Source: Methyloversatilis sp.
GTDB taxonomy: Bacteria; Pseudomonadota; Gammaproteobacteria; Burkholderiales; Rhodocyclaceae
Reading direction: 5' to 3'
DNA: 64,000 bases
Assembly: GCA_017984755.1 (NCBI GenBank)
Contig: JAGNYW010000003.1
Coordinates: 97,744 to 161,743 of the forward strand
The notes under the pieces were generated by a model. It was given only the letters and a program-made list of their open reading frames with translations. It was not told where the DNA came from and did not search any database. Below are positions 1 through 64,000 of the stretch, one piece after another (position 1 is the first letter of the stretch; each line of letters begins with the position of its first letter). A program made the translations under genes and the position numbers.

Positions 1-208
1 AAGTGTATTCCTTGTTGGCTTCGCTGCTTTCCAGCAGCGTGTTGCCGGTCTGACGGGCAAAAGCCTCGAAATCCCGCACCGCGCCGGAGTCGGTCGCAAC
101 GATGCGCAGCACCTGACCACTGGTCATTTCGGACAACGCCTTCTTGGTGCGCAGGATGGGCAGCGGGCAATTCAGGCCGCGCGCGTCCAGTTCCTTGTCG
201 AATTCCAT
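1..208 (-). CDS. tusA: TusA/SirA-family sulfur carrier protein (3' end outside window)
   Basis: The visible 69 codons carry the family hallmark CPLP at residues 14-17, preceded by LDARGLN. The family delivers persulfide sulfur through this cysteine, for tRNA thiolation or other sulfur-transfer and redox roles in the cytoplasm. The ATG at 206-208 has a good GGAG ribosome site 5-8 bases upstream. TusA proteins are usually 75-82 residues, so only a few C-terminal codons are missing. Which TusA-like subfamily it belongs to cannot be decided here. It lies just downstream of the BepA-like protease gene on the same strand, separated by about 110 bases. Confidence 0.85.
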   Translation of the reverse strand, partial: MEFDKELDARGLNCPLPILRTKKALSEMTSGQVLRIVATDSGAVRDFEAFARQTGNTLLESSEANKEYT

Positions 209-320
209 GTCTGCTCCAGATCCTAGGGGTGCGCAAGTTTATACCTGTCGGTACCGGCCTGATCAACGTCAGCCCCGCCGCGCTCCGGCTTGATTTCGGG
301 CCGTCTTCGGGCCACTCCCG

Positions 321-1775
321 CTACAGGCCGTCGCGCCGCAGTTCCATCAGGCGTTCGCGCAGTTCGCGCAGCCGTGCGTCGACCACCGACTGCTGGAAGA
401 AATCTCCGTCGGCCGAACGCTGGGCCAGGTCAAGCTGTTCGATGGCGGCCTGATACTGACCGTTCAGCGCATACGACTCCGCCTGGGCGCGATGCTGCGC
501 CAGCCGCTGATCGAGCGCCGCATGCGCGCGCGCCTGGTACCTGAACAGCTGCGGGTCCTGCGTGAACAGCTTCACCTCATCATTGACCAGCATCAGTGCT
601 TCGTCGGCCCGCTTGTCCGCCAGCAAGGCGTCGAGCAGACCGTACACGAGCGCTCGCGCATGCGGCGTGCGCTCCAGCCCTTCACGGAAACGCTCAGCCG
701 CGGTGCGCACATCGCCCGCTTCGAAGCTGATGCGCCCGGCCAGGTTGTCGAGCATGGCCGAGTCGAGTCGCTCGGCGCGCAGCGCATCGGCTTCGGCCTG
801 CGCGCGCGTGAAATCGCGCACGCGCAGCGCCGCGTGCGCCAGACCGAAACGCGCCGCGATGCGCGCCGGGCCCTGCACGTCACGCAGGCGGTTTTCGAAT
901 TCGCTCATTGCCTCCCGTGCATCGCCGTCATGGGCGCGCAGCTTGGCGCGCACCAGCAGGAAGTCGAGACTGTCGGGCACCTGTCGATAGGGCGTTTCGG
1001 CAATGCGCGCACTGGCGTCGGCAATCCGGTCGGCGGTGAGCGGGTGGGTGCGCAGATAGGTCGGCGAGTTGCTTTCGTAGAAACGCACCGAGCGCTGCAT
1101 GCGCTCGAAGAATGAAGCCATGGCGCGCGTATCGAAGCCGGCGCCGTTGAGCATCTGCAGGCCAATGCGGTCGGCTTCGCGTTCGAAGTCGCGCGTGTAG
1201 GCTAGTTGCGATGCCACCACGGCGGCCTGACCGGTCACCATCGCGGCCTGCGCGACCTGCGAACTGCCACGCGCCGCCAGCACGGCGACGATCAGTGAAG
1301 CGAGCGCAACAATGGTCGACTCGCTGCGCCGGGAAAATTGCCGCGCGATGTGACGCTGCGTGACATGGGAAATTTCGTGTGCGATGACCGATGCGAGTTC
1401 CGATTCGCTCTGCGCGGCGACCATCAATCCGCTGTGCACACCGATGAATCCACCAGGCCACGCAAACGCATTCAGCGTCGGATCACGCAGCGCGAACAGT
1501 TCGAAATCCTGCTGCGACGCAGGCAGCTTCGCAATCAATCGGTCGGCAAGGCTGTTCAGGTAGCCGCTGATCTCCGGATCATCGATGTAATTGCGTTCCC
1601 GCACCCGCGCCTGGCGCCACAGGGACTCACCGATGCGACGTTCGAGCGACGGCGACAGATCCGCCTGGGCAGCATCACCGAGATCGGGCAGGTTCTGCGC
1701 AGGCACGGAGAGCGGCACCAGCAGAAGGACGATGAAAGCCGCCCGCACGCGGCGCATGGAGAAGAACTGGGTCAT
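321..1775 (-). CDS. bepA: M48-family periplasmic metalloprotease with TPR domain (BepA/YfgC-like)
   Basis: A hydrophobic N-terminal signal segment (about residues 8-27) is followed by an M48 peptidase domain. The zinc motif HEISH is at residues 133-137, with the third ligand region READRIG downstream, and the C-terminal half looks TPR-like. Length (484 aa) and domain order match BepA, the outer-membrane quality-control protease that degrades or promotes assembly of LptD and BAM substrates. A longer frame would begin at a TTG at 1799. The ATG at 1775 fits the signal peptide better, although neither start has a strong ribosome site. ATG at 1757 is another possible start. Confidence 0.9.
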   Translation of the reverse strand: MTQFFSMRRVRAAFIVLLLVPLSVPAQNLPDLGDAAQADLSPSLERRIGESLWRQARVRERNYIDDPEISGYLNSLADRLIAKLPASQQDFELFALRDPTLNAFAWPGGFIGVHSGLMVAAQSESELASVIAHEISHVTQRHIARQFSRRSESTIVALASLIVAVLAARGSSQVAQAAMVTGQAAVVASQLAYTRDFEREADRIGLQMLNGAGFDTRAMASFFERMQRSVRFYESNSPTYLRTHPLTADRIADASARIAETPYRQVPDSLDFLLVRAKLRAHDGDAREAMSEFENRLRDVQGPARIAARFGLAHAALRVRDFTRAQAEADALRAERLDSAMLDNLAGRISFEAGDVRTAAERFREGLERTPHARALVYGLLDALLADKRADEALMLVNDEVKLFTQDPQLFRYQARAHAALDQRLAQHRAQAESYALNGQYQAAIEQLDLAQRSADGDFFQQSVVDARLRELRERLMELRRDGL

Positions 1776-2010
1776 GGCAATGCTATGATACCGATGCAAA
1801 TTGAACGGTCGTTCGGACGTCGTACGGGCGACAAGACGTGTCGTCGCGTGCCGAAGCCAGGCATCGCTGAATCACCGGGATGCATGCAGGCGGAACACTT
1901 GCGGCCTTCGCACGAAAAGATGCGGTCATCGTGACAAATGGCACTGGGTGTTTCCGATCCATGCCTCCCAAGCTGGCGTCACTCCACACATATTCAAGCC
2001 TACACATCCG

Positions 2011-2481
2011 ATGTCATCGATTCCGGTTGGTTCGCACGCACTGCTGCTGATTGAAGATGCGCCCGAAGATGTAAAGCTCATCACCACCGCGCTGCGCGGC
2101 ATCGTGGCGAGCGAGCAGATCAAGGTAGCGGCTTCCGGTGAAGAGGCGCTCGACTACCTGTTCGGCCGCGGCAACTACGCCGGCCGTGACACGCGCAATC
2201 AACCGGCGCTGATCATGCTCGACCTGAGCCTGCCGCGCATCAACGGACTGGAGGTTCTGCGACTGGTGCGCGGCGACCCGCAGACGCACGTGCTGCCGGT
2301 GGTTGTCGTATCGGCATCGTCGCAGCAGCGCGACATCCGCATGGCGGCCCAGCTGGGCGCCAACAGCTTCGTGCGCAAATCGCTCGATTTCGTCAGTTTC
2401 TCCGAAACGCTGACGTTGCTGGCGCGCTACTGGCTCGAACTGAACATCCCGCCGCCGCATCCGTCGGCGATGACCCGATAG
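2011..2481 (+). CDS. Stand-alone receiver domain protein (Rcp1-like response regulator)
   Basis: The 156-residue protein is a single REC domain with no output domain. The acidic pair is in LLIEDAPED near the N-terminus, the predicted phospho-acceptor Asp is in IMLDLSLP, and the conserved Lys is in FVRKS. Its length and the inserted loop after the second helix resemble Rcp1-type receivers that partner with multi-sensor or phytochrome-like histidine kinases. No histidine kinase lies nearby, so its partner is unknown. The reading frame is open further upstream, but ATG 2011 is the first codon that gives a normal receiver N-terminus. The gene sits 10 bases before moaC, possibly only by chance. 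Confidence 0.85.
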
Positions 2482-2491
2482 GCAGCACGCA

Positions 2492-3022
2492 ATGAGCGCA
2501 GACGACACTTCCGGCCGGAATCCGATGCCCGAGGGCCCGCTTGGCACAAGCCCGCTGACCCATTTCGATGCCGAAGGCCAGGCGCACATGGTCGATGTCG
2601 GCGGCAAGGCTCACACGGCGCGCATCGCGCGGGCGGCAGGGTCGATCAGCATGCTGCCGGAGACTTTCGCGCTGGTGCGCAGCGGCACGGCGAAGAAGGG
2701 TGACGTGCTCGGCATCGCCCGCATTGCCGGCATCCAGGCTTCCAAACGCACGTCGGACCTGATTCCGCTGTGCCACCCGATCGCACTGACCAAGGTCAGC
2801 GTCGAATTCACACTCGACGCCGCCTCGTCGCGGGTGCTGTGCGAAGTGACTGCACACACCACCGGCCAGACCGGTGTCGAGATGGAAGCCCTGACCGCCG
2901 TCGGCGTTGCATTGCTCACCATTTACGACATGTGCAAGGCGATCGATCGCGGCATGCAGATCGGCGACATCCGCCTGCTGGAAAAAGCCGGCGGAAAATC
3001 AGGGCACTGGCAGGCCGGTTGA
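2492..3022 (+). CDS. moaC: Cyclic pyranopterin monophosphate synthase MoaC
   Basis: MoaC converts the 3',8-cyclo-GTP product of MoaA into cyclic pyranopterin monophosphate in molybdenum cofactor synthesis. The 176-residue protein contains the hallmark LCHP (93-96), the IYDMCKA segment (D146, K149) that carries catalytic Asp and Lys in the family, and the C-terminal EKAGGKSG. The family is normally about 160 residues. The extra N-terminal 11 residues could be avoided by starting at the ATG at 2525. No other molybdenum cofactor gene is visible in the window, so moaC is detached from its pathway partners here. Confidence 0.95.
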
Positions 3023-3119
3023 TCCTGCAGGCCGCGCCGGCGAGGCGACGGACAAAACACCCTTTTCGTTCTACCATCCGGCCTTCTCGGGCAGTGCCGC
3101 CCGGCGCTATGAAAAGATC

Positions 3120-4616
3120 ATGGGTCGAGAAACGGAACTCAAGCTGGCACTCGCCACGAACGGCTGGCGCCGATTCCTGCGGCATCCGCTGCTTGCCACG
3201 GCGCTGGCTGCGCCGCACGTGCAGACGCTGCGCAACATCTATTTCGACACCCCGGATTTCGAACTTCGCAGGCGACGGGCCGCGCTTCGCCTGCGTCGCG
3301 CCGGCCGGCACTGGCTGCAGACGGTAAAATGCGCCAGTGTCGCCAGTGGCGGGCTGTCGACGCGACCGGAATGGGAACAGCCCTTCACCGGCCGCTTCGA
3401 TTTTTCGATGATCGAAGACCGCCCGCTGCGCCAACTGCTCGAACGGTTGCGAGATCGCGGCAGCCTGAGCGAAGTGTTCGAGACGCGCTTCGAACGTCGC
3501 GAATGGCGTTTCGCTGCCGACGGCGGCGAAGTGCTGCTGATGGCCGACCGCGGCACGATCGATGCGGCGGGGCGCAGCGAAGCGATTTCCGAACTGGAGA
3601 TCGAGCTGGCCGGAGCCCCGGTCGACGCCCTGTTCGATCTGGCTGGGCCGCTGGTGCAGTCGCTGCCGCTGCGCGCCGAGTCGCGCAGCAAGGCCCAGCG
3701 CGGCTACGACCTGATCGAAGGCAGGGTGCCGGCTGCCGTACGTGCCGGTGGTTCGCCGATCGACCCGGACGCAGGTCCGATCAGTGCCTTTCGTGCGGTG
3801 ACGCTCGACTGCCTGCAGCACTATCAGCTGAATGAAGCGGGCGCCCTGCTGTCCGACGCGCCGGAATTCGTGCACCAGATGCGCGTCGCGCTGCGCCGGC
3901 TGCGCAGCGCATTGCGACTGTTCTCGCCGGCTCTGCCTGATGGCATGGCGAGCGATCTAACCCTGTCCCTGCGCGCGCTCGCCGGTGATCTGGGCGAACT
4001 GCGAGATCGCGACGTGCTGCACTCGGAGCTGCTTGCACCGGTACTGGCCTCGAACCCGGGCAGCGATGTCATCCGGCTGGAACAGGCGCTTCATGCGGCG
4101 CGTCAGGCGGTCCGCGAACGCATGCTCGCGGCGCTGCAGGACGGCCGGCAGGCGCGGCTGATGCTGGCCCTGCTGCACGCCCTGCATCGACTGCCGGACG
4201 ATGGCGAGGATGGCGCGAAGACGCTGCATGCACTGGCCTGCAAGCGGCTGGCCCGGGCGCACGCGCGCATGGTCGCGGCAAGCTGCCACGCATCGCCGGG
4301 CGACGTCGGCGCGCTCCATGCCTTGCGCATCGACGTGAAACGCATGCGCTACGCCATCGAATTCTTCTCGCCCCTGCTCGGCCACGGCAAGACCCGTCGC
4401 GCACTGAACGCGCTCATCGACGCGCAGGAACAACTGGGATTCCTCAACGATCTTAGCCAGGCGGGACCGATGCTGCTCGCCGTGGCTGACGATGCTGCTC
4501 AACTGCTCGCCGCCGTCGGCCAAATGGCGAAATACCACATGCCGCGGTACCGCAAGGTGGTCGGCAACGCACCCAAAGTGCTCCGTCGCCTCTCCCGGAT
4601 GGCGATACCGCGCTGA
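3120..4616 (+). CDS. CYTH-CHAD domain protein (putative inorganic triphosphatase)
   Basis: The 498-residue product has an N-terminal CYTH domain with the diagnostic ExExK (E4-x-E6-x-K8), then repeated Arg/Lys/Glu strands such as RAALRLRR that bind triphosphate. From about residue 220 a helical CHAD domain begins, rich in basic residues (HQMRVALRRLR). Fused CYTH-CHAD proteins resemble E. coli YgiF, a tripolyphosphatase, and CHAD domains bind polyphosphate. I chose ATG 3120 because ETELKL must lie at the very N-terminus; the frame is open much further upstream into moaC. A sixA gene follows about 85 bases downstream on the same strand. Confidence 0.9.
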   Translation: MGRETELKLALATNGWRRFLRHPLLATALAAPHVQTLRNIYFDTPDFELRRRRAALRLRRAGRHWLQTVKCASVASGGLSTRPEWEQPFTGRFDFSMIEDRPLRQLLERLRDRGSLSEVFETRFERREWRFAADGGEVLLMADRGTIDAAGRSEAISELEIELAGAPVDALFDLAGPLVQSLPLRAESRSKAQRGYDLIEGRVPAAVRAGGSPIDPDAGPISAFRAVTLDCLQHYQLNEAGALLSDAPEFVHQMRVALRRLRSALRLFSPALPDGMASDLTLSLRALAGDLGELRDRDVLHSELLAPVLASNPGSDVIRLEQALHAARQAVRERMLAALQDGRQARLMLALLHALHRLPDDGEDGAKTLHALACKRLARAHARMVAASCHASPGDVGALHALRIDVKRMRYAIEFFSPLLGHGKTRRALNALIDAQEQLGFLNDLSQAGPMLLAVADDAAQLLAAVGQMAKYHMPRYRKVVGNAPKVLRRLSRMAIPR

Positions 4617-4700
4617 ACCGGACACTCCACCGTCACCGGCCTGTCACGGCACGTACCCACACTGCCGCCCCTCGGTGACGAAGACACGAAAGAGACGAAA

Positions 4701-5159
4701 ATGGACCTGATCCTGTGGCGCCATGCCGAGGCGCTCGAAACAGTGCCCGATGCCTCGCGCAAGCTGTCGGAACGCGGAGAGCGGCAGGCAAAGCAGATGG
4801 CGCAATGGCTGCTGTCCCGCCTGCCGAAGGATGCACGCATCCTCGTCAGCCCCGCCAGGCGCTGCCAGCAGACCGCGCAGGCATTGGGCCTCGACTTCGA
4901 AACCTCGCGCGCGCTCAATACCGACGCGTCGGTCGCCGACCTGATCGCCGCCACCGAATGGCCTACGGTCAGCGGCACTGTGGTGGTAGTCGGCCACCAA
5001 CCCGCGCTCGGTCGCGTCGCCGCGCTGCTGCTGGCGGGGCAGGAAGCGGAATGGACGATCAAGAAGGGGGCGATCTGGTGGTTCACCAACCGGGTGCGGG
5101 GCGGAGAGACGCAGACCGTGCTGCGCGCAAGCCTCGGCGCCGATCTGGTAGCCGCTTGA
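4701..5159 (+). CDS. sixA: Phosphohistidine phosphatase SixA
   Basis: A small (152 aa) histidine-phosphatase-superfamily protein. The RHA catalytic motif is at residues 7-9 and the second histidine is in VVVVGHQPALG. SixA dephosphorylates phosphohistidine on HPt or PTS-type proteins. The short length without extra domains matches SixA rather than phosphoglycerate mutase. A purine-rich AGAGACG lies just upstream of the ATG. It probably shares a transcript with the CYTH-CHAD gene, an association seen in many proteobacteria. It ends four bases before the convergent ligase gene. Confidence 0.92.
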   Translation: MDLILWRHAEALETVPDASRKLSERGERQAKQMAQWLLSRLPKDARILVSPARRCQQTAQALGLDFETSRALNTDASVADLIAATEWPTVSGTVVVVGHQPALGRVAALLLAGQEAEWTIKKGAIWWFTNRVRGGETQTVLRASLGADLVAA

Positions 5160-5163
5160 TGGA

Positions 5164-6624
5164 TCAGGGCTCCGGAAAGATCACGCCCTGCACCCAGAAG
5201 CGCGGCTGAAAGTTGGCTATTCCTGTCTTCTGCAGACCTTCCAGCTCCCACGCCTCGAGCCGCGACAGTTCGGGCCACAATGAAGACCACAGGGCGAGCA
5301 CCATGAGCAGAGGCAGAAAGCGCATAACCTGCCATGCGCGGGCTTGCCACAGCGGAAGGGGCGCGGTTACCGGAGGGTCTAGCGACATCAACCAGGCGCA
5401 GAGGACCACAAACATCAGCTGGCTGTGCGGAGCAATCAACAAGCCATCCAGTTGCGCTTCGATCAGCGCGCCGGTGAAGCACATCCAGAGCACAAGACGA
5501 GTCGAATCCATTTCGATCCGACCGCGCATGAACTGACGCCACATGAAACGCAGCGTGCCACCGATGACCAGCAGTGCGAACGGCACCCCCCACTCGTAAG
5601 CCAATTGCAGAATAACGTTGTGGGTGGTGCTCGCAGCGCCAGTACCCGTCGCCGAAAACATCATTGGCCCCGCGCCGAACAACGGTCGCTCCACGATACC
5701 AGTCCATGCAACACCCCACAGCAGGTCACGGCGCGTCAGAATCATGCCGCTGCTCAATCGATCGATCGAATTCAACGCTTCCAGACCCGTGGAAACAGTA
5801 GGCCAGTACACGAAAAACAGCTGATGCAACGCAAAACCTGCAGCAACAGCCAGTGCTCCTCTTCTTGCCAGATCACGCCCCGTTGGGCCGCCCAGCGCTA
5901 CGAGCCCGAGCATGACAAAGGCAGCAAGCCACGCAGCACGGGTACCGGAAAAAAAAACCATCGACCACCACGCCGCAGCAAAGATGAAAAGCAGCGCTGG
6001 AAGCAACTTTTCATGAATGAAACCAGCATGCCGGAAAATAGTTGGTCGCAACAACAATAGCGGCCAAGACAACGTAACCCATGCGCCGAACAGACGGGGA
6101 TTGACGAACCCATCGAAAAAGGTGAATGGGTTCGGAAGAATGTCGTTGGTCACCAACAGCACCAGCCACTGCATCGATATCAGTGTGTACCAGACAATCG
6201 ATAGCTGAGCTGCCAGTAGAAGCGCGTCGCTCAGGTTGAATTCGCGGATCAGCCCCCCGCCCCAAACGGCGACGATCACGAGCAGCGCCAGCATCAGGGA
6301 TTCAATCATTACCGGTCGGCCATTTGTGCCGTGCACCAGAAGGACGACAAGCAGCACGACACACAGGTACAGCAAAACCTTGAAAAGCCGGGATGAATTT
6401 CCGGCTGGAAGAAATGGCAAGAAGACGGCTGCCAGGGTGATGCCCGCGAGTTCCACCAGCCTCTGATAGTCGTACCCGGACTGCGGAAACTCCGGCTTGG
6501 ACAGAAGGAGCATCTTGACTGCTGCGAAGACCCCGAGTGGCACAAGCAATGCAAGGCGGACGATCACACATCTGTTGTACCGTCTTGTGATGTCGCCCTT
6601 GATCATGTTTCGGCTTGTGTTCAT
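5164..6624 (-). CDS. O-antigen ligase/PglL-type membrane glycosyltransferase (Wzy_C family)
   Basis: The 486-residue protein has about eleven hydrophobic spans. The WaaL/PglL signature is visible: an Arg-bearing SGTRAAWLA segment and THNVILQLAYEWGVPF with the conserved His in the large periplasmic loop. Such proteins move lipid-linked glycans to lipid A core or to proteins. The gene lies directly downstream of a type IV pilin gene, separated by an intrinsic terminator. The arrangement is typical of pilin O-oligosaccharyltransferases (PglL/PilO/TfpO), so pilin glycosylation is the favoured inference. ATG 6624 was chosen because an earlier in-frame ATG lies inside the terminator hairpin; ATG 6606 is also possible. 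Confidence 0.8.
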   Translation of the reverse strand: MNTSRNMIKGDITRRYNRCVIVRLALLVPLGVFAAVKMLLLSKPEFPQSGYDYQRLVELAGITLAAVFLPFLPAGNSSRLFKVLLYLCVVLLVVLLVHGTNGRPVMIESLMLALLVIVAVWGGGLIREFNLSDALLLAAQLSIVWYTLISMQWLVLLVTNDILPNPFTFFDGFVNPRLFGAWVTLSWPLLLLRPTIFRHAGFIHEKLLPALLFIFAAAWWSMVFFSGTRAAWLAAFVMLGLVALGGPTGRDLARRGALAVAAGFALHQLFFVYWPTVSTGLEALNSIDRLSSGMILTRRDLLWGVAWTGIVERPLFGAGPMMFSATGTGAASTTHNVILQLAYEWGVPFALLVIGGTLRFMWRQFMRGRIEMDSTRLVLWMCFTGALIEAQLDGLLIAPHSQLMFVVLCAWLMSLDPPVTAPLPLWQARAWQVMRFLPLLMVLALWSSLWPELSRLEAWELEGLQKTGIANFQPRFWVQGVIFPEP

Positions 6625-6641
6625 TGAGTTTCGAGTGAACG

Positions 6642-6672
6642 CAAAAAAGGGGCTCCTGGAGCCCCTTTTCAT
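6642..6672 (-). terminator. Intrinsic terminator after the pilin gene
   Basis: Reading the minus strand, AAAAGGGGCTCC - AGGAGCCCCTTTT forms a perfect GC-rich hairpin that ends in a T run. It starts about 15 bases after the pilin stop. It should end most pilin transcripts and limit expression of the ligase gene behind it. Confidence 0.9.
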
Positions 6673-6686
6673 CTACGACCGACGTA

Positions 6687-7151
6687 TTACGGGCTGGCCG
6701 GTGCTGCAGCGGCCGGGTAGGCCTTGATGATGGCCTGCTGAGCTGCCGTGTTGGTCAGCGTGTTGGCGCTCGACCAGGTGATGTTGGCCGCACCGGATGT
6801 AACGGCCGGCGTCAAGGTGAAGGTCAGACCATCCACACCCGTACCGATACCGGTCGCGAAGGTGACGACGATCACGCCATCGGTGGTCGTGGCGCTCGCT
6901 ACTTCCTTGGTGGCGACAGTCGTCGGGATGTTGTTGCTGCCACCATCACACGTCGTCAGCACGCCACCAGCTTCTTGGGCGCAGATACCGACCGCGGTCT
7001 TGGCCGACGCAATCGACGTCAGCGCGGCGGCAACCTTCGCACGCACTGTGTAGTCCTGATATTGCGGAATTGCGATCGCGGCAAGAATGCCGATGATGGC
7101 GACCACGATCATCAATTCGATCAGCGTAAAGCCTTGTTGAACCTTTTTCAT
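6687..7151 (-). CDS. pilA: Type IVa major-type pilin
   Basis: The 154-residue prepilin begins [21 protein letters not shown]. The short basic leader is cut after G7, mature residue 1 is Phe (N-methylated in the family), Glu5 is present, and IPQYQDY ends the hydrophobic helix. Two cysteines (ICAQ and TTCDG) are close together and unlike the usual C-terminal disulfide loop. The tail AAAAPASP is Ala/Pro-rich with a penultimate serine, a plausible O-glycosylation site for the neighbouring ligase. An AGGAGAG ribosome site precedes the ATG, and a sigma-54 promoter lies about 55 bases upstream. Confidence 0.93.
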
Positions 7152-7206
7152 TGCACTCTCCTGGGGTTTGAACATGACGGGCGCTGTTGCGCTCAGGTTC
7201 TTATCG

Positions 7207-7223
7207 AGCAAGGCCGGTGCCAG
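7207..7223 (-). promoter_or_regulatory. Sigma-54 promoter of the pilin gene
   Basis: On the minus strand the sequence CTGGCACCGGCCTTGCT matches the -24/-12 consensus YTGGCACGrNNNTTGCW at all but one position. It has the required 10-base gap between GG and GC. Transcription would start around 7197, giving a leader of about 45 bases with an AGGAG site. RpoN/PilR control of pilA is established in other type IV pilus bacteria. No pilR-pilS pair is in the window. Confidence 0.88.
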
Positions 7224-7346
7224 CTTTAGCACTTTTTTACAAACCCTTGAAGATCAATCGCTTGTGCATGCACGCGTGCTGACACAGTTCGAAACACATG
7301 CCTGCGTAATGACGCTCGCGGGCAGCATGTGACGAAAATCGTCAGT

Positions 7347-8978
7347 TCAGGGACGGAAACCGGGGATGCCCGAGAAGTCGACGTCGTCGATCTGCTCCGG
7401 GTCGAGGTAGGTTTCGGCGTATTTGAGGTACACCCGCTGCCGTACGAACACATCGAACAGGTCGGGATCGATGTGGCCGTTGAGGCTGAACTTGCCGAGG
7501 ATGGTAAGGGCTTCGGACAGGCGCATCGGTTGCTTGTAGGGGCGGTCCTTTGCGGTCAGCGCTTCGAAGATGTCGGCGATGCCCATCACCCGCGCCTGCA
7601 CGCTCATCTGGTGGCGTGCCAGTCCGCGCGGGTAGCCCTTGCCGTCCATGCGCTCGTGATGGCCGCCGGCGTATTCAGGCACGTTCTTCAGGTGCCGCGG
7701 CCAGGGCAGGGCCTCGAGCATGCGGATGGTCGACACGATGTGATGATTGATGATTTCACGCTCGCCCGCAGTCAGCGTACCGGCGCGTATGGTCAGGTTT
7801 TCGACTTCCTCCGCACTCAGGCATGCGCGCAGCACGCCGCGTGAGTCCGTCCAGTTCCATCGGCGGGCGATGGCGCGGACCCGTTCCATATCGGCATCGC
7901 TCATGCGCTCCGATCCGACGTTGGCGTGGTGCAGAAAGGCGCGGTCCGCATCGAGATCCTGCAATGGGTCCGGATCATCGCCTTCGATCTTGCCCGACGC
8001 CGCCTGCGCTGACGTTTCGCCGGCAGCCAGTCTGCGCTGCAGCACCGTCATCTGGATGTCACGACGGATCAGTTCGAAGCGGGTATCGATCAGTTCGATG
8101 CGATCGAAGATGGTCTGCAATTTGGTGGCCTTGTCGACCACATGCACGGGCGTGGTGACCTTGCCGCAATCGTGCAGCAGACCCGCGATCTTCAGTTCGT
8201 AACGATCGGCATCGCTCATCGTGAAGGCAGCGAGCGGGCCGTGCTGCGTATCGTTCACTGCCTCGGCCAGCATCATCGTCAGCGTCGGCACGCGCTGACA
8301 ATGTCCCCCGGTATAGGGTGACTTTTCGTCGATCGCGTTGTTGATCAGCGTGATGAAGGACTCGAACAGCGCCTCGAGCTGGTTCAGCAACTGACGGTTG
8401 GTCAGTGCGATCGCGGCCTGCGATGCCAGCGACTCGGCCAGCTGGCGATCGGAGTCGGAAAACACACCCACTTCACGGGTAACCGGGTGCACCGCGTTGA
8501 TCAGCTGCAGCACGCCGATGACGGCACCTTCGTGATTCATCATCGGCACGGTGAGGAAACTGGTCGAACGGTAGCCGGTGCGTGCGTCGAAACTGCGCGT
8601 ACCGGAAAAATCGAAGCCTTCGGTACGGTAGGCGTCCGCAATGTTGACGGTCTGCCGTTTCAGCGCACTGTAGGCGGCGACCATCGACACATTGGGCGTG
8701 CCGTCGGCAAGGTGCAACGGCAGGGGCGGGAAGACGATGGGCTGTCCTGTGGTACCGCCCATCGCGATGCCCAGGGAATCGGTACGCAGTATTTCGAAGC
8801 GCAGATGTTCCTGCGCTTCGTCCATGCAGTACAGCGTTCCGCCATCGGCATGCGTGATGGCTTTGGCCGCCAGCAGGATCTTTTCGAGCAGCGCATCGGT
8901 ATTGCGCTCGTTCGACAGCGCGCTGCCTATCTCATTGAGCTGTTCCAGGCGCCGCAGCAGGTCTTCGATCTGTTCCAT
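7347..8978 (-). CDS. GAF-HD-GYP protein (putative cyclic-di-GMP phosphodiesterase)
   Basis: The 543-residue protein has an N-terminal coiled segment, a GAF domain (about 15-205, with GYRSTSFLTVPM and GVLQLIN) and an HD-GYP domain. The catalytic HD is at 269-270 (LLHDCGK), and HHERMDGKGYP ends with GYP at 448-450. An insertion of about 70 residues separates the HD from the second half of the domain. HD-GYP enzymes hydrolyse c-di-GMP, and some act on cGAMP. The GAF could sense a small ligand or cyclic nucleotide. It lies 36 bases after the GAF-ATPase gene and is probably cotranscribed with it; both carry similar GAF modules. Confidence 0.9.
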   Translation of the reverse strand: MEQIEDLLRRLEQLNEIGSALSNERNTDALLEKILLAAKAITHADGGTLYCMDEAQEHLRFEILRTDSLGIAMGGTTGQPIVFPPLPLHLADGTPNVSMVAAYSALKRQTVNIADAYRTEGFDFSGTRSFDARTGYRSTSFLTVPMMNHEGAVIGVLQLINAVHPVTREVGVFSDSDRQLAESLASQAAIALTNRQLLNQLEALFESFITLINNAIDEKSPYTGGHCQRVPTLTMMLAEAVNDTQHGPLAAFTMSDADRYELKIAGLLHDCGKVTTPVHVVDKATKLQTIFDRIELIDTRFELIRRDIQMTVLQRRLAAGETSAQAASGKIEGDDPDPLQDLDADRAFLHHANVGSERMSDADMERVRAIARRWNWTDSRGVLRACLSAEEVENLTIRAGTLTAGEREIINHHIVSTIRMLEALPWPRHLKNVPEYAGGHHERMDGKGYPRGLARHQMSVQARVMGIADIFEALTAKDRPYKQPMRLSEALTILGKFSLNGHIDPDLFDVFVRQRVYLKYAETYLDPEQIDDVDFSGIPGFRP

Positions 8979-9014
8979 CGCGCGTCGTCCGGACCGGTTG
9001 CCAACTGTCGGGAA

Positions 9015-11390
9015 TTACTTGATGCAGACGGCACGGACCTGTTTCATGTCTGTCATGCCGGCCAGCACCTTCTCCATGCCGTCCATCTTCAGCGTGCGCA
9101 TGCCTTCTTCCAGCGCAGTGGCCAGCATGGTGGCCACACGCGCACGCTCCTGAATGTTCTTCTTGATGGCGTCGGTGCCTATCATCAGTTCGTGCAGGCC
9201 GAGCCGGCCGCGATAACCGGTTTCGCCGCATTCGGCGCAACCCTTGGCCCGGTAGAGGGTGAAGCGGCCCTTGTCGTCGGCGTAGGCTTTCTGCCACTCC
9301 CTGGAAATGCGGTCCATGGCGGCTTCCGCATCGATCGCAAAATCCGGCGTGTTGCGCATTTCATCGCAATATTCTTCGAGGAAACGCCGTGTTTCCTCGG
9401 GACTCGGGTGCCAGGCCTCCTTGCAGACACCGCACAGGCGCTTGGCCAGTCGCTGGGCAAGCACGCCAAGCAGCGCATCGGCAAAGTTGAACGGGTCCAT
9501 GCCCATGTCGAGCAGACGGACGATGGATTCGGGCGCGCTGTTGGTGTGCAGCGTCGAGAAAACCAGATGGCCGGTCAGCGACGCTTCGATGCCGATGGCG
9601 ACCGTTTCCTTGTCGCGCATTTCCCCGACCATGATGACATCCGGGTCGGCCCGCAGGAAGGCACGCATGATGGCCGGAAAATCCAGCCCGGCCTTCTTGT
9701 TGATCTGTACCTGCCGCAGACCCTTCTGCGTGATTTCGACCGGATCTTCGGCCGTCCAGATCTTGGTTTCCGGCGTATTGATGTAGCCGAGGATTGAATG
9801 CAGTGTGGTGGTCTTGCCTGAGCCGGTCGGACCGCACACGAAGAACAGGCCGTAGGGTTTGGTGACGGCGTCCTTGAGCTTGCCGAGATTGGCAGGCAGC
9901 ACCCCCAGCTTGTCGATCGGGATCGGCTCGCCGGCCGCGAGGATGCGCATCACCACGTCTTCGACGCCGCCGGCGGACGGGATGGTCGCCACCCGCAACT
10001 CGATGTCCAGCGGACCGAACTTGCGGAACTTGATCTTGCCGTCCTGCGGCTTGCGACGCTCGGAAATATCGAGGTCGCACATGATCTTCAGGCGTGCAAC
10101 CAGGGCGCTGCGATAGCTGGCCGGCACCTCGATGTACGGGTGCAGGGTACCGTCCTTGCGGAAACGTACGTGCGTCTTGTCCTTGCCCGGACGCGGCTCG
10201 ATGTGGATGTCCGACGCACCCTGCTGGTAGGCATCGATGATGATCTTGTTGACCAACCGCACCAGTTCGTTGTCCGCCGCCGCACCGACATCGTCGGAAC
10301 CGGCGTCGAGCGCCTCGTCTTCTTCGCCCAGCATGTCCGACAGCAGATCGCCGACGTTGGTCTGGTCCATTGTCGAGCCGTAGAACTGATCGAGCGTCTG
10401 CAGGAACTCCTTGGTCGTCGTAACGTGGAAAAGCAGCTTGGACTTGGGGAAGATGTTGTTCACGACACGCGAGCTCTTCACCTTTTCAGGGTCGAGCGCG
10501 ACGATGGTGATGCCTGCCTGCCCCTCTTCCACCGGCACCCACTGCTGCTCTTCGAGATATTCGCGTTTCAGGTTCTTGATCAGGTCGAAGGGCTTGATGC
10601 GCTCAGGCCGGAACGCTTCGTAAGCCACGCCGAAAAACTTGGCAAGCGACGCGCCGATGGCCGGCAGCTTGACCTGGAAGTCACGCGCCAGAACATCCTC
10701 GACATCCACACCCTTGCGGCGAGCCGCGCGCGACGCGAGATCGAACTCCTGCGCCGACATGACTCCATCGACCACCAGATAATCGTATTTCGATTTCACG
10801 ACGTGCTGCGTGCGGCTGCGCTGCTGGAACGCCACCGCCAATGTGTGTGCCATGCTGAGCAGGCCCTCTTCCGCAAGGGCTGAAAAGGGCAGGCCGGACT
10901 TGTTGTTGATCAGCTGGACGACGCCGAGCAGATCCTTCTTTTCAGGGTCCAGGATGGGCGCAACCAGCATCTGCTTGGTGCGGTAACCTGTTTTCTTGTC
11001 GACGCCGTCCAGAAAACGCAGGCTGGACGAATGGGAGCGCAGCTCTTCCTCGTCGTAAACATCGCGAAGGTTCAACAGGCGCCGACTCATGCCGACGAAG
11101 CCCGCGATCGACTGTTCGGTCAGCGGGAGACGCAGATCCTTGAACGAATTCAGGCCGGTCTTGACCTTGGAAACGATGGTGGACTTGTCGTCACCCATCA
11201 CATAGATCGTCAGGCGGTCTGCATTGAACAATGCAGATATCTCCTGCGACAGTTCAAGCATGATTTCATCGATGTTCGTCGTGGCGTGTATCTTCGTCGT
11301 CACGCCCTGCAGGTTCTTGAAGAACGCGAGCCGACTGGATACATCACTCATTGCGCCCAGATCACTGGCCGGCGGCAGGACTGCACTCAT
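9015..11390 (-). CDS. GAF-fused PilB/GspE-type secretion ATPase
   Basis: The 791-residue protein has an N-terminal GAF domain (about 20-185, GYRTKQMLVAPILD and GVVQLIN), then a linker and N1-type (MshEN-like) region (about 200-360). The C-terminal part is a full GspE/PilB motor domain: Walker A GPTGSGKTT with Lys526, DEADP-like TAEDPVE, Walker B region DPDVIMVGEMRD, HLVFSTLHTN, and a CGVC...CAEC zinc motif. PilB-family motors power pilus or pseudopilus extension. A GAF sensor on such a motor is unusual, and no inner-membrane platform gene is next to it. GGGGTGA precedes ATG 11390; an in-frame ATG also exists at 11414. Confidence 0.88.
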   Translation of the reverse strand: MSAVLPPASDLGAMSDVSSRLAFFKNLQGVTTKIHATTNIDEIMLELSQEISALFNADRLTIYVMGDDKSTIVSKVKTGLNSFKDLRLPLTEQSIAGFVGMSRRLLNLRDVYDEEELRSHSSSLRFLDGVDKKTGYRTKQMLVAPILDPEKKDLLGVVQLINNKSGLPFSALAEEGLLSMAHTLAVAFQQRSRTQHVVKSKYDYLVVDGVMSAQEFDLASRAARRKGVDVEDVLARDFQVKLPAIGASLAKFFGVAYEAFRPERIKPFDLIKNLKREYLEEQQWVPVEEGQAGITIVALDPEKVKSSRVVNNIFPKSKLLFHVTTTKEFLQTLDQFYGSTMDQTNVGDLLSDMLGEEDEALDAGSDDVGAAADNELVRLVNKIIIDAYQQGASDIHIEPRPGKDKTHVRFRKDGTLHPYIEVPASYRSALVARLKIMCDLDISERRKPQDGKIKFRKFGPLDIELRVATIPSAGGVEDVVMRILAAGEPIPIDKLGVLPANLGKLKDAVTKPYGLFFVCGPTGSGKTTTLHSILGYINTPETKIWTAEDPVEITQKGLRQVQINKKAGLDFPAIMRAFLRADPDVIMVGEMRDKETVAIGIEASLTGHLVFSTLHTNSAPESIVRLLDMGMDPFNFADALLGVLAQRLAKRLCGVCKEAWHPSPEETRRFLEEYCDEMRNTPDFAIDAEAAMDRISREWQKAYADDKGRFTLYRAKGCAECGETGYRGRLGLHELMIGTDAIKKNIQERARVATMLATALEEGMRTLKMDGMEKVLAGMTDMKQVRAVCIK

Positions 11391-11459
11391 CTGATCACCC
11401 CGTTTCCGCTGCATGACGTGCCGCGCTCCGCGTGAGCCGAAGCATGCGCCGGATGCAGA

Positions 11460-12227
11460 TCAGAAATCGAAAACATGATTGTTTCGCAACATGTGCGGTC
11501 TGCGATCGCCGAGTGTGTCGGCGATCTCGCGCATGGTCATTTCCATCTGGCTGGGTTTCAGATGGGTGACATAGATATCGGCTGGCCGCCCGAGCTTCTG
11601 TAGCTCGCTGGCCAGCATGTCCGGGCAGAGGTGGCGGGACATCACGGCCAGCTGGCGGTCGCGGTCCGGAAAGGCGGTTTCGATGATCAGATAGCGCAGA
11701 TCGGGCAGGTCATTCACGGCCGCCCAGAATTCATCGCATACCGTCGTGTCGCCGGAAAAGGCCAGCGTGCCACCGCTCGAACGCAGTGCATAACCCACCG
11801 CCGGGACAGTGTGCTGCGCCGGAAGCACGCGCACGGAACGCCCGCGCATATCCACTTCGTCGCCTACGCGAATTTCACGAAAGCGCAGGAAAGGTTTCTC
11901 GGCTGACGGAATTTCCGTGAAATCCGGCCAGATCGACCAGTTGAAGATGTGACGGCGCAGCACTTCGAGCGTCGGACCTGTTGTCCATACCGTCAGCGGC
12001 TGCTCGCGCAGTTCTCCAACGGTATCCACCATCAGGGGCAGGCAGGCGATGTGGTCCAGATGGCTGTGGGTGATGAATACATGATCGATGCGCGTCAACT
12101 CGGCAATCGACAGATCGCCGACACCAGTACCGGCATCGATCAGGATGTCGTCGTCGACGAGCAGCGAAGTGGTACGCAGGTTTGCGCCACCGATGCCGCC
12201 ACTGCAGCCGAGTACCCTTATCCTCAT
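11460..12227 (-). CDS. Metallo-beta-lactamase-fold cyclic nucleotide phosphodiesterase candidate
   Basis: The 255-residue protein begins MRIRVLGCSGGIGG and carries the metal-binding HSHLDH at residues 54-59. Later ligand motifs are LPAQHTVP, FSGDTT and THLKP. The pattern fits MBL-fold 3',5'-cyclic-nucleotide phosphodiesterases (class II/PDE1-like) better than RNase Z or glyoxalase II. Its neighbour 22 bases upstream encodes an adenylate cyclase, which supports cAMP as substrate, but this is inference. A strong AGGAGCAG ribosome site precedes the ATG. Other MBL hydrolase functions remain possible. Confidence 0.78.
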   Translation of the reverse strand: MRIRVLGCSGGIGGANLRTTSLLVDDDILIDAGTGVGDLSIAELTRIDHVFITHSHLDHIACLPLMVDTVGELREQPLTVWTTGPTLEVLRRHIFNWSIWPDFTEIPSAEKPFLRFREIRVGDEVDMRGRSVRVLPAQHTVPAVGYALRSSGGTLAFSGDTTVCDEFWAAVNDLPDLRYLIIETAFPDRDRQLAVMSRHLCPDMLASELQKLGRPADIYVTHLKPSQMEMTMREIADTLGDRRPHMLRNNHVFDF

Positions 12228-12249
12228 CTGCTCCTCATGTGCAAGAACA

Positions 12250-14487
12250 CTACTTGGTCTCGAATGTGCGCACGCCGTCCCAGCCCTTGCCGGGCGGATG
12301 CAGACGGTAGTGTGCGATCTGTTCCGCGTACAGCCGATACAGACCGCAACCCGGATTCATGCGCTGAAGATTGAACAGCGTCAATTCAGCCTGATCCCAC
12401 TCCTGCGCCCGGAATTGACGCAGCGCGAGGTTCCATAATTTCAGTTCTTCGACCCGGCTTCGATCGAATTCACTCTCGAACGCGAGCGGTTCGTAGATCG
12501 ATACCGGCTCGTCCTTGCCCTTGACCCGTACCCGATCGACCTCGCGGAACACAACGTCCTTCACCGCGCGTCGCGTCGCTTCGCCGACCAGTATTCCCGC
12601 CTCGTACTGCTTGGTGAGCGATTCAAGCCGGGACGCCAGATTCACCGCATCGCCCATCACAGTATAGGCTTTGCGTACCGGCGACCCCATGTCGCCTACC
12701 GTCACCGGCCCCGTGTTCAGACCGATGCCTATCTTCAGTTCAGGCCATCCGCGAGCCACCAGTGACCGGTTCAGATCTGCCAGTGCCACATGCATCTTCA
12801 GCGCGGCTGCGACAGCATGCCGGGCATGTTCCAGGTCAGCTACGGGCGCACCCCAGAAAGCCATGATGGCGTCGCCGATGTACTTGTCGAGCGTGCCACG
12901 CTGATCCTGAATGACGGACGTCATTTCACCCAGGTATTCGTTCATGAGCTGCGTCAATTGTTTCGGTTCGAGCCCCTCGGAAATGCTGGTGAAGCCCCTG
13001 ATGTCGGAAAACAGCACGGTCAGTTCGGCATTGCGCCCTTCCATGCTGTAGTGCTCGGGGTTGCGGCTCATTTCCTCAACCAGTTCGGGCGGAACGTATT
13101 GCCCAAACATGCGTGCGAATTGCCGTTTGGAACGTGATTCGAAGAAATAGCCGTAGGCCATGTTCAGCGCGTAAAGGCCGACGATGAGCAGCAACGCAGC
13201 GGCGACCGGTAGAACGAAGTCCGCCAGCTGCCAGAACAGGAAATTCATGCCCGCCACGCCGAACAGCATGCCGCCCGCCAGCAAAGTGGCGTTCTGCGGC
13301 GACAACCTCGGTAGCGCCCAGATCAGCACGATGCCTACCAGGAGCAGCAGTACGACGTCGAAGCCGGTGACGTACTGCGGGCGGTGCTTGATGCGCCCGT
13401 CGAGCATGCCTGCGATCAGGTTTGCGTGGATCTCCACCCCGGGATAGGTACTGCCGACCGGCGTCGCCCGCAGATCGAGCAGACCGGGTGCCGTGGTGCC
13501 GAGCAGCGCGATGCGCCCCTTGAGTGCATCGACCGGCGTCCTGCCGGACAGCACATCTGCAAGCGAGTGATAGGCGAAGCTGCCTTGCGGCCCGCGATAA
13601 GGGATCAGGGCCGACACGTTTTCGTCCACCGGAACGCGCAACGTACCTTGACTGGCCTTCAGTTCCAGCCACTCAAGCCCGGCGTAGTCCCGGCTGGATG
13701 CTGAAAAAAAACCGCCCTCCGCGTAGCCCGGCACCAGTCCGGGATTCCCCAGCAGGGTGCGCACGATGGCGAGTGACAGCGATTCGTAATAGGCGCCCTT
13801 GTACTCGACCAGCATCGGAACGCGACGGTTCAGACCATCGAAGTCGGGCAGCGGGTTGAAATGTCCGGCGCCGAGCGCTGCATCCTGGAAGCGCTGCAGA
13901 TTTGCACCGAAGCTGCTGAACGAAGCGAAAGCAATGTTTCGTCCGCGAAAGGTGCCGGCTGGAAGCACCGGAGCCGGTAATGCCCCGCTGTTCAGACTGT
14001 CGGTGCGATCACCGAAGTAATAGCCGAGCAATATCGGGCGCTCCTTGAGCGAAGCGGCGAAGCGCGCGTCGTAATCGAGTTCGGGCCGCAACCGGTCCAA
14101 CGACTCACGGAATCCGGCGTTGTCGACCAGAGGTCCCTGCGCCAGTCTCTCCAGCGTGGGCAGGCCGGAACTGGTGTCCGGCTCGGCGAACACCACGTCG
14201 ACACCCAGCAGCACAACGCCGTAGCGTTGGAACAATGTGTCCATGAGCGCGGCGAGTCGCTCCCGGCTCCAGGGCCAGCGGCCGATCTCGGCCAGCGAGC
14301 GCTCGTCGATGTCGAGAATGACGACGCGGCTGTCTACACCGCCCGGCATCGTCAGCGACAGCTTCGTGTCGTAGGCGATCTGGTCCAGATTGCCCAGAAC
14401 CGGTATCTGATAGAAGCGCGCAGCATGCCCGAGCAGCAGGAGCAAAAGAAACAGGCCAATGCCGTAACGCAGCGTGTGCTGATTCAT
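12250..14487 (-). CDS. CHASE2-domain class III adenylate cyclase
   Basis: The 745-residue membrane protein has one N-terminal TM and a periplasmic CHASE2 sensor (about 35-350, with VVILDIDERSLAEIGRWPW). Three TM helices (about 365-445) and a cytoplasmic class III cyclase domain follow. Metal-binding FSDIRGF has its Asp at 495. The purine-specifying pair is Lys in LDKYIGD and Thr in YTVMGD, a combination typical of bacterial adenylate cyclases. It should make cAMP in response to an envelope signal. ATG 14487 is chosen over an in-frame TTG at 14514. The downstream gene encodes a candidate cAMP phosphodiesterase. Confidence 0.92.
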   Translation of the reverse strand: MNQHTLRYGIGLFLLLLLLGHAARFYQIPVLGNLDQIAYDTKLSLTMPGGVDSRVVILDIDERSLAEIGRWPWSRERLAALMDTLFQRYGVVLLGVDVVFAEPDTSSGLPTLERLAQGPLVDNAGFRESLDRLRPELDYDARFAASLKERPILLGYYFGDRTDSLNSGALPAPVLPAGTFRGRNIAFASFSSFGANLQRFQDAALGAGHFNPLPDFDGLNRRVPMLVEYKGAYYESLSLAIVRTLLGNPGLVPGYAEGGFFSASSRDYAGLEWLELKASQGTLRVPVDENVSALIPYRGPQGSFAYHSLADVLSGRTPVDALKGRIALLGTTAPGLLDLRATPVGSTYPGVEIHANLIAGMLDGRIKHRPQYVTGFDVVLLLLVGIVLIWALPRLSPQNATLLAGGMLFGVAGMNFLFWQLADFVLPVAAALLLIVGLYALNMAYGYFFESRSKRQFARMFGQYVPPELVEEMSRNPEHYSMEGRNAELTVLFSDIRGFTSISEGLEPKQLTQLMNEYLGEMTSVIQDQRGTLDKYIGDAIMAFWGAPVADLEHARHAVAAALKMHVALADLNRSLVARGWPELKIGIGLNTGPVTVGDMGSPVRKAYTVMGDAVNLASRLESLTKQYEAGILVGEATRRAVKDVVFREVDRVRVKGKDEPVSIYEPLAFESEFDRSRVEELKLWNLALRQFRAQEWDQAELTLFNLQRMNPGCGLYRLYAEQIAHYRLHPPGKGWDGVRTFETK

Positions 14488-14596
14488 CGGCACGCACCGG
14501 CGCAGGAGGGACAAACCGCACCGGGCACCAGGCTCGCTTCACGGCGGGTGTAAGGCAGCGAAGGCAACATCATCGGCGCGTATCTGTGAGCGTCGT

Positions 14597-15391
14597 TCAG
14601 CGCTTGATGAAGAACTCCATCTTGACCCCGGCGATCTCGATCACGTCATGATCCTCCAGTGGGTGAGCCTGTGCGTCGAGCTGACGACCATTGACGATGG
14701 GCATGTTCGTGCCTTCGACATGGGTGATGAAGTAGCCCTGCGGACGCCGTGTGATGACGGCAACCTGCAGACCGGGCTTGCCCAGAGTCGTCAGGGTCTT
14801 GGTCAGCTCCAGTTCCCGGCCCGCGTTGGCACCATTCAGTATCTGTATGGCACCGAGGTAACTGGCACTCGCCGCCACCGGCGGCGCAGCGGCGGGAGCG
14901 AGGGGCGGCGGCGGCGGGAAGCCGGCGTTGCCGACCGAAGAACCGGCAGGAAGCGACTGTCCCGGCCGGAAGCCGGCCTGTGTGTCGGTACCGGCACGCA
15001 CCACGGGCGCGGGCGCGGCGCTGGTTTCCGCCGGCGGCTTGCGCATCATGTCCGGACGCAGGACCATCGTCTTCTCGAAATCCGGCTGCGGCGCAGTGGC
15101 CGGTACTTCATTGATGTACTTCAGGCGGTACTTGCCGAGTTCAACAACATCGTTGTTCTGCAGGAAGTGTTTCTTGATCGGCTGCCCGTTCACATAGGTG
15201 CCGTTGGTGCTGTTCATGTCCTCGAGAAACGAGTCATTCAAGATGGTGACGATGACGGCATGCTCACCACTGATGGCGAGGTTGTCGATCTGAATGTCGT
15301 TGTGCGGCTTGCGGCCGATGGTGGTGCGCTCCTTGAGGAGCGGCAGTTCCTTGAGGACCAGACCATCCATGCTGAGTATGAGTTTTGCCAT
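14597..15391 (-). CDS. FHA-domain protein with second, degenerate FHA fold
   Basis: Residues 1-95 form a canonical phosphothreonine-binding FHA domain (TIGRKPHNDI, SGEHAVI, NSTNGTYVNG). A Pro/Ala-rich linker (about 100-165) leads to a C-terminal segment that still reads like an FHA fold (TTLGKPGLQ, PIVNGRQL, DVIEIAGVKMEFF). That segment has lost the GR arginine and the SxxH motif, so it probably does not bind phosphothreonine. The protein likely reads the output of the Ser/Thr kinase encoded two genes upstream. AAGGGACTGG lies before the ATG, and only 12 bases separate it from the phosphatase gene. Confidence 0.92.
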   Translation of the reverse strand: MAKLILSMDGLVLKELPLLKERTTIGRKPHNDIQIDNLAISGEHAVIVTILNDSFLEDMNSTNGTYVNGQPIKKHFLQNNDVVELGKYRLKYINEVPATAPQPDFEKTMVLRPDMMRKPPAETSAAPAPVVRAGTDTQAGFRPGQSLPAGSSVGNAGFPPPPPLAPAAAPPVAASASYLGAIQILNGANAGRELELTKTLTTLGKPGLQVAVITRRPQGYFITHVEGTNMPIVNGRQLDAQAHPLEDHDVIEIAGVKMEFFIKR

Positions 15392-15403
15392 TTTCCAGTC
15401 CCT

Positions 15404-16207
15404 TCACTTCAACCAAGCAAGCAGGCGCGCCATCCAGCCACGTTCGGTGGCCGGAAAGGCTTGCAGCACCCTGACCAGTATCACCGACACATTGTCGCGA
15501 CCACCGTTGTCGTTCGCCATCTGGACCAGCTGTTCAGCCGCCAGATCCAGGTTGGCCGAGAGCGCCTGGAGCGTGAGCGCGATGTCTTCGTTCTCGACCA
15601 TGTCGTTCAAGCCATCCGAACAGAACAGGTAAAGATCGCCGGGGACCACGTCGTAGGTATGAATCTCCGGTTCGACCACCGGATCGACACCGAGCGCACG
15701 GGTCACCAGATTCTTGTTCTGAGAGCGACGGGCGTCTTCCTCTGTAATCATGCCGCTGTCGATTTGCTCCTGCAACAACGAATGATCACGGGTCACGCAT
15801 TCGAACACGCCCGCGCGCTGGCGGTACATGCGCGAGTCTCCGATATGCGCAACCGATATGTGGTTGTCGCGAAACACAGCCATGACCAGCGTCGTACCCA
15901 TGCCTGCATATTGAGGCTGGCTTTCCGCTGCCTGGTAAATCGCATTGTTCGCCTGCCCGATCACCGCCTCGAGCAGCTCCGATACGCACCGCTTCGCCTG
16001 ACGCAGCCCCTGCGAGAGTTCGGCGCCGATCACGGCGGTGGCCATGCCGCTGGCAACTTCGCCGGCGTTGTAGCCGCCCATGCCGTCAGCCAGTATCGCG
16101 AGGCCGACCTCAGCCTGGGTGAACACCGCATCTTCGTTGTGCGTTCGGACCATGCCCGCATTGCTGCGGCTGACCATCTGAAGTGCCTGGCTGAGATCCT
16201 GAGTCAT
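15404..16207 (-). CDS. PP2C-family Ser/Thr protein phosphatase
   Basis: The 267-residue protein is a minimal PP2C/PPM domain. All metal-binding motifs are present: RTHNEDAVF, LADGMGGYNAGE, HIGDSRMYR, FCSDGLNDM and the final GGRDNVSVI. It should reverse phosphorylation by the kinase encoded immediately upstream: the kinase stop TGA and this ATG are one base apart (TGACATG), which suggests translational coupling. Upstream in-frame codons exist, but they lie within the kinase gene and do not encode PP2C sequence. Confidence 0.95.
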   Translation of the reverse strand: MTQDLSQALQMVSRSNAGMVRTHNEDAVFTQAEVGLAILADGMGGYNAGEVASGMATAVIGAELSQGLRQAKRCVSELLEAVIGQANNAIYQAAESQPQYAGMGTTLVMAVFRDNHISVAHIGDSRMYRQRAGVFECVTRDHSLLQEQIDSGMITEEDARRSQNKNLVTRALGVDPVVEPEIHTYDVVPGDLYLFCSDGLNDMVENEDIALTLQALSANLDLAAEQLVQMANDNGGRDNVSVILVRVLQAFPATERGWMARLLAWLK

Positions 16208-16208
16208 G

Positions 16209-18833
16209 TCAGATGTCGAAATCGACGTGTGTGATGGATTGTGTGAGGTTTCCAGCGCAGGTACGCAGGTCGGCTGCCATGTCGTTGCCGGACTGGTAGC
16301 GGACTTCGACATCCTTGGCCAGAGCGCGGTCGATGATCGCCGACAGGCAGTCCGGGACGTCAGGGCGAATGTCACGGATGTCCGGATGTGCTTCGTTGGC
16401 AATGCGGTACATCAGCTGCGCCATGGAATCGCCCTGGAACGGCAGTTTGCCGCACACCAGCTGGAACAGCATCACACCCAGCGAGAACAGATCCGACCGA
16501 CCGTCGATCTTCTTGCCGGCGAGCTGTTCGGGCGACATGTAGGAGGGGGTCCCGAGCACCATGCCGGTCTTGGTACGCGATGAATCGGTGATGCGGGCGA
16601 TGCCGAAATCCGTCACCTTCACCTGATCGGATTCCGGTTCGTACATGATGTTGGCCGGTTTCACGTCGCGGTGCACCACATTGTTGCCATGCGCATAGGC
16701 GAGCGCCTCGGCGACGCGCGCAACCAGATCCATCACCTTCGGCAGGGGCAGCAGCTGCCCCTGTTTGGTCTGGGGCACGAGATCCCGGCCCTTGAGAAAC
16801 TCCATCGCGATGTACGCGAGATCATGTTCTTCACCGGCGTCGAAGATGGTGACGATGTGCGGGTGATTCAGCCGCCCGGCTGTTTCGGCCTCGCGGAAGA
16901 AACGTTCCTTCACGTCCGCCAGTTCATCCTCGTCGAACTCCTGAGACAGAGCCATGGTCTTGATCGCGACTACGCGATTGATCTTTGGATCGCGACCCAG
17001 ATAGACGACACCCATGGCGCCCTTGCCCAGTTCCTTTTCGACCTGGTAACGACCGAGCATCGGTTTTTCCATCGTGCCGTCCTCGAGGATGCCGGCGTTG
17101 CTTCGCCCGCCGGCACCGCCGAGCATGACCGTTTCCGACATCGCCTTGGCACGCTGCACGCGCGTCTCCAGGTCCTTGAACTTGGGATTGAAGTCAGCCA
17201 TGTGGCGGAACACGCTTTCCGCCTTGTTGAACTGGCGCTTGCGCTCGAAATCGAGTGCGAGGTTGTAGAGATTCTCCATGACCGCGTCCGACAACGGCAC
17301 CTGACGGAACTTGTCCCAGGCCATGTCGAGTTGACCCTGTCCCTGGAAAGCCAGCGCGAGCATGCGGTTCGATTCTGCAGACTGCTCGTCGGACCTGTCC
17401 TTGCCGCGTTCGGTGACCAGAAATCGCTTCGTCGTCAGCAGCAGGTGGCCCACCAGCAGGAGCGTCGCCGGAAGCATCAGTTGCAGCCAGATGAGCTGAC
17501 CAGTCATGAGCATGAAATGAGTGACGAGGAGTGCGACAAAGATCGCCGTCGTCACGCCGGCTCCCAGACCCGCCTTCAGACGGGGCAGCAGCACGATGAG
17601 ATAGAGCGCAATCAGGAGGAAGGCACCGAACTCCGCTGCAACGGACCACGAAGGTGTCACAAAGAAGTGTTCCTGCAGGATGCTGGAAAGCCCGTGTGCC
17701 ATCACTTCGACCGAAGACATGGCCGGCGATACAGGCGTGGCGTAGAAGTTGCCGATGCCTGGCGCCGTCTGGCCTATCAGTACGATCTTGTCCCGATACT
17801 TGTCGAGCGGAATCTTGCCGTTCATCACATCGAAGAAGGAATCGACAGGGAATGCGGGTTTGCCCGCTTCGCCGCGGTAGTAAAAGCTGTACATGCCTAG
17901 ACCGGGGTCAGTCGCGACCTTCAGACGTGCGAGCGAGACGGATTCGCCGAGCGTCACGTTGATGTCGGCCACACCCAGATTCAGGCTCCTTGCCGCGATC
18001 AGGAGCGGCAGCGACGGATACAACTGATCGAAGTGGGTCATCACCAGCGGATGCAGGCGCAGCCCGCCGTCCCGATCGATGGAGGGGTTCAGGTGGCCGA
18101 CAGCGCTTGCGACCTTGCCGAGTTGTTCGATGACACCGGCCGATACATCCAGCGTCAGCGGCGGCAGCGGGTCTGTACCGGTAACATTGGTCAGCGCAGT
18201 CTGACGCACGAAATCAGGCAGAGGACGATCCGGCCTGCCTTGCGGCTCGCCATCGAGAAAGAGCATGGGCAGCGCCACATTGCCCGCCTTCCCGATGCTT
18301 TCGGCCAGCTGACGATCGGTGTTCAGGGCAGCTTCCGCTTCGCGCAGCGTTGCACCGAATGCATCGAGCGGATTCACGGCCGGCGGCGGCGGCTCGCTCG
18401 CCGTGGCGGCCCCTCCCCCCTCAGGCTGAGCAAGCGAGGTCGCCTGCTGATCACGCAACTGTTGATCTCGGGCCTGCTGCTCGAGCGCCAGCAGCCTGTT
18501 TATGTAGACCAATCCCGGATCGAGCTGCGGCTCGGCGAAGAAGATGGTAGTACCAACCACCTTGGCCTGCGCCTGGGCCAGCTTGTCGACCATGCGCGCA
18601 TGCACATCGCGCGGCCAGGGCCAGCGCCCGATGTTGTCGATGCTCTGCTGATCGATCGCGATGATCGCAATGCGCGGGCTCGGCGTTCGTTCCGTCGCAC
18701 CGACGCCGATGTCGTAGGCCTTGCGCTCCAGGCTCTGGACGATATCGGTCTGGGCGGAAAAGAGAAACAGCAGGCTGATGATGACGCCCAGGAACCAGTC
18801 CGTCTTCCACACAGCGGCTTTGGCCACGCTCAC
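16209..18833 (-). CDS. CHASE2-domain transmembrane Ser/Thr protein kinase
   Basis: The 874-residue protein has an N-terminal TM, then a periplasmic CHASE2 domain (RIAIIAIDQQSIDNIGRWPWPRD) interrupted by a Gln/Ala/Pro-rich insertion around 105-145. About three TM helices (around 410-480) and a helical linker follow. The Hanks kinase domain (about 590-860) has LGKGAMGVVYLG, the catalytic Lys in AIKTM, HRDVKPAN with HRD at 721-723, DFGIAR and GTPSYMSPEQ. Catalysis looks intact. The start is a GTG, the only sensible start ahead of the TM. It heads the kinase-phosphatase-FHA-cyclase-PDE cluster. Confidence 0.93.
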   Translation of the reverse strand: MSVAKAAVWKTDWFLGVIISLLFLFSAQTDIVQSLERKAYDIGVGATERTPSPRIAIIAIDQQSIDNIGRWPWPRDVHARMVDKLAQAQAKVVGTTIFFAEPQLDPGLVYINRLLALEQQARDQQLRDQQATSLAQPEGGGAATASEPPPPAVNPLDAFGATLREAEAALNTDRQLAESIGKAGNVALPMLFLDGEPQGRPDRPLPDFVRQTALTNVTGTDPLPPLTLDVSAGVIEQLGKVASAVGHLNPSIDRDGGLRLHPLVMTHFDQLYPSLPLLIAARSLNLGVADINVTLGESVSLARLKVATDPGLGMYSFYYRGEAGKPAFPVDSFFDVMNGKIPLDKYRDKIVLIGQTAPGIGNFYATPVSPAMSSVEVMAHGLSSILQEHFFVTPSWSVAAEFGAFLLIALYLIVLLPRLKAGLGAGVTTAIFVALLVTHFMLMTGQLIWLQLMLPATLLLVGHLLLTTKRFLVTERGKDRSDEQSAESNRMLALAFQGQGQLDMAWDKFRQVPLSDAVMENLYNLALDFERKRQFNKAESVFRHMADFNPKFKDLETRVQRAKAMSETVMLGGAGGRSNAGILEDGTMEKPMLGRYQVEKELGKGAMGVVYLGRDPKINRVVAIKTMALSQEFDEDELADVKERFFREAETAGRLNHPHIVTIFDAGEEHDLAYIAMEFLKGRDLVPQTKQGQLLPLPKVMDLVARVAEALAYAHGNNVVHRDVKPANIMYEPESDQVKVTDFGIARITDSSRTKTGMVLGTPSYMSPEQLAGKKIDGRSDLFSLGVMLFQLVCGKLPFQGDSMAQLMYRIANEAHPDIRDIRPDVPDCLSAIIDRALAKDVEVRYQSGNDMAADLRTCAGNLTQSITHVDFDI

Positions 18834-19039
18834 CCCCGGAATGATTCTGTCCGCTGGCCCCGTGCCGGTGACCAGCCGTTGTTGATTGCGCTGACGAAGC
18901 TTTCGCGCCTGAAAGTTACGCGAAAAAACAGCGACCTGTCACATATTCTTGCAGTTCGGCCTCAAGCCCGTCAAACGTCACTGTGCCAATCGCGGCGGAA
19001 TATCACAATCCAGACACATCAACAAACGGCAAAGAAGAT

Positions 19040-19993
19040 TCAGTAGGGCAGCTCGCGGCCTAGCGATGCCGCCCGCGCCTTGTCGAGAACGCGGGCAGCC
19101 AGCGACAGATCCTGGATGGCCATGCCCTGTGATTCGAAGAGCGTGATGTCGGTATCCGCACAGCGCCCGGGTCGCATGCCGGCCAGTACTTCGCCCAATT
19201 CCGCCATCGCGTACTCGGTCAGCCGACCCTTTTCCAGCGCCGGAAGAAGATCACCGGATTCGCGCAAGGCCGTCGCACGCGAGTCGACGACAACCCGTGT
19301 CGCGCGCCGCACCGCCGTTTCGTCTACTTCACGGCGTATCAACGCATTGGAACCGGCCGCCGTCACATGGCAGCCGGGCTGCAGCCAGCGGCCGTCGAAT
19401 ACGGGATCAACCGCCGTCGTGATGGTCACGACGATGTCGGCAGCCTTCACCATCTCTTCAGCACTCTCTGCCGGACGCACCCGGCGCCCCAGACGCGCCG
19501 ACTGTTCCGCACAGAACGCCTCGAGACGGTCGCGCTTTCGTGCAAAGACCTGTACTTCATCGAGTTCGCGTACCGCGCACAGCGCTTCGATCTGGCTACC
19601 GGCCTGCCACCCCGCACCGAAGACGCCGGCCACGCGCGCCCCCGGACTGGACAGCAGGCGCGCGGCAAGGCCGCCCGTGGCACCCGTGCGCATCATGCCG
19701 AGAAAATCCGCTTCCAGCACCGCAACCGGGCGCCCTGTGGCCGCCTCGAAAAGGTGCACCCAGAAACGCGCAGCCTCGCGACTCGTCGTGTAGCTCTTGT
19801 AGCCGATAAGACCCAGCGGCAGTACTGCACCGTGCAGAAGATGGAGCGCGGAGGACGGAGTACGGCTGCGCGCACGCGGCGTGTCGATGGCCTCGCCTGA
19901 AGCATGCCAGCGATGGGCATCCTCCACCGCCAGCAGGGCGTCCGGCATGGTCAGTACCTGCCGGACCTCGCCTTCGGTGAGATAGAGCGCCAT
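19040..19993 (-). CDS. Ornithine cyclodeaminase/mu-crystallin family NAD(P)-dependent enzyme
   Basis: The 317-residue protein has the family layout. The N-terminal substrate region contains LGLIGYKSYTT and ADFLGMMRTGATGG, and the Rossmann motif is FGAGWQA. TITTAVDPVFDGRWLQPGCHVTAAGSN follows. Family members are ornithine, lysine or alanine dehydrogenase/deaminases or imine reductases, and the substrate cannot be told from sequence. The gene ends about 200 bases downstream of the kinase start and is followed upstream by terC on the same strand with a 6-base gap, so the two probably share a transcript. Confidence 0.88.
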   Translation of the reverse strand: MALYLTEGEVRQVLTMPDALLAVEDAHRWHASGEAIDTPRARSRTPSSALHLLHGAVLPLGLIGYKSYTTSREAARFWVHLFEAATGRPVAVLEADFLGMMRTGATGGLAARLLSSPGARVAGVFGAGWQAGSQIEALCAVRELDEVQVFARKRDRLEAFCAEQSARLGRRVRPAESAEEMVKAADIVVTITTAVDPVFDGRWLQPGCHVTAAGSNALIRREVDETAVRRATRVVVDSRATALRESGDLLPALEKGRLTEYAMAELGEVLAGMRPGRCADTDITLFESQGMAIQDLSLAARVLDKARAASLGRELPY

Positions 19994-19999
19994 GACGAA

Positions 20000-20743
20000 T
20001 TACCGTATCGGGTAATCGACGGGCTTCTGGCGCGATGCCACGACCTTTCCGACCGCAAGCACCAGCAGCGCACATACCGCACCCGCCGCGTAACGCACAA
20101 GTGCCTCTACCTCCGGCCGGTCCGGTTTGCTCGCCTCGGCATCGAGCGGCAGGTAGGCGACGATGGCCGGATCCGTAACCGCCATCGTGCCGGCGATCCA
20201 ACCCAGAAGCATCGCACCGAGCGTGACGATGAAGGGGTAGCGCGTCATCAGCCCGAGCACGATCTGGCTGCCCCAGACGATGATTGGAATCGACACGAGC
20301 AGGCCGAAGATGACCAGCGGCATCTGGTGATCGCCCCCGGCACCTTCCGCTGCACCGGCGATGGCGATCACGTTGTCCACGCTCATGACGAAGTCCGCCA
20401 CGATCACTGTCTTGACGGCACTCCAGAGCTTGTCGCTCGACTGGATGTTTGCATGCTCGCCTTCATCTTCGGGCATCAGGAGCTTGATGCCGATCCACAG
20501 CAGCAACAGGGCACCGACCAGCTTCAGGTAAGGCACCTTGAGCAAAGTGAGGGCGAACATGATGAGCACGACGCGCAGCACCACCGCACCGGCGGTACCC
20601 CACAGGATGCCCAGCCTGCGCTGCGCAGCCGGCAGTTTGCGGCAGGCCAGCGCGATCACGACGGCGTTGTCGCCGCCGAGCAGGATGTCGATCATGATGA
20701 TTTGACCGACGGCGAGCCAGAACTCGGGAGAACTCAGATCCAT
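20000..20743 (-). CDS. TerC-family integral membrane protein (YjbE type)
   Basis: The 247-residue protein has about seven TM helices with the two TerC signature repeats, LLGGDNAVVIA and ADFVMSVDNVIA. The paired acidic DN motifs are thought to bind metal. TerC proteins are linked to manganese efflux and metal homeostasis and, in some cases, tellurite resistance. The middle loop (EDEGEHANIQSSDKLW) is acidic and cytosolic. It starts with ATG downstream of a TAGAAT box, and probably leads a two-gene unit with the ornithine cyclodeaminase family gene. Confidence 0.9.
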   Translation of the reverse strand: MDLSSPEFWLAVGQIIMIDILLGGDNAVVIALACRKLPAAQRRLGILWGTAGAVVLRVVLIMFALTLLKVPYLKLVGALLLLWIGIKLLMPEDEGEHANIQSSDKLWSAVKTVIVADFVMSVDNVIAIAGAAEGAGGDHQMPLVIFGLLVSIPIIVWGSQIVLGLMTRYPFIVTLGAMLLGWIAGTMAVTDPAIVAYLPLDAEASKPDRPEVEALVRYAAGAVCALLVLAVGKVVASRQKPVDYPIR

Positions 20744-20773
20744 TTTTGGCGCGAGAAATTTGCAGAAGCGCGG

Positions 20774-20779
20774 ATTCTA
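20774..20779 (-). promoter_or_regulatory. Candidate -10 box upstream of terC
   Basis: On the minus strand TAGAAT (5 of 6 matches to TATAAT) lies about 30 bases before the terC ATG. It is just downstream of the sucD terminator. No convincing -35 box is visible, so this is a weak call. Confidence 0.35.
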
Positions 20780-20807
20780 CCGGTGACGCCACACGAAGCA
20801 CACAAAT

Positions 20808-20839
20808 GAAAAGGCCACCGCACAGGCGGTGGCCTTTTC
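20808..20839 (-). terminator. Intrinsic terminator of sucCD
   Basis: AAAAGGCCACCG - CACAGG - CGGTGGCCTTTT forms a 12-base-pair stem. On the minus strand it ends in TTTTC and lies about 30 bases past the sucD stop. It separates sucCD from terC. Its symmetric A and T runs could also support termination in the other direction. Confidence 0.88.
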
Positions 20840-20868
20840 AGGTGCGACGCCGCATCAGTGCAACGGAA

Positions 20869-21762
20869 TCAGAGCAGGCCCTTGAGCAGTTTGGCCATCT
20901 CTGACGGATTGCGTGTCACGGTGAAGCCACACTCTTCCATGACGGCAAGCTTGGCATCCGCCGTATCCGCACCGCCCGAAATCAGCGCACCCGCGTGGCC
21001 CATGCGCTTGCCCGCCGGTGCCGTGACACCCGCGATGAAACCGACGATCGGCTTCTTCATGTTGGCCTTGCACCACTGGGCGGCCTCCGCTTCGTCGGGG
21101 CCGCCGATCTCACCGATCATGATGACCGCATCGGTATCGGGGTCATCATTGAACAGGCGCATCACATCGATGTGCTTCAGCCCGTTGATCGGATCACCAC
21201 CGATGCCGACGGCGCTCGACTGACCGAGACCGATTTCGCTGAGCTGCCCAACCGCTTCGTAAGTCAGGGTTCCCGAACGGCTGACCACACCGATGCGGCC
21301 CTTCTTGTGGATGTGGCCCGGCATGATGCCGATCTTGATTTCGTCGGGTGTGATGAGACCCGGGCAGTTGGGTCCGAGCAGCAGGGTCTTCTTGCCGCCG
21401 GCGGCTTCCTTGGCCTTCATCTTGTTGCGCACCATCAGCATGTCGCGCACAGGAATGCCTTCGGTGATGCAGATGACAAGATCCAGGTCGGCTTCGACCG
21501 CTTCCCAGATCGCGGCAGCTGCGCCGGGAGGCGGCACGTAAACCACCGAAACCGTGGCGCCGGTCGCCGCCTTGGCTTCAGACACCGTCGCGTGGATCGG
21601 AATGCCCTCGAAGTCCTCGCCGGCCTTCTTCGGATTCACGCCGGCGACGAAACAGTTCGCACCGTTTGCGTAGTCACGGCACATGCGGGTGTGGAACTGG
21701 CCGGTCTTGCCGGTGATGCCCTGCGTGATGACGCGGGTGTCCTTGTTGATCAGAATCGACAT
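20869..21762 (-). CDS. sucD: Succinate-CoA ligase (ADP-forming) subunit alpha
   Basis: The 297-residue protein begins MSILINKDTRVITQGITGKTG, the CoA-binding Rossmann region. The active-site phosphohistidine is in KRMGHAGALISGG (about residue 256). It forms the alpha half of the TCA-cycle enzyme that interconverts succinyl-CoA and succinate with nucleotide phosphorylation. ATG 21762 has a GGGAGAG ribosome site, and an earlier in-frame start would add sequence unrelated to the family. It follows sucC by 16 bases. Confidence 0.97.
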   Translation of the reverse strand: MSILINKDTRVITQGITGKTGQFHTRMCRDYANGANCFVAGVNPKKAGEDFEGIPIHATVSEAKAATGATVSVVYVPPPGAAAAIWEAVEADLDLVICITEGIPVRDMLMVRNKMKAKEAAGGKKTLLLGPNCPGLITPDEIKIGIMPGHIHKKGRIGVVSRSGTLTYEAVGQLSEIGLGQSSAVGIGGDPINGLKHIDVMRLFNDDPDTDAVIMIGEIGGPDEAEAAQWCKANMKKPIVGFIAGVTAPAGKRMGHAGALISGGADTADAKLAVMEECGFTVTRNPSEMAKLLKGLL

Positions 21763-21778
21763 ATCTGGTTCTCTCCCC

Positions 21779-22945
21779 TCAGTGTCCGGCCACGGCGGAA
21801 ACGATCTTCTGTGCCGCATCCGCCATGCTGTCGGCCGTAATGATGGGCAGACCCGAATCAGCCAGTATCTGCTTGCCCAGTTGTTCGTTGGTGCCCTTCA
21901 TGCGCACCACCAGCGGCACCGTCAGATGCACTTCGCGCGCCGCCGCGACCACGCCTGTGGCGATGGTGTCGCAGCGCATGATGCCGCCGAAGATATTGAC
22001 CAGAATGCCGCGCACATTCGGGTTGCGGAGCATGATCTTGAACGCTTCGGTCACCTTCTCGGTCGTGGCACCGCCGCCCACGTCGAGGAAGTTCGCCGGC
22101 TCGGCGCCGTACAGCTTGATAACGTCCATGGTTGCCATGGCAAGACCCGCGCCATTGACGAGACAGCCGATGTTGCCGTCGAGCGACACATAGGAAAGGT
22201 CGAACTTCGACGCTTCGATTTCCGCCGGATCCTCTTCGTCCAGATCGCGATAGGCCACGATGTCCTCATGGCGGTAGAGCGCGTTCGAATCGAAATTGAA
22301 CTTGGCGTCGAGCGCCTTGATGTTGCCGTTGCCTTCGAGGATCAGCGGATTGATTTCCGCCAGCGAAGCATCGGTTTCCATGTAGCAGGTGTATAGCTTC
22401 CGGAAGGTGTCCATAGCCTGGGCCTGCGACGCTGCGGGAACACCGATGCCGTCCGCCAGTTCCTTCGCCTGCGCATCGGTCAGGCCGACCAGCGGGTCAA
22501 CGAACACCTTGATGATCTTTTCCGGCGTGTTGTGGGCCACTTCCTCGATGTCCATACCGCCTTCCGACGAGGCCATGATCGCCACTTTCTGCGTCGCGCG
22601 ATCGGTCAGGGCGGCAACGTAGTATTCCTTCCGGATGTCGGCGCCTTCCTCGATCAGCAGGCGGCGAACTTTCTGGCCTTCAGCGCCGGTCTGGTGAGTC
22701 ACCAGCTGCATGCCCATGATCTGCTTCGCGAAATCACGCACTTCGTCGAGAGACTTGGCGACCTTTACGCCACCGCCCTTGCCGCGGCCACCGGCGTGGA
22801 TCTGCGCCTTGACTACCCAGACCTTGCCGCCCAGCGATTCCGCTGCAGCAACAGCCTGATCGACCTCGAAACAAGGTACTCCGCGCGGTGTCACGACACC
22901 GAAACGGCGCAATACCTCTTTCGCCTGATACTCATGGATCTTCAT
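21779..22945 (-). CDS. sucC: Succinate-CoA ligase subunit beta
   Basis: The 388-residue protein begins [16 protein letters not shown] and has the ATP-grasp domain ([17 protein letters not shown]), [14 protein letters not shown], and the C-terminal CoA-ligase domain with [13 protein letters not shown] and [10 protein letters not shown]. Length and motifs are standard for the TCA-cycle beta subunit, which binds the nucleotide. A GAGGAATACGC ribosome site precedes ATG 22945. A TATAAT box at 23089-23094 gives a leader of about 137 bases. Confidence 0.97.
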
Positions 22946-23088
22946 GCGTATTCCTCGCCTTGTTGTCTGCACTGGATGGTGAAACGCCCGCTTCGGGATT
23001 GTGGCCCTGGCAAGTCTGGTTGGCACTGAACCGAACACACCCGGTCAGGCATGCGAACCGGCGTCTCGGCTGGCTCGCATAATCCATA

Positions 23089-23094
23089 ATTATA
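23089..23094 (-). promoter_or_regulatory. -10 box of the sucCD promoter
   Basis: A perfect TATAAT on the minus strand lies in an AT-rich island (TTGTATAATTATGG) inside otherwise GC-rich DNA between the FAH-family gene and sucC. The -35 region is not well conserved, which suggests activator control. The predicted leader of about 137 bases is long enough to hold regulatory structure, but none was recognised. Confidence 0.65.
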
Positions 23095-23136
23095 CAACGC
23101 ATTTCGGTGCACTGCAGCGAAACGCTAGAGCGACCA

Positions 23137-23835
23137 TCAGGCCGCCGCAGGCCCGATGCGTACCTCAAGTCCGCTCACCCCATCGACCCGCGCAACGACG
23201 ACATCGCCGGGCTCAAGCGCGGCGACGCCTGCAGGCGTACCCGTGAACAACAGATCGCCGGCGCGCAGTTCAACCAGACAGGAAAGGCGCATCAGCAGGT
23301 TTTCGACATCGAGAATCATGTCCGAGATATTGCCCGCCTGACGCGTGCGTCCATTGACCGACAGTTCGATGCGTCCTTGGCGCGGATGACCGCACAGCGC
23401 AACGGGCACGAGCTCGGATACCGGCGCGCTCTGATCAAAGCCCTTGCCCATGTCCCAAGGCTGGCCCTTGTCACGTGCTGTGCGTTGCAGGTCGCGCCGT
23501 GTCAGATCGAGCCCCACGCCGTATCCGAAAATGCAGTGACGAGCCTGTTCGGACTTCAGATTGCGCCCACCGGCTTTCAGCGCAACCACCAGTTCGACTT
23601 CATGCTGAAGATCACGGGTACCCGGAGGATACGCAATGTCAGCCGGCGCAGCGACCAGCGCGTCGGCCGGTTTGGAGAAGAAGAAAGGCTGCTCCAGCGT
23701 CGGGTCATGACCCATTTCGCGCGCATGGTCAGCGTAGTTCCGGCCCACGCAGTAGATGCGGCGCACCGGAAAAAGCATGGCATCGCCTCGAATCGGCGCT
23801 GCGGGTTGTGGCAATTCGAACAACATGGAACACAT
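23137..23835 (-). CDS. Fumarylacetoacetate hydrolase family protein
   Basis: The 232-residue protein has the single-domain FAH fold: YCVGRNYADHAREM, FFFSKPADAL, the metal-binding HEVELVVAL, YGVGLDLTRRDLQ, KGFDQSAP and LLFTGTPAGVAALEPGD. Members act as acylpyruvase (like YcgM/FAHD1), oxaloacetate decarboxylase or related C-C hydrolases; acylpyruvase/oxaloacetate decarboxylase seems most likely by length. A strong AGGAGATATAC ribosome site fixes ATG 23835. It is transcribed divergently from the fimV-like gene. Confidence 0.9.
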   Translation of the reverse strand: MCSMLFELPQPAAPIRGDAMLFPVRRIYCVGRNYADHAREMGHDPTLEQPFFFSKPADALVAAPADIAYPPGTRDLQHEVELVVALKAGGRNLKSEQARHCIFGYGVGLDLTRRDLQRTARDKGQPWDMGKGFDQSAPVSELVPVALCGHPRQGRIELSVNGRTRQAGNISDMILDVENLLMRLSCLVELRAGDLLFTGTPAGVAALEPGDVVVARVDGVSGLEVRIGPAAA

Positions 23836-24003
23836 GTATATCTCCTGCACGGTCGTACGGACACACAATTTTGCCTCTTCCGGCTCAGCGTTGCCGGGCA
23901 AGGCTCGCAAGGGCTTGCGCCATTAAAGTAAAGTTTCCCCTCGCAGTGCCGAAAGATCTACCAATCGCGAACCGTCGCATACATTCAAGGCACGGAGAAT
24001 CTT

Positions 24004-26268
24004 GTGACCGAACGGAATCAGGCACGCCAACACGCATGTTTGCGAATGCGCCCAACGATGCTCGCAGCAGCGCTGCTGGCATTTGGCATGCATGCGCATG
24101 AAGCGCGTGCGCTCGGTCTCGGCGCCATCAAGACGAAGTCCGTTCTGGGCGAGCCCTTTCGAGCTGAAATCGCGCTGCTGGGCGCTGACGGTCCGCCGCC
24201 CGGCAGCACCTGCTTCTCGATCGACACGCCCGCCGCGACATCTGGCGATGACCTGCCCTGGCTGACCAATGCCCGCATCCGCACGCAGGGCAACACCATA
24301 TATATAAGCAGCCCGCTCTCGATAAACGAGCCGATCGTGATGGTGGGCCTGAAAGTCGGATGTGGCTACGAACTCGCTCGCGAGTACGCCGTATTGCTGG
24401 AACCGGCTGACCGGGCGATCGCGGAGGAACGACCGGCGGTTGCTGTTGCTGTTGCGGCTGCATCCGCAACAGCAACAGCCGCGCCGATCGCTCGCCGTCA
24501 GCGCGGTGCGGCCGGTTCTTCGGCAGAACCTTCGGGCAGTGCGTCCCGTGACTTAAGTGAAGGCGCCCCGCCTCAGAAACCCAAGGCACGCAAGCCACGG
24601 CGCAGCGCGCCCTCCGTTCCGGCGCCGTCATCGGATCGGCTGTTTGTTGCGCCGTCCATTGATTCTGGCAACGGCCTGAAAATGTCCGGCGGCCTGGTGC
24701 CACGGGCGGAAGCCAGCGAAGCTGAACGCGAGGCCCTGCGTACCCAGCACAAGCTTCTCGCTGCGCTCGACGAACAGATCGCAACGCACCTGGCGATCGC
24801 AGACAAGGTAAAGCAGCTCGAATCCCGGATGGCCGAACTGCAGAAGCAGCTCGGTCGCACCGAGAACGCACTCAACTCCTCGCAACCGGGTGCGATCCGC
24901 ACCCTGCCAGAACCCATCATTTCGCAGGACACCTCCGTGCCGGCCGCGGCAGCGCCGGAACCTGCCGCAACTGAAACGGTGGCAGCCGACCCGGCGGTCG
25001 AGGCTCCGAACGAAACCGTAGCTGCCGGCGAAGCGCCGGCCCAGCCGTCGCCGCCTCCAGCCGGACTGACAAACGAACCGGTCAAGGTTATCAACAAACT
25101 ACCGCCCGAACAGGCCCAGGTGGCAGCGGAAACATCCGACGCTGCCGGCGTGAACTGGCTCGTTGCTGCCCTGGGTGCTCTGGCCGCGGGAGCGGTACTC
25201 GGCGGATCGTGGCTCTGGCGTCGTCGCGCGCAGAAGCTGTCGGTGACGACAGCCATGCGTCAGCGCCACGCTGAAGAGGCCATCACGCGGATGATGGTGG
25301 CGAAGCCGGTCGTCGAAACGGCTGCTTCTTCCAACTGGGTGAAGGACCCCGACGATCAAGTGGAATATCTGCCGGAACAGCCTCCCGTCGTCGTCTCGGT
25401 CGTGCCGCCAGTACCCGTCGAGTCGTCGTTCCAGTACTTCCCGGGTGAAGCGCCTTCCGAGCACATGGAAGGCATGGAAGCAGCCGCCATATCGCCGACA
25501 GTCGAACCGGCGGCTGCGGGGCTTGCCGCGCCAATCACCACCGACGCCCCGCTCGATGCCGTCGGCATGGACATCGAACTGGCCGGCAGCGACACAAATG
25601 GAATGACATTCCCGGCAAAACTCGATCTTGAGTTCGACAGCTTCGTCGGATCAACCAGCAGCAGCGGCTCCCGGGAGACTGCCGTCGTTGCGAGTGGGCC
25701 AAGGCTTGTCAGCAATTCTTCGACGATCGCGACCGGATTACCCTTCGATCAGACCGCAACGCCAGCCAACGAGGAAGAAGCACCGTCGCACGAACACGTG
25801 CTCGAACTGGCCGAAATCATGATGTCCTTCGGGCGCGCCGAGGGCGCCGCACAGACCCTGTCGGAGTTTCTGCGCGACTACCCGAAGGAATCATTGATTC
25901 CATGGCTGAAGCTGCTCGACCTGTATCACACGAGCGGTCGGCGTGGTGAATACGACGACCTGGCACCGAAACTCAACCGCGCATTCAACGTGAAGGTTCC
26001 CGATTGGGAGCACTTCAACGGTCCGGTCGCATCCGAATCAGTGGAACAGTTCGGTCACATCATTGCGCGGATCAACGCCTGCTGGCCCTCGCAGGACTGC
26101 CTCGACTACATCACCGAACTGCTGCGTGACAACCGCGCCGGTGCGCGCATCGGCTTTCCGCTAGGCGTGATCGATGACATTCTGCTGCTCAAGTCAGTAC
26201 TGGAATGGCACATCGCCAATCCGGAAATGACCTCCACGCAAGCAGCTCCCCGACTTGCGTTGATCTAG
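24004..26268 (+). CDS. fimV: FimV-like envelope protein lacking a recognisable LysM domain
   Basis: The 754-residue protein starts at a GTG with GGAG seven bases upstream. A signal peptide (ends near ARA-LGLG) precedes the FimV N-terminal beta domain (LGAIKTKSVLGEPFRAEI, YAVLLEPAD). Ala/Pro-rich linkers and a coiled coil (about 235-300) follow, then one TM (about 380-400). A long acidic cytoplasmic region ends in a TPR-like FimV C-terminal domain (EHVLELAEIMMSFGRAEGAAQTLSEFL). FimV scaffolds polar pili and, in Pseudomonas, raises cAMP through CyaB. The expected LysM motif after the N-terminal domain is not seen. A perfect 16-bp hairpin lies inside the gene at 24442-24479. Confidence 0.85.
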   Translation: MTERNQARQHACLRMRPTMLAAALLAFGMHAHEARALGLGAIKTKSVLGEPFRAEIALLGADGPPPGSTCFSIDTPAATSGDDLPWLTNARIRTQGNTIYISSPLSINEPIVMVGLKVGCGYELAREYAVLLEPADRAIAEERPAVAVAVAAASATATAAPIARRQRGAAGSSAEPSGSASRDLSEGAPPQKPKARKPRRSAPSVPAPSSDRLFVAPSIDSGNGLKMSGGLVPRAEASEAEREALRTQHKLLAALDEQIATHLAIADKVKQLESRMAELQKQLGRTENALNSSQPGAIRTLPEPIISQDTSVPAAAAPEPAATETVAADPAVEAPNETVAAGEAPAQPSPPPAGLTNEPVKVINKLPPEQAQVAAETSDAAGVNWLVAALGALAAGAVLGGSWLWRRRAQKLSVTTAMRQRHAEEAITRMMVAKPVVETAASSNWVKDPDDQVEYLPEQPPVVVSVVPPVPVESSFQYFPGEAPSEHMEGMEAAAISPTVEPAAAGLAAPITTDAPLDAVGMDIELAGSDTNGMTFPAKLDLEFDSFVGSTSSSGSRETAVVASGPRLVSNSSTIATGLPFDQTATPANEEEAPSHEHVLELAEIMMSFGRAEGAAQTLSEFLRDYPKESLIPWLKLLDLYHTSGRRGEYDDLAPKLNRAFNVKVPDWEHFNGPVASESVEQFGHIIARINACWPSQDCLDYITELLRDNRAGARIGFPLGVIDDILLLKSVLEWHIANPEMTSTQAAPRLALI
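24442..24479 (+). repeat. Perfect inverted repeat inside the fimV-like gene
   Basis: A 16-base arm made of GCTGTT/GCTGTTGC units (24442-24457) is matched exactly by its reverse complement (24464-24479) around a 6-base loop CTGCAT. It encodes the low-complexity AVAVAVAAASATATAA stretch. It could fold in the mRNA, or may simply reflect slippage of GCTGTT repeats. Confidence 0.85.
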
Positions 26269-26306
26269 CGGCGGCCGCGCGTCTCAGCAGGAGAGCGCGC
26301 CCGAAT

Positions 26307-27053
26307 CTAGGCCGGATTGTCGATATCGACGAATTCGACCGTCAATCCGAAACGTCCGGCCAGGTGAGCACCCAGCGCACGCACGCCGTACCGTTCCGTC
26401 GCATGATGACCCGCTGCGATGTAGGGCACCCCGGACTCACGCGCAATGTGGGTCGTCTGCTCGGAAATCTCACCGGAAATGTATGCATCGGCGCCCGCCT
26501 CGACGGCCTGTTCGAACATGCCCTGCGCACCGCCGGTGCACCACGCGACACGCCGGACGATTCGATCCGGGTCTCCGACCAGTAGGGGCTCGCGCGAAAG
26601 CTGCCTGCCCGCATTCGCACAGACTTCAGCGGCGGTGAGCGAGCAGTCCGGTGCGCCCAGCCAAAGCAGCCCCTGCTCGCCCGTGACGCCGGTTGGTTTG
26701 AAGCCGAGCACCTTTCCGAGCTGGGCGTTGTTGCCCAGTTCGGGATGAGCATCCAGCGGCAGGTGGTAGGCAAGCAGATTGATGTCATTCGCGAGCAGGC
26801 TGGCCAGACGCGCGCGCCGCAGGCCCGTGACGCGACTGTCCTCTCCACGCCAGAACCAGCCGTGATGAACCAGAATCGTGTTCGCCCCTGACTCGATTGC
26901 CGCTTCGATCAAGGCCATGCTTGCCGTGACACCGCAAAGCACCTTCGCCACCTCGGGCGCGCCTTCCACTTGCAGTCCGTTTGGGCAATAATCCTTGAAC
27001 CGTGCGGTATCCAGCAGTTCATCCAGATAACGCTGCAGCAAAACCCTGTCCAT
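26307..27053 (-). CDS. Nif3-like dinuclear metal-centre protein (YbgI family)
   Basis: The 248-residue protein has the family motifs [38 protein letters not shown] and the C-terminal [17 protein letters not shown], which carry the metal-binding His and Glu residues. It is a cytoplasmic hexameric toroid in this family (NIF3/YbgI), often annotated as GTP cyclohydrolase I type 2, but the function is uncertain. It is divergent from the DegQ-type protease gene, with about 25 bases between the two ATGs; this pairing is common in betaproteobacteria. It converges with the fimV-like gene. Confidence 0.92.
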
Positions 27054-27077
27054 TTTTCACTCTCCCCTCTTTTGATT

Positions 27078-28277
27078 ATGCAGCGTCTGTGGCTGGTCTT
27101 TGCTCAATCCGTGACCGCTGCATTGGCGGTGCTGTTCGTGGTTGCAACACTTCGGCCTGACTGGCTGACATCACAAGGTACGTCGGCTGCCACCCAGTTC
27201 ATCCCTTCTGCGCCAGCCGTGGCGCAGAAGGGCCCGGCGAATCCGCCGGCGAATGTCGAAGCGGTCAAGGTAGTGACCTACGCCGAAGCGGCGCAGAAGG
27301 CGCTGCCGTCCGTGGTGCACGTGTTCACGACCAAGGCCGTGCGCACCCCACAGCATCCGCTCATGAACGATCCGGTATTCCGGCATTTCTTCGGTGATCG
27401 ACTGGGTAACCAGCCGCAGCGGCAAATGGGGCTGGGGTCGGGTGTGATCGTCAGCGAAGACGGCGTCGTACTGACCAACAATCACGTAGTCGAGGCAGCC
27501 GACGAAATCGAAGTTTCGCTCAACGATGGTGGCAAGTACCCCGCCACGCTGATCGGCAGCGATCCCGAGTCGGACCTCGCCGTGTTGCAGGTCAAGGCAC
27601 CCAACAAGATGCCGGCGGCCCAATTCGCCGAAAACGACGCGCTGCGCATCGGCGATGTCGTGCTCGCCATCGGCAACCCGTTCGACGTGGGTCAGACAGT
27701 GACCATGGGCATCGTTTCGGCGCTCGGACGCTCACAGCTCGGCATCAACACTTTCGAGAACTTCATCCAGACCGACGCAGCGATCAATCCGGGCAACTCC
27801 GGCGGCGCACTGGTAGATGCCAACGGAAATCTGGTTGGCATCAACACTGCCATTTACTCCCGCAGCGGCGGGTCGCTCGGCATCGGCTTCGCCATTCCGG
27901 CCAGCACGGCCCGCAGCGTGATGGAACAGATCGTCGCGAACGGCTCGGTCACGCGCGGCTGGGTCGGCGTCGAAGTTCAGGAACTCACGCCCGAGCTTGC
28001 CGAAAGTTTCAAGTATCCGGCTTCGGGTGGCGCGCTGATTGCAGGCGTGATGCGGGGTAGCCCCGCAGACAAGGGCGGCGTGCGCCCGGGTGACGTGCTT
28101 CTTGAAGTCAATGGAAGCAAGGTGAAGGACGCGGCCGGCATGTTGCAACTCATCGCAGCGCTCGTACCCGGTCAGCAGGCAACGCTGAAGATCTATCGGG
28201 GCGGGGCGGAGAAAGCGGTCGGCGTCACCGTCGGCAAACGACCCGTCACCGCGGTCGCGCCCCGCAACGACGAATGA
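27078..28277 (+). CDS. DegQ/DegS-type trypsin-like serine protease with one PDZ domain
   Basis: The 399-residue protein has an N-terminal hydrophobic segment (2-25) that is either a signal anchor or a signal peptide. The chymotrypsin-fold domain has the triad H136 (TNNHVVE), D166 (SDLAVLQ) and S241 (GNSGGAL). A single PDZ domain (about 290-385) follows. One PDZ fits DegS/AlgW-type stress sensors and the DegQ-like proteins of betaproteobacteria. It handles misfolded envelope proteins. ATG 27078 starts directly at the hydrophobic segment. Its stop codon directly abuts the stop of convergent tatC. Confidence 0.93.
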   Translation: MQRLWLVFAQSVTAALAVLFVVATLRPDWLTSQGTSAATQFIPSAPAVAQKGPANPPANVEAVKVVTYAEAAQKALPSVVHVFTTKAVRTPQHPLMNDPVFRHFFGDRLGNQPQRQMGLGSGVIVSEDGVVLTNNHVVEAADEIEVSLNDGGKYPATLIGSDPESDLAVLQVKAPNKMPAAQFAENDALRIGDVVLAIGNPFDVGQTVTMGIVSALGRSQLGINTFENFIQTDAAINPGNSGGALVDANGNLVGINTAIYSRSGGSLGIGFAIPASTARSVMEQIVANGSVTRGWVGVEVQELTPELAESFKYPASGGALIAGVMRGSPADKGGVRPGDVLLEVNGSKVKDAAGMLQLIAALVPGQQATLKIYRGGAEKAVGVTVGKRPVTAVAPRNDE

Positions 28278-29039
28278 TTACGCGTTTTCGGAGATGTTTT
28301 CCGACGATTTGGCTGCCCGCTCAGGCGACGTACGGATGAAACGGCTGAGCACAATACCCAATTCATAGAGCAGGCAGAGCGGAATCGCCAGCAGCAGTTG
28401 GGACACCACATCCGGCGGTGTGACGATCGCAGCAATGACAAACGCACCAACGATGACGTAGGGGCGGGCCTCCCGCAACTGCTTGAGCGTCACAATGCCG
28501 AAGCGCACCAGCACGATGACGACGACCGGCACCTCGAACGTGACGCCGAATGCGGTGAACATCGTGAGCACGAAAGACAGGTACTGCTCGATGTCAGGTG
28601 CCGGAGTGATGCTCTTGGGTGCGAATTCGGCAATGAACTGGAAAACCACTCCGAACACGAGGAAGTAGCAAAAGGCCATGCCGGTCATGAACAGCAGGGT
28701 GCTCGCGATCACCAGAGGCAGGCCCAACCGTCGTTCATGTGCATAAAGCCCTGGCGCAACGAAAGCCCAGGCCTGGTAGAGCACAACCGGCAATGCAATC
28801 AGGAACGCCAGCATCAGCGTCACCTTCACCGGAACGAAAAATGGCGTGACCACCCCGGTCGCTATCATCTTCGTACCTTCCGGCAGGGCAATCATCAGGG
28901 GGCGTGCGAGGAGGTCGTAGATGTCTGCCGCCCAGGGCATCAGGCAGACGAATACGATGATCACTGCTACAACCGCGCGCAGGAGCCTGTCACGCAACTC
29001 CACGAGGTGCGAAACGAAGCTTTCGGTCTGTTCGTTCAT
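28278..29039 (-). CDS. tatC: Sec-independent (Tat) translocase subunit TatC
   Basis: The 253-residue inner-membrane protein has six TM helices and the conserved N-terminal SHLVELRDRLLRAV. That Glu-containing segment forms the twin-arginine signal-peptide site. FVAPGLYAHERR and the loop FGVVFQFIAEFAP are also recognisable. It recognises folded Tat substrates together with TatB. Its ATG overlaps the tatB stop by four bases (ATGA), so translation is coupled. Gene order tatA-tatB-tatC is standard. Confidence 0.97.
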   Translation of the reverse strand: MNEQTESFVSHLVELRDRLLRAVVAVIIVFVCLMPWAADIYDLLARPLMIALPEGTKMIATGVVTPFFVPVKVTLMLAFLIALPVVLYQAWAFVAPGLYAHERRLGLPLVIASTLLFMTGMAFCYFLVFGVVFQFIAEFAPKSITPAPDIEQYLSFVLTMFTAFGVTFEVPVVVIVLVRFGIVTLKQLREARPYVIVGAFVIAAIVTPPDVVSQLLLAIPLCLLYELGIVLSRFIRTSPERAAKSSENISENA

Positions 29040-29491
29040 GTCTTGTCCCGTGCAACCGTCACGGGCTCATGCAGCGGGATGTCGAGCGGCAACTGACCCG
29101 ACAACGGATCAGGTACCGGCGCTCCCGCCTGCGTCTCTGCGGCAGGAGCATCTTCCAGCTTATTTTCGACAGCCGCGTATTTGTCCTGTTCGGCCATGGC
29201 GGCACGCATCTGTGCGCTCATCCCGTCCGCCTCGGTGCTGACGGCACCGGCAGTTTCGTCCACCTGCCGTTCGACGTCCCGAACCTGCTGCTCGACCTGG
29301 GCCTGCAACTTGCGCAACTCGTCGAGTTGCATCTCTCGGGAAATGTCCGATTTGACGTCGCTTACGTAGCGCTGAAGACGTCCGAGCAAATGCCCCGCCG
29401 TGCGCGCGACGCGAGGCAATCGTTCGGGGCCGAGCACAAGCAGCGCGACGATGCCGATGATGAGTAATTCGGAAAAACCGATGTCGAACAT
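29036..29491 (-). CDS. tatB: Tat translocase subunit TatB
   Basis: The 151-residue protein starts MFDIGFSELLIIGIVALLVLGPERLP, the short TatB TM followed by the conserved Gly-Pro-Glu hinge. An amphipathic helix and a long charged helix (about 45-100, DVKSDISREMQLDELRKLQAQVEQQ) follow. It joins TatC in the substrate receptor complex. It lies between tatA (73 bases upstream) and tatC (four-base overlap). Confidence 0.95.
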   Translation of the reverse strand: MFDIGFSELLIIGIVALLVLGPERLPRVARTAGHLLGRLQRYVSDVKSDISREMQLDELRKLQAQVEQQVRDVERQVDETAGAVSTEADGMSAQMRAAMAEQDKYAAVENKLEDAPAAETQAGAPVPDPLSGQLPLDIPLHEPVTVARDKT

Positions 29492-29564
29492 GGACTGGAC
29501 GGGAGAGGCAGCGAAGCGTCAGCTCCGCGCGCCGTTTGACTGTGCGGCGTGATTGCCGCGAAGG

Positions 29565-29792
29565 TCAGGACTTGACCTTTTCTTCGGCTTTCACATCGAT
29601 GGTACGACCGACGTGCTGTGTCGGTTGCTCGGCTGGCGCTTCTGCACCGCCTTCAGCGCCCTTGACGCCGTCCTTGAAGCCCTTGACCGCGCCACCGAGA
29701 TCGGAGCCGATGTTGCGCAACTTTTTCGTGCCGAATATCAGAAGCACGATGACCAGCACGATGAGCCAGTGAGTGATGCTGAATGAACCCAT
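29565..29792 (-). CDS. tatA: Tat translocase pore subunit TatA
   Basis: A 75-residue protein with one TM ([21 protein letters not shown]), then [21 protein letters not shown], the amphipathic helix that defines TatA/E. It oligomerises to form the translocation path. The start ATG is two bases from the HIT gene stop, so it is probably cotranscribed with the his-HIT genes upstream. The C-terminal tail is short and acidic. Confidence 0.96.
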
Positions 29793-29794
29793 GA

Positions 29795-30154
29795 TTACCT
29801 CTCGGAAACGAGCATGGGCGGAAGGGGATCCGGGCCGCCCACGACGTGCATGTGAAGATGATACACCTCCTGCCGCCCCACCCTTCCGCAGTTGATCAGC
29901 GTGCGGTAGCCGTCCGTGCAGCCTGCTTCCGAAGCGAGCTGCCCCACCTTCGACAACATGCGGCCCAGCACCGCTTCGTGCAAGGGCTCGGTATCTGACA
30001 ACGTCGGAATGTGCACTCTCGGAATGATCAGAAAATGCACCGGTGCCGCTGGACGGATATCGTGAAAAGCATAGATCAGATCGTCCTCGTACAGCTTTCG
30101 GGACGGTATCTTGCCGCTGATGATCTTGCAGAAGATGCAGTCGATGTCGTGCAT
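29795..30154 (-). CDS. HIT-family nucleotide-binding protein (Hint-like)
   Basis: The 119-residue protein has the [13 protein letters not shown] zinc/core region and the histidine triad HLHMHV with H99, H101 and H103. Hint-branch HIT proteins hydrolyse purine nucleoside phosphoramidates. The extended N-terminal frame was rejected because ATG 30154 gives the family start ([11 protein letters not shown]). It is conserved next to hisE and tatA in betaproteobacteria. Confidence 0.94.
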
Positions 30155-30212
30155 TGAATCAGTGTGTCCGTTCGGATCGGATTGTGGGATACGCGTATTA
30201 CCGTATTGCGAA

Positions 30213-30536
30213 CTAGCTCGTGCGCGATCGTTTCTCGTCCAGACCGGAAATACCTTCGCGCCGCCGGAACTCGTGGAGTACGTCATCCACGTTCAGGCCG
30301 TGATGGGCGAGCAGCACCATGCTGTGAAACCACAGGTCGCAGACTTCCTTGACCAGATGACCTGCGTCGCCGTCCTTCGATGCCATGATGGTTTCCGCAG
30401 CTTCTTCGATCACCTTCTTGCAGATTGCGTCCGTACCCTTGTGCAGCAGTGATGATACGTAGGATGAACCCGGCTCGGACAGCTTGCGGTCGGCGATGGT
30501 CTGCGCAACACGATGCAGCACTTCGATGTCGATCAT
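30213..30536 (-). CDS. hisE: Phosphoribosyl-ATP pyrophosphatase HisE
   Basis: The 107-residue all-alpha MazG-like protein has [24 protein letters not shown] and [13 protein letters not shown], which hold the Mg-binding acidic residues. It removes pyrophosphate from phosphoribosyl-ATP in step 2 of histidine synthesis. Its ATG overlaps the hisI stop (ATGA). HisE and HisI are separate proteins here, unlike the fused enterobacterial HisIE. Confidence 0.95.
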
Positions 30537-30922
30537 TTGTAGATTTCGTCCGGGTTCTTGAGTACGGGTTCGGTCATCACCCATCCGCCGTCAACAAGCG
30601 AATGGAAGAAACAGCTGTGTCTTCCTGTATGGCAGGCGATGCCGCCGGTTTGTTCCACTTTCAGAAGGAGCACATCGCGATCACAGTCGAGGCGGATGTC
30701 CAGCACCTTCTGGGTGTGGCCGGATTCCTCACCCTTGTGCCACAGGCGGTTCCGCGACCGCGACCAGAATACTGCCTCGCGCAGCTGCGACGTGCGTTCA
30801 AGCGCTTCGCTGTTCATCCAGGCGAACATCAGCACGTCGCCGGACGACGCTTCCTGCACGATCACCGGCAGCAGCCCGTTCTCGTCCCAGGTGATCTCGC
30901 CGATCCAGGCCGGCGCACTCAC
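30533..30922 (-). CDS. hisI: Phosphoribosyl-AMP cyclohydrolase HisI
   Basis: The 129-residue protein has [30 protein letters not shown], the Asp cluster RLDCDRD and the zinc-binding CHTGRHSC. It opens the adenine ring of PR-AMP. The start is the GTG at 30922, which overlaps the hisF stop as GTGA. A longer open frame upstream lies inside hisF and does not encode HisI sequence. Confidence 0.94.
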
Positions 30923-31689
30923 AGCCTCACCTCGATGCCGCGGCTGCGCATGCGCAGCTTGGCCTCGCGTACCGTGTGCTCGCCGAAGTGGAAGATGCTG
31001 GCTGCAAGCACCGCATCCGCACGCCCTTCCAGAACACCATCGACGAGATGATCCAGCGTACCGACGCCACCGGATGCAATCACCGGAATGCGTATCGCGT
31101 CGGAAACGGCACGCGTGAGCGCCAGATCGAAGCCGCTCTTCGTGCCGTCGCGGTCCATGCTGGTCAGCAGTATTTCGCCGGCGCCGAGTGCCTCGACTTT
31201 CCGTGCCCATTCGACCGCATCGAGTCCAGTGGCGTTGCGCCCGCCGTGTGTGAACACTTCCCACCGCGGAACGCCATCCCGGTCGGCGACGCGCTTGGCG
31301 TCGATCGCGACCACGATGCACTGGGAGCCGACCTTGCCGGACGCACGCGCGACCAGTTCCGGATCCTTGATGGCGGCGGTATTCATGCTCACCTTGTCGG
31401 CGCCCGCATTGAGCAGACGACGAACATCTTCGACCGCGCGCACGCCACCGCCGACGGTGAGCGGAATGAACACCTGCTCCGCCACCTGTTCGACCACATG
31501 CAGCATGATGTCGCGCGCATCCGAGCTGGCAGTAATGTCGAGGAAGGTCAGTTCGTCTGCGCCTTGCTCGTCGTAGCGTCGGGCGATTTCCACCGGGTCA
31601 CCGGCATCCTTCAGCGACAAGAAATTGACGCCCTTGACCACACGGCCGGCGTTGACGTCCAGACAGGGAATGATGCGCTTGGCTAGCAT
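30919..31689 (-). CDS. hisF: Imidazole glycerol phosphate synthase cyclase subunit HisF
   Basis: A (beta/alpha)8 barrel of 256 residues. Catalytic Asp11 is in [15 protein letters not shown], and the second catalytic Asp is in [15 protein letters not shown]. Phosphate-binding motifs GGGVRAVED and SGGVG are also present. It uses ammonia from HisH to make IGP and AICAR from PRFAR. The ATG at 31689 lies 33 bases after the hisA stop. Confidence 0.96.
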
Positions 31690-31722
31690 GATGGTCCCGC
31701 GCCATGCGCGTCGGATGATAGG

Positions 31723-32469
31723 TCAGACAGCGCCGTTGAGGCGATCGGCTTCAGCCTGGCCTGCGGCAAAATCAAGCGACCCTTCATAGATCGCACGTCC
31801 GGTGATGGCACCCATGATGCCTTCGTCCTCGACTGCGCACAGGGCGCGGATGTCGTCCATGTTGGTGATGCCGCCCGACGCGATGACCGGGATGCGCAGC
31901 GCCTGCGCCAACTTCACCGTGGCTTCAACGTTCACACCGCTGAGCATGCCGTCGCGGCCGATGTCGGTGTACACGACCGCTTCGACGCCCTGATCCTCGA
32001 ATTTCTTCGCCAGATCGATGACATCGTGCCCGGTCATCTTCGACCATCCGTCCACCGCGACCTTGCCGTCCTTGGCATCCAGTCCAACGATGATGTGACC
32101 CGGAAACGCACCGCAGGCGTCATGCACGAAGCCTGGACTCTTGACCGCAGCCGTGCCGATGATGACGTAGGTGATGCCGTCGTCCAGATAGCGTTCGATG
32201 GTGTCGAGGTCGCGGATACCACCGCCGAGCTGGATCGGGATTTCATCGCCAAGCTCACGCACGATGGCCTTGATGGCCGCTTCGTTCTTCGGCTTTCCGG
32301 CAACGGCGCCATTCAGGTCGACCAGATGCAGGCGCCGCGCACCGGCTTCAAGCCAGTGCCGTGCCATGGCAGCCGGGTCTTCCGAAAATACGGTCACCGC
32401 ATCCATATCGCCCTGCTTCAGGCGTACGCAGTGGCCGTCCTTGAGGTCGATGGCAGGTATCAGCAGCAT
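31723..32469 (-). CDS. hisA: ProFAR isomerase HisA
   Basis: A 248-residue barrel homologous to HisF, with general base Asp8 in [22 protein letters not shown] is present, and the second Asp is in [13 protein letters not shown]. It carries out the Amadori rearrangement of ProFAR to PRFAR. It lies 75 bases after hisH and is probably in the same operon. Confidence 0.96.
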
Positions 32470-32544
32470 GGCTCGAGGTTCTGTCTGTTCAGAAAAGGTG
32501 GATGGGGTGCGACTACGCCGAAAGACATCGTCCGGCGACGTTGG

Positions 32545-33180
32545 TCAAGGCGTCCAGCCGACGAAATTCGCAAGCAGGCGAAGCCCCGCCTGCGCGCTTT
32601 TCTCCGGGTGGAATTGAACGGCAAAAATATTATCGCGCGCTATGGCGCTGGTAAAGACCGCGCCGTAGTCGGTTTCTGCAGCGATCAGGGCTGGATCAAC
32701 CGGCGCGACATAATAACTATGCACGAAATAGAAGCGCTCTTCATCGCCGATTCCTGCCCACAGCGCGTGCGGGCGAGTCTGCCGAACACCGTTCCAGCCC
32801 ATGTGCGGCACCTTCAGGCGTGCGCCATTGGCTGGATCGATCGGGTCGATGAAGCGCTTCACATCGCCGGCGAACACGCCCAGCCCTGGCTGATCGCCCT
32901 CTTGGCTATGCTGGAACAGCATCTGCAGGCCGATGCAGATGCCGAGAAAGGGTTTGCTGGCGGCAGCATCGAGTACCGCGCCGCGCAGCTGCCGCTCGTC
33001 CAGTTCGCGCATGCAATCCGGCATCGCTCCCTGACCGGGAAACACCACGCGGTCTGCACGGGCAACTTCTATCGGATCACTGCTGACGATTACCTCGGCC
33101 GAGGGCGCAACGAACTCGATCGCCTTTGCCACCGAGCGAAGATTGCCCATGCCGTAATCAATGATGGCAACGCGAGTCAT
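32545..33180 (-). CDS. hisH: Imidazole glycerol phosphate synthase glutaminase subunit HisH
   Basis: The 211-residue class I glutamine amidotransferase has nucleophile Cys82 in LGICIGLQML and the His-Glu pair in QFHPEKS. IIDYGMGNLRSV is at the N-terminus. It supplies ammonia to HisF. It lies 42 bases after hisB. The glutaminase and cyclase genes are not adjacent (hisA lies between them), which is the usual order. Confidence 0.96.
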   Translation of the reverse strand: MTRVAIIDYGMGNLRSVAKAIEFVAPSAEVIVSSDPIEVARADRVVFPGQGAMPDCMRELDERQLRGAVLDAAASKPFLGICIGLQMLFQHSQEGDQPGLGVFAGDVKRFIDPIDPANGARLKVPHMGWNGVRQTRPHALWAGIGDEERFYFVHSYYVAPVDPALIAAETDYGAVFTSAIARDNIFAVQFHPEKSAQAGLRLLANFVGWTP

Positions 33181-33222
33181 GGATGGCGCATCGAAATGTG
33201 TAGCGTCGGGCCCGGTGTAAGC

Positions 33223-33810
33223 TCAGAGCGAGCCTTTGGTGGACGGGGTCTGACCGGCAGCGCGCTCGTCCCGCTCACTGGCGGCACGCAAGGCGCGTGC
33301 GAAAGCCTTGAACACCGTTTCGCACTGGTGATGGGCATTTATGCCCCGCAGATTGTCGATGTGCAACGTCACCAGAGCGTGATTGACAAACCCCTGGAAA
33401 AACTCGCGGATCAGATCGACGTCGAAATCGCCGATGCGCGCGCGCGTGAAATCGACATTGAACGCAAGCCCCGGACGGCCTGACAGATCGACCACGACGC
33501 GCGACATTGCCTCATCCAGCGGCACATAGGCATGTCCGTAACGACGTAGCCCTTTCTTGTCGCCAACCGCTTCGGCAAAGGCCTGGCCGAGGGTGATGCC
33601 GACATCTTCGACCGTGTGGTGGGCATCGATCTGCAGGTCGCCCCTCGCCAAGACATCGAGGTCGATCAGTCCGTGGCGAACGATCTGGTCAAGCATGTGG
33701 TCAAGGAAGGGGACGCCCGTATCGAGCTTGCCCCTGCCGCTGCCGTCGAGATCGATGCGGACGCTGATCTGGGTTTCCAGCGTATTGCGAGTGATGTCTG
33801 CTTGCCGCAT
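33223..33810 (-). CDS. hisB: Imidazoleglycerol-phosphate dehydratase HisB (monofunctional)
   Basis: The 195-residue protein contains only the dehydratase domain. The two metal-binding HHxxED motifs are represented by [10 protein letters not shown] and the C-terminal [12 protein letters not shown]. It lacks the phosphatase half found in enterobacterial HisB. It is first in the hisBHAFIE run on the minus strand, divergent from hisC with 152 bases between start codons. Confidence 0.96.
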
Positions 33811-33962
33811 GAATAGTGGGGAACGCCGTCAGGAAATCGATCCGGCAACGCACCGGATTCACAATTCGCGAATGATAACATCGACTGGTTGTTGGTCATT
33901 CCCGACCCGTTTCCGCATGATGGCCACGCCCCGGCCTCGTCACCGCAACATGATTGATTGCC

Positions 33963-35045
33963 ATGAGCCAGTTCTGGAGTCCCGTCGTCCATACCCTCTC
34001 TCCCTACACGCCGGGAGAACAGCCCAAGATCGAAGGTCTGATCAAGCTGAACACGAACGAAAACCCCTACCCGCCCAGCCCGCAGGCGGTGGCTGCCATG
34101 AAGGCGGAACTGGGAGCCGACGGTGACCGGCTGAAGCTGTATCCGGACCCGACCGCCCTGATCCTGCGCCAAGCGATCGCCGATCATTTCGGCGTCACGG
34201 ACCCCCAGGTATTCGTGGGCAACAGTTCGGACGAAGTGCTGGCGCATGTGTTTCTCGGCCTGCTCAAGCATGAGCGCCCGCTGGTGTTTCCGGACATCAC
34301 CTACAGCTTCTATCCCGTCTATTGCCGGTTGTACGGCATCGAACACGAATGCGTGCCGCTCGACGCCCGGTTTGCGATACGCGTCGACGACTTTGTTGCA
34401 CGCCGGCCGGGTGCCGTGATTTTCCCGAATCCGAATGCGCCGACCGGTTGCCTGGTCGCACTGTCCGACATCGACCGACTGGCGAGCGCCCTGCCCGAAT
34501 GCCCGATAGTCATCGACGAGGCTTACATCGATTTCGGCGGTGAATCGGCGGTTTCACTGGTCGCGGCACACCCCAATCTCCTGATCACGCAGACGCTGTC
34601 GAAATCGCGCTCGCTGGCCGGACTGAGGGTGGGCTTTGCGATAGGGCAGGCGCCACTGATCGACGGACTGACACGGGTGAAGGACAGCTTCAATTCCTAC
34701 CCGCTCGACCGACTGGCCCTTGCCGGAGCCACCGCGGCGATGCAGGACAGAGCCTGGTTCGATCAGACGCGCCGTCAGGTCATGGCAAACCGCGAAACCC
34801 TGCGAACAGGACTTTGCAAGCTCGGGTTCGATGTACTGCCCTCGGCCGCGAACTTCCTGTTCGCCCGCCACCCGTCGCATGACGCTGTGACGCTTTCGGC
34901 TGCCCTGCGGGCACGCAAGATTCTGGTGCGTCACTTCACCGCCCCGCGCATCGACCAGTTCCTGCGCATCACCGTGGGCACCGGGCCACAGTGCGAAGCC
35001 CTGCTGACGGCCCTTGCGGACCTCACACAGGGCGGCCACGCCTAG
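33963..35045 (+). CDS. hisC: Histidinol-phosphate aminotransferase HisC
   Basis: The 360-residue fold-type I PLP enzyme has [40 protein letters not shown] and the PLP lysine K214 in [17 protein letters not shown] 33963 is preferred; the upstream in-frame start is TTG. Unlike the rest of the his genes in this window it lies on the plus strand. It stands between hisB and hisD with three non-his genes after it. An adjacent 26-bp palindrome follows the stop. Confidence 0.95.
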
Positions 35046-35068
35046 AATCGGGATGGTCGCCATCCGGC

Positions 35069-35094
35069 CTCCCTCTGCCGATCGGCAGAGGGAG
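35069..35094. repeat. Perfect 26-bp palindrome downstream of hisC
   Basis: Positions 35069-35081 are the exact reverse complement of 35082-35094 (centre CCGA/TCGG, arms ending CTCC/GGAG). There is no T run after it, so it is not a classical intrinsic terminator. It could be a Rho-independent-like pause, a protein binding site, or a mark of the rearrangement that flipped hisC. Confidence 0.9.
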
Positions 35095-35141
35095 CGCTTC
35101 TTGCTACTTCATTCGGATCAACCACAACCCGGTCGTCCGAC

Positions 35142-35732
35142 ATGTCACGCACTCAGGCCATCCCTCTCTTTTACTGTCTGGTTGCCGGTGCGCTGAGCGC
35201 CTGCAGCAGTGTTTCTTTCAAGCAAGGCGCGAGCGGTGACGAATTCCGCCAGGCCGAGAAGACGTGTCAAAGCACCACTTCGGAGCGCAGCGCCTTCATG
35301 CAGTGCATGGAGGCGAAAGGATGGTGGTCGCGCTCGGTTGAAGAACTGTCCCAGGCCGGCTTCGTCCCCGTCGACAACGGGGACGAAGCCGGCACCGAAT
35401 CCGAGCTCCCCACGGTTGCCGAAGGACCGGCCCCATCTTCTCCGGCAGCCCGTGCTCCCGCAGCACCCGACAGGGCTACCCCAGCGAAAGCGTCCGGCGC
35501 GGTGCCTGTCGTGCCGGCAAAGGCTGCTGCCCCCAAGGATCCGCTGTCGAGAATGCGCATTGCGATGTGGGCCAAGGCCGGTGCCGATGGCGCGGCGCTG
35601 ACGCAGGCACAGAACACCTGCCTGACCACCCTGGGCGCAGGGCACGAACCCGATCCGGTTGCGGGCACTGTGACACGCGGTCTTTACGACTGCCTGAGGA
35701 AGCAGGGCTGGACCGGCATGACCCTGCGGTGA
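35142..35732 (+). CDS. Putative lipoprotein with Ala/Pro-rich centre, unknown function
   Basis: The 196-residue protein has a lipobox ending LSAC (Cys21). A small N-terminal domain with paired cysteines (EKTCQS, FMQCMEAKGWW) leads to an Ala/Pro-rich linker (about 95-135). A second small domain of similar plan (QNTCLTTLG, LYDCLRKQGW) follows. The two cysteine-bearing halves look like a repeated C-x(n)-C-x(4-5)-GW motif, which suggests internal duplication. I do not recognise the family. ATG 35142 starts a normal lipoprotein signal. A perfect 17-bp hairpin lies inside the gene. Confidence 0.75.
   Translation: MSRTQAIPLFYCLVAGALSACSSVSFKQGASGDEFRQAEKTCQSTTSERSAFMQCMEAKGWWSRSVEELSQAGFVPVDNGDEAGTESELPTVAEGPAPSSPAARAPAAPDRATPAKASGAVPVVPAKAAAPKDPLSRMRIAMWAKAGADGAALTQAQNTCLTTLGAGHEPDPVAGTVTRGLYDCLRKQGWTGMTLR
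35355..35393 (+). repeat. Perfect 17-bp hairpin inside the lipoprotein gene
   Basis: The arm 35355-35371 (GCCGGCTTCGTCCCCGT) is exactly matched by its reverse complement at 35377-35393 around the 5-base loop CGACA. It encodes the AGFVPVDNGDEAG segment before the linker. Its stability is unusual for coding sequence. Confidence 0.9.
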
Positions 35733-35854
35733 ACAAGCACGAACATTTGCCCCGAAAATCCATTTGGAATACTCTTCCCCTCGGGTGAATGCACATGACA
35801 TAAAAAGAAAAGCTGCTGCAGTCGACTGACTGCCGGAGACACCACCCGAAAAGT

Positions 35855-35879
35855 GCCGCTCCGCCCGGGGCGGTTCGGC
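35855..35879 (+). promoter_or_regulatory. Hairpin in the leader of the PEP-CTERM gene
   Basis: GCCG-ct-CCGCC and GGCGG-tt-CGGC can pair around a 3-base loop, with one 2x2 internal loop. It lies about 10 bases before the AAGGAGAG ribosome site. It might stabilise the mRNA or modulate initiation; no ligand or regulator is known. Confidence 0.4.
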
Positions 35880-35901
35880 ATATTTCCGAAGGAGAGTCTT
35901 C

Positions 35902-36624
35902 ATGTTGTCAGCACGCACAATTCTGGTTGCATCGCTTTGCCTGTCCTCTGCCCCGGCGTTCGCCGTCACCATGGGAGACATCGCCTTCACGTCGTTCAAT
36001 GCCGACGAAGACGGCTGGAGCATCGTCGCACTGACGGAACTCACGTCGCACGGCACGCTTTATTTCACCGACAGCAACTGGGACGGAGATGCCTTCGCGA
36101 CAAACGAAGGCTTCTACGCATGGGATACCGGCGCCGACGCAATCGTCGCCGGCACAGTCATCCGCTTCAGCCAGATCGACAAGAGCAACCGCTCGGTATC
36201 GATCGGCGCACTGAACATGCTGAGGAACGCAGCATTGAGCGGCACATCGGAAACGCTTTACGCGTATCTCGGTGAAACGGCCGACAGGCCAACCGTCTTT
36301 CTCGCCGCCGTGACTACCGAAGCGCCTGTTCCCGCCACCGCAGCGCTGACATCAGCCGGTCTGACGGCGGGCGTCAATGCAGTATCGCTGCCGGAAAGCA
36401 CCGATTATTCGGAGTACAAGGGAGCGCGCAACGGCCATTCTGGCTATTCGTCATACGGAATGCTGATCAACGATCCTGCCAACTGGTCAGGCTTCACCGA
36501 TGGCAGCCATGCGGACGCACAGCCGGCAATGGCTGCATTCAGCGTGTCCGCAGTGCCCGAAGCGTCCGCAGGGTGGATGATGCTTGCAGGTCTCGCGCTG
36601 GTGGCGGCCCGCCGGCGACGCTAG
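35902..36624 (+). CDS. Secreted PEP-CTERM sorting-domain protein
   Basis: The 240-residue protein has a signal peptide (cut near AFA-VTMG), a beta-rich ectodomain (GDIAFTSFNADEDGWSIVAL, GTLYFTDSNWDGDAF) and a C-terminal PEP-CTERM tripartite signal: VPEAS, a hydrophobic helix GWMMLAGLALVAA and RRRR. Such proteins are processed by exosortase (EpsH/XrtA-type) and linked to exopolysaccharide and biofilm. No exosortase gene is in the window. The ectodomain resembles beta domains of some secreted nuclease- and adhesin-type proteins, from memory only. An AAGGAGAG site sets the start. Confidence 0.88.
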   Translation: MLSARTILVASLCLSSAPAFAVTMGDIAFTSFNADEDGWSIVALTELTSHGTLYFTDSNWDGDAFATNEGFYAWDTGADAIVAGTVIRFSQIDKSNRSVSIGALNMLRNAALSGTSETLYAYLGETADRPTVFLAAVTTEAPVPATAALTSAGLTAGVNAVSLPESTDYSEYKGARNGHSGYSSYGMLINDPANWSGFTDGSHADAQPAMAAFSVSAVPEASAGWMMLAGLALVAARRRR

Positions 36625-36628
36625 AACG

Positions 36629-37450
36629 TCAGTCGGGCTCGGGGCGCTCGGGCAGGGGTTCAACCAGCGCCCTGTAGGCATGCCATGTTGCGTGACCGAT
36701 CAGTGGCATGAGAACGATCAGACCGAGGAAGAATGTGGTGAAGCCCGCCACCGTGAGCAACACGATGAGCAGCGCCCATATCAGCATGGGGCCCGGGTTG
36801 TGACCGAGAGCGATCAGACTGGCCAGCATCGACGTCACGGCGTCCTGGCGGCGATCAAGCATCAGCGGGATTGCAACCACGCTTGCGCCGAACACGAGCG
36901 AGGCGAAGATGAAACCGACAAACGCGTAAGCCATCAGGAACTCGATGTTCTCCAGGCCCACGATCTGCTCCACGAACCGCGCCATCGACGGCATCTCCGA
37001 CGTGTAGAACAACGCGAATACCACCAGCGACGCACGCGCCCACACCAGAAAGATGATGATGAGCACGACTGCAAATACACCGATCGCCCCGGCGTTGTGC
37101 TGCCCGGCAGTCAGTGAATGAGCCAGTACGGTCGGACGCCCCGCTTCGCGTTGCCGGGACAGGTCATACAACCCGAGGGACACGAAGGGACCCAGCAGCA
37201 GGAAACCGCAGACCAGTCCGGAGGTCAGGTGGTAAGCGTGGCTGAAGACGGTCGACAGCAACAGGCCCATGAATGCAAAGCACACGCCATAGAAAATGCT
37301 GGCACCCGGATGGCTCGCAAGATCGGCTGCGCCTTTGGCAAGCCACTCGAACGGTGCAAGCAGACCGACCTCGCGAACAACCGGAAAGGGCAACCCCTGC
37401 GCGTCTTCATCAACCTGCTGTTCTCCGGTCGGCAACTCTGACGGCTGCAT
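36629..37450 (-). CDS. DUF2189 (BPSS1780-type) integral membrane protein
   Basis: The 273-residue protein has a cytosolic N-terminus (VREVGLLAPFEWLAKGAADLASHP) and five to six long hydrophobic spans. It ends in a short acidic tail. This matches the DUF2189 family of proteobacterial membrane proteins, whose function is not known. ATG 37450 has a GAGGGAGC ribosome site; an earlier in-frame start at 37504 is TTG. It lies 113 bases downstream of hisD and converges on the PEP-CTERM gene with four bases between them. Confidence 0.85.
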   Translation of the reverse strand: MQPSELPTGEQQVDEDAQGLPFPVVREVGLLAPFEWLAKGAADLASHPGASIFYGVCFAFMGLLLSTVFSHAYHLTSGLVCGFLLLGPFVSLGLYDLSRQREAGRPTVLAHSLTAGQHNAGAIGVFAVVLIIIFLVWARASLVVFALFYTSEMPSMARFVEQIVGLENIEFLMAYAFVGFIFASLVFGASVVAIPLMLDRRQDAVTSMLASLIALGHNPGPMLIWALLIVLLTVAGFTTFFLGLIVLMPLIGHATWHAYRALVEPLPERPEPD

Positions 37451-37563
37451 TCGGAAGCTCCCTCGCCTTTTCACAACTCCATCGACGTTCGCCGTCACCT
37501 TCAACCGAGCTTGCCGACGAACGACCCGACGCTAGTTTACGCCGTGTGACCGCCACACGGTGG

Positions 37564-38868
37564 TCAGTCAGCGAGTCGCATTTCTGCTGACCGCGCGTGC
37601 GCCTGAAGCCCTTCGCCATGCGCAAGCACGGAAGCGATGCGTCCCAGCGTCTGCGCACCCTCTGCAGAAATCTCCAGCATGGAGGTGCGTTTCTGGAAGT
37701 CATACACGCCGAGCGGACTCGAGAAACGCGCGCTGCGCATCGTCGGCAATACGTGATTGGGACCGGCGCAATAGTCGCCCAGTGCTTCCACCGAGTAGTG
37801 GCCAAGGAACATGGCGCCGGCGTGCCGGATGCGATCGACCAGGTCACGCGGTGATTCGGTGCAGATTTCAAGGTGCTCCGGAGCAATCCGGTTGGCGATA
37901 TCGCACGCCTCGTCAAGATCACGCACCTTGATCAGCGCACCGCGATTCGCAAGCGAGGTCGCAATGGTCTGCCGACGCGGCATGTCGGGCAGAAGACGAT
38001 CGATCGCCTCCCGGACCCTATCGAGAAAAGCTGCATCGGTGCTGAGCAGCATCGATTGCGCAAGTTCGTCGTGCTCAGCCTGGGCGAACAGATCCATCGC
38101 CACCCAGTCCGGATTTCCGTGCCCGTCGGAAATGATCAGCACTTCCGACGGGCCGGCAACCATGTCGACACCCACTGTGCCGAAAACGCGGCGCTTCGCG
38201 CTTGCGACGTAGGCATTGCCCGGGCCGACGATCTTGTCGACCTGAGGAATGCTTTGCGTACCGTAGGCGAGCGCGCCCACCGCCTGCGCGCCACCGATGG
38301 TGAACACACGATCCACACCGGTGATCGCCGCAGCCGCAAGCACGAGCGCATTGCGTTCGCCACCGGGGGTCGGCACAACCATGATCAATTCGCCTACACC
38401 GGCCACCTTGGCCGGAATTGCGTTCATCAGCACCGAACTGGGATAGGAGGCACGTCCCCCTGGCACATAAAGTCCCACGCGGTCAAGCGGCGTGACTTTC
38501 TGGCCCAGCTTCGTGCCATCGGCTTCCGTGTACTCCCAGGACTCCTGACGCTGGCGCGTGTGGTAGAGCCGGACTCGTTCCGCCGCCTCGACCAATGCTC
38601 CCCGCTGGCTGTCATTCAGACTGGCGTACGCCTCGTCGAGCACGCTCCGCGGCAACTCGAGCTCAACCATCGCGGCGGCGTCGAGCCGGTCGAAGCGGCG
38701 GGTGTAGTCGAGCACTGCATCGTCGCCCCGCTTTCGTACATCGCGCAGAATCCCGGCAACCGCCATTTCGATCGCATCATCGGTCGACGCATCGAATGCC
38801 AGGAGCGCGTCCAGCCTCTCGATGAAATCCGGCGCACCGGAATCAAGCCGACTTATCGGCGTGCTCAT
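37564..38868 (-). CDS. hisD: Histidinol dehydrogenase HisD
   Basis: The 434-residue zinc enzyme oxidises histidinol to histidine in two NAD-dependent steps. Motifs include [24 protein letters not shown] (given in parts: [17 protein letters not shown]), [34 protein letters not shown] and EHLEI, which hold the zinc ligands and catalytic His-Glu. Its ATG overlaps the hisG stop by four bases. It ends the mla-murA-hisGD run; the neighbouring hisC expected next in betaproteobacteria is inverted. Confidence 0.95.
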
Positions 38869-39542
38869 TTAACCGCTCCGGAAATGGCTTCCAGAATCGG
38901 CGCAAGCGCGTCGTGCTTCACCTTGAGTGCAGCCTGATTGATGATGAGCCGGGAACTGATGTCCATTATGTGTTCGACCTCGACCAGATTATTGGCACGC
39001 AGCGTACCGCCGCTGCTCACCAGATCGACGATCGCATCCGCCAGACCGACCAGCGGCGCGAGTTCCATCGATCCGTACAGTTTTATCAGGTCGACGTGGA
39101 CGCCTTTTCCGGCGAAATGTTCGCGTGCCGTATGCACGTATTTGGTCGCAACCTTCAGTCGGGCGCCACGACGTACCGCCTGATCGTAATCGAACCCGGC
39201 CTGCGTCGCCACGCTGAGGCGGCAGCATGCGATATTCAGATCGATCGGCTGATAAAGACCGGCACCACCGTGTTCGAGCAGCACGTCCTTTCCGGCGATG
39301 CCCAGATCTGCCGCACCGTATTGAACATAGGTGGGCGTATCGGATGCGCGCACGATGACCAGCCGCACATCCGGCCGGTTGGTCCCGATGATGAGCTTGC
39401 GCGACGTTTCAGGGTCGTCGGTCGGCACAATACCTGCGGCCGCGAGCAGCGGCAGCGTCTCTTCAAAAATGCGTCCCTTGGACAGCGCGAGCGTAATGCC
39501 TTGCAAGGTATTCCCCGTTGAGTTCTCGGTGGTCTGCAACAC
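38865..39542 (-). CDS. hisG: ATP phosphoribosyltransferase HisG (short form)
   Basis: The 225-residue protein is the short HisG lacking the C-terminal regulatory ACT-like domain: [40 protein letters not shown] and the PRPP loop [15 protein letters not shown]. Short HisG needs HisZ as regulatory partner, and hisZ is not in the window. I chose GTG 39542, one base after the murA stop (TGACGTG). Another GTG at 39569 would overlap murA by 26 bases. Confidence 0.93.
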
Positions 39543-39543
39543 G

Positions 39544-41056
<1,513 letters not shown>

Positions 41057-41057
41057 G

Positions 41058-41816
41058 TCAGTTTCTCAATTTGTAGCCGCGTGCGAGCATCTTCAGCGTC
41101 GCTGTCGCCAGCAACGCGAAACTGCCGCCCACGACGAGGGCGCTGATCCACGGAGACACATCGGACTGGCCGAAGAAACCGAAGCGGAAACCGTCGATCA
41201 TGTAGAAAAATGGGTTGGCATGCGATACCGCCTGCCAGAACCCGGGCAGGGAGTGTATCGAGTAAAACACACCCGACAGGAAGGTGAGTGGCACTACGAC
41301 GAAATTCTGGAATGCGGCCAACTGATCGAACTTGTCGGCCCAGATACCGGCGATCACGCCGAGGCTGGCCAGAATGGCGCCACCCGTCGTCGCAAAGAAC
41401 AGTATCCAGAGCGGGTGGACATAAGGCAGGTCGACGAACCACAAGGTCACCATCCACACTCCTGCCCCCACCACCACACCCCGGATCACCGCCGCCAGCA
41501 CATACGCAGCGAAGAACTCGCGGTAGGAAATGGGCGGCAGCAGCACGAACACGATATTGCCGGTCACCTTGGACTGGATCAGCGACGACGAACTGTTCGC
41601 GAAGGCATTCTGCAGCAGACTCATCATGATCAGGCCCGGCACGAGAAACGCAGTGTAGGCGACCCCGCCATACACTTCGACCTGCCGGTCAAGCACATGC
41701 GAAAACACAAGCAGGTAGAGCAGCGCCGTCAGCACCGGTGCGGCTACCGTCTGAAAGCCAACCTTCCAGAAACGCAGCAGTTCCTTGTACAGGAGCGTAC
41801 GCAGCGCAATGCTCAC
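41058..41816 (-). CDS. ABC-2 type transporter permease (YadH-like)
   Basis: The 252-residue protein has six TM helices and the ABC-2 motif LSGVFYSIHSLPGFWQ. An N-terminal amphipathic segment (LLYKELLRFWKVG) is also present. It forms the membrane half of an exporter with the ATPase encoded upstream; the substrate is unknown (YadGH family). The start is a GTG that overlaps the ATPase stop as GTGA, which indicates translational coupling. Confidence 0.92.
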   Translation of the reverse strand: MSIALRTLLYKELLRFWKVGFQTVAAPVLTALLYLLVFSHVLDRQVEVYGGVAYTAFLVPGLIMMSLLQNAFANSSSSLIQSKVTGNIVFVLLPPISYREFFAAYVLAAVIRGVVVGAGVWMVTLWFVDLPYVHPLWILFFATTGGAILASLGVIAGIWADKFDQLAAFQNFVVVPLTFLSGVFYSIHSLPGFWQAVSHANPFFYMIDGFRFGFFGQSDVSPWISALVVGGSFALLATATLKMLARGYKLRN

Positions 41817-42727
41817 GCAGCCTCCTGCATCATCGAAATGAACACGTCCTCGAGATCGGGGCGCACCAGTTCGATGTCCTCAAGTCCCACGCCGGCTTCG
41901 TGCAACGAACCCAGACAGGCGGCCACCGCATCCGCATTCTCAAGCGCAATCGAAAGGCGTCCGTCCGGCAGCACCCGCGCCAGCGGCCGCCACAGTGGCG
42001 GCAATGCCGCTTGACCCTGCAGACGAAGCCGCAGGGTCTGCTGAACCGGGCGTGACAGCAGGTCCGCAGTGCGTTCAAGCGCGATCACGCGTCCCTGCTT
42101 GAGCATTGCGATGCGCCCGCACAGGTTCTCCGCCTCTTCGAGATAGTGCGTGGTCAGCACGATGGTATGGCCCTGCCGGTTTAGATCACGGACGAAGGCC
42201 CAGAGGCCCTGCCGCAATTCGACATCCACACCGGCTGTCGGCTCGTCCAGCACGATGACCGGCGGTTTGTGCACCAGTGCCTGCGCCACCAGCACGCGCC
42301 GCTTCATGCCACCGGAAAGCGCACGCATATTGGCATCCGCCTTTGCGCCCAGATCCAGGTGGTGAAGGATTTCGTCGATCCAGTCGTCGTTCCGGCGCAT
42401 GCCGAAATAACCCGACTGAATGCGAAGGGTTTCACGTACGCTGAAGAAGGGGTCGAACACCAGTTCCTGCGGCACCACCCCGAGATTTCGCCGCGCACCG
42501 CGATAATCGGCGACAACATCGTGGCCCATCACCAGGATGCGTCCAGCATCCGGACGGGACAGCCCGGCCATGGCTGAAATGAGCGTCGTCTTGCCGGCGC
42601 CGTTGGGACCGAGCAGGCCGAAAAACTCTCCTGGCTGCACTTCGAACGAAACCCGGTCGAGTGCGGCAAGCGAACCGAATCGCTTGCAGACGCCATCAAT
42701 CAGCAACGCAGGGGGTGCATCAGACAT
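41813..42727 (-). CDS. ABC transporter ATP-binding protein (YadG-like)
   Basis: The 304-residue protein has Walker A LLGPNGAGKTTL, signature LSGGMKRR, Walker B VIVLDEPTAGVD and the switch His in LTTHYLEEAE. A C-terminal extension follows, typical of DrrA/YadG exporters. It pairs with the following permease. ATG 42727 is chosen over an upstream GTG at 42739. It lies 46 bases after mlaB and is part of the mla run by position. Confidence 0.94.
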   Translation of the reverse strand: MSDAPPALLIDGVCKRFGSLAALDRVSFEVQPGEFFGLLGPNGAGKTTLISAMAGLSRPDAGRILVMGHDVVADYRGARRNLGVVPQELVFDPFFSVRETLRIQSGYFGMRRNDDWIDEILHHLDLGAKADANMRALSGGMKRRVLVAQALVHKPPVIVLDEPTAGVDVELRQGLWAFVRDLNRQGHTIVLTTHYLEEAENLCGRIAMLKQGRVIALERTADLLSRPVQQTLRLRLQGQAALPPLWRPLARVLPDGRLSIALENADAVAACLGSLHEAGVGLEDIELVRPDLEDVFISMMQEAA

Positions 42728-42773
42728 GGGGACATTCACGCCCGGCCAAGCGTGGGAAAGACGTGCCGGTCAA

Positions 42774-43073
42774 TCAACGCGCCGACGAATCAGCATCAAG
42801 CCCGCAATAAGATCCGACTTCGTACAGATGAGCGAGGCTGCGCAGCCCCTCAGGCGCCCCGACCACCGGCAGCGGCCCGCCATCCATACCGCCCGACGCA
42901 CGTTCCCACGCGATGAGTACCGCGAGAGCAGACGAATCGACGGAGCCGACGCCGGAAAGGTCGATCGACTTCGCGGACTTGATCAGCGCCAGACCTGCGT
43001 CACGCAGGCGTGCTGCTTCGGCCAGGCGCATTTCGCCGCCGACTTTCAGCACATCGCCATCGAGTGAAATCAT
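42774..43073 (-). CDS. mlaB: STAS-domain protein MlaB
   Basis: The 99-residue STAS domain contains DLSGVGSVDSSALAVLIAWE, with the DSSA segment that contacts the ATPase. In the Mla system MlaB stabilises MlaF dimers in the MlaFEDB complex. Its ATG overlaps the mlaC stop (ATGA). Confidence 0.93.
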   Translation of the reverse strand: MISLDGDVLKVGGEMRLAEAARLRDAGLALIKSAKSIDLSGVGSVDSSALAVLIAWERASGGMDGGPLPVVGAPEGLRSLAHLYEVGSYCGLDADSSAR

Positions 43074-43687
43074 TTGGCGGCCGTCGTCGTGTTGTTCTTG
43101 GCACGCAAGGTCTTGACCAGACCATCGACACCGCCTGCGCGGATCTCGGCCGCGAAGGTTTCACGATAGTTGGTGACCAGACTGACGCCGGCAACGCTGA
43201 CGTCATAGACCTTCCATGCATCGTCAGTCTTCTCGAGCGCGTAGTCGATCGGAATCGGACGACCACCCGCACGGATGATCTGCGTACGTACCGTCACATC
43301 CGTATCGCTCGGCGCCATCTTGAACGGGCGGTACTCGACGGTTTCATTCTTGTAGCTGGTCAAGGCGTTCGAATAAGTCCGCACCAGAAGCGTGCGGAAT
43401 TCGCCGGTGAGCTGCTGCTTCTGTTCCGCCGTCGTTTCACGCCACTCACGGCCTACGGCGAGCGCGACCATGCGCGAAAAATTGAAATGCGGCAGCACCT
43501 GGGTTTCCACGAGCTCCGCCGCGCGCTTGACGTCGCCCGCCTTGATGGCAGCGTCGGTACGCAGGGTGTTGAGGACCTCCTCGGTTACGTCCTTGACGAG
43601 TACGTCAGGAGCCTTGGCGACATTTGCCTGGGCACTGACGCTGACTGCAAACAGCACGAGGAAGAGTTGAAACGCGCGCTTGAACAT
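43070..43687 (-). CDS. mlaC: Periplasmic phospholipid-binding protein MlaC
   Basis: The 205-residue protein has a signal peptide (MFKRAFQLFLVLFAVSVSAQA) and a Ttg2D/MlaC domain (LPHFNFSRMVALAVGREWRE - in parts LPHFNFSRM, GREWRE - and IDYALEKTDDAWKVYDV). It ferries phospholipid between MlaA at the outer membrane and MlaFEDB. A GGGAGAAC ribosome site sets ATG 43687. An intrinsic terminator lies just upstream, between mlaA and mlaC. Confidence 0.94.
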   Translation of the reverse strand: MFKRAFQLFLVLFAVSVSAQANVAKAPDVLVKDVTEEVLNTLRTDAAIKAGDVKRAAELVETQVLPHFNFSRMVALAVGREWRETTAEQKQQLTGEFRTLLVRTYSNALTSYKNETVEYRPFKMAPSDTDVTVRTQIIRAGGRPIPIDYALEKTDDAWKVYDVSVAGVSLVTNYRETFAAEIRAGGVDGLVKTLRAKNNTTTAAK

Positions 43688-43702
43688 GTGTTCTCCCAGA
43701 TG

Positions 43703-43732
43703 AAAAAGGCCTGTCGGGATGCGACAGGCCAT
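43703..43732 (-). terminator. Intrinsic terminator between mlaA and mlaC
   Basis: On the minus strand GGCCTGTCG - CATCC - CGACAGGCC followed by TTTTT makes a strong 9-bp hairpin with a T run. It lies about 45 bases after the mlaA stop and ahead of the mlaC ribosome site. It may reduce expression of mlaC, mlaB and everything downstream relative to mlaFEDA. Confidence 0.88.
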
Positions 43733-43775
43733 TGAGACCGAAGGCCCTGTCCGCTTCGACAGGATAAGGAAAGTG

Positions 43776-44639
43776 TCAGTTCGCCGCTACGGCAACACCT
43801 TCCGTCGAGGCCGCGACGTCACCTTCAACGCGCTCGGTCAGCGGTGCGCTGACAAGCATGAAGGTCCACGTGGACTCGATGGGTGCCATCGTCAGCAGAT
43901 GCTCGCTCGGGCCGAACTGCGTGTAATGGCTCTCGCGGGGCGGATTGCCATCGTGGATCAGGCTGCGGCGGCGCTGCAGGTACGCATCGCGAACATAGGA
44001 ATATTTGTCGAGCGCCGCAGCTTCGATCGTGCTTTCGACATCGAGGAAGCCGGCACGGTCATCAACTGCACGCAGCGCCAGTGCAATGTTCCGTACATCG
44101 ACCGGATCATGATTCGAGACCGGATCAACCCAGACATCCGCAAGCAAGCCACCGGTATCACGCAGCGTACGCGGCCCGAAGATCGGCAGCACGACATAAG
44201 CACCGTCACCCACACCCCAGCGGCCCAGCGTCTGGCCGAAGTCTTCTTCGTGCTTTTCGAGGCCCATGCCGGTCGCCACGTCGAACAAACCGACGATGCC
44301 GACAGTCGTGTTGATCAACACGCGGCCCACGTCCGACAGCGCCTCGCCCGGCTTGCCCTGGATCAGGTTGTTGAAACCGATCCACAGATCCGCGATGTTG
44401 TCGAAGAAGTTGGATACACCCGTCTGAACAGGCTGCGGAGTGACGTAGTCATAACCCTGCGCAACGGGCTTGATCAGCGCCTTGTCCACCGTTTCATTGA
44501 ACGAGAACATGGCACGGTTGAAGCCTTCGATCGGATCCTTCGGGTTGCCGGAGGTCGCACAGCCCGTCATCAGAGCTGCAGCAGCGACGACAGCCAGCGC
44601 CGAACGGGCGTTGTAAGCGTATTTTTGTGTTTTGGTCAT
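43776..44639 (-). CDS. mlaA: Outer-membrane lipoprotein MlaA (VacJ)
   Basis: The 287-residue protein has a lipobox ending LMTGC, then PKDPIEGFNRAMFSFNETVDKALIKPVA (in parts DPIEGFNRAMFSFN, DKALIKPVA). GQTLGRWGVG and YVVLPIFGPRTLRDTGG are the core MlaA motifs. It sits in the outer membrane with porins and removes misplaced phospholipid from the outer leaflet. ATG 44639 is chosen to give a normal lipoprotein leader; ATGs further upstream are possible. In this window mlaA is embedded in the mla operon between mlaD and mlaC. Confidence 0.94.
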   Translation of the reverse strand: MTKTQKYAYNARSALAVVAAAALMTGCATSGNPKDPIEGFNRAMFSFNETVDKALIKPVAQGYDYVTPQPVQTGVSNFFDNIADLWIGFNNLIQGKPGEALSDVGRVLINTTVGIVGLFDVATGMGLEKHEEDFGQTLGRWGVGDGAYVVLPIFGPRTLRDTGGLLADVWVDPVSNHDPVDVRNIALALRAVDDRAGFLDVESTIEAAALDKYSYVRDAYLQRRRSLIHDGNPPRESHYTQFGPSEHLLTMAPIESTWTFMLVSAPLTERVEGDVAASTEGVAVAAN

Positions 44640-44671
44640 ATTGCAAGCATCCCGGCTAGGCATTCCGTACG

Positions 44672-45148
44672 TCACTGCTCGGGAGCGGGTGGGCTCTCTG
44701 CAGCCTTGTTGAACATGAATTGACTGATCAGCTTTTCAAGCACCACAGCAGACTGCGTTTTCTTGATGGTCGCGCCGGCTGCGAGCATTTCGGTGTCGCC
44801 ACCGACCTCGAACCCGACGTACTGCTCACCCAGCAACCCCGACGTCAGAATGGTGGCGAAGGTGTCGCGCGGGAAAATATAGCGCTTGTCGACATCCATC
44901 TTGACAACGGCGACATAAAGATTCGGGTCGAACGTAATTTCCGTCACTCGCCCGACCACAACACCCGAACTTTTGACCGGCGCCCGGGGTTTCAAGCCGC
45001 CGATGTTATCAAAGTTGGCGTGCAGCCTGTATGTCTCACCTATGTTAGCGGACGCGAGGTTGCCAACCTTTAGTGCCAGAAACAACACTGCGGCGACGCC
45101 GATGGCGACAAAAAAACCGACCCATAGGTCGAGCACAGTACGGTTCAT
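44672..45148 (-). CDS. mlaD: MCE-domain lipid transport protein MlaD
   Basis: A 158-residue protein with one N-terminal TM (LWVGFFVAIGVAAVLFLALKVG) and an MCE domain: YRLHANFDNIGGLKPRAPVKSSGVVVG (in parts ANFDNIGGLK, APVKSSGV) and TSGLLGEQYVGFEVGG. It forms the hexameric ring of MlaFEDB in the periplasm. Its ATG overlaps the mlaE stop by four bases. Confidence 0.95.
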   Translation of the reverse strand: MNRTVLDLWVGFFVAIGVAAVLFLALKVGNLASANIGETYRLHANFDNIGGLKPRAPVKSSGVVVGRVTEITFDPNLYVAVVKMDVDKRYIFPRDTFATILTSGLLGEQYVGFEVGGDTEMLAAGATIKKTQSAVVLEKLISQFMFNKAAESPPAPEQ

Positions 45149-45933
45149 CCGTTGCCCCTGAACATGAAGGATGTAAGCACGAAATCCAGCGCCAGAATGG
45201 TCAGCGCCGAATTCACGACAGTTCGCGTGATCGCCCTCGATACGCCCTCGGCCGTCGGGGCCGAGTCATAACCTTCGAAAACGGCTATCAATGACACTGC
45301 AAAACCGAAGACAACACTTTTGATGATGCCGTTGACGATGTCGTAGCGGAAATCGACCGACGCCTGCATCTGCGACCAGAAGGCCCCGTCATCGACACCG
45401 ATGAACACCACGCCGATGAACCAGGCGCCGAAAACGCCCATCATCGAAAACAGCGCCGCCAGCAGGGGCATGGAAATGACACCGCCCCAGAAGCGCGGCG
45501 CAACCACGCGGGCGATGGGATCCACTGCCATCATATCCATGGCCTTGAGCTGCTCGGTCGTCTTCATCAGACCGATTTCCGCCGTCAAGGCGGAGCCGGC
45601 ACGACTGGCGAACAGCAGGCCGGCCACTACCGGACCCAGTTCGCGCACCAGCGAAAGCGCAACAAGAATGCCGAGCGCTTCGCTGGAGCCGTAACGCTGA
45701 AGGGTTTCATAACCCTGCAGGCCAAGCACGAGTCCGACGAAAAAGCCCGACACCATGATGATGATGAGCGACAGCACACCCGTCGAGAACACCTCGCGGA
45801 TGGTCAGCGAGAAACGCGTGAATGCCGTACCTGAACGCATCAGCACAGCCAGGAGGAAGCGGCTGGCGAAACCGAGGCGCCAGATGCCATCGACTGTCCG
45901 TGCGCCCATCGAGCGGAGAACGCGGACGATCAT
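45145..45933 (-). CDS. mlaE: Phospholipid transport permease MlaE
   Basis: The 262-residue inner-membrane protein has five to six TM helices and MlaE motifs LRSMGARTVDG, RELGPVVAGLLFASRAGSALTAEIG (in parts RELGPVVAGLL, AGSALTAEIG), EQLKAMDMMAVDP and PRFWGGVISMP. It forms the channel of MlaFEDB. It is coupled to mlaF by a four-base overlap. Confidence 0.96.
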   Translation of the reverse strand: MIVRVLRSMGARTVDGIWRLGFASRFLLAVLMRSGTAFTRFSLTIREVFSTGVLSLIIIMVSGFFVGLVLGLQGYETLQRYGSSEALGILVALSLVRELGPVVAGLLFASRAGSALTAEIGLMKTTEQLKAMDMMAVDPIARVVAPRFWGGVISMPLLAALFSMMGVFGAWFIGVVFIGVDDGAFWSQMQASVDFRYDIVNGIIKSVVFGFAVSLIAVFEGYDSAPTAEGVSRAITRTVVNSALTILALDFVLTSFMFRGNG

Positions 45934-46751
45934 GAACCGGTCTCCATGAGCATTTTCCGATAGTCGCTGCCGGGGAAATGAAACGGCAGCGGACCGTCGA
46001 TCTCGGCATTCACGAACTGATGAACGAAGGGATCGGTCGAAGCGCGGATCTCATCGGGCGAACCTTCCGCCACGACGCGGCCGGCGGACAGGAAATACAG
46101 ATAGTCGACGATTTCCAGCGATTCATGCACATCGTGCGTAACCATGATGGAACTTGCGCCGAGCGCGTCATTGAGCCGCCGGATCAGCTGCCCGACAACG
46201 GCAAGCGATATCGGATCGAGGCCGGCGAACGGTTCGTCGTACATCACCAGCATCGGATCGAGCGCCACTGCCCGCGCCAACGCAACGCGGCGCGCCATGC
46301 CTCCCGACAGTTCGGCCGGCATCAGATTGTGCGCACCGCGCAGACCCACTGCATGCAGCTTCATCAACACGAGATCGCGAATCATGTCCGGCGGCAGATC
46401 CGTATGTTCGCGCAACGGAAACGCCACATTGTCGAAGACGGTCAGATCGGTGAACAGGGCGCCGAACTGAAACAGCATGCCCATGCGTCGCCGCAATGCG
46501 TACATTTCGCGACGCGACAATTTCGACAGGTCCTGACCGTCCACCTTGAGTTGCCCGGCTGTCGGCTTCAGTTGCCCGCCGATCAGACGAAGGAGGGTCG
46601 TCTTGCCGCAACCGCTGCCGCCCATGATGGCAACAAGCTTGCCGCGTGGAATGCGCAGATTGATGCCGGACAGAATGGGCCGCGTGTCGTATGCAAAATC
46701 GACGTTGGCCAGATCGACCAGAACATCTTCGGCCGGAAGGGAAACTGACAC
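45930..46751 (-). CDS. mlaF: Phospholipid transport ATPase MlaF
   Basis: The 273-residue ABC ATPase has Walker A IMGGSGCGKTTLLR, signature ELSGGMARRVALARA, Walker B MLVMYDEPFAGLDP and the switch His in VTHDVHES. It powers MlaFEDB. The start is the GTG at 46751, since no in-frame ATG precedes the Walker motif. GAGAATC lies about 12 bases upstream. It leads the mlaFEDACB run behind an extended -10 promoter. Confidence 0.94.
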   Translation of the reverse strand: MSVSLPAEDVLVDLANVDFAYDTRPILSGINLRIPRGKLVAIMGGSGCGKTTLLRLIGGQLKPTAGQLKVDGQDLSKLSRREMYALRRRMGMLFQFGALFTDLTVFDNVAFPLREHTDLPPDMIRDLVLMKLHAVGLRGAHNLMPAELSGGMARRVALARAVALDPMLVMYDEPFAGLDPISLAVVGQLIRRLNDALGASSIMVTHDVHESLEIVDYLYFLSAGRVVAEGSPDEIRASTDPFVHQFVNAEIDGPLPFHFPGSDYRKMLMETGS

Positions 46752-46783
46752 GTGCAGTGAAGATTCTCATTGAAGGACGACAG

Positions 46784-46792
46784 ATTGTAGCA
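46784..46792 (-). promoter_or_regulatory. Extended -10 promoter of the mla operon
   Basis: The minus strand reads TGCTACAAT, an extended -10 element (TGn plus TACAAT, 5 of 6 matches), about 33 bases before the mlaF GTG. No clear -35 box is present, as expected for an extended -10 promoter. The position would give a leader of about 25 bases. Confidence 0.6.
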
Positions 46793-46855
46793 GACCCGTA
46801 ATGTGCCGCTGCGCGTGGCCCCGGGCATCGCCGGGACGCTGCGCTATCATCGGGC

Positions 46856-48307
46856 ATGCCCACGCCGAATGCCGCTCCCCCACCGAGACCCGGACCGGAT
46901 CGCCCGCGTCTGCTCATCGTCGATGACGACCCGCTCATCGCGGACTCGCTATCCTTCGTGCTGGGTACCGACTTCGACATCACGGTTCATGCCTCCCGCG
47001 CCACCGCCATCGAGTGGCTGCGCAGCCAGGAGACGGCGCCGGCACTTGCCCTCATCGACCTCGGGCTGCCGCCCTGCCCGCACCGGCCCGATGAAGGCTA
47101 TGCACTGATTGCAGACCTGCTAGCACACACTCCCGACACCCGCATCGTGGTGCTGTCCGGACAGGGCGAAGACGGTCTGGCACGCCATGCACGCGCACTC
47201 GGTGCCACCGAATTCGTATCGAAGCCCGCGTCTCCGCATGCGCTGCACAAGCTCTTGTGCCAGCTGGCGGAAACCTGCGACGCACCGGTACCCGAACTAC
47301 CTGCACTGATCGGCCAGAGCGAGCCGGTTTCAAGATTGCGCGCACAGATCGTTCAATACGCCGAACTGCCCTACCCGGTGCTGGTGGAAGGTGAGTCCGG
47401 CACCGGCAAGGACATCGTTGCGAACTGCCTGCACGCAGGTACTGTTCGCCAGGGCAAGCCGTTTCTTGCGCTGAATTGCGCCGCCATTTCGCCGAACCTG
47501 GTTGAACCCACGCTGTTCGGGCACACCCGGGGCGCCTTCACCGGTGCGCAGAGTGCGCGCGCCGGCTATTTCGAAGAAGCTGCCTCCGGCAGCCTGTTTC
47601 TGGACGAAATCGGCGAATTGCCGCTCGACCTGCAGGCCAAATTGCTGCGCGTACTCGAGAACGGCGAATACCAGCGCGTGGGCGAAACCCAGCTGCGTCG
47701 CTCCAGCGCACGCATCATCGCGGCCACCAATCGCGACCTGAGCGAAGAGGTGCGCGCGGGGCGCTTCCGGTCCGACCTCTATCACCGGCTCAGCGTCTTC
47801 ACCATCACGCTGCCGCCACTGCGCGACATGGGCGAAGACCGCCTGCTGCTGCTCGAACACTTTCGCGGCCAGTTCTGCGCACAACTCGACCGTCCGCCCT
47901 TCTCGCTGGGCAAGGAATCCCGCTTGGCGTGGCTGGCCTACACTTTTCCCGGCAATGTGCGCGAACTGCGCAATATCGCCATCCGGCTTGCCACGAAGTA
48001 CCCGGGTCAGGAGGTCGGCGTCGACGCGCTGCAGGCCGAATTCGATCCCGCCGCATCGCAGCCGCCTGCCGCCGGATCGTCGCCGACGGATGAACGTGAT
48101 CTTGCCGGCGTAGCGCTCGAACACCTGCGCGCCGGCGGATTCAGCCTGGATGCGCGGCTGCGCGAATGGGAAACCGCATATATTGATGCCGCCATGCGCC
48201 TCGCGCGCGGCAATGTCAGCGCGGCAGCTCGGCTGCTCGGCATCGCGCGCACCACGCTGTATCACCGCATGGATACACCGGACGCCAGCGCCGAACGCCA
48301 GGACTGA
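46856..48307 (+). CDS. Sigma-54-dependent response regulator (NtrC family)
   Basis: The 483-residue protein has a receiver domain (acidic IVDDD at 21-25, phospho-acceptor D68 in LIDLGLPP, Lys in FVSKPAS). A full AAA+ domain follows, with Walker A GESGTGKD and the sigma-54 contact loop GAFTGA at 226-231. An [13 protein letters not shown] segment and a C-terminal Fis-type HTH ([20 protein letters not shown]) are also present. It should activate RpoN promoters. It is one base upstream of mshM (TGACATG), so it likely controls or is cotranscribed with the pilus genes. No histidine kinase gene is adjacent. Confidence 0.92.
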
Positions 48308-48308
48308 C

Positions 48309-49778
48309 ATGTATCTCGAACATTTCGGACTGCGCGAAACACCGTTCCGCATCACGCCGCACGCGGATTTCTTCTTCGGCGGCGCCAATCGCAGCGCGCT
48401 GCTCGAAGCGCTGGTCTACGCACTGGGCCGGGAGGAAGGCCTGGTGAAGGTCAGCGGCGAGGTCGGGACCGGCAAAACCATGCTGGCACGGGTCCTGATC
48501 GAGCACCTGCCACCGCACCTGCGCGCCATCTACCTTGCCGACCCGCTGATGAACCGCGGCGAACTGCTGGCAGTGCTGGCCGACGAACTCGGCTGCCCGC
48601 CGGCGGAAGCAGCCGACGGCAGCGCACACCGGCTGCTGCGCGCGGTGCAGGAAGCACTGGTTGCCGAATTCGCGTCCGGCCGGCAGGTGGTGCTGCTGAT
48701 CGACGAGGCGCACGCCATGCCGGCCGATACGCTCGAGCAGATCCGGCTGCTGTCCAACCTCGAATCCGAACGCCACAAGCTGATCAAGATTGCGCTTTTC
48801 GGGCAGCCCGAACTGGATGACCTGCTGGCGCGCACCGACATGCGCCAATTGAAGGACCGCATCACCCAGCACTTCCGCCTCGATCCGCTGCGGCCGGACG
48901 ACGTGAGCACCTACATCGACTTCCGCATGCGCGCCGCCGGCTATCGCGGCCCGACTGTCTTCGAAGCCGCAGCCACCGCACGCATCGCCCGCGACTCGGG
49001 CGGCCTGACCCGGCGCATCAACATACTGGCCGACAAGGCGCTGCTGTCATCCTTTGCCCGCGGCGCGCACGCCGTCACGGCGGCCGACGCGGACCGCGCC
49101 GCAGCCGACACGCAGATGGACGCAGGCAAGACAACAGGGCCTGCTGCCCGGCACGTCGCCCTGATGGTTACCGCCGCCGCACTGCTGCTGGCGGCGGGCT
49201 TTCTGCTGGGGCGTCAGACAGGCGCGCCTGCGCAGCCCCCGGCTGATGCTGAAGCCACGCCGGCCCGGCCCGCGTTCAAGTCACCCGAACCACCACAAGC
49301 CCGAACCGAACCGCCTGCCGACGCCACGCCGACGTCAGGCACGTCAGCCGGCACGGCACCTGACACGGCACCGCCGGTACGGACGGAGTCAGCTCCGTCA
49401 GCCAATCCGGCCACAGCATCGACGGTCGCCGACACCGCGCTCGCTGCAGCGCAGGACGACAGTATTCCTGCGCTGCTGGCCCGCAGCCGCAGCTGGTCCG
49501 ATGCCGCGTCCGGCAGCCACTGGTTTCTCCAGCTCATGTCGGTGCCGGCCACACAATCGACTTATGTAGAAAACTACCTGCGGCGGGCGCGCCGCTCGCT
49601 CGATGCCGGGCAGCTGCGGCTGTACCGCGCGGAGACAGCGGCTGGCCACCAGCTTGCCGTGATCTACGGTGATTTCCCGGACCAGCGCAGCGCGCTTCAG
49701 TCGCTCGTCGCAATGCCCGACTGGATACGTTCCACGCGACCGATTGCCCGACAGGTACGCAGCCTGCGGCAGCCATGA
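48309..49778 (+). CDS. mshM: MshM-like AAA ATPase fused to a periplasmic SPOR-like domain
   Basis: The 489-residue protein begins MYLEHFGLRETPFRITPHADFF, typical of MshM/GspA ATPases. Walker A is GEVGTGKT (50-57) and Walker B VVLLIDEAHAM. A TM near 282-303 and an Ala/Pro/Thr-rich periplasmic linker follow. The C-terminal about 85 residues (GSHWFLQLMSVP, QLRLYRAE, AVIYGDFPDQRSALQSL) resemble a SPOR peptidoglycan-binding domain, as in DamX-type fusions. It may anchor the pilus machine to the cell wall. It is coupled to the regulator gene upstream. About 100 bases separate it from mshL. Confidence 0.88.
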   Translation: MYLEHFGLRETPFRITPHADFFFGGANRSALLEALVYALGREEGLVKVSGEVGTGKTMLARVLIEHLPPHLRAIYLADPLMNRGELLAVLADELGCPPAEAADGSAHRLLRAVQEALVAEFASGRQVVLLIDEAHAMPADTLEQIRLLSNLESERHKLIKIALFGQPELDDLLARTDMRQLKDRITQHFRLDPLRPDDVSTYIDFRMRAAGYRGPTVFEAAATARIARDSGGLTRRINILADKALLSSFARGAHAVTAADADRAAADTQMDAGKTTGPAARHVALMVTAAALLLAAGFLLGRQTGAPAQPPADAEATPARPAFKSPEPPQARTEPPADATPTSGTSAGTAPDTAPPVRTESAPSANPATASTVADTALAAAQDDSIPALLARSRSWSDAASGSHWFLQLMSVPATQSTYVENYLRRARRSLDAGQLRLYRAETAAGHQLAVIYGDFPDQRSALQSLVAMPDWIRSTRPIARQVRSLRQP

Positions 49779-49879
49779 AATGCCATTTGCATTGACCTGG
49801 CACCGCAGACTGAGCATGATGTTGATCAAGTAAGGATTCCGCGTACCATCCCCAACCGAGTCCAGCCACCCCAGCGCCC

Positions 49880-51640
49880 ATGACCGCCTTGATGCGCCCT
49901 GCCCTTGCCTGCGCCCTGACCTCGCTGCTCGCCGGTTGTGCGATGCACACCCCTCTGCCCGCTTCGGGCGCTCATGTGCTGGCCCCGAAGACGGCGCCCG
50001 CCACAACGTCGCGCGATGACATTCCGCCACCGGTCGCACGCCCGCTCTCGCCGCCCCTGCCCCAGCCGCGCCACAAGGCGGAAACCTACAGCGTGGTGGT
50101 CAATCAGGTACCGGTGCGTGAATTGCTGTTTGCCCTGGCGCGCGATGCGCGGGTCAATGTGGACATTCACTCGGGCATCGAAGGCACGGTCACGCTCAAC
50201 GCGATCGACCAGACCCTGCCGCAGCTGCTGGCCCGCATTGCCGGTCAGGTCGACATGCGTTTCGAACTGGATGGCCCTAATCTCATCGTGCAGCCGGACA
50301 CGCCCTTCCTGCGCAGCTACCGCGTCGATTACGTGAACATGTCGCGCGACGTGACGGGCGCAGTATCGATCAACACGCAGATCGCCTCGACCAGTTCTGC
50401 CGCGGTGACCGGTTCGGGCGGTGCGGGGGCCGCGGGGAACATCGGCACGCAGGGCGGCAACGCCGGAAACAGCTCCAGCACCCGCATCGAGAACGTGGCC
50501 CGCAACCGCTTCTGGGAATCGCTCGAACGCAATATCCGCGACCTGCTGCACGAGACCGACAAGATGCTGCCCGACACCATGAGCACCCCGGGGCCTGCCG
50601 CGCCCGCCGCCACGGATGCTGCAGGTGGACCGCAGACGCCGGCCGCGGTCGAACGGCGTGCGACCTTCCGCGAGGCGGCGTCGGTCATCCTCAACCCTGA
50701 AACCGGTGTCATCAACGTGCGCGCCACATCGCGCCAGCACGAAAAGGTGCAGGAATTCATCAGTCAGGTGACGCGCATTGCGCGCCGCCAGGTACTCATC
50801 GAAGCGACCATCGCAGAGGTGCAGCTGACCGACAACTACCAGCAGGGCATCGACTGGACAGCCTTCGCCGGCGGCGGCAAGCGCGGCGGTGCCACGGTGT
50901 CGCTGAACACCAGCTCGCCCGACCTGACCACCAACGCACCCTTCGCCATCGGTCTCGGACGCGGCCGCGAACTGGTCGACAGCATCAAGCTGCTGGAAAC
51001 CTACGGCGACGTAAAGGTGCTGTCCAGCCCCAAGCTGTCGGTGATGAACAACCAGACCGCGCTGCTGAAGGTGGTCAACAACATCGTCTATTTCGAGATC
51101 AAGTCCGATGTGGTCGCCAACACCAACACGCAGGCAATTCGCAGCTTCACTGCAACGCCGCGCTCGGTGTCGGTCGGACTGGTCATGGCAGTCACACCGC
51201 AGATAAGCGCGGACGGTTACGTTCTGCTGAACGTACGGCCGACCATTTCGCGCAAGGTCGGTGACGCGCAGGATCCTACGCCTGATCTCAGTTCGCCCAA
51301 TCTGGTGCCGGTAATCCAGACTCGGGAACTCGAATCGGTCATGCGCGTGGCCAGCGGTGAAACTGCGGTGCTGGGAGGCCTCATGCAGGACGAACTCAAT
51401 TTCAAGCGCGACAGCATTCCCGGCGTATCGGCGCTTCCGTTCATCGGCGCACTGCTGTCGGCGCGCAACGAAACGTCACGCAAGACCGAACTGGTGGTAC
51501 TGATTCGCCCGGTCGTCATCAACGACGCCAGCCTCGAGGGCGACTACCGGTCGCTGATCGACGCCCTGCCCGACCGAGACTTCATGCAGCCGAGTTTCCC
51601 GCTGCCCGGTACGCGCCCGAAGACGGAGCAGGGACAGTGA
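49880..51640 (+). CDS. mshL: MSHA-type secretin MshL (outer-membrane lipoprotein)
   Basis: The 586-residue protein has a lipobox LLAGC (Cys20), a secretin-associated STN-like domain (VPVRELLFALARDARVNVDI) and an insertion rich in Gly/Ser/Asn. The secretin core carries QVLIEATIAEVQL, VKVLSSPKLSVMNNQTA, the VPVIQTRELESV segment and GGLMQDE. It forms the outer-membrane pore of the pilus. GTGA overlap couples it to mshN. It could also be called a PilQ/PulD-family secretin, but the surrounding genes make MshL the best name. Confidence 0.93.
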   Translation: MTALMRPALACALTSLLAGCAMHTPLPASGAHVLAPKTAPATTSRDDIPPPVARPLSPPLPQPRHKAETYSVVVNQVPVRELLFALARDARVNVDIHSGIEGTVTLNAIDQTLPQLLARIAGQVDMRFELDGPNLIVQPDTPFLRSYRVDYVNMSRDVTGAVSINTQIASTSSAAVTGSGGAGAAGNIGTQGGNAGNSSSTRIENVARNRFWESLERNIRDLLHETDKMLPDTMSTPGPAAPAATDAAGGPQTPAAVERRATFREAASVILNPETGVINVRATSRQHEKVQEFISQVTRIARRQVLIEATIAEVQLTDNYQQGIDWTAFAGGGKRGGATVSLNTSSPDLTTNAPFAIGLGRGRELVDSIKLLETYGDVKVLSSPKLSVMNNQTALLKVVNNIVYFEIKSDVVANTNTQAIRSFTATPRSVSVGLVMAVTPQISADGYVLLNVRPTISRKVGDAQDPTPDLSSPNLVPVIQTRELESVMRVASGETAVLGGLMQDELNFKRDSIPGVSALPFIGALLSARNETSRKTELVVLIRPVVINDASLEGDYRSLIDALPDRDFMQPSFPLPGTRPKTEQGQ

Positions 51641-52932
51641 GCCTGCTGCTCGAAGCACTGAAGAAGGCGGAGGCGGCGAAGCGACGCGACGATGAACAGG
51701 ACGTGGCCGGCACAGCCGCGAAACCCGAAGCACCGACGCCGGCGCCATTGCCACCCCGCATCACGCCGGCGCACGAACTGGAACTGATCGACGACGAAGT
51801 CGCCCAGGCCGCCAGATTCGCCGGCCTGGATGTTCCGGAACCGAGGCCGGCTGCACCGGTTGCCCCCGCTCCCGGCGCGGAGGCGGCGCGCATGCTGTTC
51901 GACGCGAAGCGCCCGCCACCGCGCAACCGCTCCATCCTGCCGTGGGCGCTCGGCGCAGCCGCGCTCGTGCTGCTCGGCATCGGCGGCTGGGTCATGTGGC
52001 AGATCGGCCTGCTGGAAAGAGGTCACGGCACGGGTACGCTTCAAGCGCAGAACCCGGTCCCGGTGGCCGTTCAGGCACCGACCGTGACGACTGCACCCGT
52101 CGCCGGCACCGGCGACACAGCACCCGGATACGTCGCGACCGATCGCACCCCGACCACTGCCGACCGGCCGCCTGGCGACCCCACAACATCCGCCGCGACA
52201 CCCACTGCTGCATCCTCCACGCTGTCCGCCGAACCGCAGGTCGCCGAATCGTCTCGCTTTCTCGCCGGGCAGGCCGCGCCCACTCCTCCCGCATCGGCGC
52301 AGATGACGGAACCGGTCGCCACGCCGATACGCGTGCTGCGCAATGCACCGAGCGTGCCGCAGGATGTGAGCGAAGGCTTTGCCGCCTTCAACGCAGGTGA
52401 ACTGGATCGCGCCCGCATCGCGTACGAACGCGCACTGCGCGCCGACCCGCGCAACCCCGATGCCCTGCACGGACTGGCTGCGCTGGCCCGGCACAACGGC
52501 GACGAAGCGAAGGTGAAGCAGCTGATGCGGCGCATCGCGGACGTCGCACCGGACGACGCATCGGCACAGGTGGCGCTGAGCGAAAGCGTCGATCCGGCCA
52601 TGCAGGAAGCCCGGCTGCTCAACATTGCCGCCGCGCAGCCGCAATCGGCCCCCACCGCACTCGCGCTGGGCAACCTGTATGCGTCGCAGGCACGCTGGCG
52701 CGAAGCGCAACAGGCCTACTTCAATGCGTGGACGCTGGCACCGGATCAGCCCGATCATGCCTACAACCTCGCAGTCAGTCTGGATCAACTACGCCAGTCG
52801 CGCCTGGCCCTGCAGTACTACCGCGAGGCGCTGTCGCTGCGCGGCCCGCGCGCAGCCGCGTTCGATGCGGAAGCCGTGGCCCGGCGCATCGCATCGCTGC
52901 AGGCCCGGCTCGAGGATGCACCCGCACGATGA
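51637..52932 (+). CDS. mshN: MshN-like TPR membrane protein
   Basis: The 431-residue protein begins MSLLLEALKKAEAAKRR, the conserved N-terminus of MshN/PilP-side proteins. One TM (about 98-118) is followed by an Ala/Thr/Pro linker and four to five TPR repeats (FNAGELDRARIAYERAL, HGLAALARHNGDEAKV). It probably stabilises the secretin or links it to the inner membrane. GTG start 51637 overlaps the mshL stop (GTGA); its own stop overlaps the mshE ATG. Confidence 0.88.
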   Translation: MSLLLEALKKAEAAKRRDDEQDVAGTAAKPEAPTPAPLPPRITPAHELELIDDEVAQAARFAGLDVPEPRPAAPVAPAPGAEAARMLFDAKRPPPRNRSILPWALGAAALVLLGIGGWVMWQIGLLERGHGTGTLQAQNPVPVAVQAPTVTTAPVAGTGDTAPGYVATDRTPTTADRPPGDPTTSAATPTAASSTLSAEPQVAESSRFLAGQAAPTPPASAQMTEPVATPIRVLRNAPSVPQDVSEGFAAFNAGELDRARIAYERALRADPRNPDALHGLAALARHNGDEAKVKQLMRRIADVAPDDASAQVALSESVDPAMQEARLLNIAAAQPQSAPTALALGNLYASQARWREAQQAYFNAWTLAPDQPDHAYNLAVSLDQLRQSRLALQYYREALSLRGPRAAAFDAEAVARRIASLQARLEDAPAR

Positions 52933-54668
52933 ACGCACCGGCCACGCCGCCCAGAAAACCACTCGGTCAACTGCTGCTGGCGCAGGGGCTGGTGACCGAA
53001 GATCAGCTGCGCATCACGCTGCAGGAGCAGCAGCGGCAGAACATCCCCATGGGGCGCCTGCTGGTGCAGCTCGGCTTCGTCAGCGAAGCGACGCTGCGCG
53101 AAGCACTCGGCGTGACGCTGGGCAAACGAACGGTCGACCTGTCGCACGCGCTGGTCGATGCCGACGCACTGCGGCTGGTTCCTCAGGCGTTGGCCAAGCG
53201 CCATCACCTGCTGCCGCTGCACTACGTCGCGAGCACGCGCAAGCTCACCGTGGCGGTGTCGGACGTGAACAACATCGTCGCGCTCGACCAGCTGCGCGCA
53301 CTGCTGCCCGAAAGCATCGAACTCGACACGGTGCTGGCCGGCGAAACCGAAATCGCGCACGCGATCGACCAGTCCTACGGCCATGAGCTGTCGATCGAAG
53401 GCATCCTCACCGAACTGGAAACCGGCGAGGTCGACTATCGCTCGCTCGCTGCGTCGGTCGACGAGTACAGCCAGCCGGTGGTGCGCCTGATCGACGCATT
53501 GCTGACCGATGCGGTGAAGCGCGAAGCATCCGACATCCACTTCGAACCGGAAGCCGGTTTCCTGCGCATCCGTTACCGCATCGATGGCCTGCTGCGGCAG
53601 ATCCGTGCACTGCACCGGTCCTACTGGCCGGCCATGGCGGTGCGCATCAAGGTGATGGCGGGCATGAACATCGCCGAAATGCGCGCGCCGCAGGACGGTC
53701 GCATTTCGCTCACCATCAGCGGCCGTCCGGTGGACTTCCGCGTGTCATCGCAGCCGACACTGCACGGCGAAAACATCGTGCTGCGCATCCTCGACCGCGC
53801 GCGCGGCATCGTGGCGCTCGACGAACTCGGGCTGGCCGACTCGCAGCTCGACCAGCTGAAGCTGATGATCGCGCGGCCGGAAGGCATCATCCTGGCCACC
53901 GGCCCCACCGGCAGCGGCAAGACGACCACGCTGTATTCGGTACTCAACCACATCAATTCCGAGGGCGTGAACATCATGACGCTCGAAGATCCGGTCGAGT
54001 ACCCGATGGCGCTCATCCGCCAGACCTCGGTCGCCGAGGCGGTCAAGCTGGATTTCGCCAACGGTGTGCGCTCGATGATGCGGCAGGATCCGGACATCAT
54101 CCTGGTCGGCGAAATCCGCGACGCGGAAACCGCCGAAATGGCATTCCGCGCCGCCATGACCGGCCATCAGGTCTATTCCACGCTGCACACGAATTCGGCA
54201 CTCGGCGTCATCCCGCGCCTGCTCGACATCGGCATCCTGCCGGACATCATGGCCGGCAACATCATCGGCGTCATGGCGCAGCGCCTGCTGCGCAAGCTGT
54301 GCGTCTACTGCCGGCGTGGGCGCGCCGCCGAGCCGCACGAGCTGCAGCTGCTCGGACTGCGCGACGATCGCACACCACCTGAAATACATGATGCGGTCGG
54401 CTGTCCGGCGTGCGAGTTCACCGGCTATCGCGGCCGGCTCGCCGTGATGGAACTGCTGCGCATGGACTCCGACCTCGACGAACTGGTCGCCCGGCGCGCC
54501 ACCGCACGCGAGCTGCGCAACGCTGCCCGCGCCAAGGGATTCCGCTCGCTGGCGGAAGATGGCCTGCGGCGCGTCATCGACGGATCGACCTCGCTGGAGG
54601 AACTCGCCCGCGTGGTCGACCTGACCGAACGCATGGCCCAGAGCGGTCCGGACTGGTACGCGCGCTGA
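52929..54668 (+). CDS. mshE: Pilus assembly ATPase MshE
   Basis: The 579-residue protein has an N-terminal MshEN domain, the c-di-GMP binding module of MshE/PilB/XpsE. It shows the RLLVQLGFVSEATLREAL-type repeats. The GspE motor has Walker A GPTGSGKTTT (G325-K331), TLEDPVEYPM, Walker B DPDIILVGEIRD, QVYSTLHTNSAL and a zinc CVYC...CPAC motif. It powers pilus extension. The MshEN motif makes c-di-GMP control likely, as established for Vibrio MshE. It overlaps mshN by four bases. Confidence 0.94.
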   Translation: MNAPATPPRKPLGQLLLAQGLVTEDQLRITLQEQQRQNIPMGRLLVQLGFVSEATLREALGVTLGKRTVDLSHALVDADALRLVPQALAKRHHLLPLHYVASTRKLTVAVSDVNNIVALDQLRALLPESIELDTVLAGETEIAHAIDQSYGHELSIEGILTELETGEVDYRSLAASVDEYSQPVVRLIDALLTDAVKREASDIHFEPEAGFLRIRYRIDGLLRQIRALHRSYWPAMAVRIKVMAGMNIAEMRAPQDGRISLTISGRPVDFRVSSQPTLHGENIVLRILDRARGIVALDELGLADSQLDQLKLMIARPEGIILATGPTGSGKTTTLYSVLNHINSEGVNIMTLEDPVEYPMALIRQTSVAEAVKLDFANGVRSMMRQDPDIILVGEIRDAETAEMAFRAAMTGHQVYSTLHTNSALGVIPRLLDIGILPDIMAGNIIGVMAQRLLRKLCVYCRRGRAAEPHELQLLGLRDDRTPPEIHDAVGCPACEFTGYRGRLAVMELLRMDSDLDELVARRATARELRNAARAKGFRSLAEDGLRRVIDGSTSLEELARVVDLTERMAQSGPDWYAR

Positions 54669-54670
54669 CG

Positions 54671-55873
54671 ATGGCGATGTTTTCGTACAAGGCGATGAAC
54701 ACGCAGGGCCGGGTGGTGTTCGGCCGCATGGATGCAGCCAATCTGGTCGACCTCGAGATGCGTCTGAAGCGCATGCAGCTCGACTTCATCAACGGCTCGC
54801 CGCTCAAGCACGCACAGCCGCTGTTCGGCATGACGCTGCCGCGCATGGAGCTGATCAATTTCAGTTTCCATCTCGAACAGCTGGTGCGCTCCGGTGTGCC
54901 GCTGATCGAAGCGCTGACCGACCTGCGCGATTCCACCACCCACCCGCGCATGCGCGAAATCGTCGCATCGCTGGTCGAAAGCATCGAAGGCGGGCGCTCC
55001 CTGTCGCAGGCCATGACCGAACATCCGGCCGCCTTCAGCAAGGTTTTCTGCGCACTGGTTCGCGCCGGCGAACTGACCGGCAACCTGTCCGAAGTGCTGC
55101 GCGAACAGATCGAAGCCTTCAAGTGGGAAGATGAACTGGTTTCGCAGACGCGCCGCCTGCTGACCTACCCGGCCATCGTCGGCACGTTCCTGCTGTTCGT
55201 GATTGCCGTTCTCATGCTGGTGGTGGTACCCGACCTGGCGCGCTTCTTCCGCAATACCGGGCTCGAGCTGCCGCTGCAGACGCGCATCCTCATGGGCACC
55301 TCTGAATTTCTGCAGGCCTGGTGGCCGGCAGTACTGCTGCTGATCGTCGCGGCGGTCGGCGGCAGCATCGCGCTGCTGCGCTACAACCCGGCCGCCCGCC
55401 AGCGTTTCGACTGGTTCAAGCTGTCGGTGCCGGTGATCGGCCCCATCCTGCACAAGGTGGTGCTGTCCCGCTTCGCCAGCATGTTCGCCATGATGTACGG
55501 TGCCGGCATTCCGATCATCGACGCCGTGCGCACCTCGGAAGACGTGGTCGGCAACGAGGCGGTGCGCGATTCGCTTGCGCGCGCCGGGGCGCTGATCAGT
55601 CAGGGTCAGAACGTGACCGCCGCTTTCCAGAGCGTCGGGCTTTTCCCGCCGCTCGTAGTGCGCATGCTGCGCGTCGGCGAGAGCACCGGCGCACTCGACC
55701 GCGCACTGCGCGAGGTATCCTATTTCTACACGCGCGACGTGCGCGAATCGATCGCACGCGCCCAGGCTGCGATGGAACCAACGCTGACGCTGGTGCTCGG
55801 CATGTTGCTGATGGCCGTGGCCTTCGCCGTGCTCGGGCCGGTCTACGACATGCTGACCAAGCTCAAGACCTGA
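54671..55873 (+). CDS. mshG: Inner-membrane platform protein MshG
   Basis: The 400-residue GspF/PilC-family protein starts MAMFSYKAMNTQGRVVFG. It has two GspF domains (LEQLVRSGVPLIEALTDL, FASMFAMMYGAGIPIIDAV) with three TM helices. It is the platform driven by MshE. The next ATG, 6 bases downstream, is an equally good start. Its stop overlaps the mshI start (TGATG). Confidence 0.94.
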   Translation: MAMFSYKAMNTQGRVVFGRMDAANLVDLEMRLKRMQLDFINGSPLKHAQPLFGMTLPRMELINFSFHLEQLVRSGVPLIEALTDLRDSTTHPRMREIVASLVESIEGGRSLSQAMTEHPAAFSKVFCALVRAGELTGNLSEVLREQIEAFKWEDELVSQTRRLLTYPAIVGTFLLFVIAVLMLVVVPDLARFFRNTGLELPLQTRILMGTSEFLQAWWPAVLLLIVAAVGGSIALLRYNPAARQRFDWFKLSVPVIGPILHKVVLSRFASMFAMMYGAGIPIIDAVRTSEDVVGNEAVRDSLARAGALISQGQNVTAAFQSVGLFPPLVVRMLRVGESTGALDRALREVSYFYTRDVRESIARAQAAMEPTLTLVLGMLLMAVAFAVLGPVYDMLTKLKT

Positions 55874-57414
55874 TGACGCGCCGCCACGTCCTCCATCTCG
55901 ACGCCACGCAACTGGTCGCCTACCGCTGGCGTGCCGGCAACGTCACCGAGTCGGCCCGCTTCGCTGCCAATGCCGACGGGCACGCCGCCTTCGCAGAATT
56001 CCTGCGCCGGCGCCCCGACGGCCTTTACCTGATGCTGTGCGATCTGGCCGACGAAAGCTTCGTGTCGGAAATGGTACCTTTCGTGCGCGGGCCGGACCGC
56101 AGCGCACTTGTCCGCCGCAAGCTGTCGCAACTGTTCTTCGGCACGCCGCTCGCCTGCGCTCGCTCGCTTGGCCGCGGCCGCACCGGCCGGCGTGACGAGC
56201 AGATCCTGTTCTGCTCGCTGACCCGTCCCGCCACGCTGGAACCCTGGCTGGCAGCGCTGCGCTCGGCCGAGGTGGCACTGAGCGGCATTCACAGCGTCGC
56301 GCTGGCGAGCGAACCCGTCCTCGAACGCATGCAGCTGACCGAGGGACAGACGCTGCTGCTCCACATCAGTGCAGCCGGCGTACGGCAGAGCTTCTTCGAA
56401 AACGGCCGTCTGCGCTTTTCAAGGCTGACACCGCTCACCGCGCTGTCCAGCAACGACCTGCCGCGCGCCTGTGCCGAAGAGGCGCGGCGACTGCATCCGT
56501 ATCTGCTCAGCCAGCGGCTGATCACGCGCAACACGCCGCTCAGCGTGCGTGTCCTTGTGCCGCCGGCTCGCATGGACGAATTCGCGCTGGCGTGCCGCGC
56601 GACCGAAGCGCTGCAGTTCGATCTAATCGACAGCCAGCAGGCAGCAGGAAAGCTCGGGCTGCGCCCGGCGCCGGACGACCTCTACTGCGAAACGCTGTTC
56701 GTGCAGGCCCTGATGCGCCGGCCACCCGCCGAACAATTCGCGCCCGCTGCCGAGCGCCGTTTCTTCCGCATCTGGCAGACGCGCTTCGCCCTGCGCGCCG
56801 CCGGCAGCGTGGCCCTTGCGGCCTGCCTGCTGATGTCGGCGCACACGGTGCTCGACAGCATCGAACTGCGCCAGGCCGGCGACCGCGTGACGGACGAAGC
56901 ACGGCGAGCCGAAACTGCGCGGCGCGACATCATCGCGCGGCTGCCACCCACTCCTGTTCCGCTCGAAACCCTGCGCGTCGTGCACGAACGCAGCCTGCAG
57001 CTCGAACAGCGGAGTACCGGACCGGCTGCGTTGCTCGCCACCCTCGGAGCGGCACTGGAACGCTACCCGCAGGTGCACATCGAGCAGCTCGACTGGAAAC
57101 TGGTCAGCACCGGTGCACAGTTGTCCGCCAATGCCCTCGCGCCGGTCAGTGCGTTGCCACCGGTCGAGGCAAGGCTGGTCGTGCAGGCGCGACTGCCTGC
57201 CGAGTACAGCGCGCGTCAGCGGAGCGCGCTGGAGCTGGTCGACGCACTTGCCGTCGAGCTGGGCCGCGACCCGGGCATGCAGGCACGCATCACGCGACAG
57301 CCCTTCGACCTCGAATCCGGCCAGGTGCTGCGCGGCGGCGCACGCAGCGAGCGTGCCGCTGCAGACAGTACCCCGCAGTTCACGCTGCAGATCGGCCGGG
57401 TGATCGCACCATGA
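55873..57414 (+). CDS. mshI: MshI-like pilus assembly protein (PilM/PilN-type)
   Basis: The 513-residue protein has an actin-like PilM-type N-terminal part (VALSGIHSVALASEPVL, LLLHISAAGVRQSFFENGRL in parts), one TM around 305-327 and a PilN-like periplasmic coiled coil plus ferredoxin-like domain (VHIEQLDWKLVSTG). This layout fits a PilMN fusion-type MshI. ATG 55873 overlaps the mshG stop. Low primary-sequence conservation makes the name tentative; context is the main support. Confidence 0.75.
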   Translation: MTRRHVLHLDATQLVAYRWRAGNVTESARFAANADGHAAFAEFLRRRPDGLYLMLCDLADESFVSEMVPFVRGPDRSALVRRKLSQLFFGTPLACARSLGRGRTGRRDEQILFCSLTRPATLEPWLAALRSAEVALSGIHSVALASEPVLERMQLTEGQTLLLHISAAGVRQSFFENGRLRFSRLTPLTALSSNDLPRACAEEARRLHPYLLSQRLITRNTPLSVRVLVPPARMDEFALACRATEALQFDLIDSQQAAGKLGLRPAPDDLYCETLFVQALMRRPPAEQFAPAAERRFFRIWQTRFALRAAGSVALAACLLMSAHTVLDSIELRQAGDRVTDEARRAETARRDIIARLPPTPVPLETLRVVHERSLQLEQRSTGPAALLATLGAALERYPQVHIEQLDWKLVSTGAQLSANALAPVSALPPVEARLVVQARLPAEYSARQRSALELVDALAVELGRDPGMQARITRQPFDLESGQVLRGGARSERAAADSTPQFTLQIGRVIAP

Positions 57415-58013
57415 AACTGGACGATCTCAAGAAGATCAGGGGCTCGGCCCTGCTGGCCATCGTGATGGCCGTGGCTGGCGGCATGGCGCTCATGGCCAGC
57501 GGACGGCTGGCCGAAGAAACCCGGCAGGATCACGCGCGCGCAACAGCCGTGCGCGGAACGGCCCAGAGCGGTCTGGCGGCTGCACGGGCGGAAGAAGCCG
57601 AAATCACGCAGAAGATCGATCGCTACAGCCAGCTCGCGGCGCGCGGCGCGATCGGCACCGAACGGCGGCTTGCCTGGGTGGAACTGATACGCGATGCACG
57701 GGCGCGGCACCGGCTGGGTGCCCTCGACTACGAATTCTCGCCGCAGCGGCCCATCGATCGCGCCATTTCACCGGCCGACGCAGGTCAGTTCGAGGTCGCA
57801 AGCAGTACGCTGCGGCTCAAGCTTCCACTGCTGCATGAAGGCGATCTCGTCACGCTGCTCGACGATCTGACACAGCATGCGCCGGCGCTCGTGCGAACCC
57901 GCGAATGCAGCATCACGCGCCGTGCAGCGACCGACGCATCCCCCGAAACACTGCAGGCTGACTGCCTGCTCGACTGGATCACCTTCAGCCCGGCAGCGAG
58001 GGAGCGGTCATGA
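57411..58013 (+). CDS. mshJ: MshJ-like (PilO-type) inner-membrane protein
   Basis: The 200-residue bitopic protein has a TM at about 12-30 (GSALLAIVMAVAGGMALMASG), a coiled coil (about 35-80) and a ferredoxin-like periplasmic domain ending in LLDWITFSP, as in PilO/GspM proteins. It likely pairs with the MshI periplasmic domain. Its ATG overlaps the mshI stop by four bases. Identification rests on position, size and topology. Confidence 0.75.
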   Translation: MKLDDLKKIRGSALLAIVMAVAGGMALMASGRLAEETRQDHARATAVRGTAQSGLAAARAEEAEITQKIDRYSQLAARGAIGTERRLAWVELIRDARARHRLGALDYEFSPQRPIDRAISPADAGQFEVASSTLRLKLPLLHEGDLVTLLDDLTQHAPALVRTRECSITRRAATDASPETLQADCLLDWITFSPAARERS

Positions 58014-58417
58014 AACATGCACTGATCGCACTGCTGCTGGGTACCACCTGCTGCACAACGAGTGCGCAGTCGCTGGGTCGTCTGTTCTACAGCGAAGCCG
58101 AGCGCGCGCAACTCGAACAACAGCGCGGCACGGTCGTGCAGCAGGCCAGCGCACCGCGCCCTCTGGGTGCCGTACGGCACGATGGCGTGGTCATGCGGTC
58201 GGCTGGCCCGGCCACCTGGTTCGTCAATGGCATCGCAGTCCCGCCGCAAGACCTGCCTTCCCTGCCGGCACGCCCGGCCGGCACTGCGCTGAAACTGCAG
58301 GGCAGTGCCGGCGGAACCGTCAGGCTGCGCCCCGGCGAGCACGCCGTGCTCGACGAAACCGGTCAGGCCACTCAGCCGGTCCGCGTCATCGACATCCAGA
58401 GAGGGCGAGCGCCATGA
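58010..58417 (+). CDS. mshK: MshK-like (PilP-type) small secreted protein
   Basis: The 135-residue protein has a signal peptide (MKHALIALLLGTTCCTTSAQS), FYSEAERAQLEQQR and a short beta domain with GVVMRSAGPATWFVNGIAV (in parts SAGPATWFVNG). In MSHA and related systems MshK/PilP links the inner complex to the secretin. The FYSEAERAQLEQ motif is common in such proteins. Four-base overlaps join it to both neighbours. The name is tentative. Confidence 0.65.
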   Translation: MKHALIALLLGTTCCTTSAQSLGRLFYSEAERAQLEQQRGTVVQQASAPRPLGAVRHDGVVMRSAGPATWFVNGIAVPPQDLPSLPARPAGTALKLQGSAGGTVRLRPGEHAVLDETGQATQPVRVIDIQRGRAP

Positions 58418-59319
58418 GACGTCATCAGCGCGGTGCAGCGCTGCTGATCGCGGTCGCCCTGCTCGGGCTGCTGGCCATCGCCACGCTTGCGCGCGCGCTG
58501 TCCGCACCGGCCGACAACGCGGCTCAACTGTCGACCGAGCGGGCACTGGCGCGGGCAAGTGATGCGCTGGCCGCCTACGGCGCACTGGGCAATGCGGCCG
58601 GGAACCACAACAATTCACCCGGCGCCCTGCCCTGCCCGGACATCGACGGCAACGACGGCGAGTCGGATTTCAGCTGCAGCGGTCACATCGGTCGGCTGCC
58701 GTGGAAAACGCTCGGCATGGGACCGCTGCTGGACGGCGCCGGCGAGTGTCTTTGGTACGCACGCAGCGCCACGTTCAGCAACAACATCCAGACCAGCCAG
58801 CGCGGCACGAGCGCCGACAAGCCCCCGCTCAACCCGGCCACGCCGGGCGACATCGTCGACGTGTCGGCCGTCGGGCCGACCGGCGCGCGCGTGGCGGCCG
58901 TGATCATCGCCCCTGGCAAGGCACTGTCGGGGCAGGCGCGCAGCGGAGGGCTGGGCAACCCGGGCTGCCGCGACGGCAGCATCGAGCAGTTCATCGAAAG
59001 CGCGACCATCGATGGCGTCAGCTACAGTCACGTCGCAGGCAGCCACGCCATCACGATGGCGGCCAGCGGCGAATTCAACGACAGCGTGCTGACCCTGAGC
59101 ACCAGCCGGCTTTTCGCCAGCGCCGGCGCACGCGTGCTGGGCGACATTTCGCTGACCACCGACGGCACACCGGCGCACGAATGGTGGACCAGCAACCTGT
59201 GGTGCGGACATGTGTGCGCTTCAGGCGGCGCCGGCGTCATCGTGCAGGCCGACGGCTCCCGGGTCATGCGCAATCTGCCGGTGCTGCCCGCCTGCGCCGG
59301 CCTGTGCATCGGATCATGA
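58414..59319 (+). CDS. Pseudopilin-like protein without Glu5 (GspK/PilX-like tip candidate)
   Basis: The 301-residue protein starts MRRHQRGAALLIAVALLGLLAIATLARAL. This is a prepilin-like leader ending in Gly followed by a hydrophobic helix but lacking the Glu5 of true pilins, as in GspK/PilX minor pilins. The globular part has LPCPDIDGNDG, CSGHIGRLPWKTLGMG and GECLWYARS, motifs shared with the next gene. It contains eight or more cysteines in the ectodomain. It likely acts at the pilus tip. It is translationally coupled at both ends. Confidence 0.7.
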   Translation: MRRHQRGAALLIAVALLGLLAIATLARALSAPADNAAQLSTERALARASDALAAYGALGNAAGNHNNSPGALPCPDIDGNDGESDFSCSGHIGRLPWKTLGMGPLLDGAGECLWYARSATFSNNIQTSQRGTSADKPPLNPATPGDIVDVSAVGPTGARVAAVIIAPGKALSGQARSGGLGNPGCRDGSIEQFIESATIDGVSYSHVAGSHAITMAASGEFNDSVLTLSTSRLFASAGARVLGDISLTTDGTPAHEWWTSNLWCGHVCASGGAGVIVQADGSRVMRNLPVLPACAGLCIGS

Positions 59320-60041
59320 AGCAGCAGCGCGGCTTCACACTGATCGAAATCGCGGTGTCGCTCACCATCATCGCGCTGCTGTCGGTGGGTGCCATCGCGG
59401 CGCTGCAGCTCGCAATACTGCGCACGCGCATCGCCGAGACACAGGAAGCACTGCGCGAAGCCCGCGAGGCGGTAGTCGCGTTCGCGGTCGTGAATCGTTC
59501 ACTGCCATGCCCGGCGATCTCCTTGGTCGACGGCACCGAACAGAGCCGCACCGGCGGCAACTGCGCCAATCGCCGCGGCCTGCTCCCCTGGCAGACGCTG
59601 GGCGTGCGCGGCCTCGATGGCTGGGGCAACCGGCTCGGCTATGTCGTGTCGCAGAACACCAATTCGCTCCTCAGCCTGGTGGTTGCACCCGGCGGTCGCA
59701 TGGCGCTGACCGGCGAGGGCAACATCCTTATCAGGGCGCGCGACGCGAGCGGTGCGGTGGTACCGATGAACAGCGCAACAGCAGTCGCCTTCGCGCTGTG
59801 GTCGCATGGCGAGAACGGTCGTGGTGCCACGACCGCCGGTGGCACGGTGATCGCCGACGATTCGACGACGAACCTCGACGAAAAGGTGAACGATTCGCAG
59901 CCCGGTGCGTCGGTCGACCTGTATGCACGCGAAGGCAGCATCAACGCCGCAGCCGGCGGCGGAGAATTCGATGACATCGTCGAGTGGGAGTCGCGCTTCG
60001 TGCTGTTCGGTCGCATGATGAATGCGGGGCAGTTGCCGTGA
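59316..60041 (+). CDS. Prepilin-like protein with LPCP...LPWxTLG ectodomain
   Basis: The 241-residue protein starts MKQQRG|FTLIEIAVSLTIIALLSVG, a canonical prepilin peptidase site with Glu5. A long N-terminal helix with ALREAREAVVAFAVVN leads to LPCPAISLVDG, CANRRGLLPWQTLGVRGLDGWGNRLGYVVS and a beta-rich tail. It shares the LPCP / C / LPWxTLG / WGNxLxY pattern with the previous gene. It could be the structural or a minor pilin of this locus. It ends the overlapping msh run. Confidence 0.78.
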   Translation: MKQQRGFTLIEIAVSLTIIALLSVGAIAALQLAILRTRIAETQEALREAREAVVAFAVVNRSLPCPAISLVDGTEQSRTGGNCANRRGLLPWQTLGVRGLDGWGNRLGYVVSQNTNSLLSLVVAPGGRMALTGEGNILIRARDASGAVVPMNSATAVAFALWSHGENGRGATTAGGTVIADDSTTNLDEKVNDSQPGASVDLYAREGSINAAAGGGEFDDIVEWESRFVLFGRMMNAGQLP

Positions 60042-60132
60042 CAAGCGTTTCACCGACATTCCCGTCGTGGCGGGGGCAACGTGCCCGCGCGAGCGGCGCC
60101 CCATACACTTCCACCGCAATTCAGGCGGCGCG

Positions 60133-61458
60133 ATGAGCCCGGGCCCCTCCGCAAGCTTCATCAACCGTCTGCGCAACGGCGGCATCCGTGCCGACGACAC
60201 GCCGGAAGAGCGTCTCAACAAATCCCTGCTGCTGCTCGCCACCGGGCTGGTGTGCGTCGCTTCCATGCTCTGGCTGGCGGTGTACTGGACGCTGGGCCCC
60301 AAGTTGTCCGCCACGCTGCCCTTCGTGTATCAACTGCTGCTGGCCGGCAACCTGCTGCTGTATATCCGCAGCGGCAACTTCAGTCTGTTCCGCAACACGC
60401 AGCTCGGGCTGTTCCTGTTCATGCCTTTCGTCGCGCAGTGGGCGATCGGCAATTTCATCACCGCCAGCGGCATCCTGCTGTGGGGTCTGCTTGCGCCGAT
60501 CGGCGCCATCCTGTGCATCGGCTCGCGCGAGGCGCTGGCGTGGTTCTTCGCCTACGCCTTCCTGATCGTGCTCACCGGCGCATTCGATTTCTATCTCGCC
60601 GACGCCAGCACTTACCGCAATGCACTGGTTTCAGTGGAAACCAGCGTGGTGTTCTTCGCGCTCAATTTTCTGGCTGTGTCCACCATCGTTTTCCTGCTGC
60701 TGCGCTTTGCGATTGCGCAGAAACAGCTCACTGCAGAACGACTGGCCGAGGCGCATACCCTGCTCGAAAGCGAACAGGAACGCTCCGAGCGACTGCTGCT
60801 CAACATCCTGCCCGGACCGGTGGCGCTGCGGCTCAAGCAGAACGAAAAGAACATCGCCGACGGCTTTGCCGACGTGAGTGTCATGTTCGCCGACATCGTA
60901 AACTTCACCCAGGTCGCCGCCGGCATGACACCGGCCCAGGTCTTTTCGATGCTGAACCGAGTGTTCTCTTATTTCGACGAGCGGGCCGACGCGCGCGGGC
61001 TGGAAAAGATCAAGACCATCGGCGACGCCTACATGGTAGCCGGCGGGCTCAACGGCAGCACGCCCGACTACACCGCCGCGATCGCCGATCTGGCACTGGA
61101 AATGCGCGACTGGCTGCGCAACCAGACCACCGGTACCGGCGTACTGCTCGACCTGCGCATCGGTATCGGCACCGGCCCCGTCGTGGCCGGTGTGGTCGGC
61201 CGGAAGAAGTTCATCTACGATCTGTGGGGCGACACGGTGAATCTCGCCAGCCGAATCACCACCGAGGGCGTGCCCGGCATGGTGCAGGTCGACACCGCCA
61301 CGTACATGCGGCTGCGCAGCAGGTATGACTTCCACGAACCGCAGACGATCTATCTGAAGGGGAAAGGCGATACGGTGGTCTATCGCCTGATCGGACGCAA
61401 GGAAGATGGACTTTCGATGTCGGCCGGCAGTGTGGACATCCTGCTCGACGCAGGATAG
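60133..61458 (+). CDS. Membrane-bound class III adenylate cyclase
   Basis: The 441-residue protein has about six N-terminal TM helices (30-210), a coiled signalling helix (ERLAEAHTLLESEQERSERLLLNILP in parts) and a class III cyclase domain. The first metal Asp is D254 in FADIVNF. Substrate-choosing residues are K294 in EKIKTIGD and D363 in YDLWGDTVN, the adenylate-type pair. It probably makes cAMP. ATG 60133 is chosen from the start of good coding sequence; the frame is open upstream to 60022. It follows the pseudopilin genes by 91 bases. Confidence 0.9.
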   Translation: MSPGPSASFINRLRNGGIRADDTPEERLNKSLLLLATGLVCVASMLWLAVYWTLGPKLSATLPFVYQLLLAGNLLLYIRSGNFSLFRNTQLGLFLFMPFVAQWAIGNFITASGILLWGLLAPIGAILCIGSREALAWFFAYAFLIVLTGAFDFYLADASTYRNALVSVETSVVFFALNFLAVSTIVFLLLRFAIAQKQLTAERLAEAHTLLESEQERSERLLLNILPGPVALRLKQNEKNIADGFADVSVMFADIVNFTQVAAGMTPAQVFSMLNRVFSYFDERADARGLEKIKTIGDAYMVAGGLNGSTPDYTAAIADLALEMRDWLRNQTTGTGVLLDLRIGIGTGPVVAGVVGRKKFIYDLWGDTVNLASRITTEGVPGMVQVDTATYMRLRSRYDFHEPQTIYLKGKGDTVVYRLIGRKEDGLSMSAGSVDILLDAG

Positions 61459-61468
61459 GTCGACCTGT

Positions 61469-61855
61469 CTACACCAGCACTGCAGCGGGGCCGTAGCCAA
61501 CAAGCTTCGAGTCGTGCGTGAGCAGATGCATCGGTTCGTGGACGGCCTGTGCGACGAGCAGCCGATCAAAGGGATCCGTATGGATCAACGGCAGTCGCTC
61601 GACAGCCACCGCGTGCTCAGGCCGGATCGCCAGCATTCTGTAACCCGATTGCTCGAAGCAGTGCAGCGCCATCTGCCCGGATATCGGCATGCGTTCGCGC
61701 CCCAGACTGTGCTTGATCGCGATTTCCCACACGCTGGCTGCACTGACCCAGAGCGTCGCCTCGGGCGCGAGCAGCCACTCGCGCGCCTTGGCTGACAGAC
61801 GGACGTCATCGACGATGGCCCACAATGCAATGTGCGTGTCGAGCAGTACATTCAC
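61469..61855 (-). CDS. PIN-domain toxin (VapC-like)
   Basis: The 128-residue PIN ribonuclease has the acidic residues in VLLDTHIALWA (Asp6), SVWEIAIKHSLG, DPFDRLLVAQA and LLTHDSKL. GTG 61855 overlaps the antitoxin stop (GTGA), the normal antitoxin-first arrangement. The DTHxxLWA start puts it in the PIN subgroup often paired with Phd/YefM antitoxins. It converges on the cyclase gene with 10 bases between stops. Confidence 0.92.
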   Translation of the reverse strand: MNVLLDTHIALWAIVDDVRLSAKAREWLLAPEATLWVSAASVWEIAIKHSLGRERMPISGQMALHCFEQSGYRMLAIRPEHAVAVERLPLIHTDPFDRLLVAQAVHEPMHLLTHDSKLVGYGPAAVLV

Positions 61856-62103
61856 CGCTGCGCGTCGCCAGAAAACATTCGTTCGATCTCTTCATTCGTC
61901 GAATCGAAGTCATCGGGCACGACGAACAGTCCTCTGGCGAAACCCAGGCGGCGCTGCGGCAGCACCGTTTCGATGGGCACCAGACGCGCCGCCGGTTTGC
62001 CGTTGCGAGCAATGACGATCTCCCGTTCACGCCCCTGCTCTATGGCCTCGACCAGACGCGAAAGGTTTGATTTTGCCTGCAGCATGTTCACGTGGGATTC
62101 CAT
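61852..62103 (-). CDS. Phd/YefM-type antitoxin
   Basis: The 83-residue protein begins MESHVNMLQAKSNLSRLVEAIEQG, the Phd/YefM DNA-binding fold, followed by EIVIARNGKPAARLVPIE. A C-terminal toxin-binding tail (FVVPDDFDSTNEEIERMF) completes it. It should neutralise the PIN toxin and repress the operon. ATG 62103 has GGAG nine bases upstream; the internal ATG at 62085 is also possible. Confidence 0.92.
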   Translation of the reverse strand: MESHVNMLQAKSNLSRLVEAIEQGREREIVIARNGKPAARLVPIETVLPQRRLGFARGLFVVPDDFDSTNEEIERMFSGDAQR

Positions 62104-62130
62104 TGCTCGCTCCGTATGTTCGAACTGTAC

Positions 62131-62166
62131 TTAGCCAAGATTAGCCAAGGCGACATCCTTGGTCAA
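62131..62166 (-). promoter_or_regulatory. Promoter and candidate operator of the toxin-antitoxin pair
   Basis: Minus-strand TTGACC (62161-62166), a 17-base spacer and TAATCT (62138-62143) make a sigma-70 type promoter about 35 bases before the antitoxin. Two identical 9-base direct repeats TTAGCCAAG (62131-62139 and 62141-62149), one base apart, overlap the -10 box. CCAAGG-CGACAT-CCTTGG (62145-62162) forms an inverted repeat. The 10-base repeat period puts sites on one helix face, as expected for an autoregulatory operator. Confidence 0.65.
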
Positions 62167-62206
62167 GGGTAGTTCGGCCCGGCATCACGGGGCACAAAGC
62201 GTCAAC

Positions 62207-62238
62207 GAAAAACGGGCGCCCGAAGGCGCCCGTTTCAA
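62207..62238 (-). terminator. Intrinsic terminator of the porin gene
   Basis: On the minus strand AACGGGCGCC - TTCG - GGCGCCCGTT followed by TTT is a 10-bp stem with a stable TTCG tetraloop. It starts about 28 bases after the porin stop. Stem positions are 62211-62220 and 62225-62234. Confidence 0.93.
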
Positions 62239-62262
62239 CACAGCTTTCTGATCGGAAACCGA

Positions 62263-63429
62263 TTAGAACGTGTGTGCGATACCAACGTTGAAGCCGGTGT
62301 CGCCGTAGCCAGCACCGCTGTTGCCGTTGGCAGTTGCCGTGCCGCTCGCGCCCGAAGCATTCTTCGAGATTGCGCAGGTCGAAGCGCTGTCAGCACTCAG
62401 CTTGGCAACCGTCGCGTAGGCGGTCGTGCGCTTCGAGAACGAGTACTCGCCACCGAAGCCCCACTTCTTACAATCGGCGTCGTTGATGGCGTCGGTGTTG
62501 GCCTTCACGTAGCTGGCCTTCAGCAGGAAGTTCGGCGTGACCGGAACGGTCAGACCAACCAGCCAGCCGTCGCTTTCCGAAATCGCCTTGGATGCAGTGT
62601 CATCACCCTCGACGTTTTCGTAGTAGGCCGACAGCTTGGCAACGCCGAAGTCGTAGCTTGCGCCGACGACCCACAGGTCGAACTCGAGGTCGCTGCCGCC
62701 GTTGGCGACGCTGCGCTTGACCTGAAGGTTTTCGTAATCGAGCGTGAAGCTGATCGGGCCGTTGTTGTACAGCGCGGCGAGCGCGTACAGGGGGGTGTCA
62801 CCAGCATCGACATCCGTACCGTTGCCACCGATACCCGCAGCAGCCAGCGGGTTGCTACCGTCTTCACCCAGCAGGTTGGTCGTGTAGGCAGCCAGGAACT
62901 TCAGGCCGGGAGCGACTTCCGGCGAGATGTAGACGATGGCGTTGTCGGCACGGTCAGCCTGACCGAGACCCGAGGTTACGCCGAACAGCGAACCGGCGTT
63001 GGCAACGGTCTGGTTCTTGAACGGGTCGTACTGACCGACGAAGGAATAACGGGCGCCATCGACACGGCCGCCGAGCACGGTACCAAATGCGCCTTCGAGG
63101 CCGATCCAGCTGTGACGGTTGGACGCCGTGGGGCTAAAAGCACCACCGGTATCGCCTGCGAAACCGAATTCGAATTCGAAGATTGCCTTCAGGCCATTGC
63201 CGAGGGCTTCATTGCCGCGGAAGCCGATACGGTTGGTGCCGAGGATGCCATCTTCGAAGCCGTTCTGACGACCCGTCTGACCGGCTTGGGCGTTGCCGCC
63301 ATTATCACCACCACGCGACATGAAGCCGTAGTCGATGCGACCGTACATGGTCACGTTCGATGCTTCGGCCAGCACGGCGGTCGGTACGAGAGCGGCTGCG
63401 ATGGCAGCTGCGAGCAATTTCTTGGACAT
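62263..63429 (-). CDS. General diffusion porin (Gram-negative trimeric porin family)
   Basis: The 388-residue protein has a clean signal peptide (MSKKLLAAAIAAALVPTAVLA) and mature start EASNVTMYGRIDYG, typical of betaproteobacterial 16-strand porins. GLKAIFEFEFGF, LGGRVDGARYSFVGQYDPF (in parts) and a terminal GIAHTF with the C-terminal Phe required by BAM are also seen. AGAGGAG precedes ATG 63429. Codon use looks highly biased towards common codons, consistent with strong expression. Confidence 0.95.
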   Translation of the reverse strand: MSKKLLAAAIAAALVPTAVLAEASNVTMYGRIDYGFMSRGGDNGGNAQAGQTGRQNGFEDGILGTNRIGFRGNEALGNGLKAIFEFEFGFAGDTGGAFSPTASNRHSWIGLEGAFGTVLGGRVDGARYSFVGQYDPFKNQTVANAGSLFGVTSGLGQADRADNAIVYISPEVAPGLKFLAAYTTNLLGEDGSNPLAAAGIGGNGTDVDAGDTPLYALAALYNNGPISFTLDYENLQVKRSVANGGSDLEFDLWVVGASYDFGVAKLSAYYENVEGDDTASKAISESDGWLVGLTVPVTPNFLLKASYVKANTDAINDADCKKWGFGGEYSFSKRTTAYATVAKLSADSASTCAISKNASGASGTATANGNSGAGYGDTGFNVGIAHTF

Positions 63430-63507
63430 TACGCAATTCTCCTCTTGCGATGATAGTGGGTGCCCGGATCATGTCTGACCGCGAGGCGATCACACTGCCG
63501 GGCTACA

Positions 63508-63530
63508 CACCTTCGGAGTTTCAGAAGGTG
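63508..63530 (-). promoter_or_regulatory. Stem-loop at the predicted 5' end of the porin mRNA
   Basis: CACCTTC and GAAGGTG pair around a 9-base centre that can add three more pairs (with one mismatch). It lies just downstream of the predicted -10 box, so it would be the first structure in the transcript. Such 5' stem-loops protect ompA-type messages; function here is inferred. Confidence 0.45.
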
Positions 63531-63536
63531 GACCGC

Positions 63537-63566
63537 ACTGTACCGAAGCATGAAAGCCATCGGCAA
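63537..63566 (-). promoter_or_regulatory. Candidate sigma-70 promoter of the porin gene
   Basis: Minus-strand TTGCCG (63561-63566), an 18-base spacer and TACAGT (63537-63542) would start transcription near 63530, about 100 bases before the porin ATG. Both boxes match consensus at four of six positions. The rest of the 266-base gap between porin and folE shows no gene. Confidence 0.45.
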
Positions 63567-63695
63567 GCCATGCGTAGAATTACGTATGCACCACCCTGCG
63601 CCTTGTGGTTTTCGTACAACAGAAATCCGGCCTGTCCGACCGAGTCTGCCCGAACCAACGACCGCATACCCGGCCAGCCCGCAGGGCAGCGTGAA

Positions 63696-64000
63696 TCAGC
63701 TTTCGCAGCCACCTGCCGAGCGGCCGATGAGGTTGAAGAACTCCCGTCGCGTGCTCGCGTCGTCGCGGAAGGCCCCCAGCATTCGGCTGGTCACCATCGC
63801 GACACCTGGTTTGTGCACGCCGCGCGTCGTCATGCACTCGTGCGCGGCCTCGATCACCACCGCCACACCGCGTGGCTGCAGCACTTCGTAAAGCGCATCG
63901 GCAATCTGCACGGTCATTTTTTCCTGAATCTGCAGGCGCTTGCCGAATACCTCGACCAGTCGCGCCAGCTTGGAAATGCCGACCACCCGGCGGTCGGGCA
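63696..64000 (-). CDS. folE: GTP cyclohydrolase I FolE (5' part outside window)
   Basis: The visible 101 C-terminal residues read [32 protein letters not shown], the zinc Cys in [12 protein letters not shown], and [19 protein letters not shown]. These are diagnostic of type I GTP cyclohydrolase, which makes dihydroneopterin triphosphate for folate synthesis. The frame continues past the window edge and the true start is not visible. It is on the same strand as the porin gene, 266 bases away. Confidence 0.95.

Follow-up and report, generated by a model that had tools for sequence, protein, structure and literature searches.

Why should genes for a Ser/Thr phosphorylation circuit, for cyclic-nucleotide turnover and for a pilus-type ATPase lie in one run, and which process does this run serve? 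The seven genes are located on the minus strand of the window, i.e. the whole 64,000-nucleotide stretch of Methyloversatilis sp. DNA that was analysed (Table 1). On the basis of gene content, gene order, residue conservation, co-occurrence and the lack of pilB where it normally lies, we read the cluster, with moderate confidence, as a self-contained unit by which phosphorylation and cyclic nucleotides would control a type IVa pilus (T4aP) extension motor, GAF-PilB.

Table 1. Position of the cluster genes and of neighbouring elements in the window.
Feature	Position	Strand	Evidence
type IV pilin (PilA-like)	6687..7151	-	Pfam N_methyl, Pilin; adjacent, separate sigma-54 site
sigma-54 (-24/-12) promoter-like site of pilin gene	7207..7222	-	TGGCAC-N5-TTGCW, 0 mismatches
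seven-gene run	7347-18833	-	all seven ORFs open, above Pfam cut-offs
GAF - HD-GYP, putative c-di-GMP hydrolase	7347..8978	-	Pfam HD_5, HD, GAF
GAF - degenerate MshEN - T2SSE ATPase (GAF-PilB)	9015..11414	-	Pfam GAF, MshEN, T2SSE
MBL-fold class II (PDE1-like) cyclic-nucleotide phosphodiesterase candidate	11460..12227	-	PDEase_II
CHASE2 class III adenylate cyclase, 754 aa	12250..14514	-	Pfam CHASE2 176.3, Guanylate_cyc 90.1 bits
FHA protein: FHA domain, linker DFEKTMVLRPDMM, second conserved domain	14597..15391	-	Pfam FHA 87.1 bits
PP2C Ser/Thr phosphatase, 267 aa	15404..16207	-	NCBIfam NF033484 247.8 bits, cut-off 230
CHASE2 - TPR-like (by eye) - Ser/Thr kinase (STK), 874 aa	16209..18833	-	Pfam Pkinase 184.8, CHASE2 180.6 bits
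promoter-like site upstream of kinase	18945..18974	-	TTGACG-18-AAGAAT, TG before second hexamer

The seven adjacent genes announced by the original prediction were all recovered, in the order, from the kinase, CHASE2 kinase (Pfam Pkinase and CHASE2), PP2C (PP2C), FHA (FHA), CHASE2 cyclase (CHASE2 and Guanylate_cyc), MBL (MBL/PDEase_II), GAF-PilB (GAF, MshEN and T2SSE) and GAF-HD-GYP (GAF and HD), with intergenic gaps of 1-82 nt. A start at 16207, 1 nt beyond the kinase stop, suits PP2C better, and the remaining gaps down the run are of 12, 82, 22, 45 and 36 nt; the cyclase start is a TTG, and the gap of 82 nt becomes 109 nt with the ATG at 14487. Promoter-like sites such as that found upstream of the kinase occur at chance level in the region. 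The upstream region of the kinase, the only one compared, is conserved across the genus, GTTTGAC and GAACTGCAAGAATATG being identical in 13/13 aligned members. The pilin gene also lies beside the cluster as predicted, its start being 195 nt below the HD-GYP gene, with a zero-mismatch sigma-54 site at 7222-7207; matches with at most one mismatch are present in chance-level number in the window. Such a site (≤1 mismatch) was found for 18 of the 19 downstream pilins recovered, and a pilin adjoins GAF-PilB in many loci. The 80 named loci include 24 with the OCD gene (19040-19993 in the window) upstream, among them 7 from Methyloversatilis or near kin; since most loci lack this gene, it was left out of the cluster.

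Kinase, PP2C and FHA genes also stand together in the type VI secretion (T6SS) threonine phosphorylation pathway, of which PpkA, PppA and Fha are presumably members. In the present cluster, in contrast, the context is a pilus motor, and the absence of T6SS genes held good for the 50 window ORF proteins (a subset of the window ORFs) scanned with Pfam, among which no T6SS family was detected. Searches of open-access papers gave no description of the set.

The genes were compared in a panel of 61 genomes (our own and 60 relatives) and in 80 named loci, some of which belong to panel genomes. The catalytic K, D and D of the kinase are conserved in 33/33 alignment rows, the metal Asp of PP2C in 34/34 and the phosphothreonine-binding R, S, H and N of the FHA domain in 32/32, counts that overstate independence because many rows are close kin, 13 coming from one genus. 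The threonine of the FHA linker is present in 34/34 rows (32 aligned and 2 short rows read separately), and a similar motif, SETVMLGG (T568), whose T is kept in 32/33 rows, is found in the juxtamembrane segment beside the kinase domain. The best PDB match of the FHA protein is OdhI, and its second conserved domain reads by eye as a degenerate FHA; the scores against NF041660 (55.9 bits, cut-off 200) and the T6SS TagH model (43.1 bits, cut-off 120.25) are low. The FHA domain and linker motif resemble those of GarA/OdhI, with a weak motif match: alignment of the motif to OdhI gives 9.2 bits (i-Evalue 8.2), by itself not significant, and profile comparison yielded no alignment. Furthermore, the OdhI motif is N-terminal to the FHA domain, whereas that of the cluster protein is C-terminal and followed by the second conserved domain, and this protein would have a pilus motor as client and not 2-oxoglutarate dehydrogenase, which, from the name of OdhI, we take to be the client there.

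For cyclic-nucleotide turnover, the cyclase retains in 33/33 rows each of two Asp, Lys/Thr and Asn/Arg, presumably the metal, substrate and transition-state residues, respectively. In the panel, all 45 genomes with GAF-PilB encode a class III cyclase: 35 have it in the cluster and 10, the partial ones, elsewhere. The MBL protein matches Pfam PDEase_II (PF02112) with 51.5 bits (cut-off 23.7) over a best stretch of 61 residues only, and its metal-binding HxHxDH is conserved in 33/33 rows. The best PDB match of the N-terminal part of GAF-PilB is the cyclase 1ykd (E 2.4e-31), which we take to be CyaB2 with bound cAMP. Cyclic-nucleotide-binding GAFs of the CyaB/PDE type (1ykd, PDE2/5/10) carry an NKFDE signature; the GAF of GAF-PilB keeps N (32/32 rows), F (32/32) and mostly E (28/32), but K and D are not in place (0/32 each), K being found one residue later in 25/32 rows.

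This incomplete signature would also fit GAFs that bind another ligand than cAMP, with an MBL protein acting as a nuclease or other hydrolase, so that no cAMP circuit would surround the motor. Nucleases come close behind PDE1 in the PDB matches, RNase Z models match below their cut-offs, the score against NF041851 (43.6 bits) is far below the cut-off of 400, and the MBL gene is kept at loci without a cyclase in the cluster. We consider this possibility somewhat doubtful: besides the cyclase encoded somewhere in every GAF-PilB panel genome, the best PDB match of the MBL protein is 4ojv, 3',5'-cyclic-nucleotide phosphodiesterase 1 (E 6e-10), over the HxFNxxIWPD stretch, and many relatives possess an eighth gene, X, for a cyclic-nucleotide-binding/rhodanese protein. 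X lies between the MBL and motor genes in 14 fetched loci, matches PKG/PKA regulatory chains in the PDB and conserves the ligand Glu and Arg of its CNBD in 14/14 rows. In the window's genus, 13/13 genomes are devoid of a match to X at E 1e-25, which discards its relocation elsewhere there. Concerning c-di-GMP, the GAF-HD-GYP protein, whose best PDB match is the GAF-HD-GYP protein 4mcw (PmGH, as we take it), retains the HD and HH residues in 31/31 rows and the GYP Pro in 30/31.

The residues of the motor itself (K, E and H of the Walker A, Walker B and His boxes) are present in 32/32 rows and the T2SSE score is 386.7 bits. Like PilB and TfpB, GAF-PilB is an extension-type T2SSE ATPase, but it has a GAF in front, a degenerate MshEN and its own signalling operon, and it scores under the cut-offs of both models: 462.6 bits against 675.65 for TIGR02538 (PilB) and 394.9 against 850 for NF053534 (TfpB), the latter ruling out TfpB orthology. 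The MshEN half gives 28.9 bits with Pfam. The RLG-type motif is the ligand motif of c-di-GMP-binding MshEN domains; its place is taken by KYD in 31 of the 32 rows and by RYD in the remaining one, so that binding of c-di-GMP by this half is unlikely. Neither pilC nor pilD adjoins the gene, as they do in the order pilB-pilC-pilD. Acinetobacter baylyi extends its type IV pili with a two-motor system, PilB and TfpB, according to the available part of the source (PMC11656802), and the window's genus likewise possesses a second extension-type ATPase beside canonical PilB.

In the panel, GAF-PilB is found in 44/54 genomes with PilM and in 1/7 without it, the exception being G024, which has no PilM above the cut-off. 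All 15 PilM genomes without canonical PilB carry GAF-PilB and all 10 without GAF-PilB carry canonical PilB (Fisher p 0.046; 0.0074 with the window's genus counted once). These data give independent support to the link between the cluster and type IV pili. In 14 of the 15 genomes lacking canonical PilB, pilC-pilD are found without an intact pilB in the flank, one holding a 151-aa pilB remnant. Among six such loci read wider, the gene preceding pilB in our own genome stands directly before pilC in four, the fifth has the 151-aa remnant in between, and the sixth (G050) is devoid of that gene. A quick tree of GAF-PilB requires 3 or more changes of the canonical-PilB label, and 6 in the shortest count. 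GAF-PilB thus seems to have replaced the usual motor in some species, our own genome retaining canonical PilB.

An orphan PulE/GspE-type ATPase (~600-680 aa) might, however, extend the T4aP of genomes without canonical PilB, GAF-PilB then driving some other specialised machinery, pilus or secretion system, with a pilin of its own, as the pilin beside it in many loci would allow. Of the 15 genomes, 12 also contain this orphan (open frames of 600-676 aa, three sequences read) as an unpaired ATPase. Because it confounds most of them, strict elimination of other motors is limited to G050 (one contig), where, at the thresholds applied, a single PilC lacks a partner and GAF-PilB is the one motor left unpaired, and to G014 (83% complete), where it is likewise the sole unpaired motor. 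Such a division of labour appears improbable, since the orphan is absent at E 1e-50 from G050, G014 and G051 whereas all 15 genomes have GAF-PilB, since hits with orphan-like lengths and profile scores also occur in genomes with canonical PilB (among them G017, G021, G036 and G055), the window's genus having similar hits, and since no pilC, pilD or secretin like those of the window was found around the cluster in 40 panel, 16 further and 80 named loci.

The cluster was complete, in order and on one contig, in 31 of the 61 panel genomes, and cut by contig ends yet consistent in 3; the others comprise 1 without HD-GYP at the place, 10 with a partial locus and 16 without GAF-PilB. Of 53 named loci whose flanks were long enough, 44 showed the strict order, a count not independent of the 31/61 because some loci come from the same genomes. 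The neighbours are not scattered in close relatives, the order being intact in 12/12 other genus members, and a chance juxtaposition is ruled out by this conservation. In a class-wide sample of 370 genomes, 8 matched GAF-PilB at E 1e-60: our own, G050 and six with distant GAF-PilB relatives, five of which were inspected by tblastn and showed no other cluster gene, so that a cluster outside the order was rejected. The conserved gene block occurs in many environmental betaproteobacteria.

In the ten partial loci, FHA is retained beside GAF-PilB in 9, MBL in 9, PP2C in 6 and HD-GYP in 3; the exceptions are G050, without FHA nearby, and G030, without MBL. This persistence points to FHA, MBL and the motor as the core of the cluster. 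It also bears on the idea of a general hub for second messengers and phosphorylation, in which GAF-PilB would be an accessory or regulatory ATPase and pilus control one output among several. In favour of this idea, our genome also encodes a Crp-like protein and other cyclases, and the pilin is under a separate sigma-54 site. Nevertheless, FHA and MBL remain by GAF-PilB at loci devoid of kinase and cyclase, the motor residues are fully kept, and GAF-PilB co-occurs with PilM and has a distribution complementary to that of canonical PilB, all of which makes a general hub unlikely. The original prediction of a type IV pilus control module is supported in part, by the conserved order, the adjoining pilin and the co-occurrence with PilM, except that the pilin stays outside the run with its own sigma-54 site. 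Three points go beyond that prediction: an eighth gene that encodes a cyclic-nucleotide reader, the probable replacement of canonical PilB and the GarA/OdhI-like motif.

Returning to the control unit for GAF-PilB, we infer the enzyme activities, the GAF ligand, the FHA client, the motor function and the direction of change (loss), and propose the following mechanism. Two CHASE2 sensors would detect an envelope or periplasmic signal, one acting on the Ser/Thr kinase and the other on the adenylate cyclase. The kinase would phosphorylate both itself and T108, the threonine in the linker of the FHA protein; PP2C would undo this phosphorylation. The phosphorylated FHA protein could fold onto its own pThr-x-x-Leu tail, or dock on the matching motif of the kinase, as for GarA/OdhI, and this switch would bind or release a client, most likely the motor. 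In parallel, cAMP would be produced by the cyclase, removed by the PDE1-like MBL enzyme and read by the GAF of the motor, by the CNBD/rhodanese protein in many relatives and possibly by a Crp-like regulator, while GAF-HD-GYP would reduce c-di-GMP nearby. In the window's genus, GAF-PilB would be a second extension motor beside canonical PilB, which it would have replaced in several lineages. More tentatively, GAF-PilB may be gated directly by a cyclic nucleotide and a GarA-like phosphothreonine switch, c-di-GMP sensing by MshEN having been traded for cyclic-nucleotide sensing by GAF; with its sensors, it could form one unit thanks to which betaproteobacterial lineages repeatedly dispensed with canonical pilB.

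In the available part of PMC11656802, cAMP and type IV pili are joined in one circuit by Pil-Chp, CyaB and Vfr of Pseudomonas aeruginosa, in which cAMP acts on transcription via Vfr, and adaptors such as FimX connect c-di-GMP to type IV pili. The link between cAMP and type IV pili is thus shared with the proposed unit, but the cluster encodes cyclase, phosphodiesterase candidate and GAF-bearing motor together. If the reading is right, a motor encoded with a maker, a breaker and a likely reader of cAMP and with a complete phosphothreonine circuit would offer a direct post-translational route to pili, and would account for a number of betaproteobacteria that have T4aP genes but do without canonical PilB. 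Cultured carriers of the cluster are Methyloversatilis universalis, Azospira oryzae and Sulfurisoma sediminicola.

ORF reading and Pfam analysis of the window, bases 97744-161743 of contig C23 from a 3.27-Mb draft genome, confirmed the seven adjacent, closely spaced minus-strand genes that had been predicted. Apart from the kinase-PP2C junction (see table), the intergenic gaps measured 12 to 82 nt, or 109 nt before the cyclase gene if its ATG start is taken. The sensor regions of the two CHASE2 proteins share 26% identity, and the GAF domain of GAF-PilB, the motor of the cluster, is related to that of the HD-GYP protein (25% identity, E = 3e-7). Among the matches listed, the closest named relatives of this GAF-PilB belonged to Methyloversatilis. 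A pilin gene with a sigma-54 site was also found beside the cluster, as claimed, and this site carries no mismatch. An ornithine cyclodeaminase (OCD) family gene lies directly upstream of the cluster and recurs upstream of it in 24 of 80 named loci (among the matches listed) and 4 of 10 partial loci; below the pilin, a Wzy_C gene product (O-antigen ligase family) is possibly a candidate pilin glycosylation enzyme.

Coordinates of the features in the window
Feature	Position	Strand	Remark
Wzy_C gene	5164-6672		below pilin
Pilin gene	start 7151		preceded by sigma-54 site
PP2C gene	start 16207	minus	1 nt below kinase stop
OCD gene	19040-19993		upstream of cluster
Secretin/T2SSE cluster	46856-61458	plus	
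N-methyl pilin-like protein	58701-60041		in secretin/T2SSE cluster

Conservation of the gene order, which the original prediction proposed to search for, was observed in relatives. Forty loci were fetched by means of CHASE2 pairs about 4.2 kb apart, the pair being present in 33, and tblastn gave the one-strand order STK-PP2C-FHA-AC-MBL-(X)-GAFPilB-HDGYP, where AC is the cyclase and X an eighth gene. In the panel of 61 genomes, GAF-PilB was detected in 45: the cluster was complete on a single contig in 31 (13 from the window's genus), interrupted by contig ends and otherwise consistent in three (G025, G027 and G045), devoid of HD-GYP at the place in one (G049) and partial in ten. The complete order thus occurs in 31 of the 61 genomes, and the strict order in 44 of 53 named loci among the matches listed. 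These named loci (80 kept from a scan with at least 554 confirmed stretches, 53 with flanks long enough) are partly the same genomes as the panel, so that the counts overlap. Among the matches listed, the long-flank loci contained PP2C, FHA and HD-GYP in 53/53, MBL in 50, AC in 47, STK in 44, X in 40 and a pilin match in 39, and the pilin was the next match after HD-GYP in 32 of the 44 strict-order loci. A signalling operon around a PilB-type motor is real and widely conserved; its function is inferred. No description of the gene set was found in the open-access literature searched, and the operon is apparently undescribed within what could be searched; the text of the PilB review PMC11656802 does not contain the word 'GAF'. 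MAGs titled Bordetella parapertussis (loci L116 and L126) carry clusters resembling those of Rhodocyclales, and their titles look mistaken.

In the ten partial loci, FHA (9/10), MBL (9/10), PP2C (6/10) and HD-GYP (3/10) were found beside GAF-PilB, which makes FHA and MBL the genes most closely tied to the motor. The stretch read around GAF-PilB in these loci contained neither a kinase nor a cyclase of the cluster families; a class III cyclase is encoded elsewhere in each of the ten genomes. Cyclase-MBL pairs were observed in G044 (L071, also with an FHA gene) and G059 (L070), both genomes devoid of GAF-PilB, indicating that some components of the unit also occur where the motor is missing.

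The relation of GAF-PilB to type IV pili was analyzed in the same panel, where canonical PilB was above cut-off in 41 of 61 genomes, PilM in 54 and the PilT family in 58; one of the seven genomes without PilM above cut-off, G024, has GAF-PilB. Among the 54 PilM-positive genomes, the 15 without canonical PilB all have GAF-PilB, the 10 without GAF-PilB all have canonical PilB, 29 have both and none has neither. This complementarity gives a Fisher p of 0.046, or 0.0074 with the window's genus counted once, kinship beyond the genus being ignored. On a quick GAF-PilB tree, where loss and gain are indistinguishable, the canonical-PilB label forces at least three changes (starred branches), and six in the shortest count. 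Orthologues of pilC (67-74% identity) and pilD were retained in 14 of the 15 genomes without canonical PilB, and no intact pilB was found in the 1.5 kb read upstream of pilC in these 14. The order in the own genome is up-pilB-pilC-pilD. Six of the 14 loci were read more widely: the 'up' gene directly precedes pilC in four, a pilB remnant of 151 C-terminal residues at the usual pilB site (L192, 7876-8331) intervenes in G038, and G050 has no 'up' gene. In 136 loci around the cluster, its partial forms or contrast loci, neither pilC, pilD nor a window-like secretin was detected, with locus L079 as the positive control for the two pil genes. An unpaired orphan ATPase (open frame of 600-676 aa) is present in 12 of the 15 genomes lacking canonical PilB, which counts against a simple reading of GAF-PilB as the motor there; at the thresholds of both searches, GAF-PilB is the sole unpaired motor in G050 and G014 only. 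Judged on profile range and length, with three sequences read, the 12 would form one family. Orphan ATPases of the PulE/GspE type (627-663 aa) were seen in L218, L219 and L220 of the PilB-lacking G058, G057 and G046, and no pilus genes were recognised by eye beside them.

The N-terminal part of GAF-PilB best matched 1ykd (E = 2.4e-31), followed by 4mcw and PDE GAF domains. NKFDE is the signature used for comparing cyclic-nucleotide GAF domains; over 32 GAF-PilB rows, N and F were conserved in 32, E in 28, and K and D in none, a K occurring one residue downstream of the K position in 25. The RLG-type motif, the ligand motif of MshEN, is gone from the MshEN half. Among solved structures, MBL is closest to PDE1, with nucleases close behind. 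X (345-367 aa) lies between MBL and the motor in 14 fetched loci; the five proteins scanned all combine a cNMP-binding domain (CNBD) with a rhodanese, and all 14 sequences keep Glu and Arg in the CNBD and Cys in the rhodanese. Among solved structures, X is related to PKG and PKA regulatory chains, some of which it matches in two stretches. Of the 61 genomes, 16 contain X, each of them together with GAF-PilB; genome search detected it in none of the 13 members of the window's genus. The own genome contains nine other CNBD stretches, one within a protein read from its sequence as Crp-like; three Ser/Thr kinase ORFs with a cyclic-nucleotide-binding stretch (L211, L212 and L214) have a PKG-like make-up.

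The best solved relatives of the FHA protein are OdhI and GarA. Its linker FEKTMVLRPDMM was aligned by phmmer to OdhI ETTSVFRADLL, not significantly (9.2 bits, i-Evalue 8.2), and this alignment was not repeated in the profile search of the FHA protein. The linker T (T108) is conserved in 34/34 rows, with L or I at +3 and R at +4 in 32 aligned rows. The kinase linker carries a SETV-type motif before LGG in variable surroundings (T, here T568, in 32/33, L at +3 in 33/33). The sole exception is G049 (L062), where the kinase T is lost, the FHA protein reads EKTPTL, and X and HD-GYP are missing at the place; both motif copies thus deviate in the single odd case. The FHA protein may bind its own linker motif and the kinase motif sites, and GAF-PilB is its predicted client. 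With unrelated ORFs at the X position and no HD-GYP at the place, the G049 cluster is decaying or rewired; the two ORFs (11226-14272, between MBL and GAF-PilB) resemble by eye a TPR/outer-membrane-like protein and a FecR-like protein.

Upstream of the kinase, GTTTGAC and GAACTGCAAGAATATG are identical in 13/13 aligned genus members, and the number of promoter-like sites is at chance level. With a strict pattern, a downstream pilin was found in 19 of 31 loci, its sigma-54 site showing no mismatch in 12, one in six and two in one; mononucleotide shuffles gave a one-mismatch site in 0.2% and never a zero-mismatch one. Thirteen of the 19 pilins belong to the window's genus, and the other six have one (5) or two (1) mismatches.

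The plus-strand secretin/T2SSE cluster of the window encodes an NtrC-type regulator, an AAA protein, a secretin, a TPR protein, an MshEN-T2SSE ATPase, T2SSF and a second class III cyclase. PMC2907700 describes a similar region of Dechloromonas.
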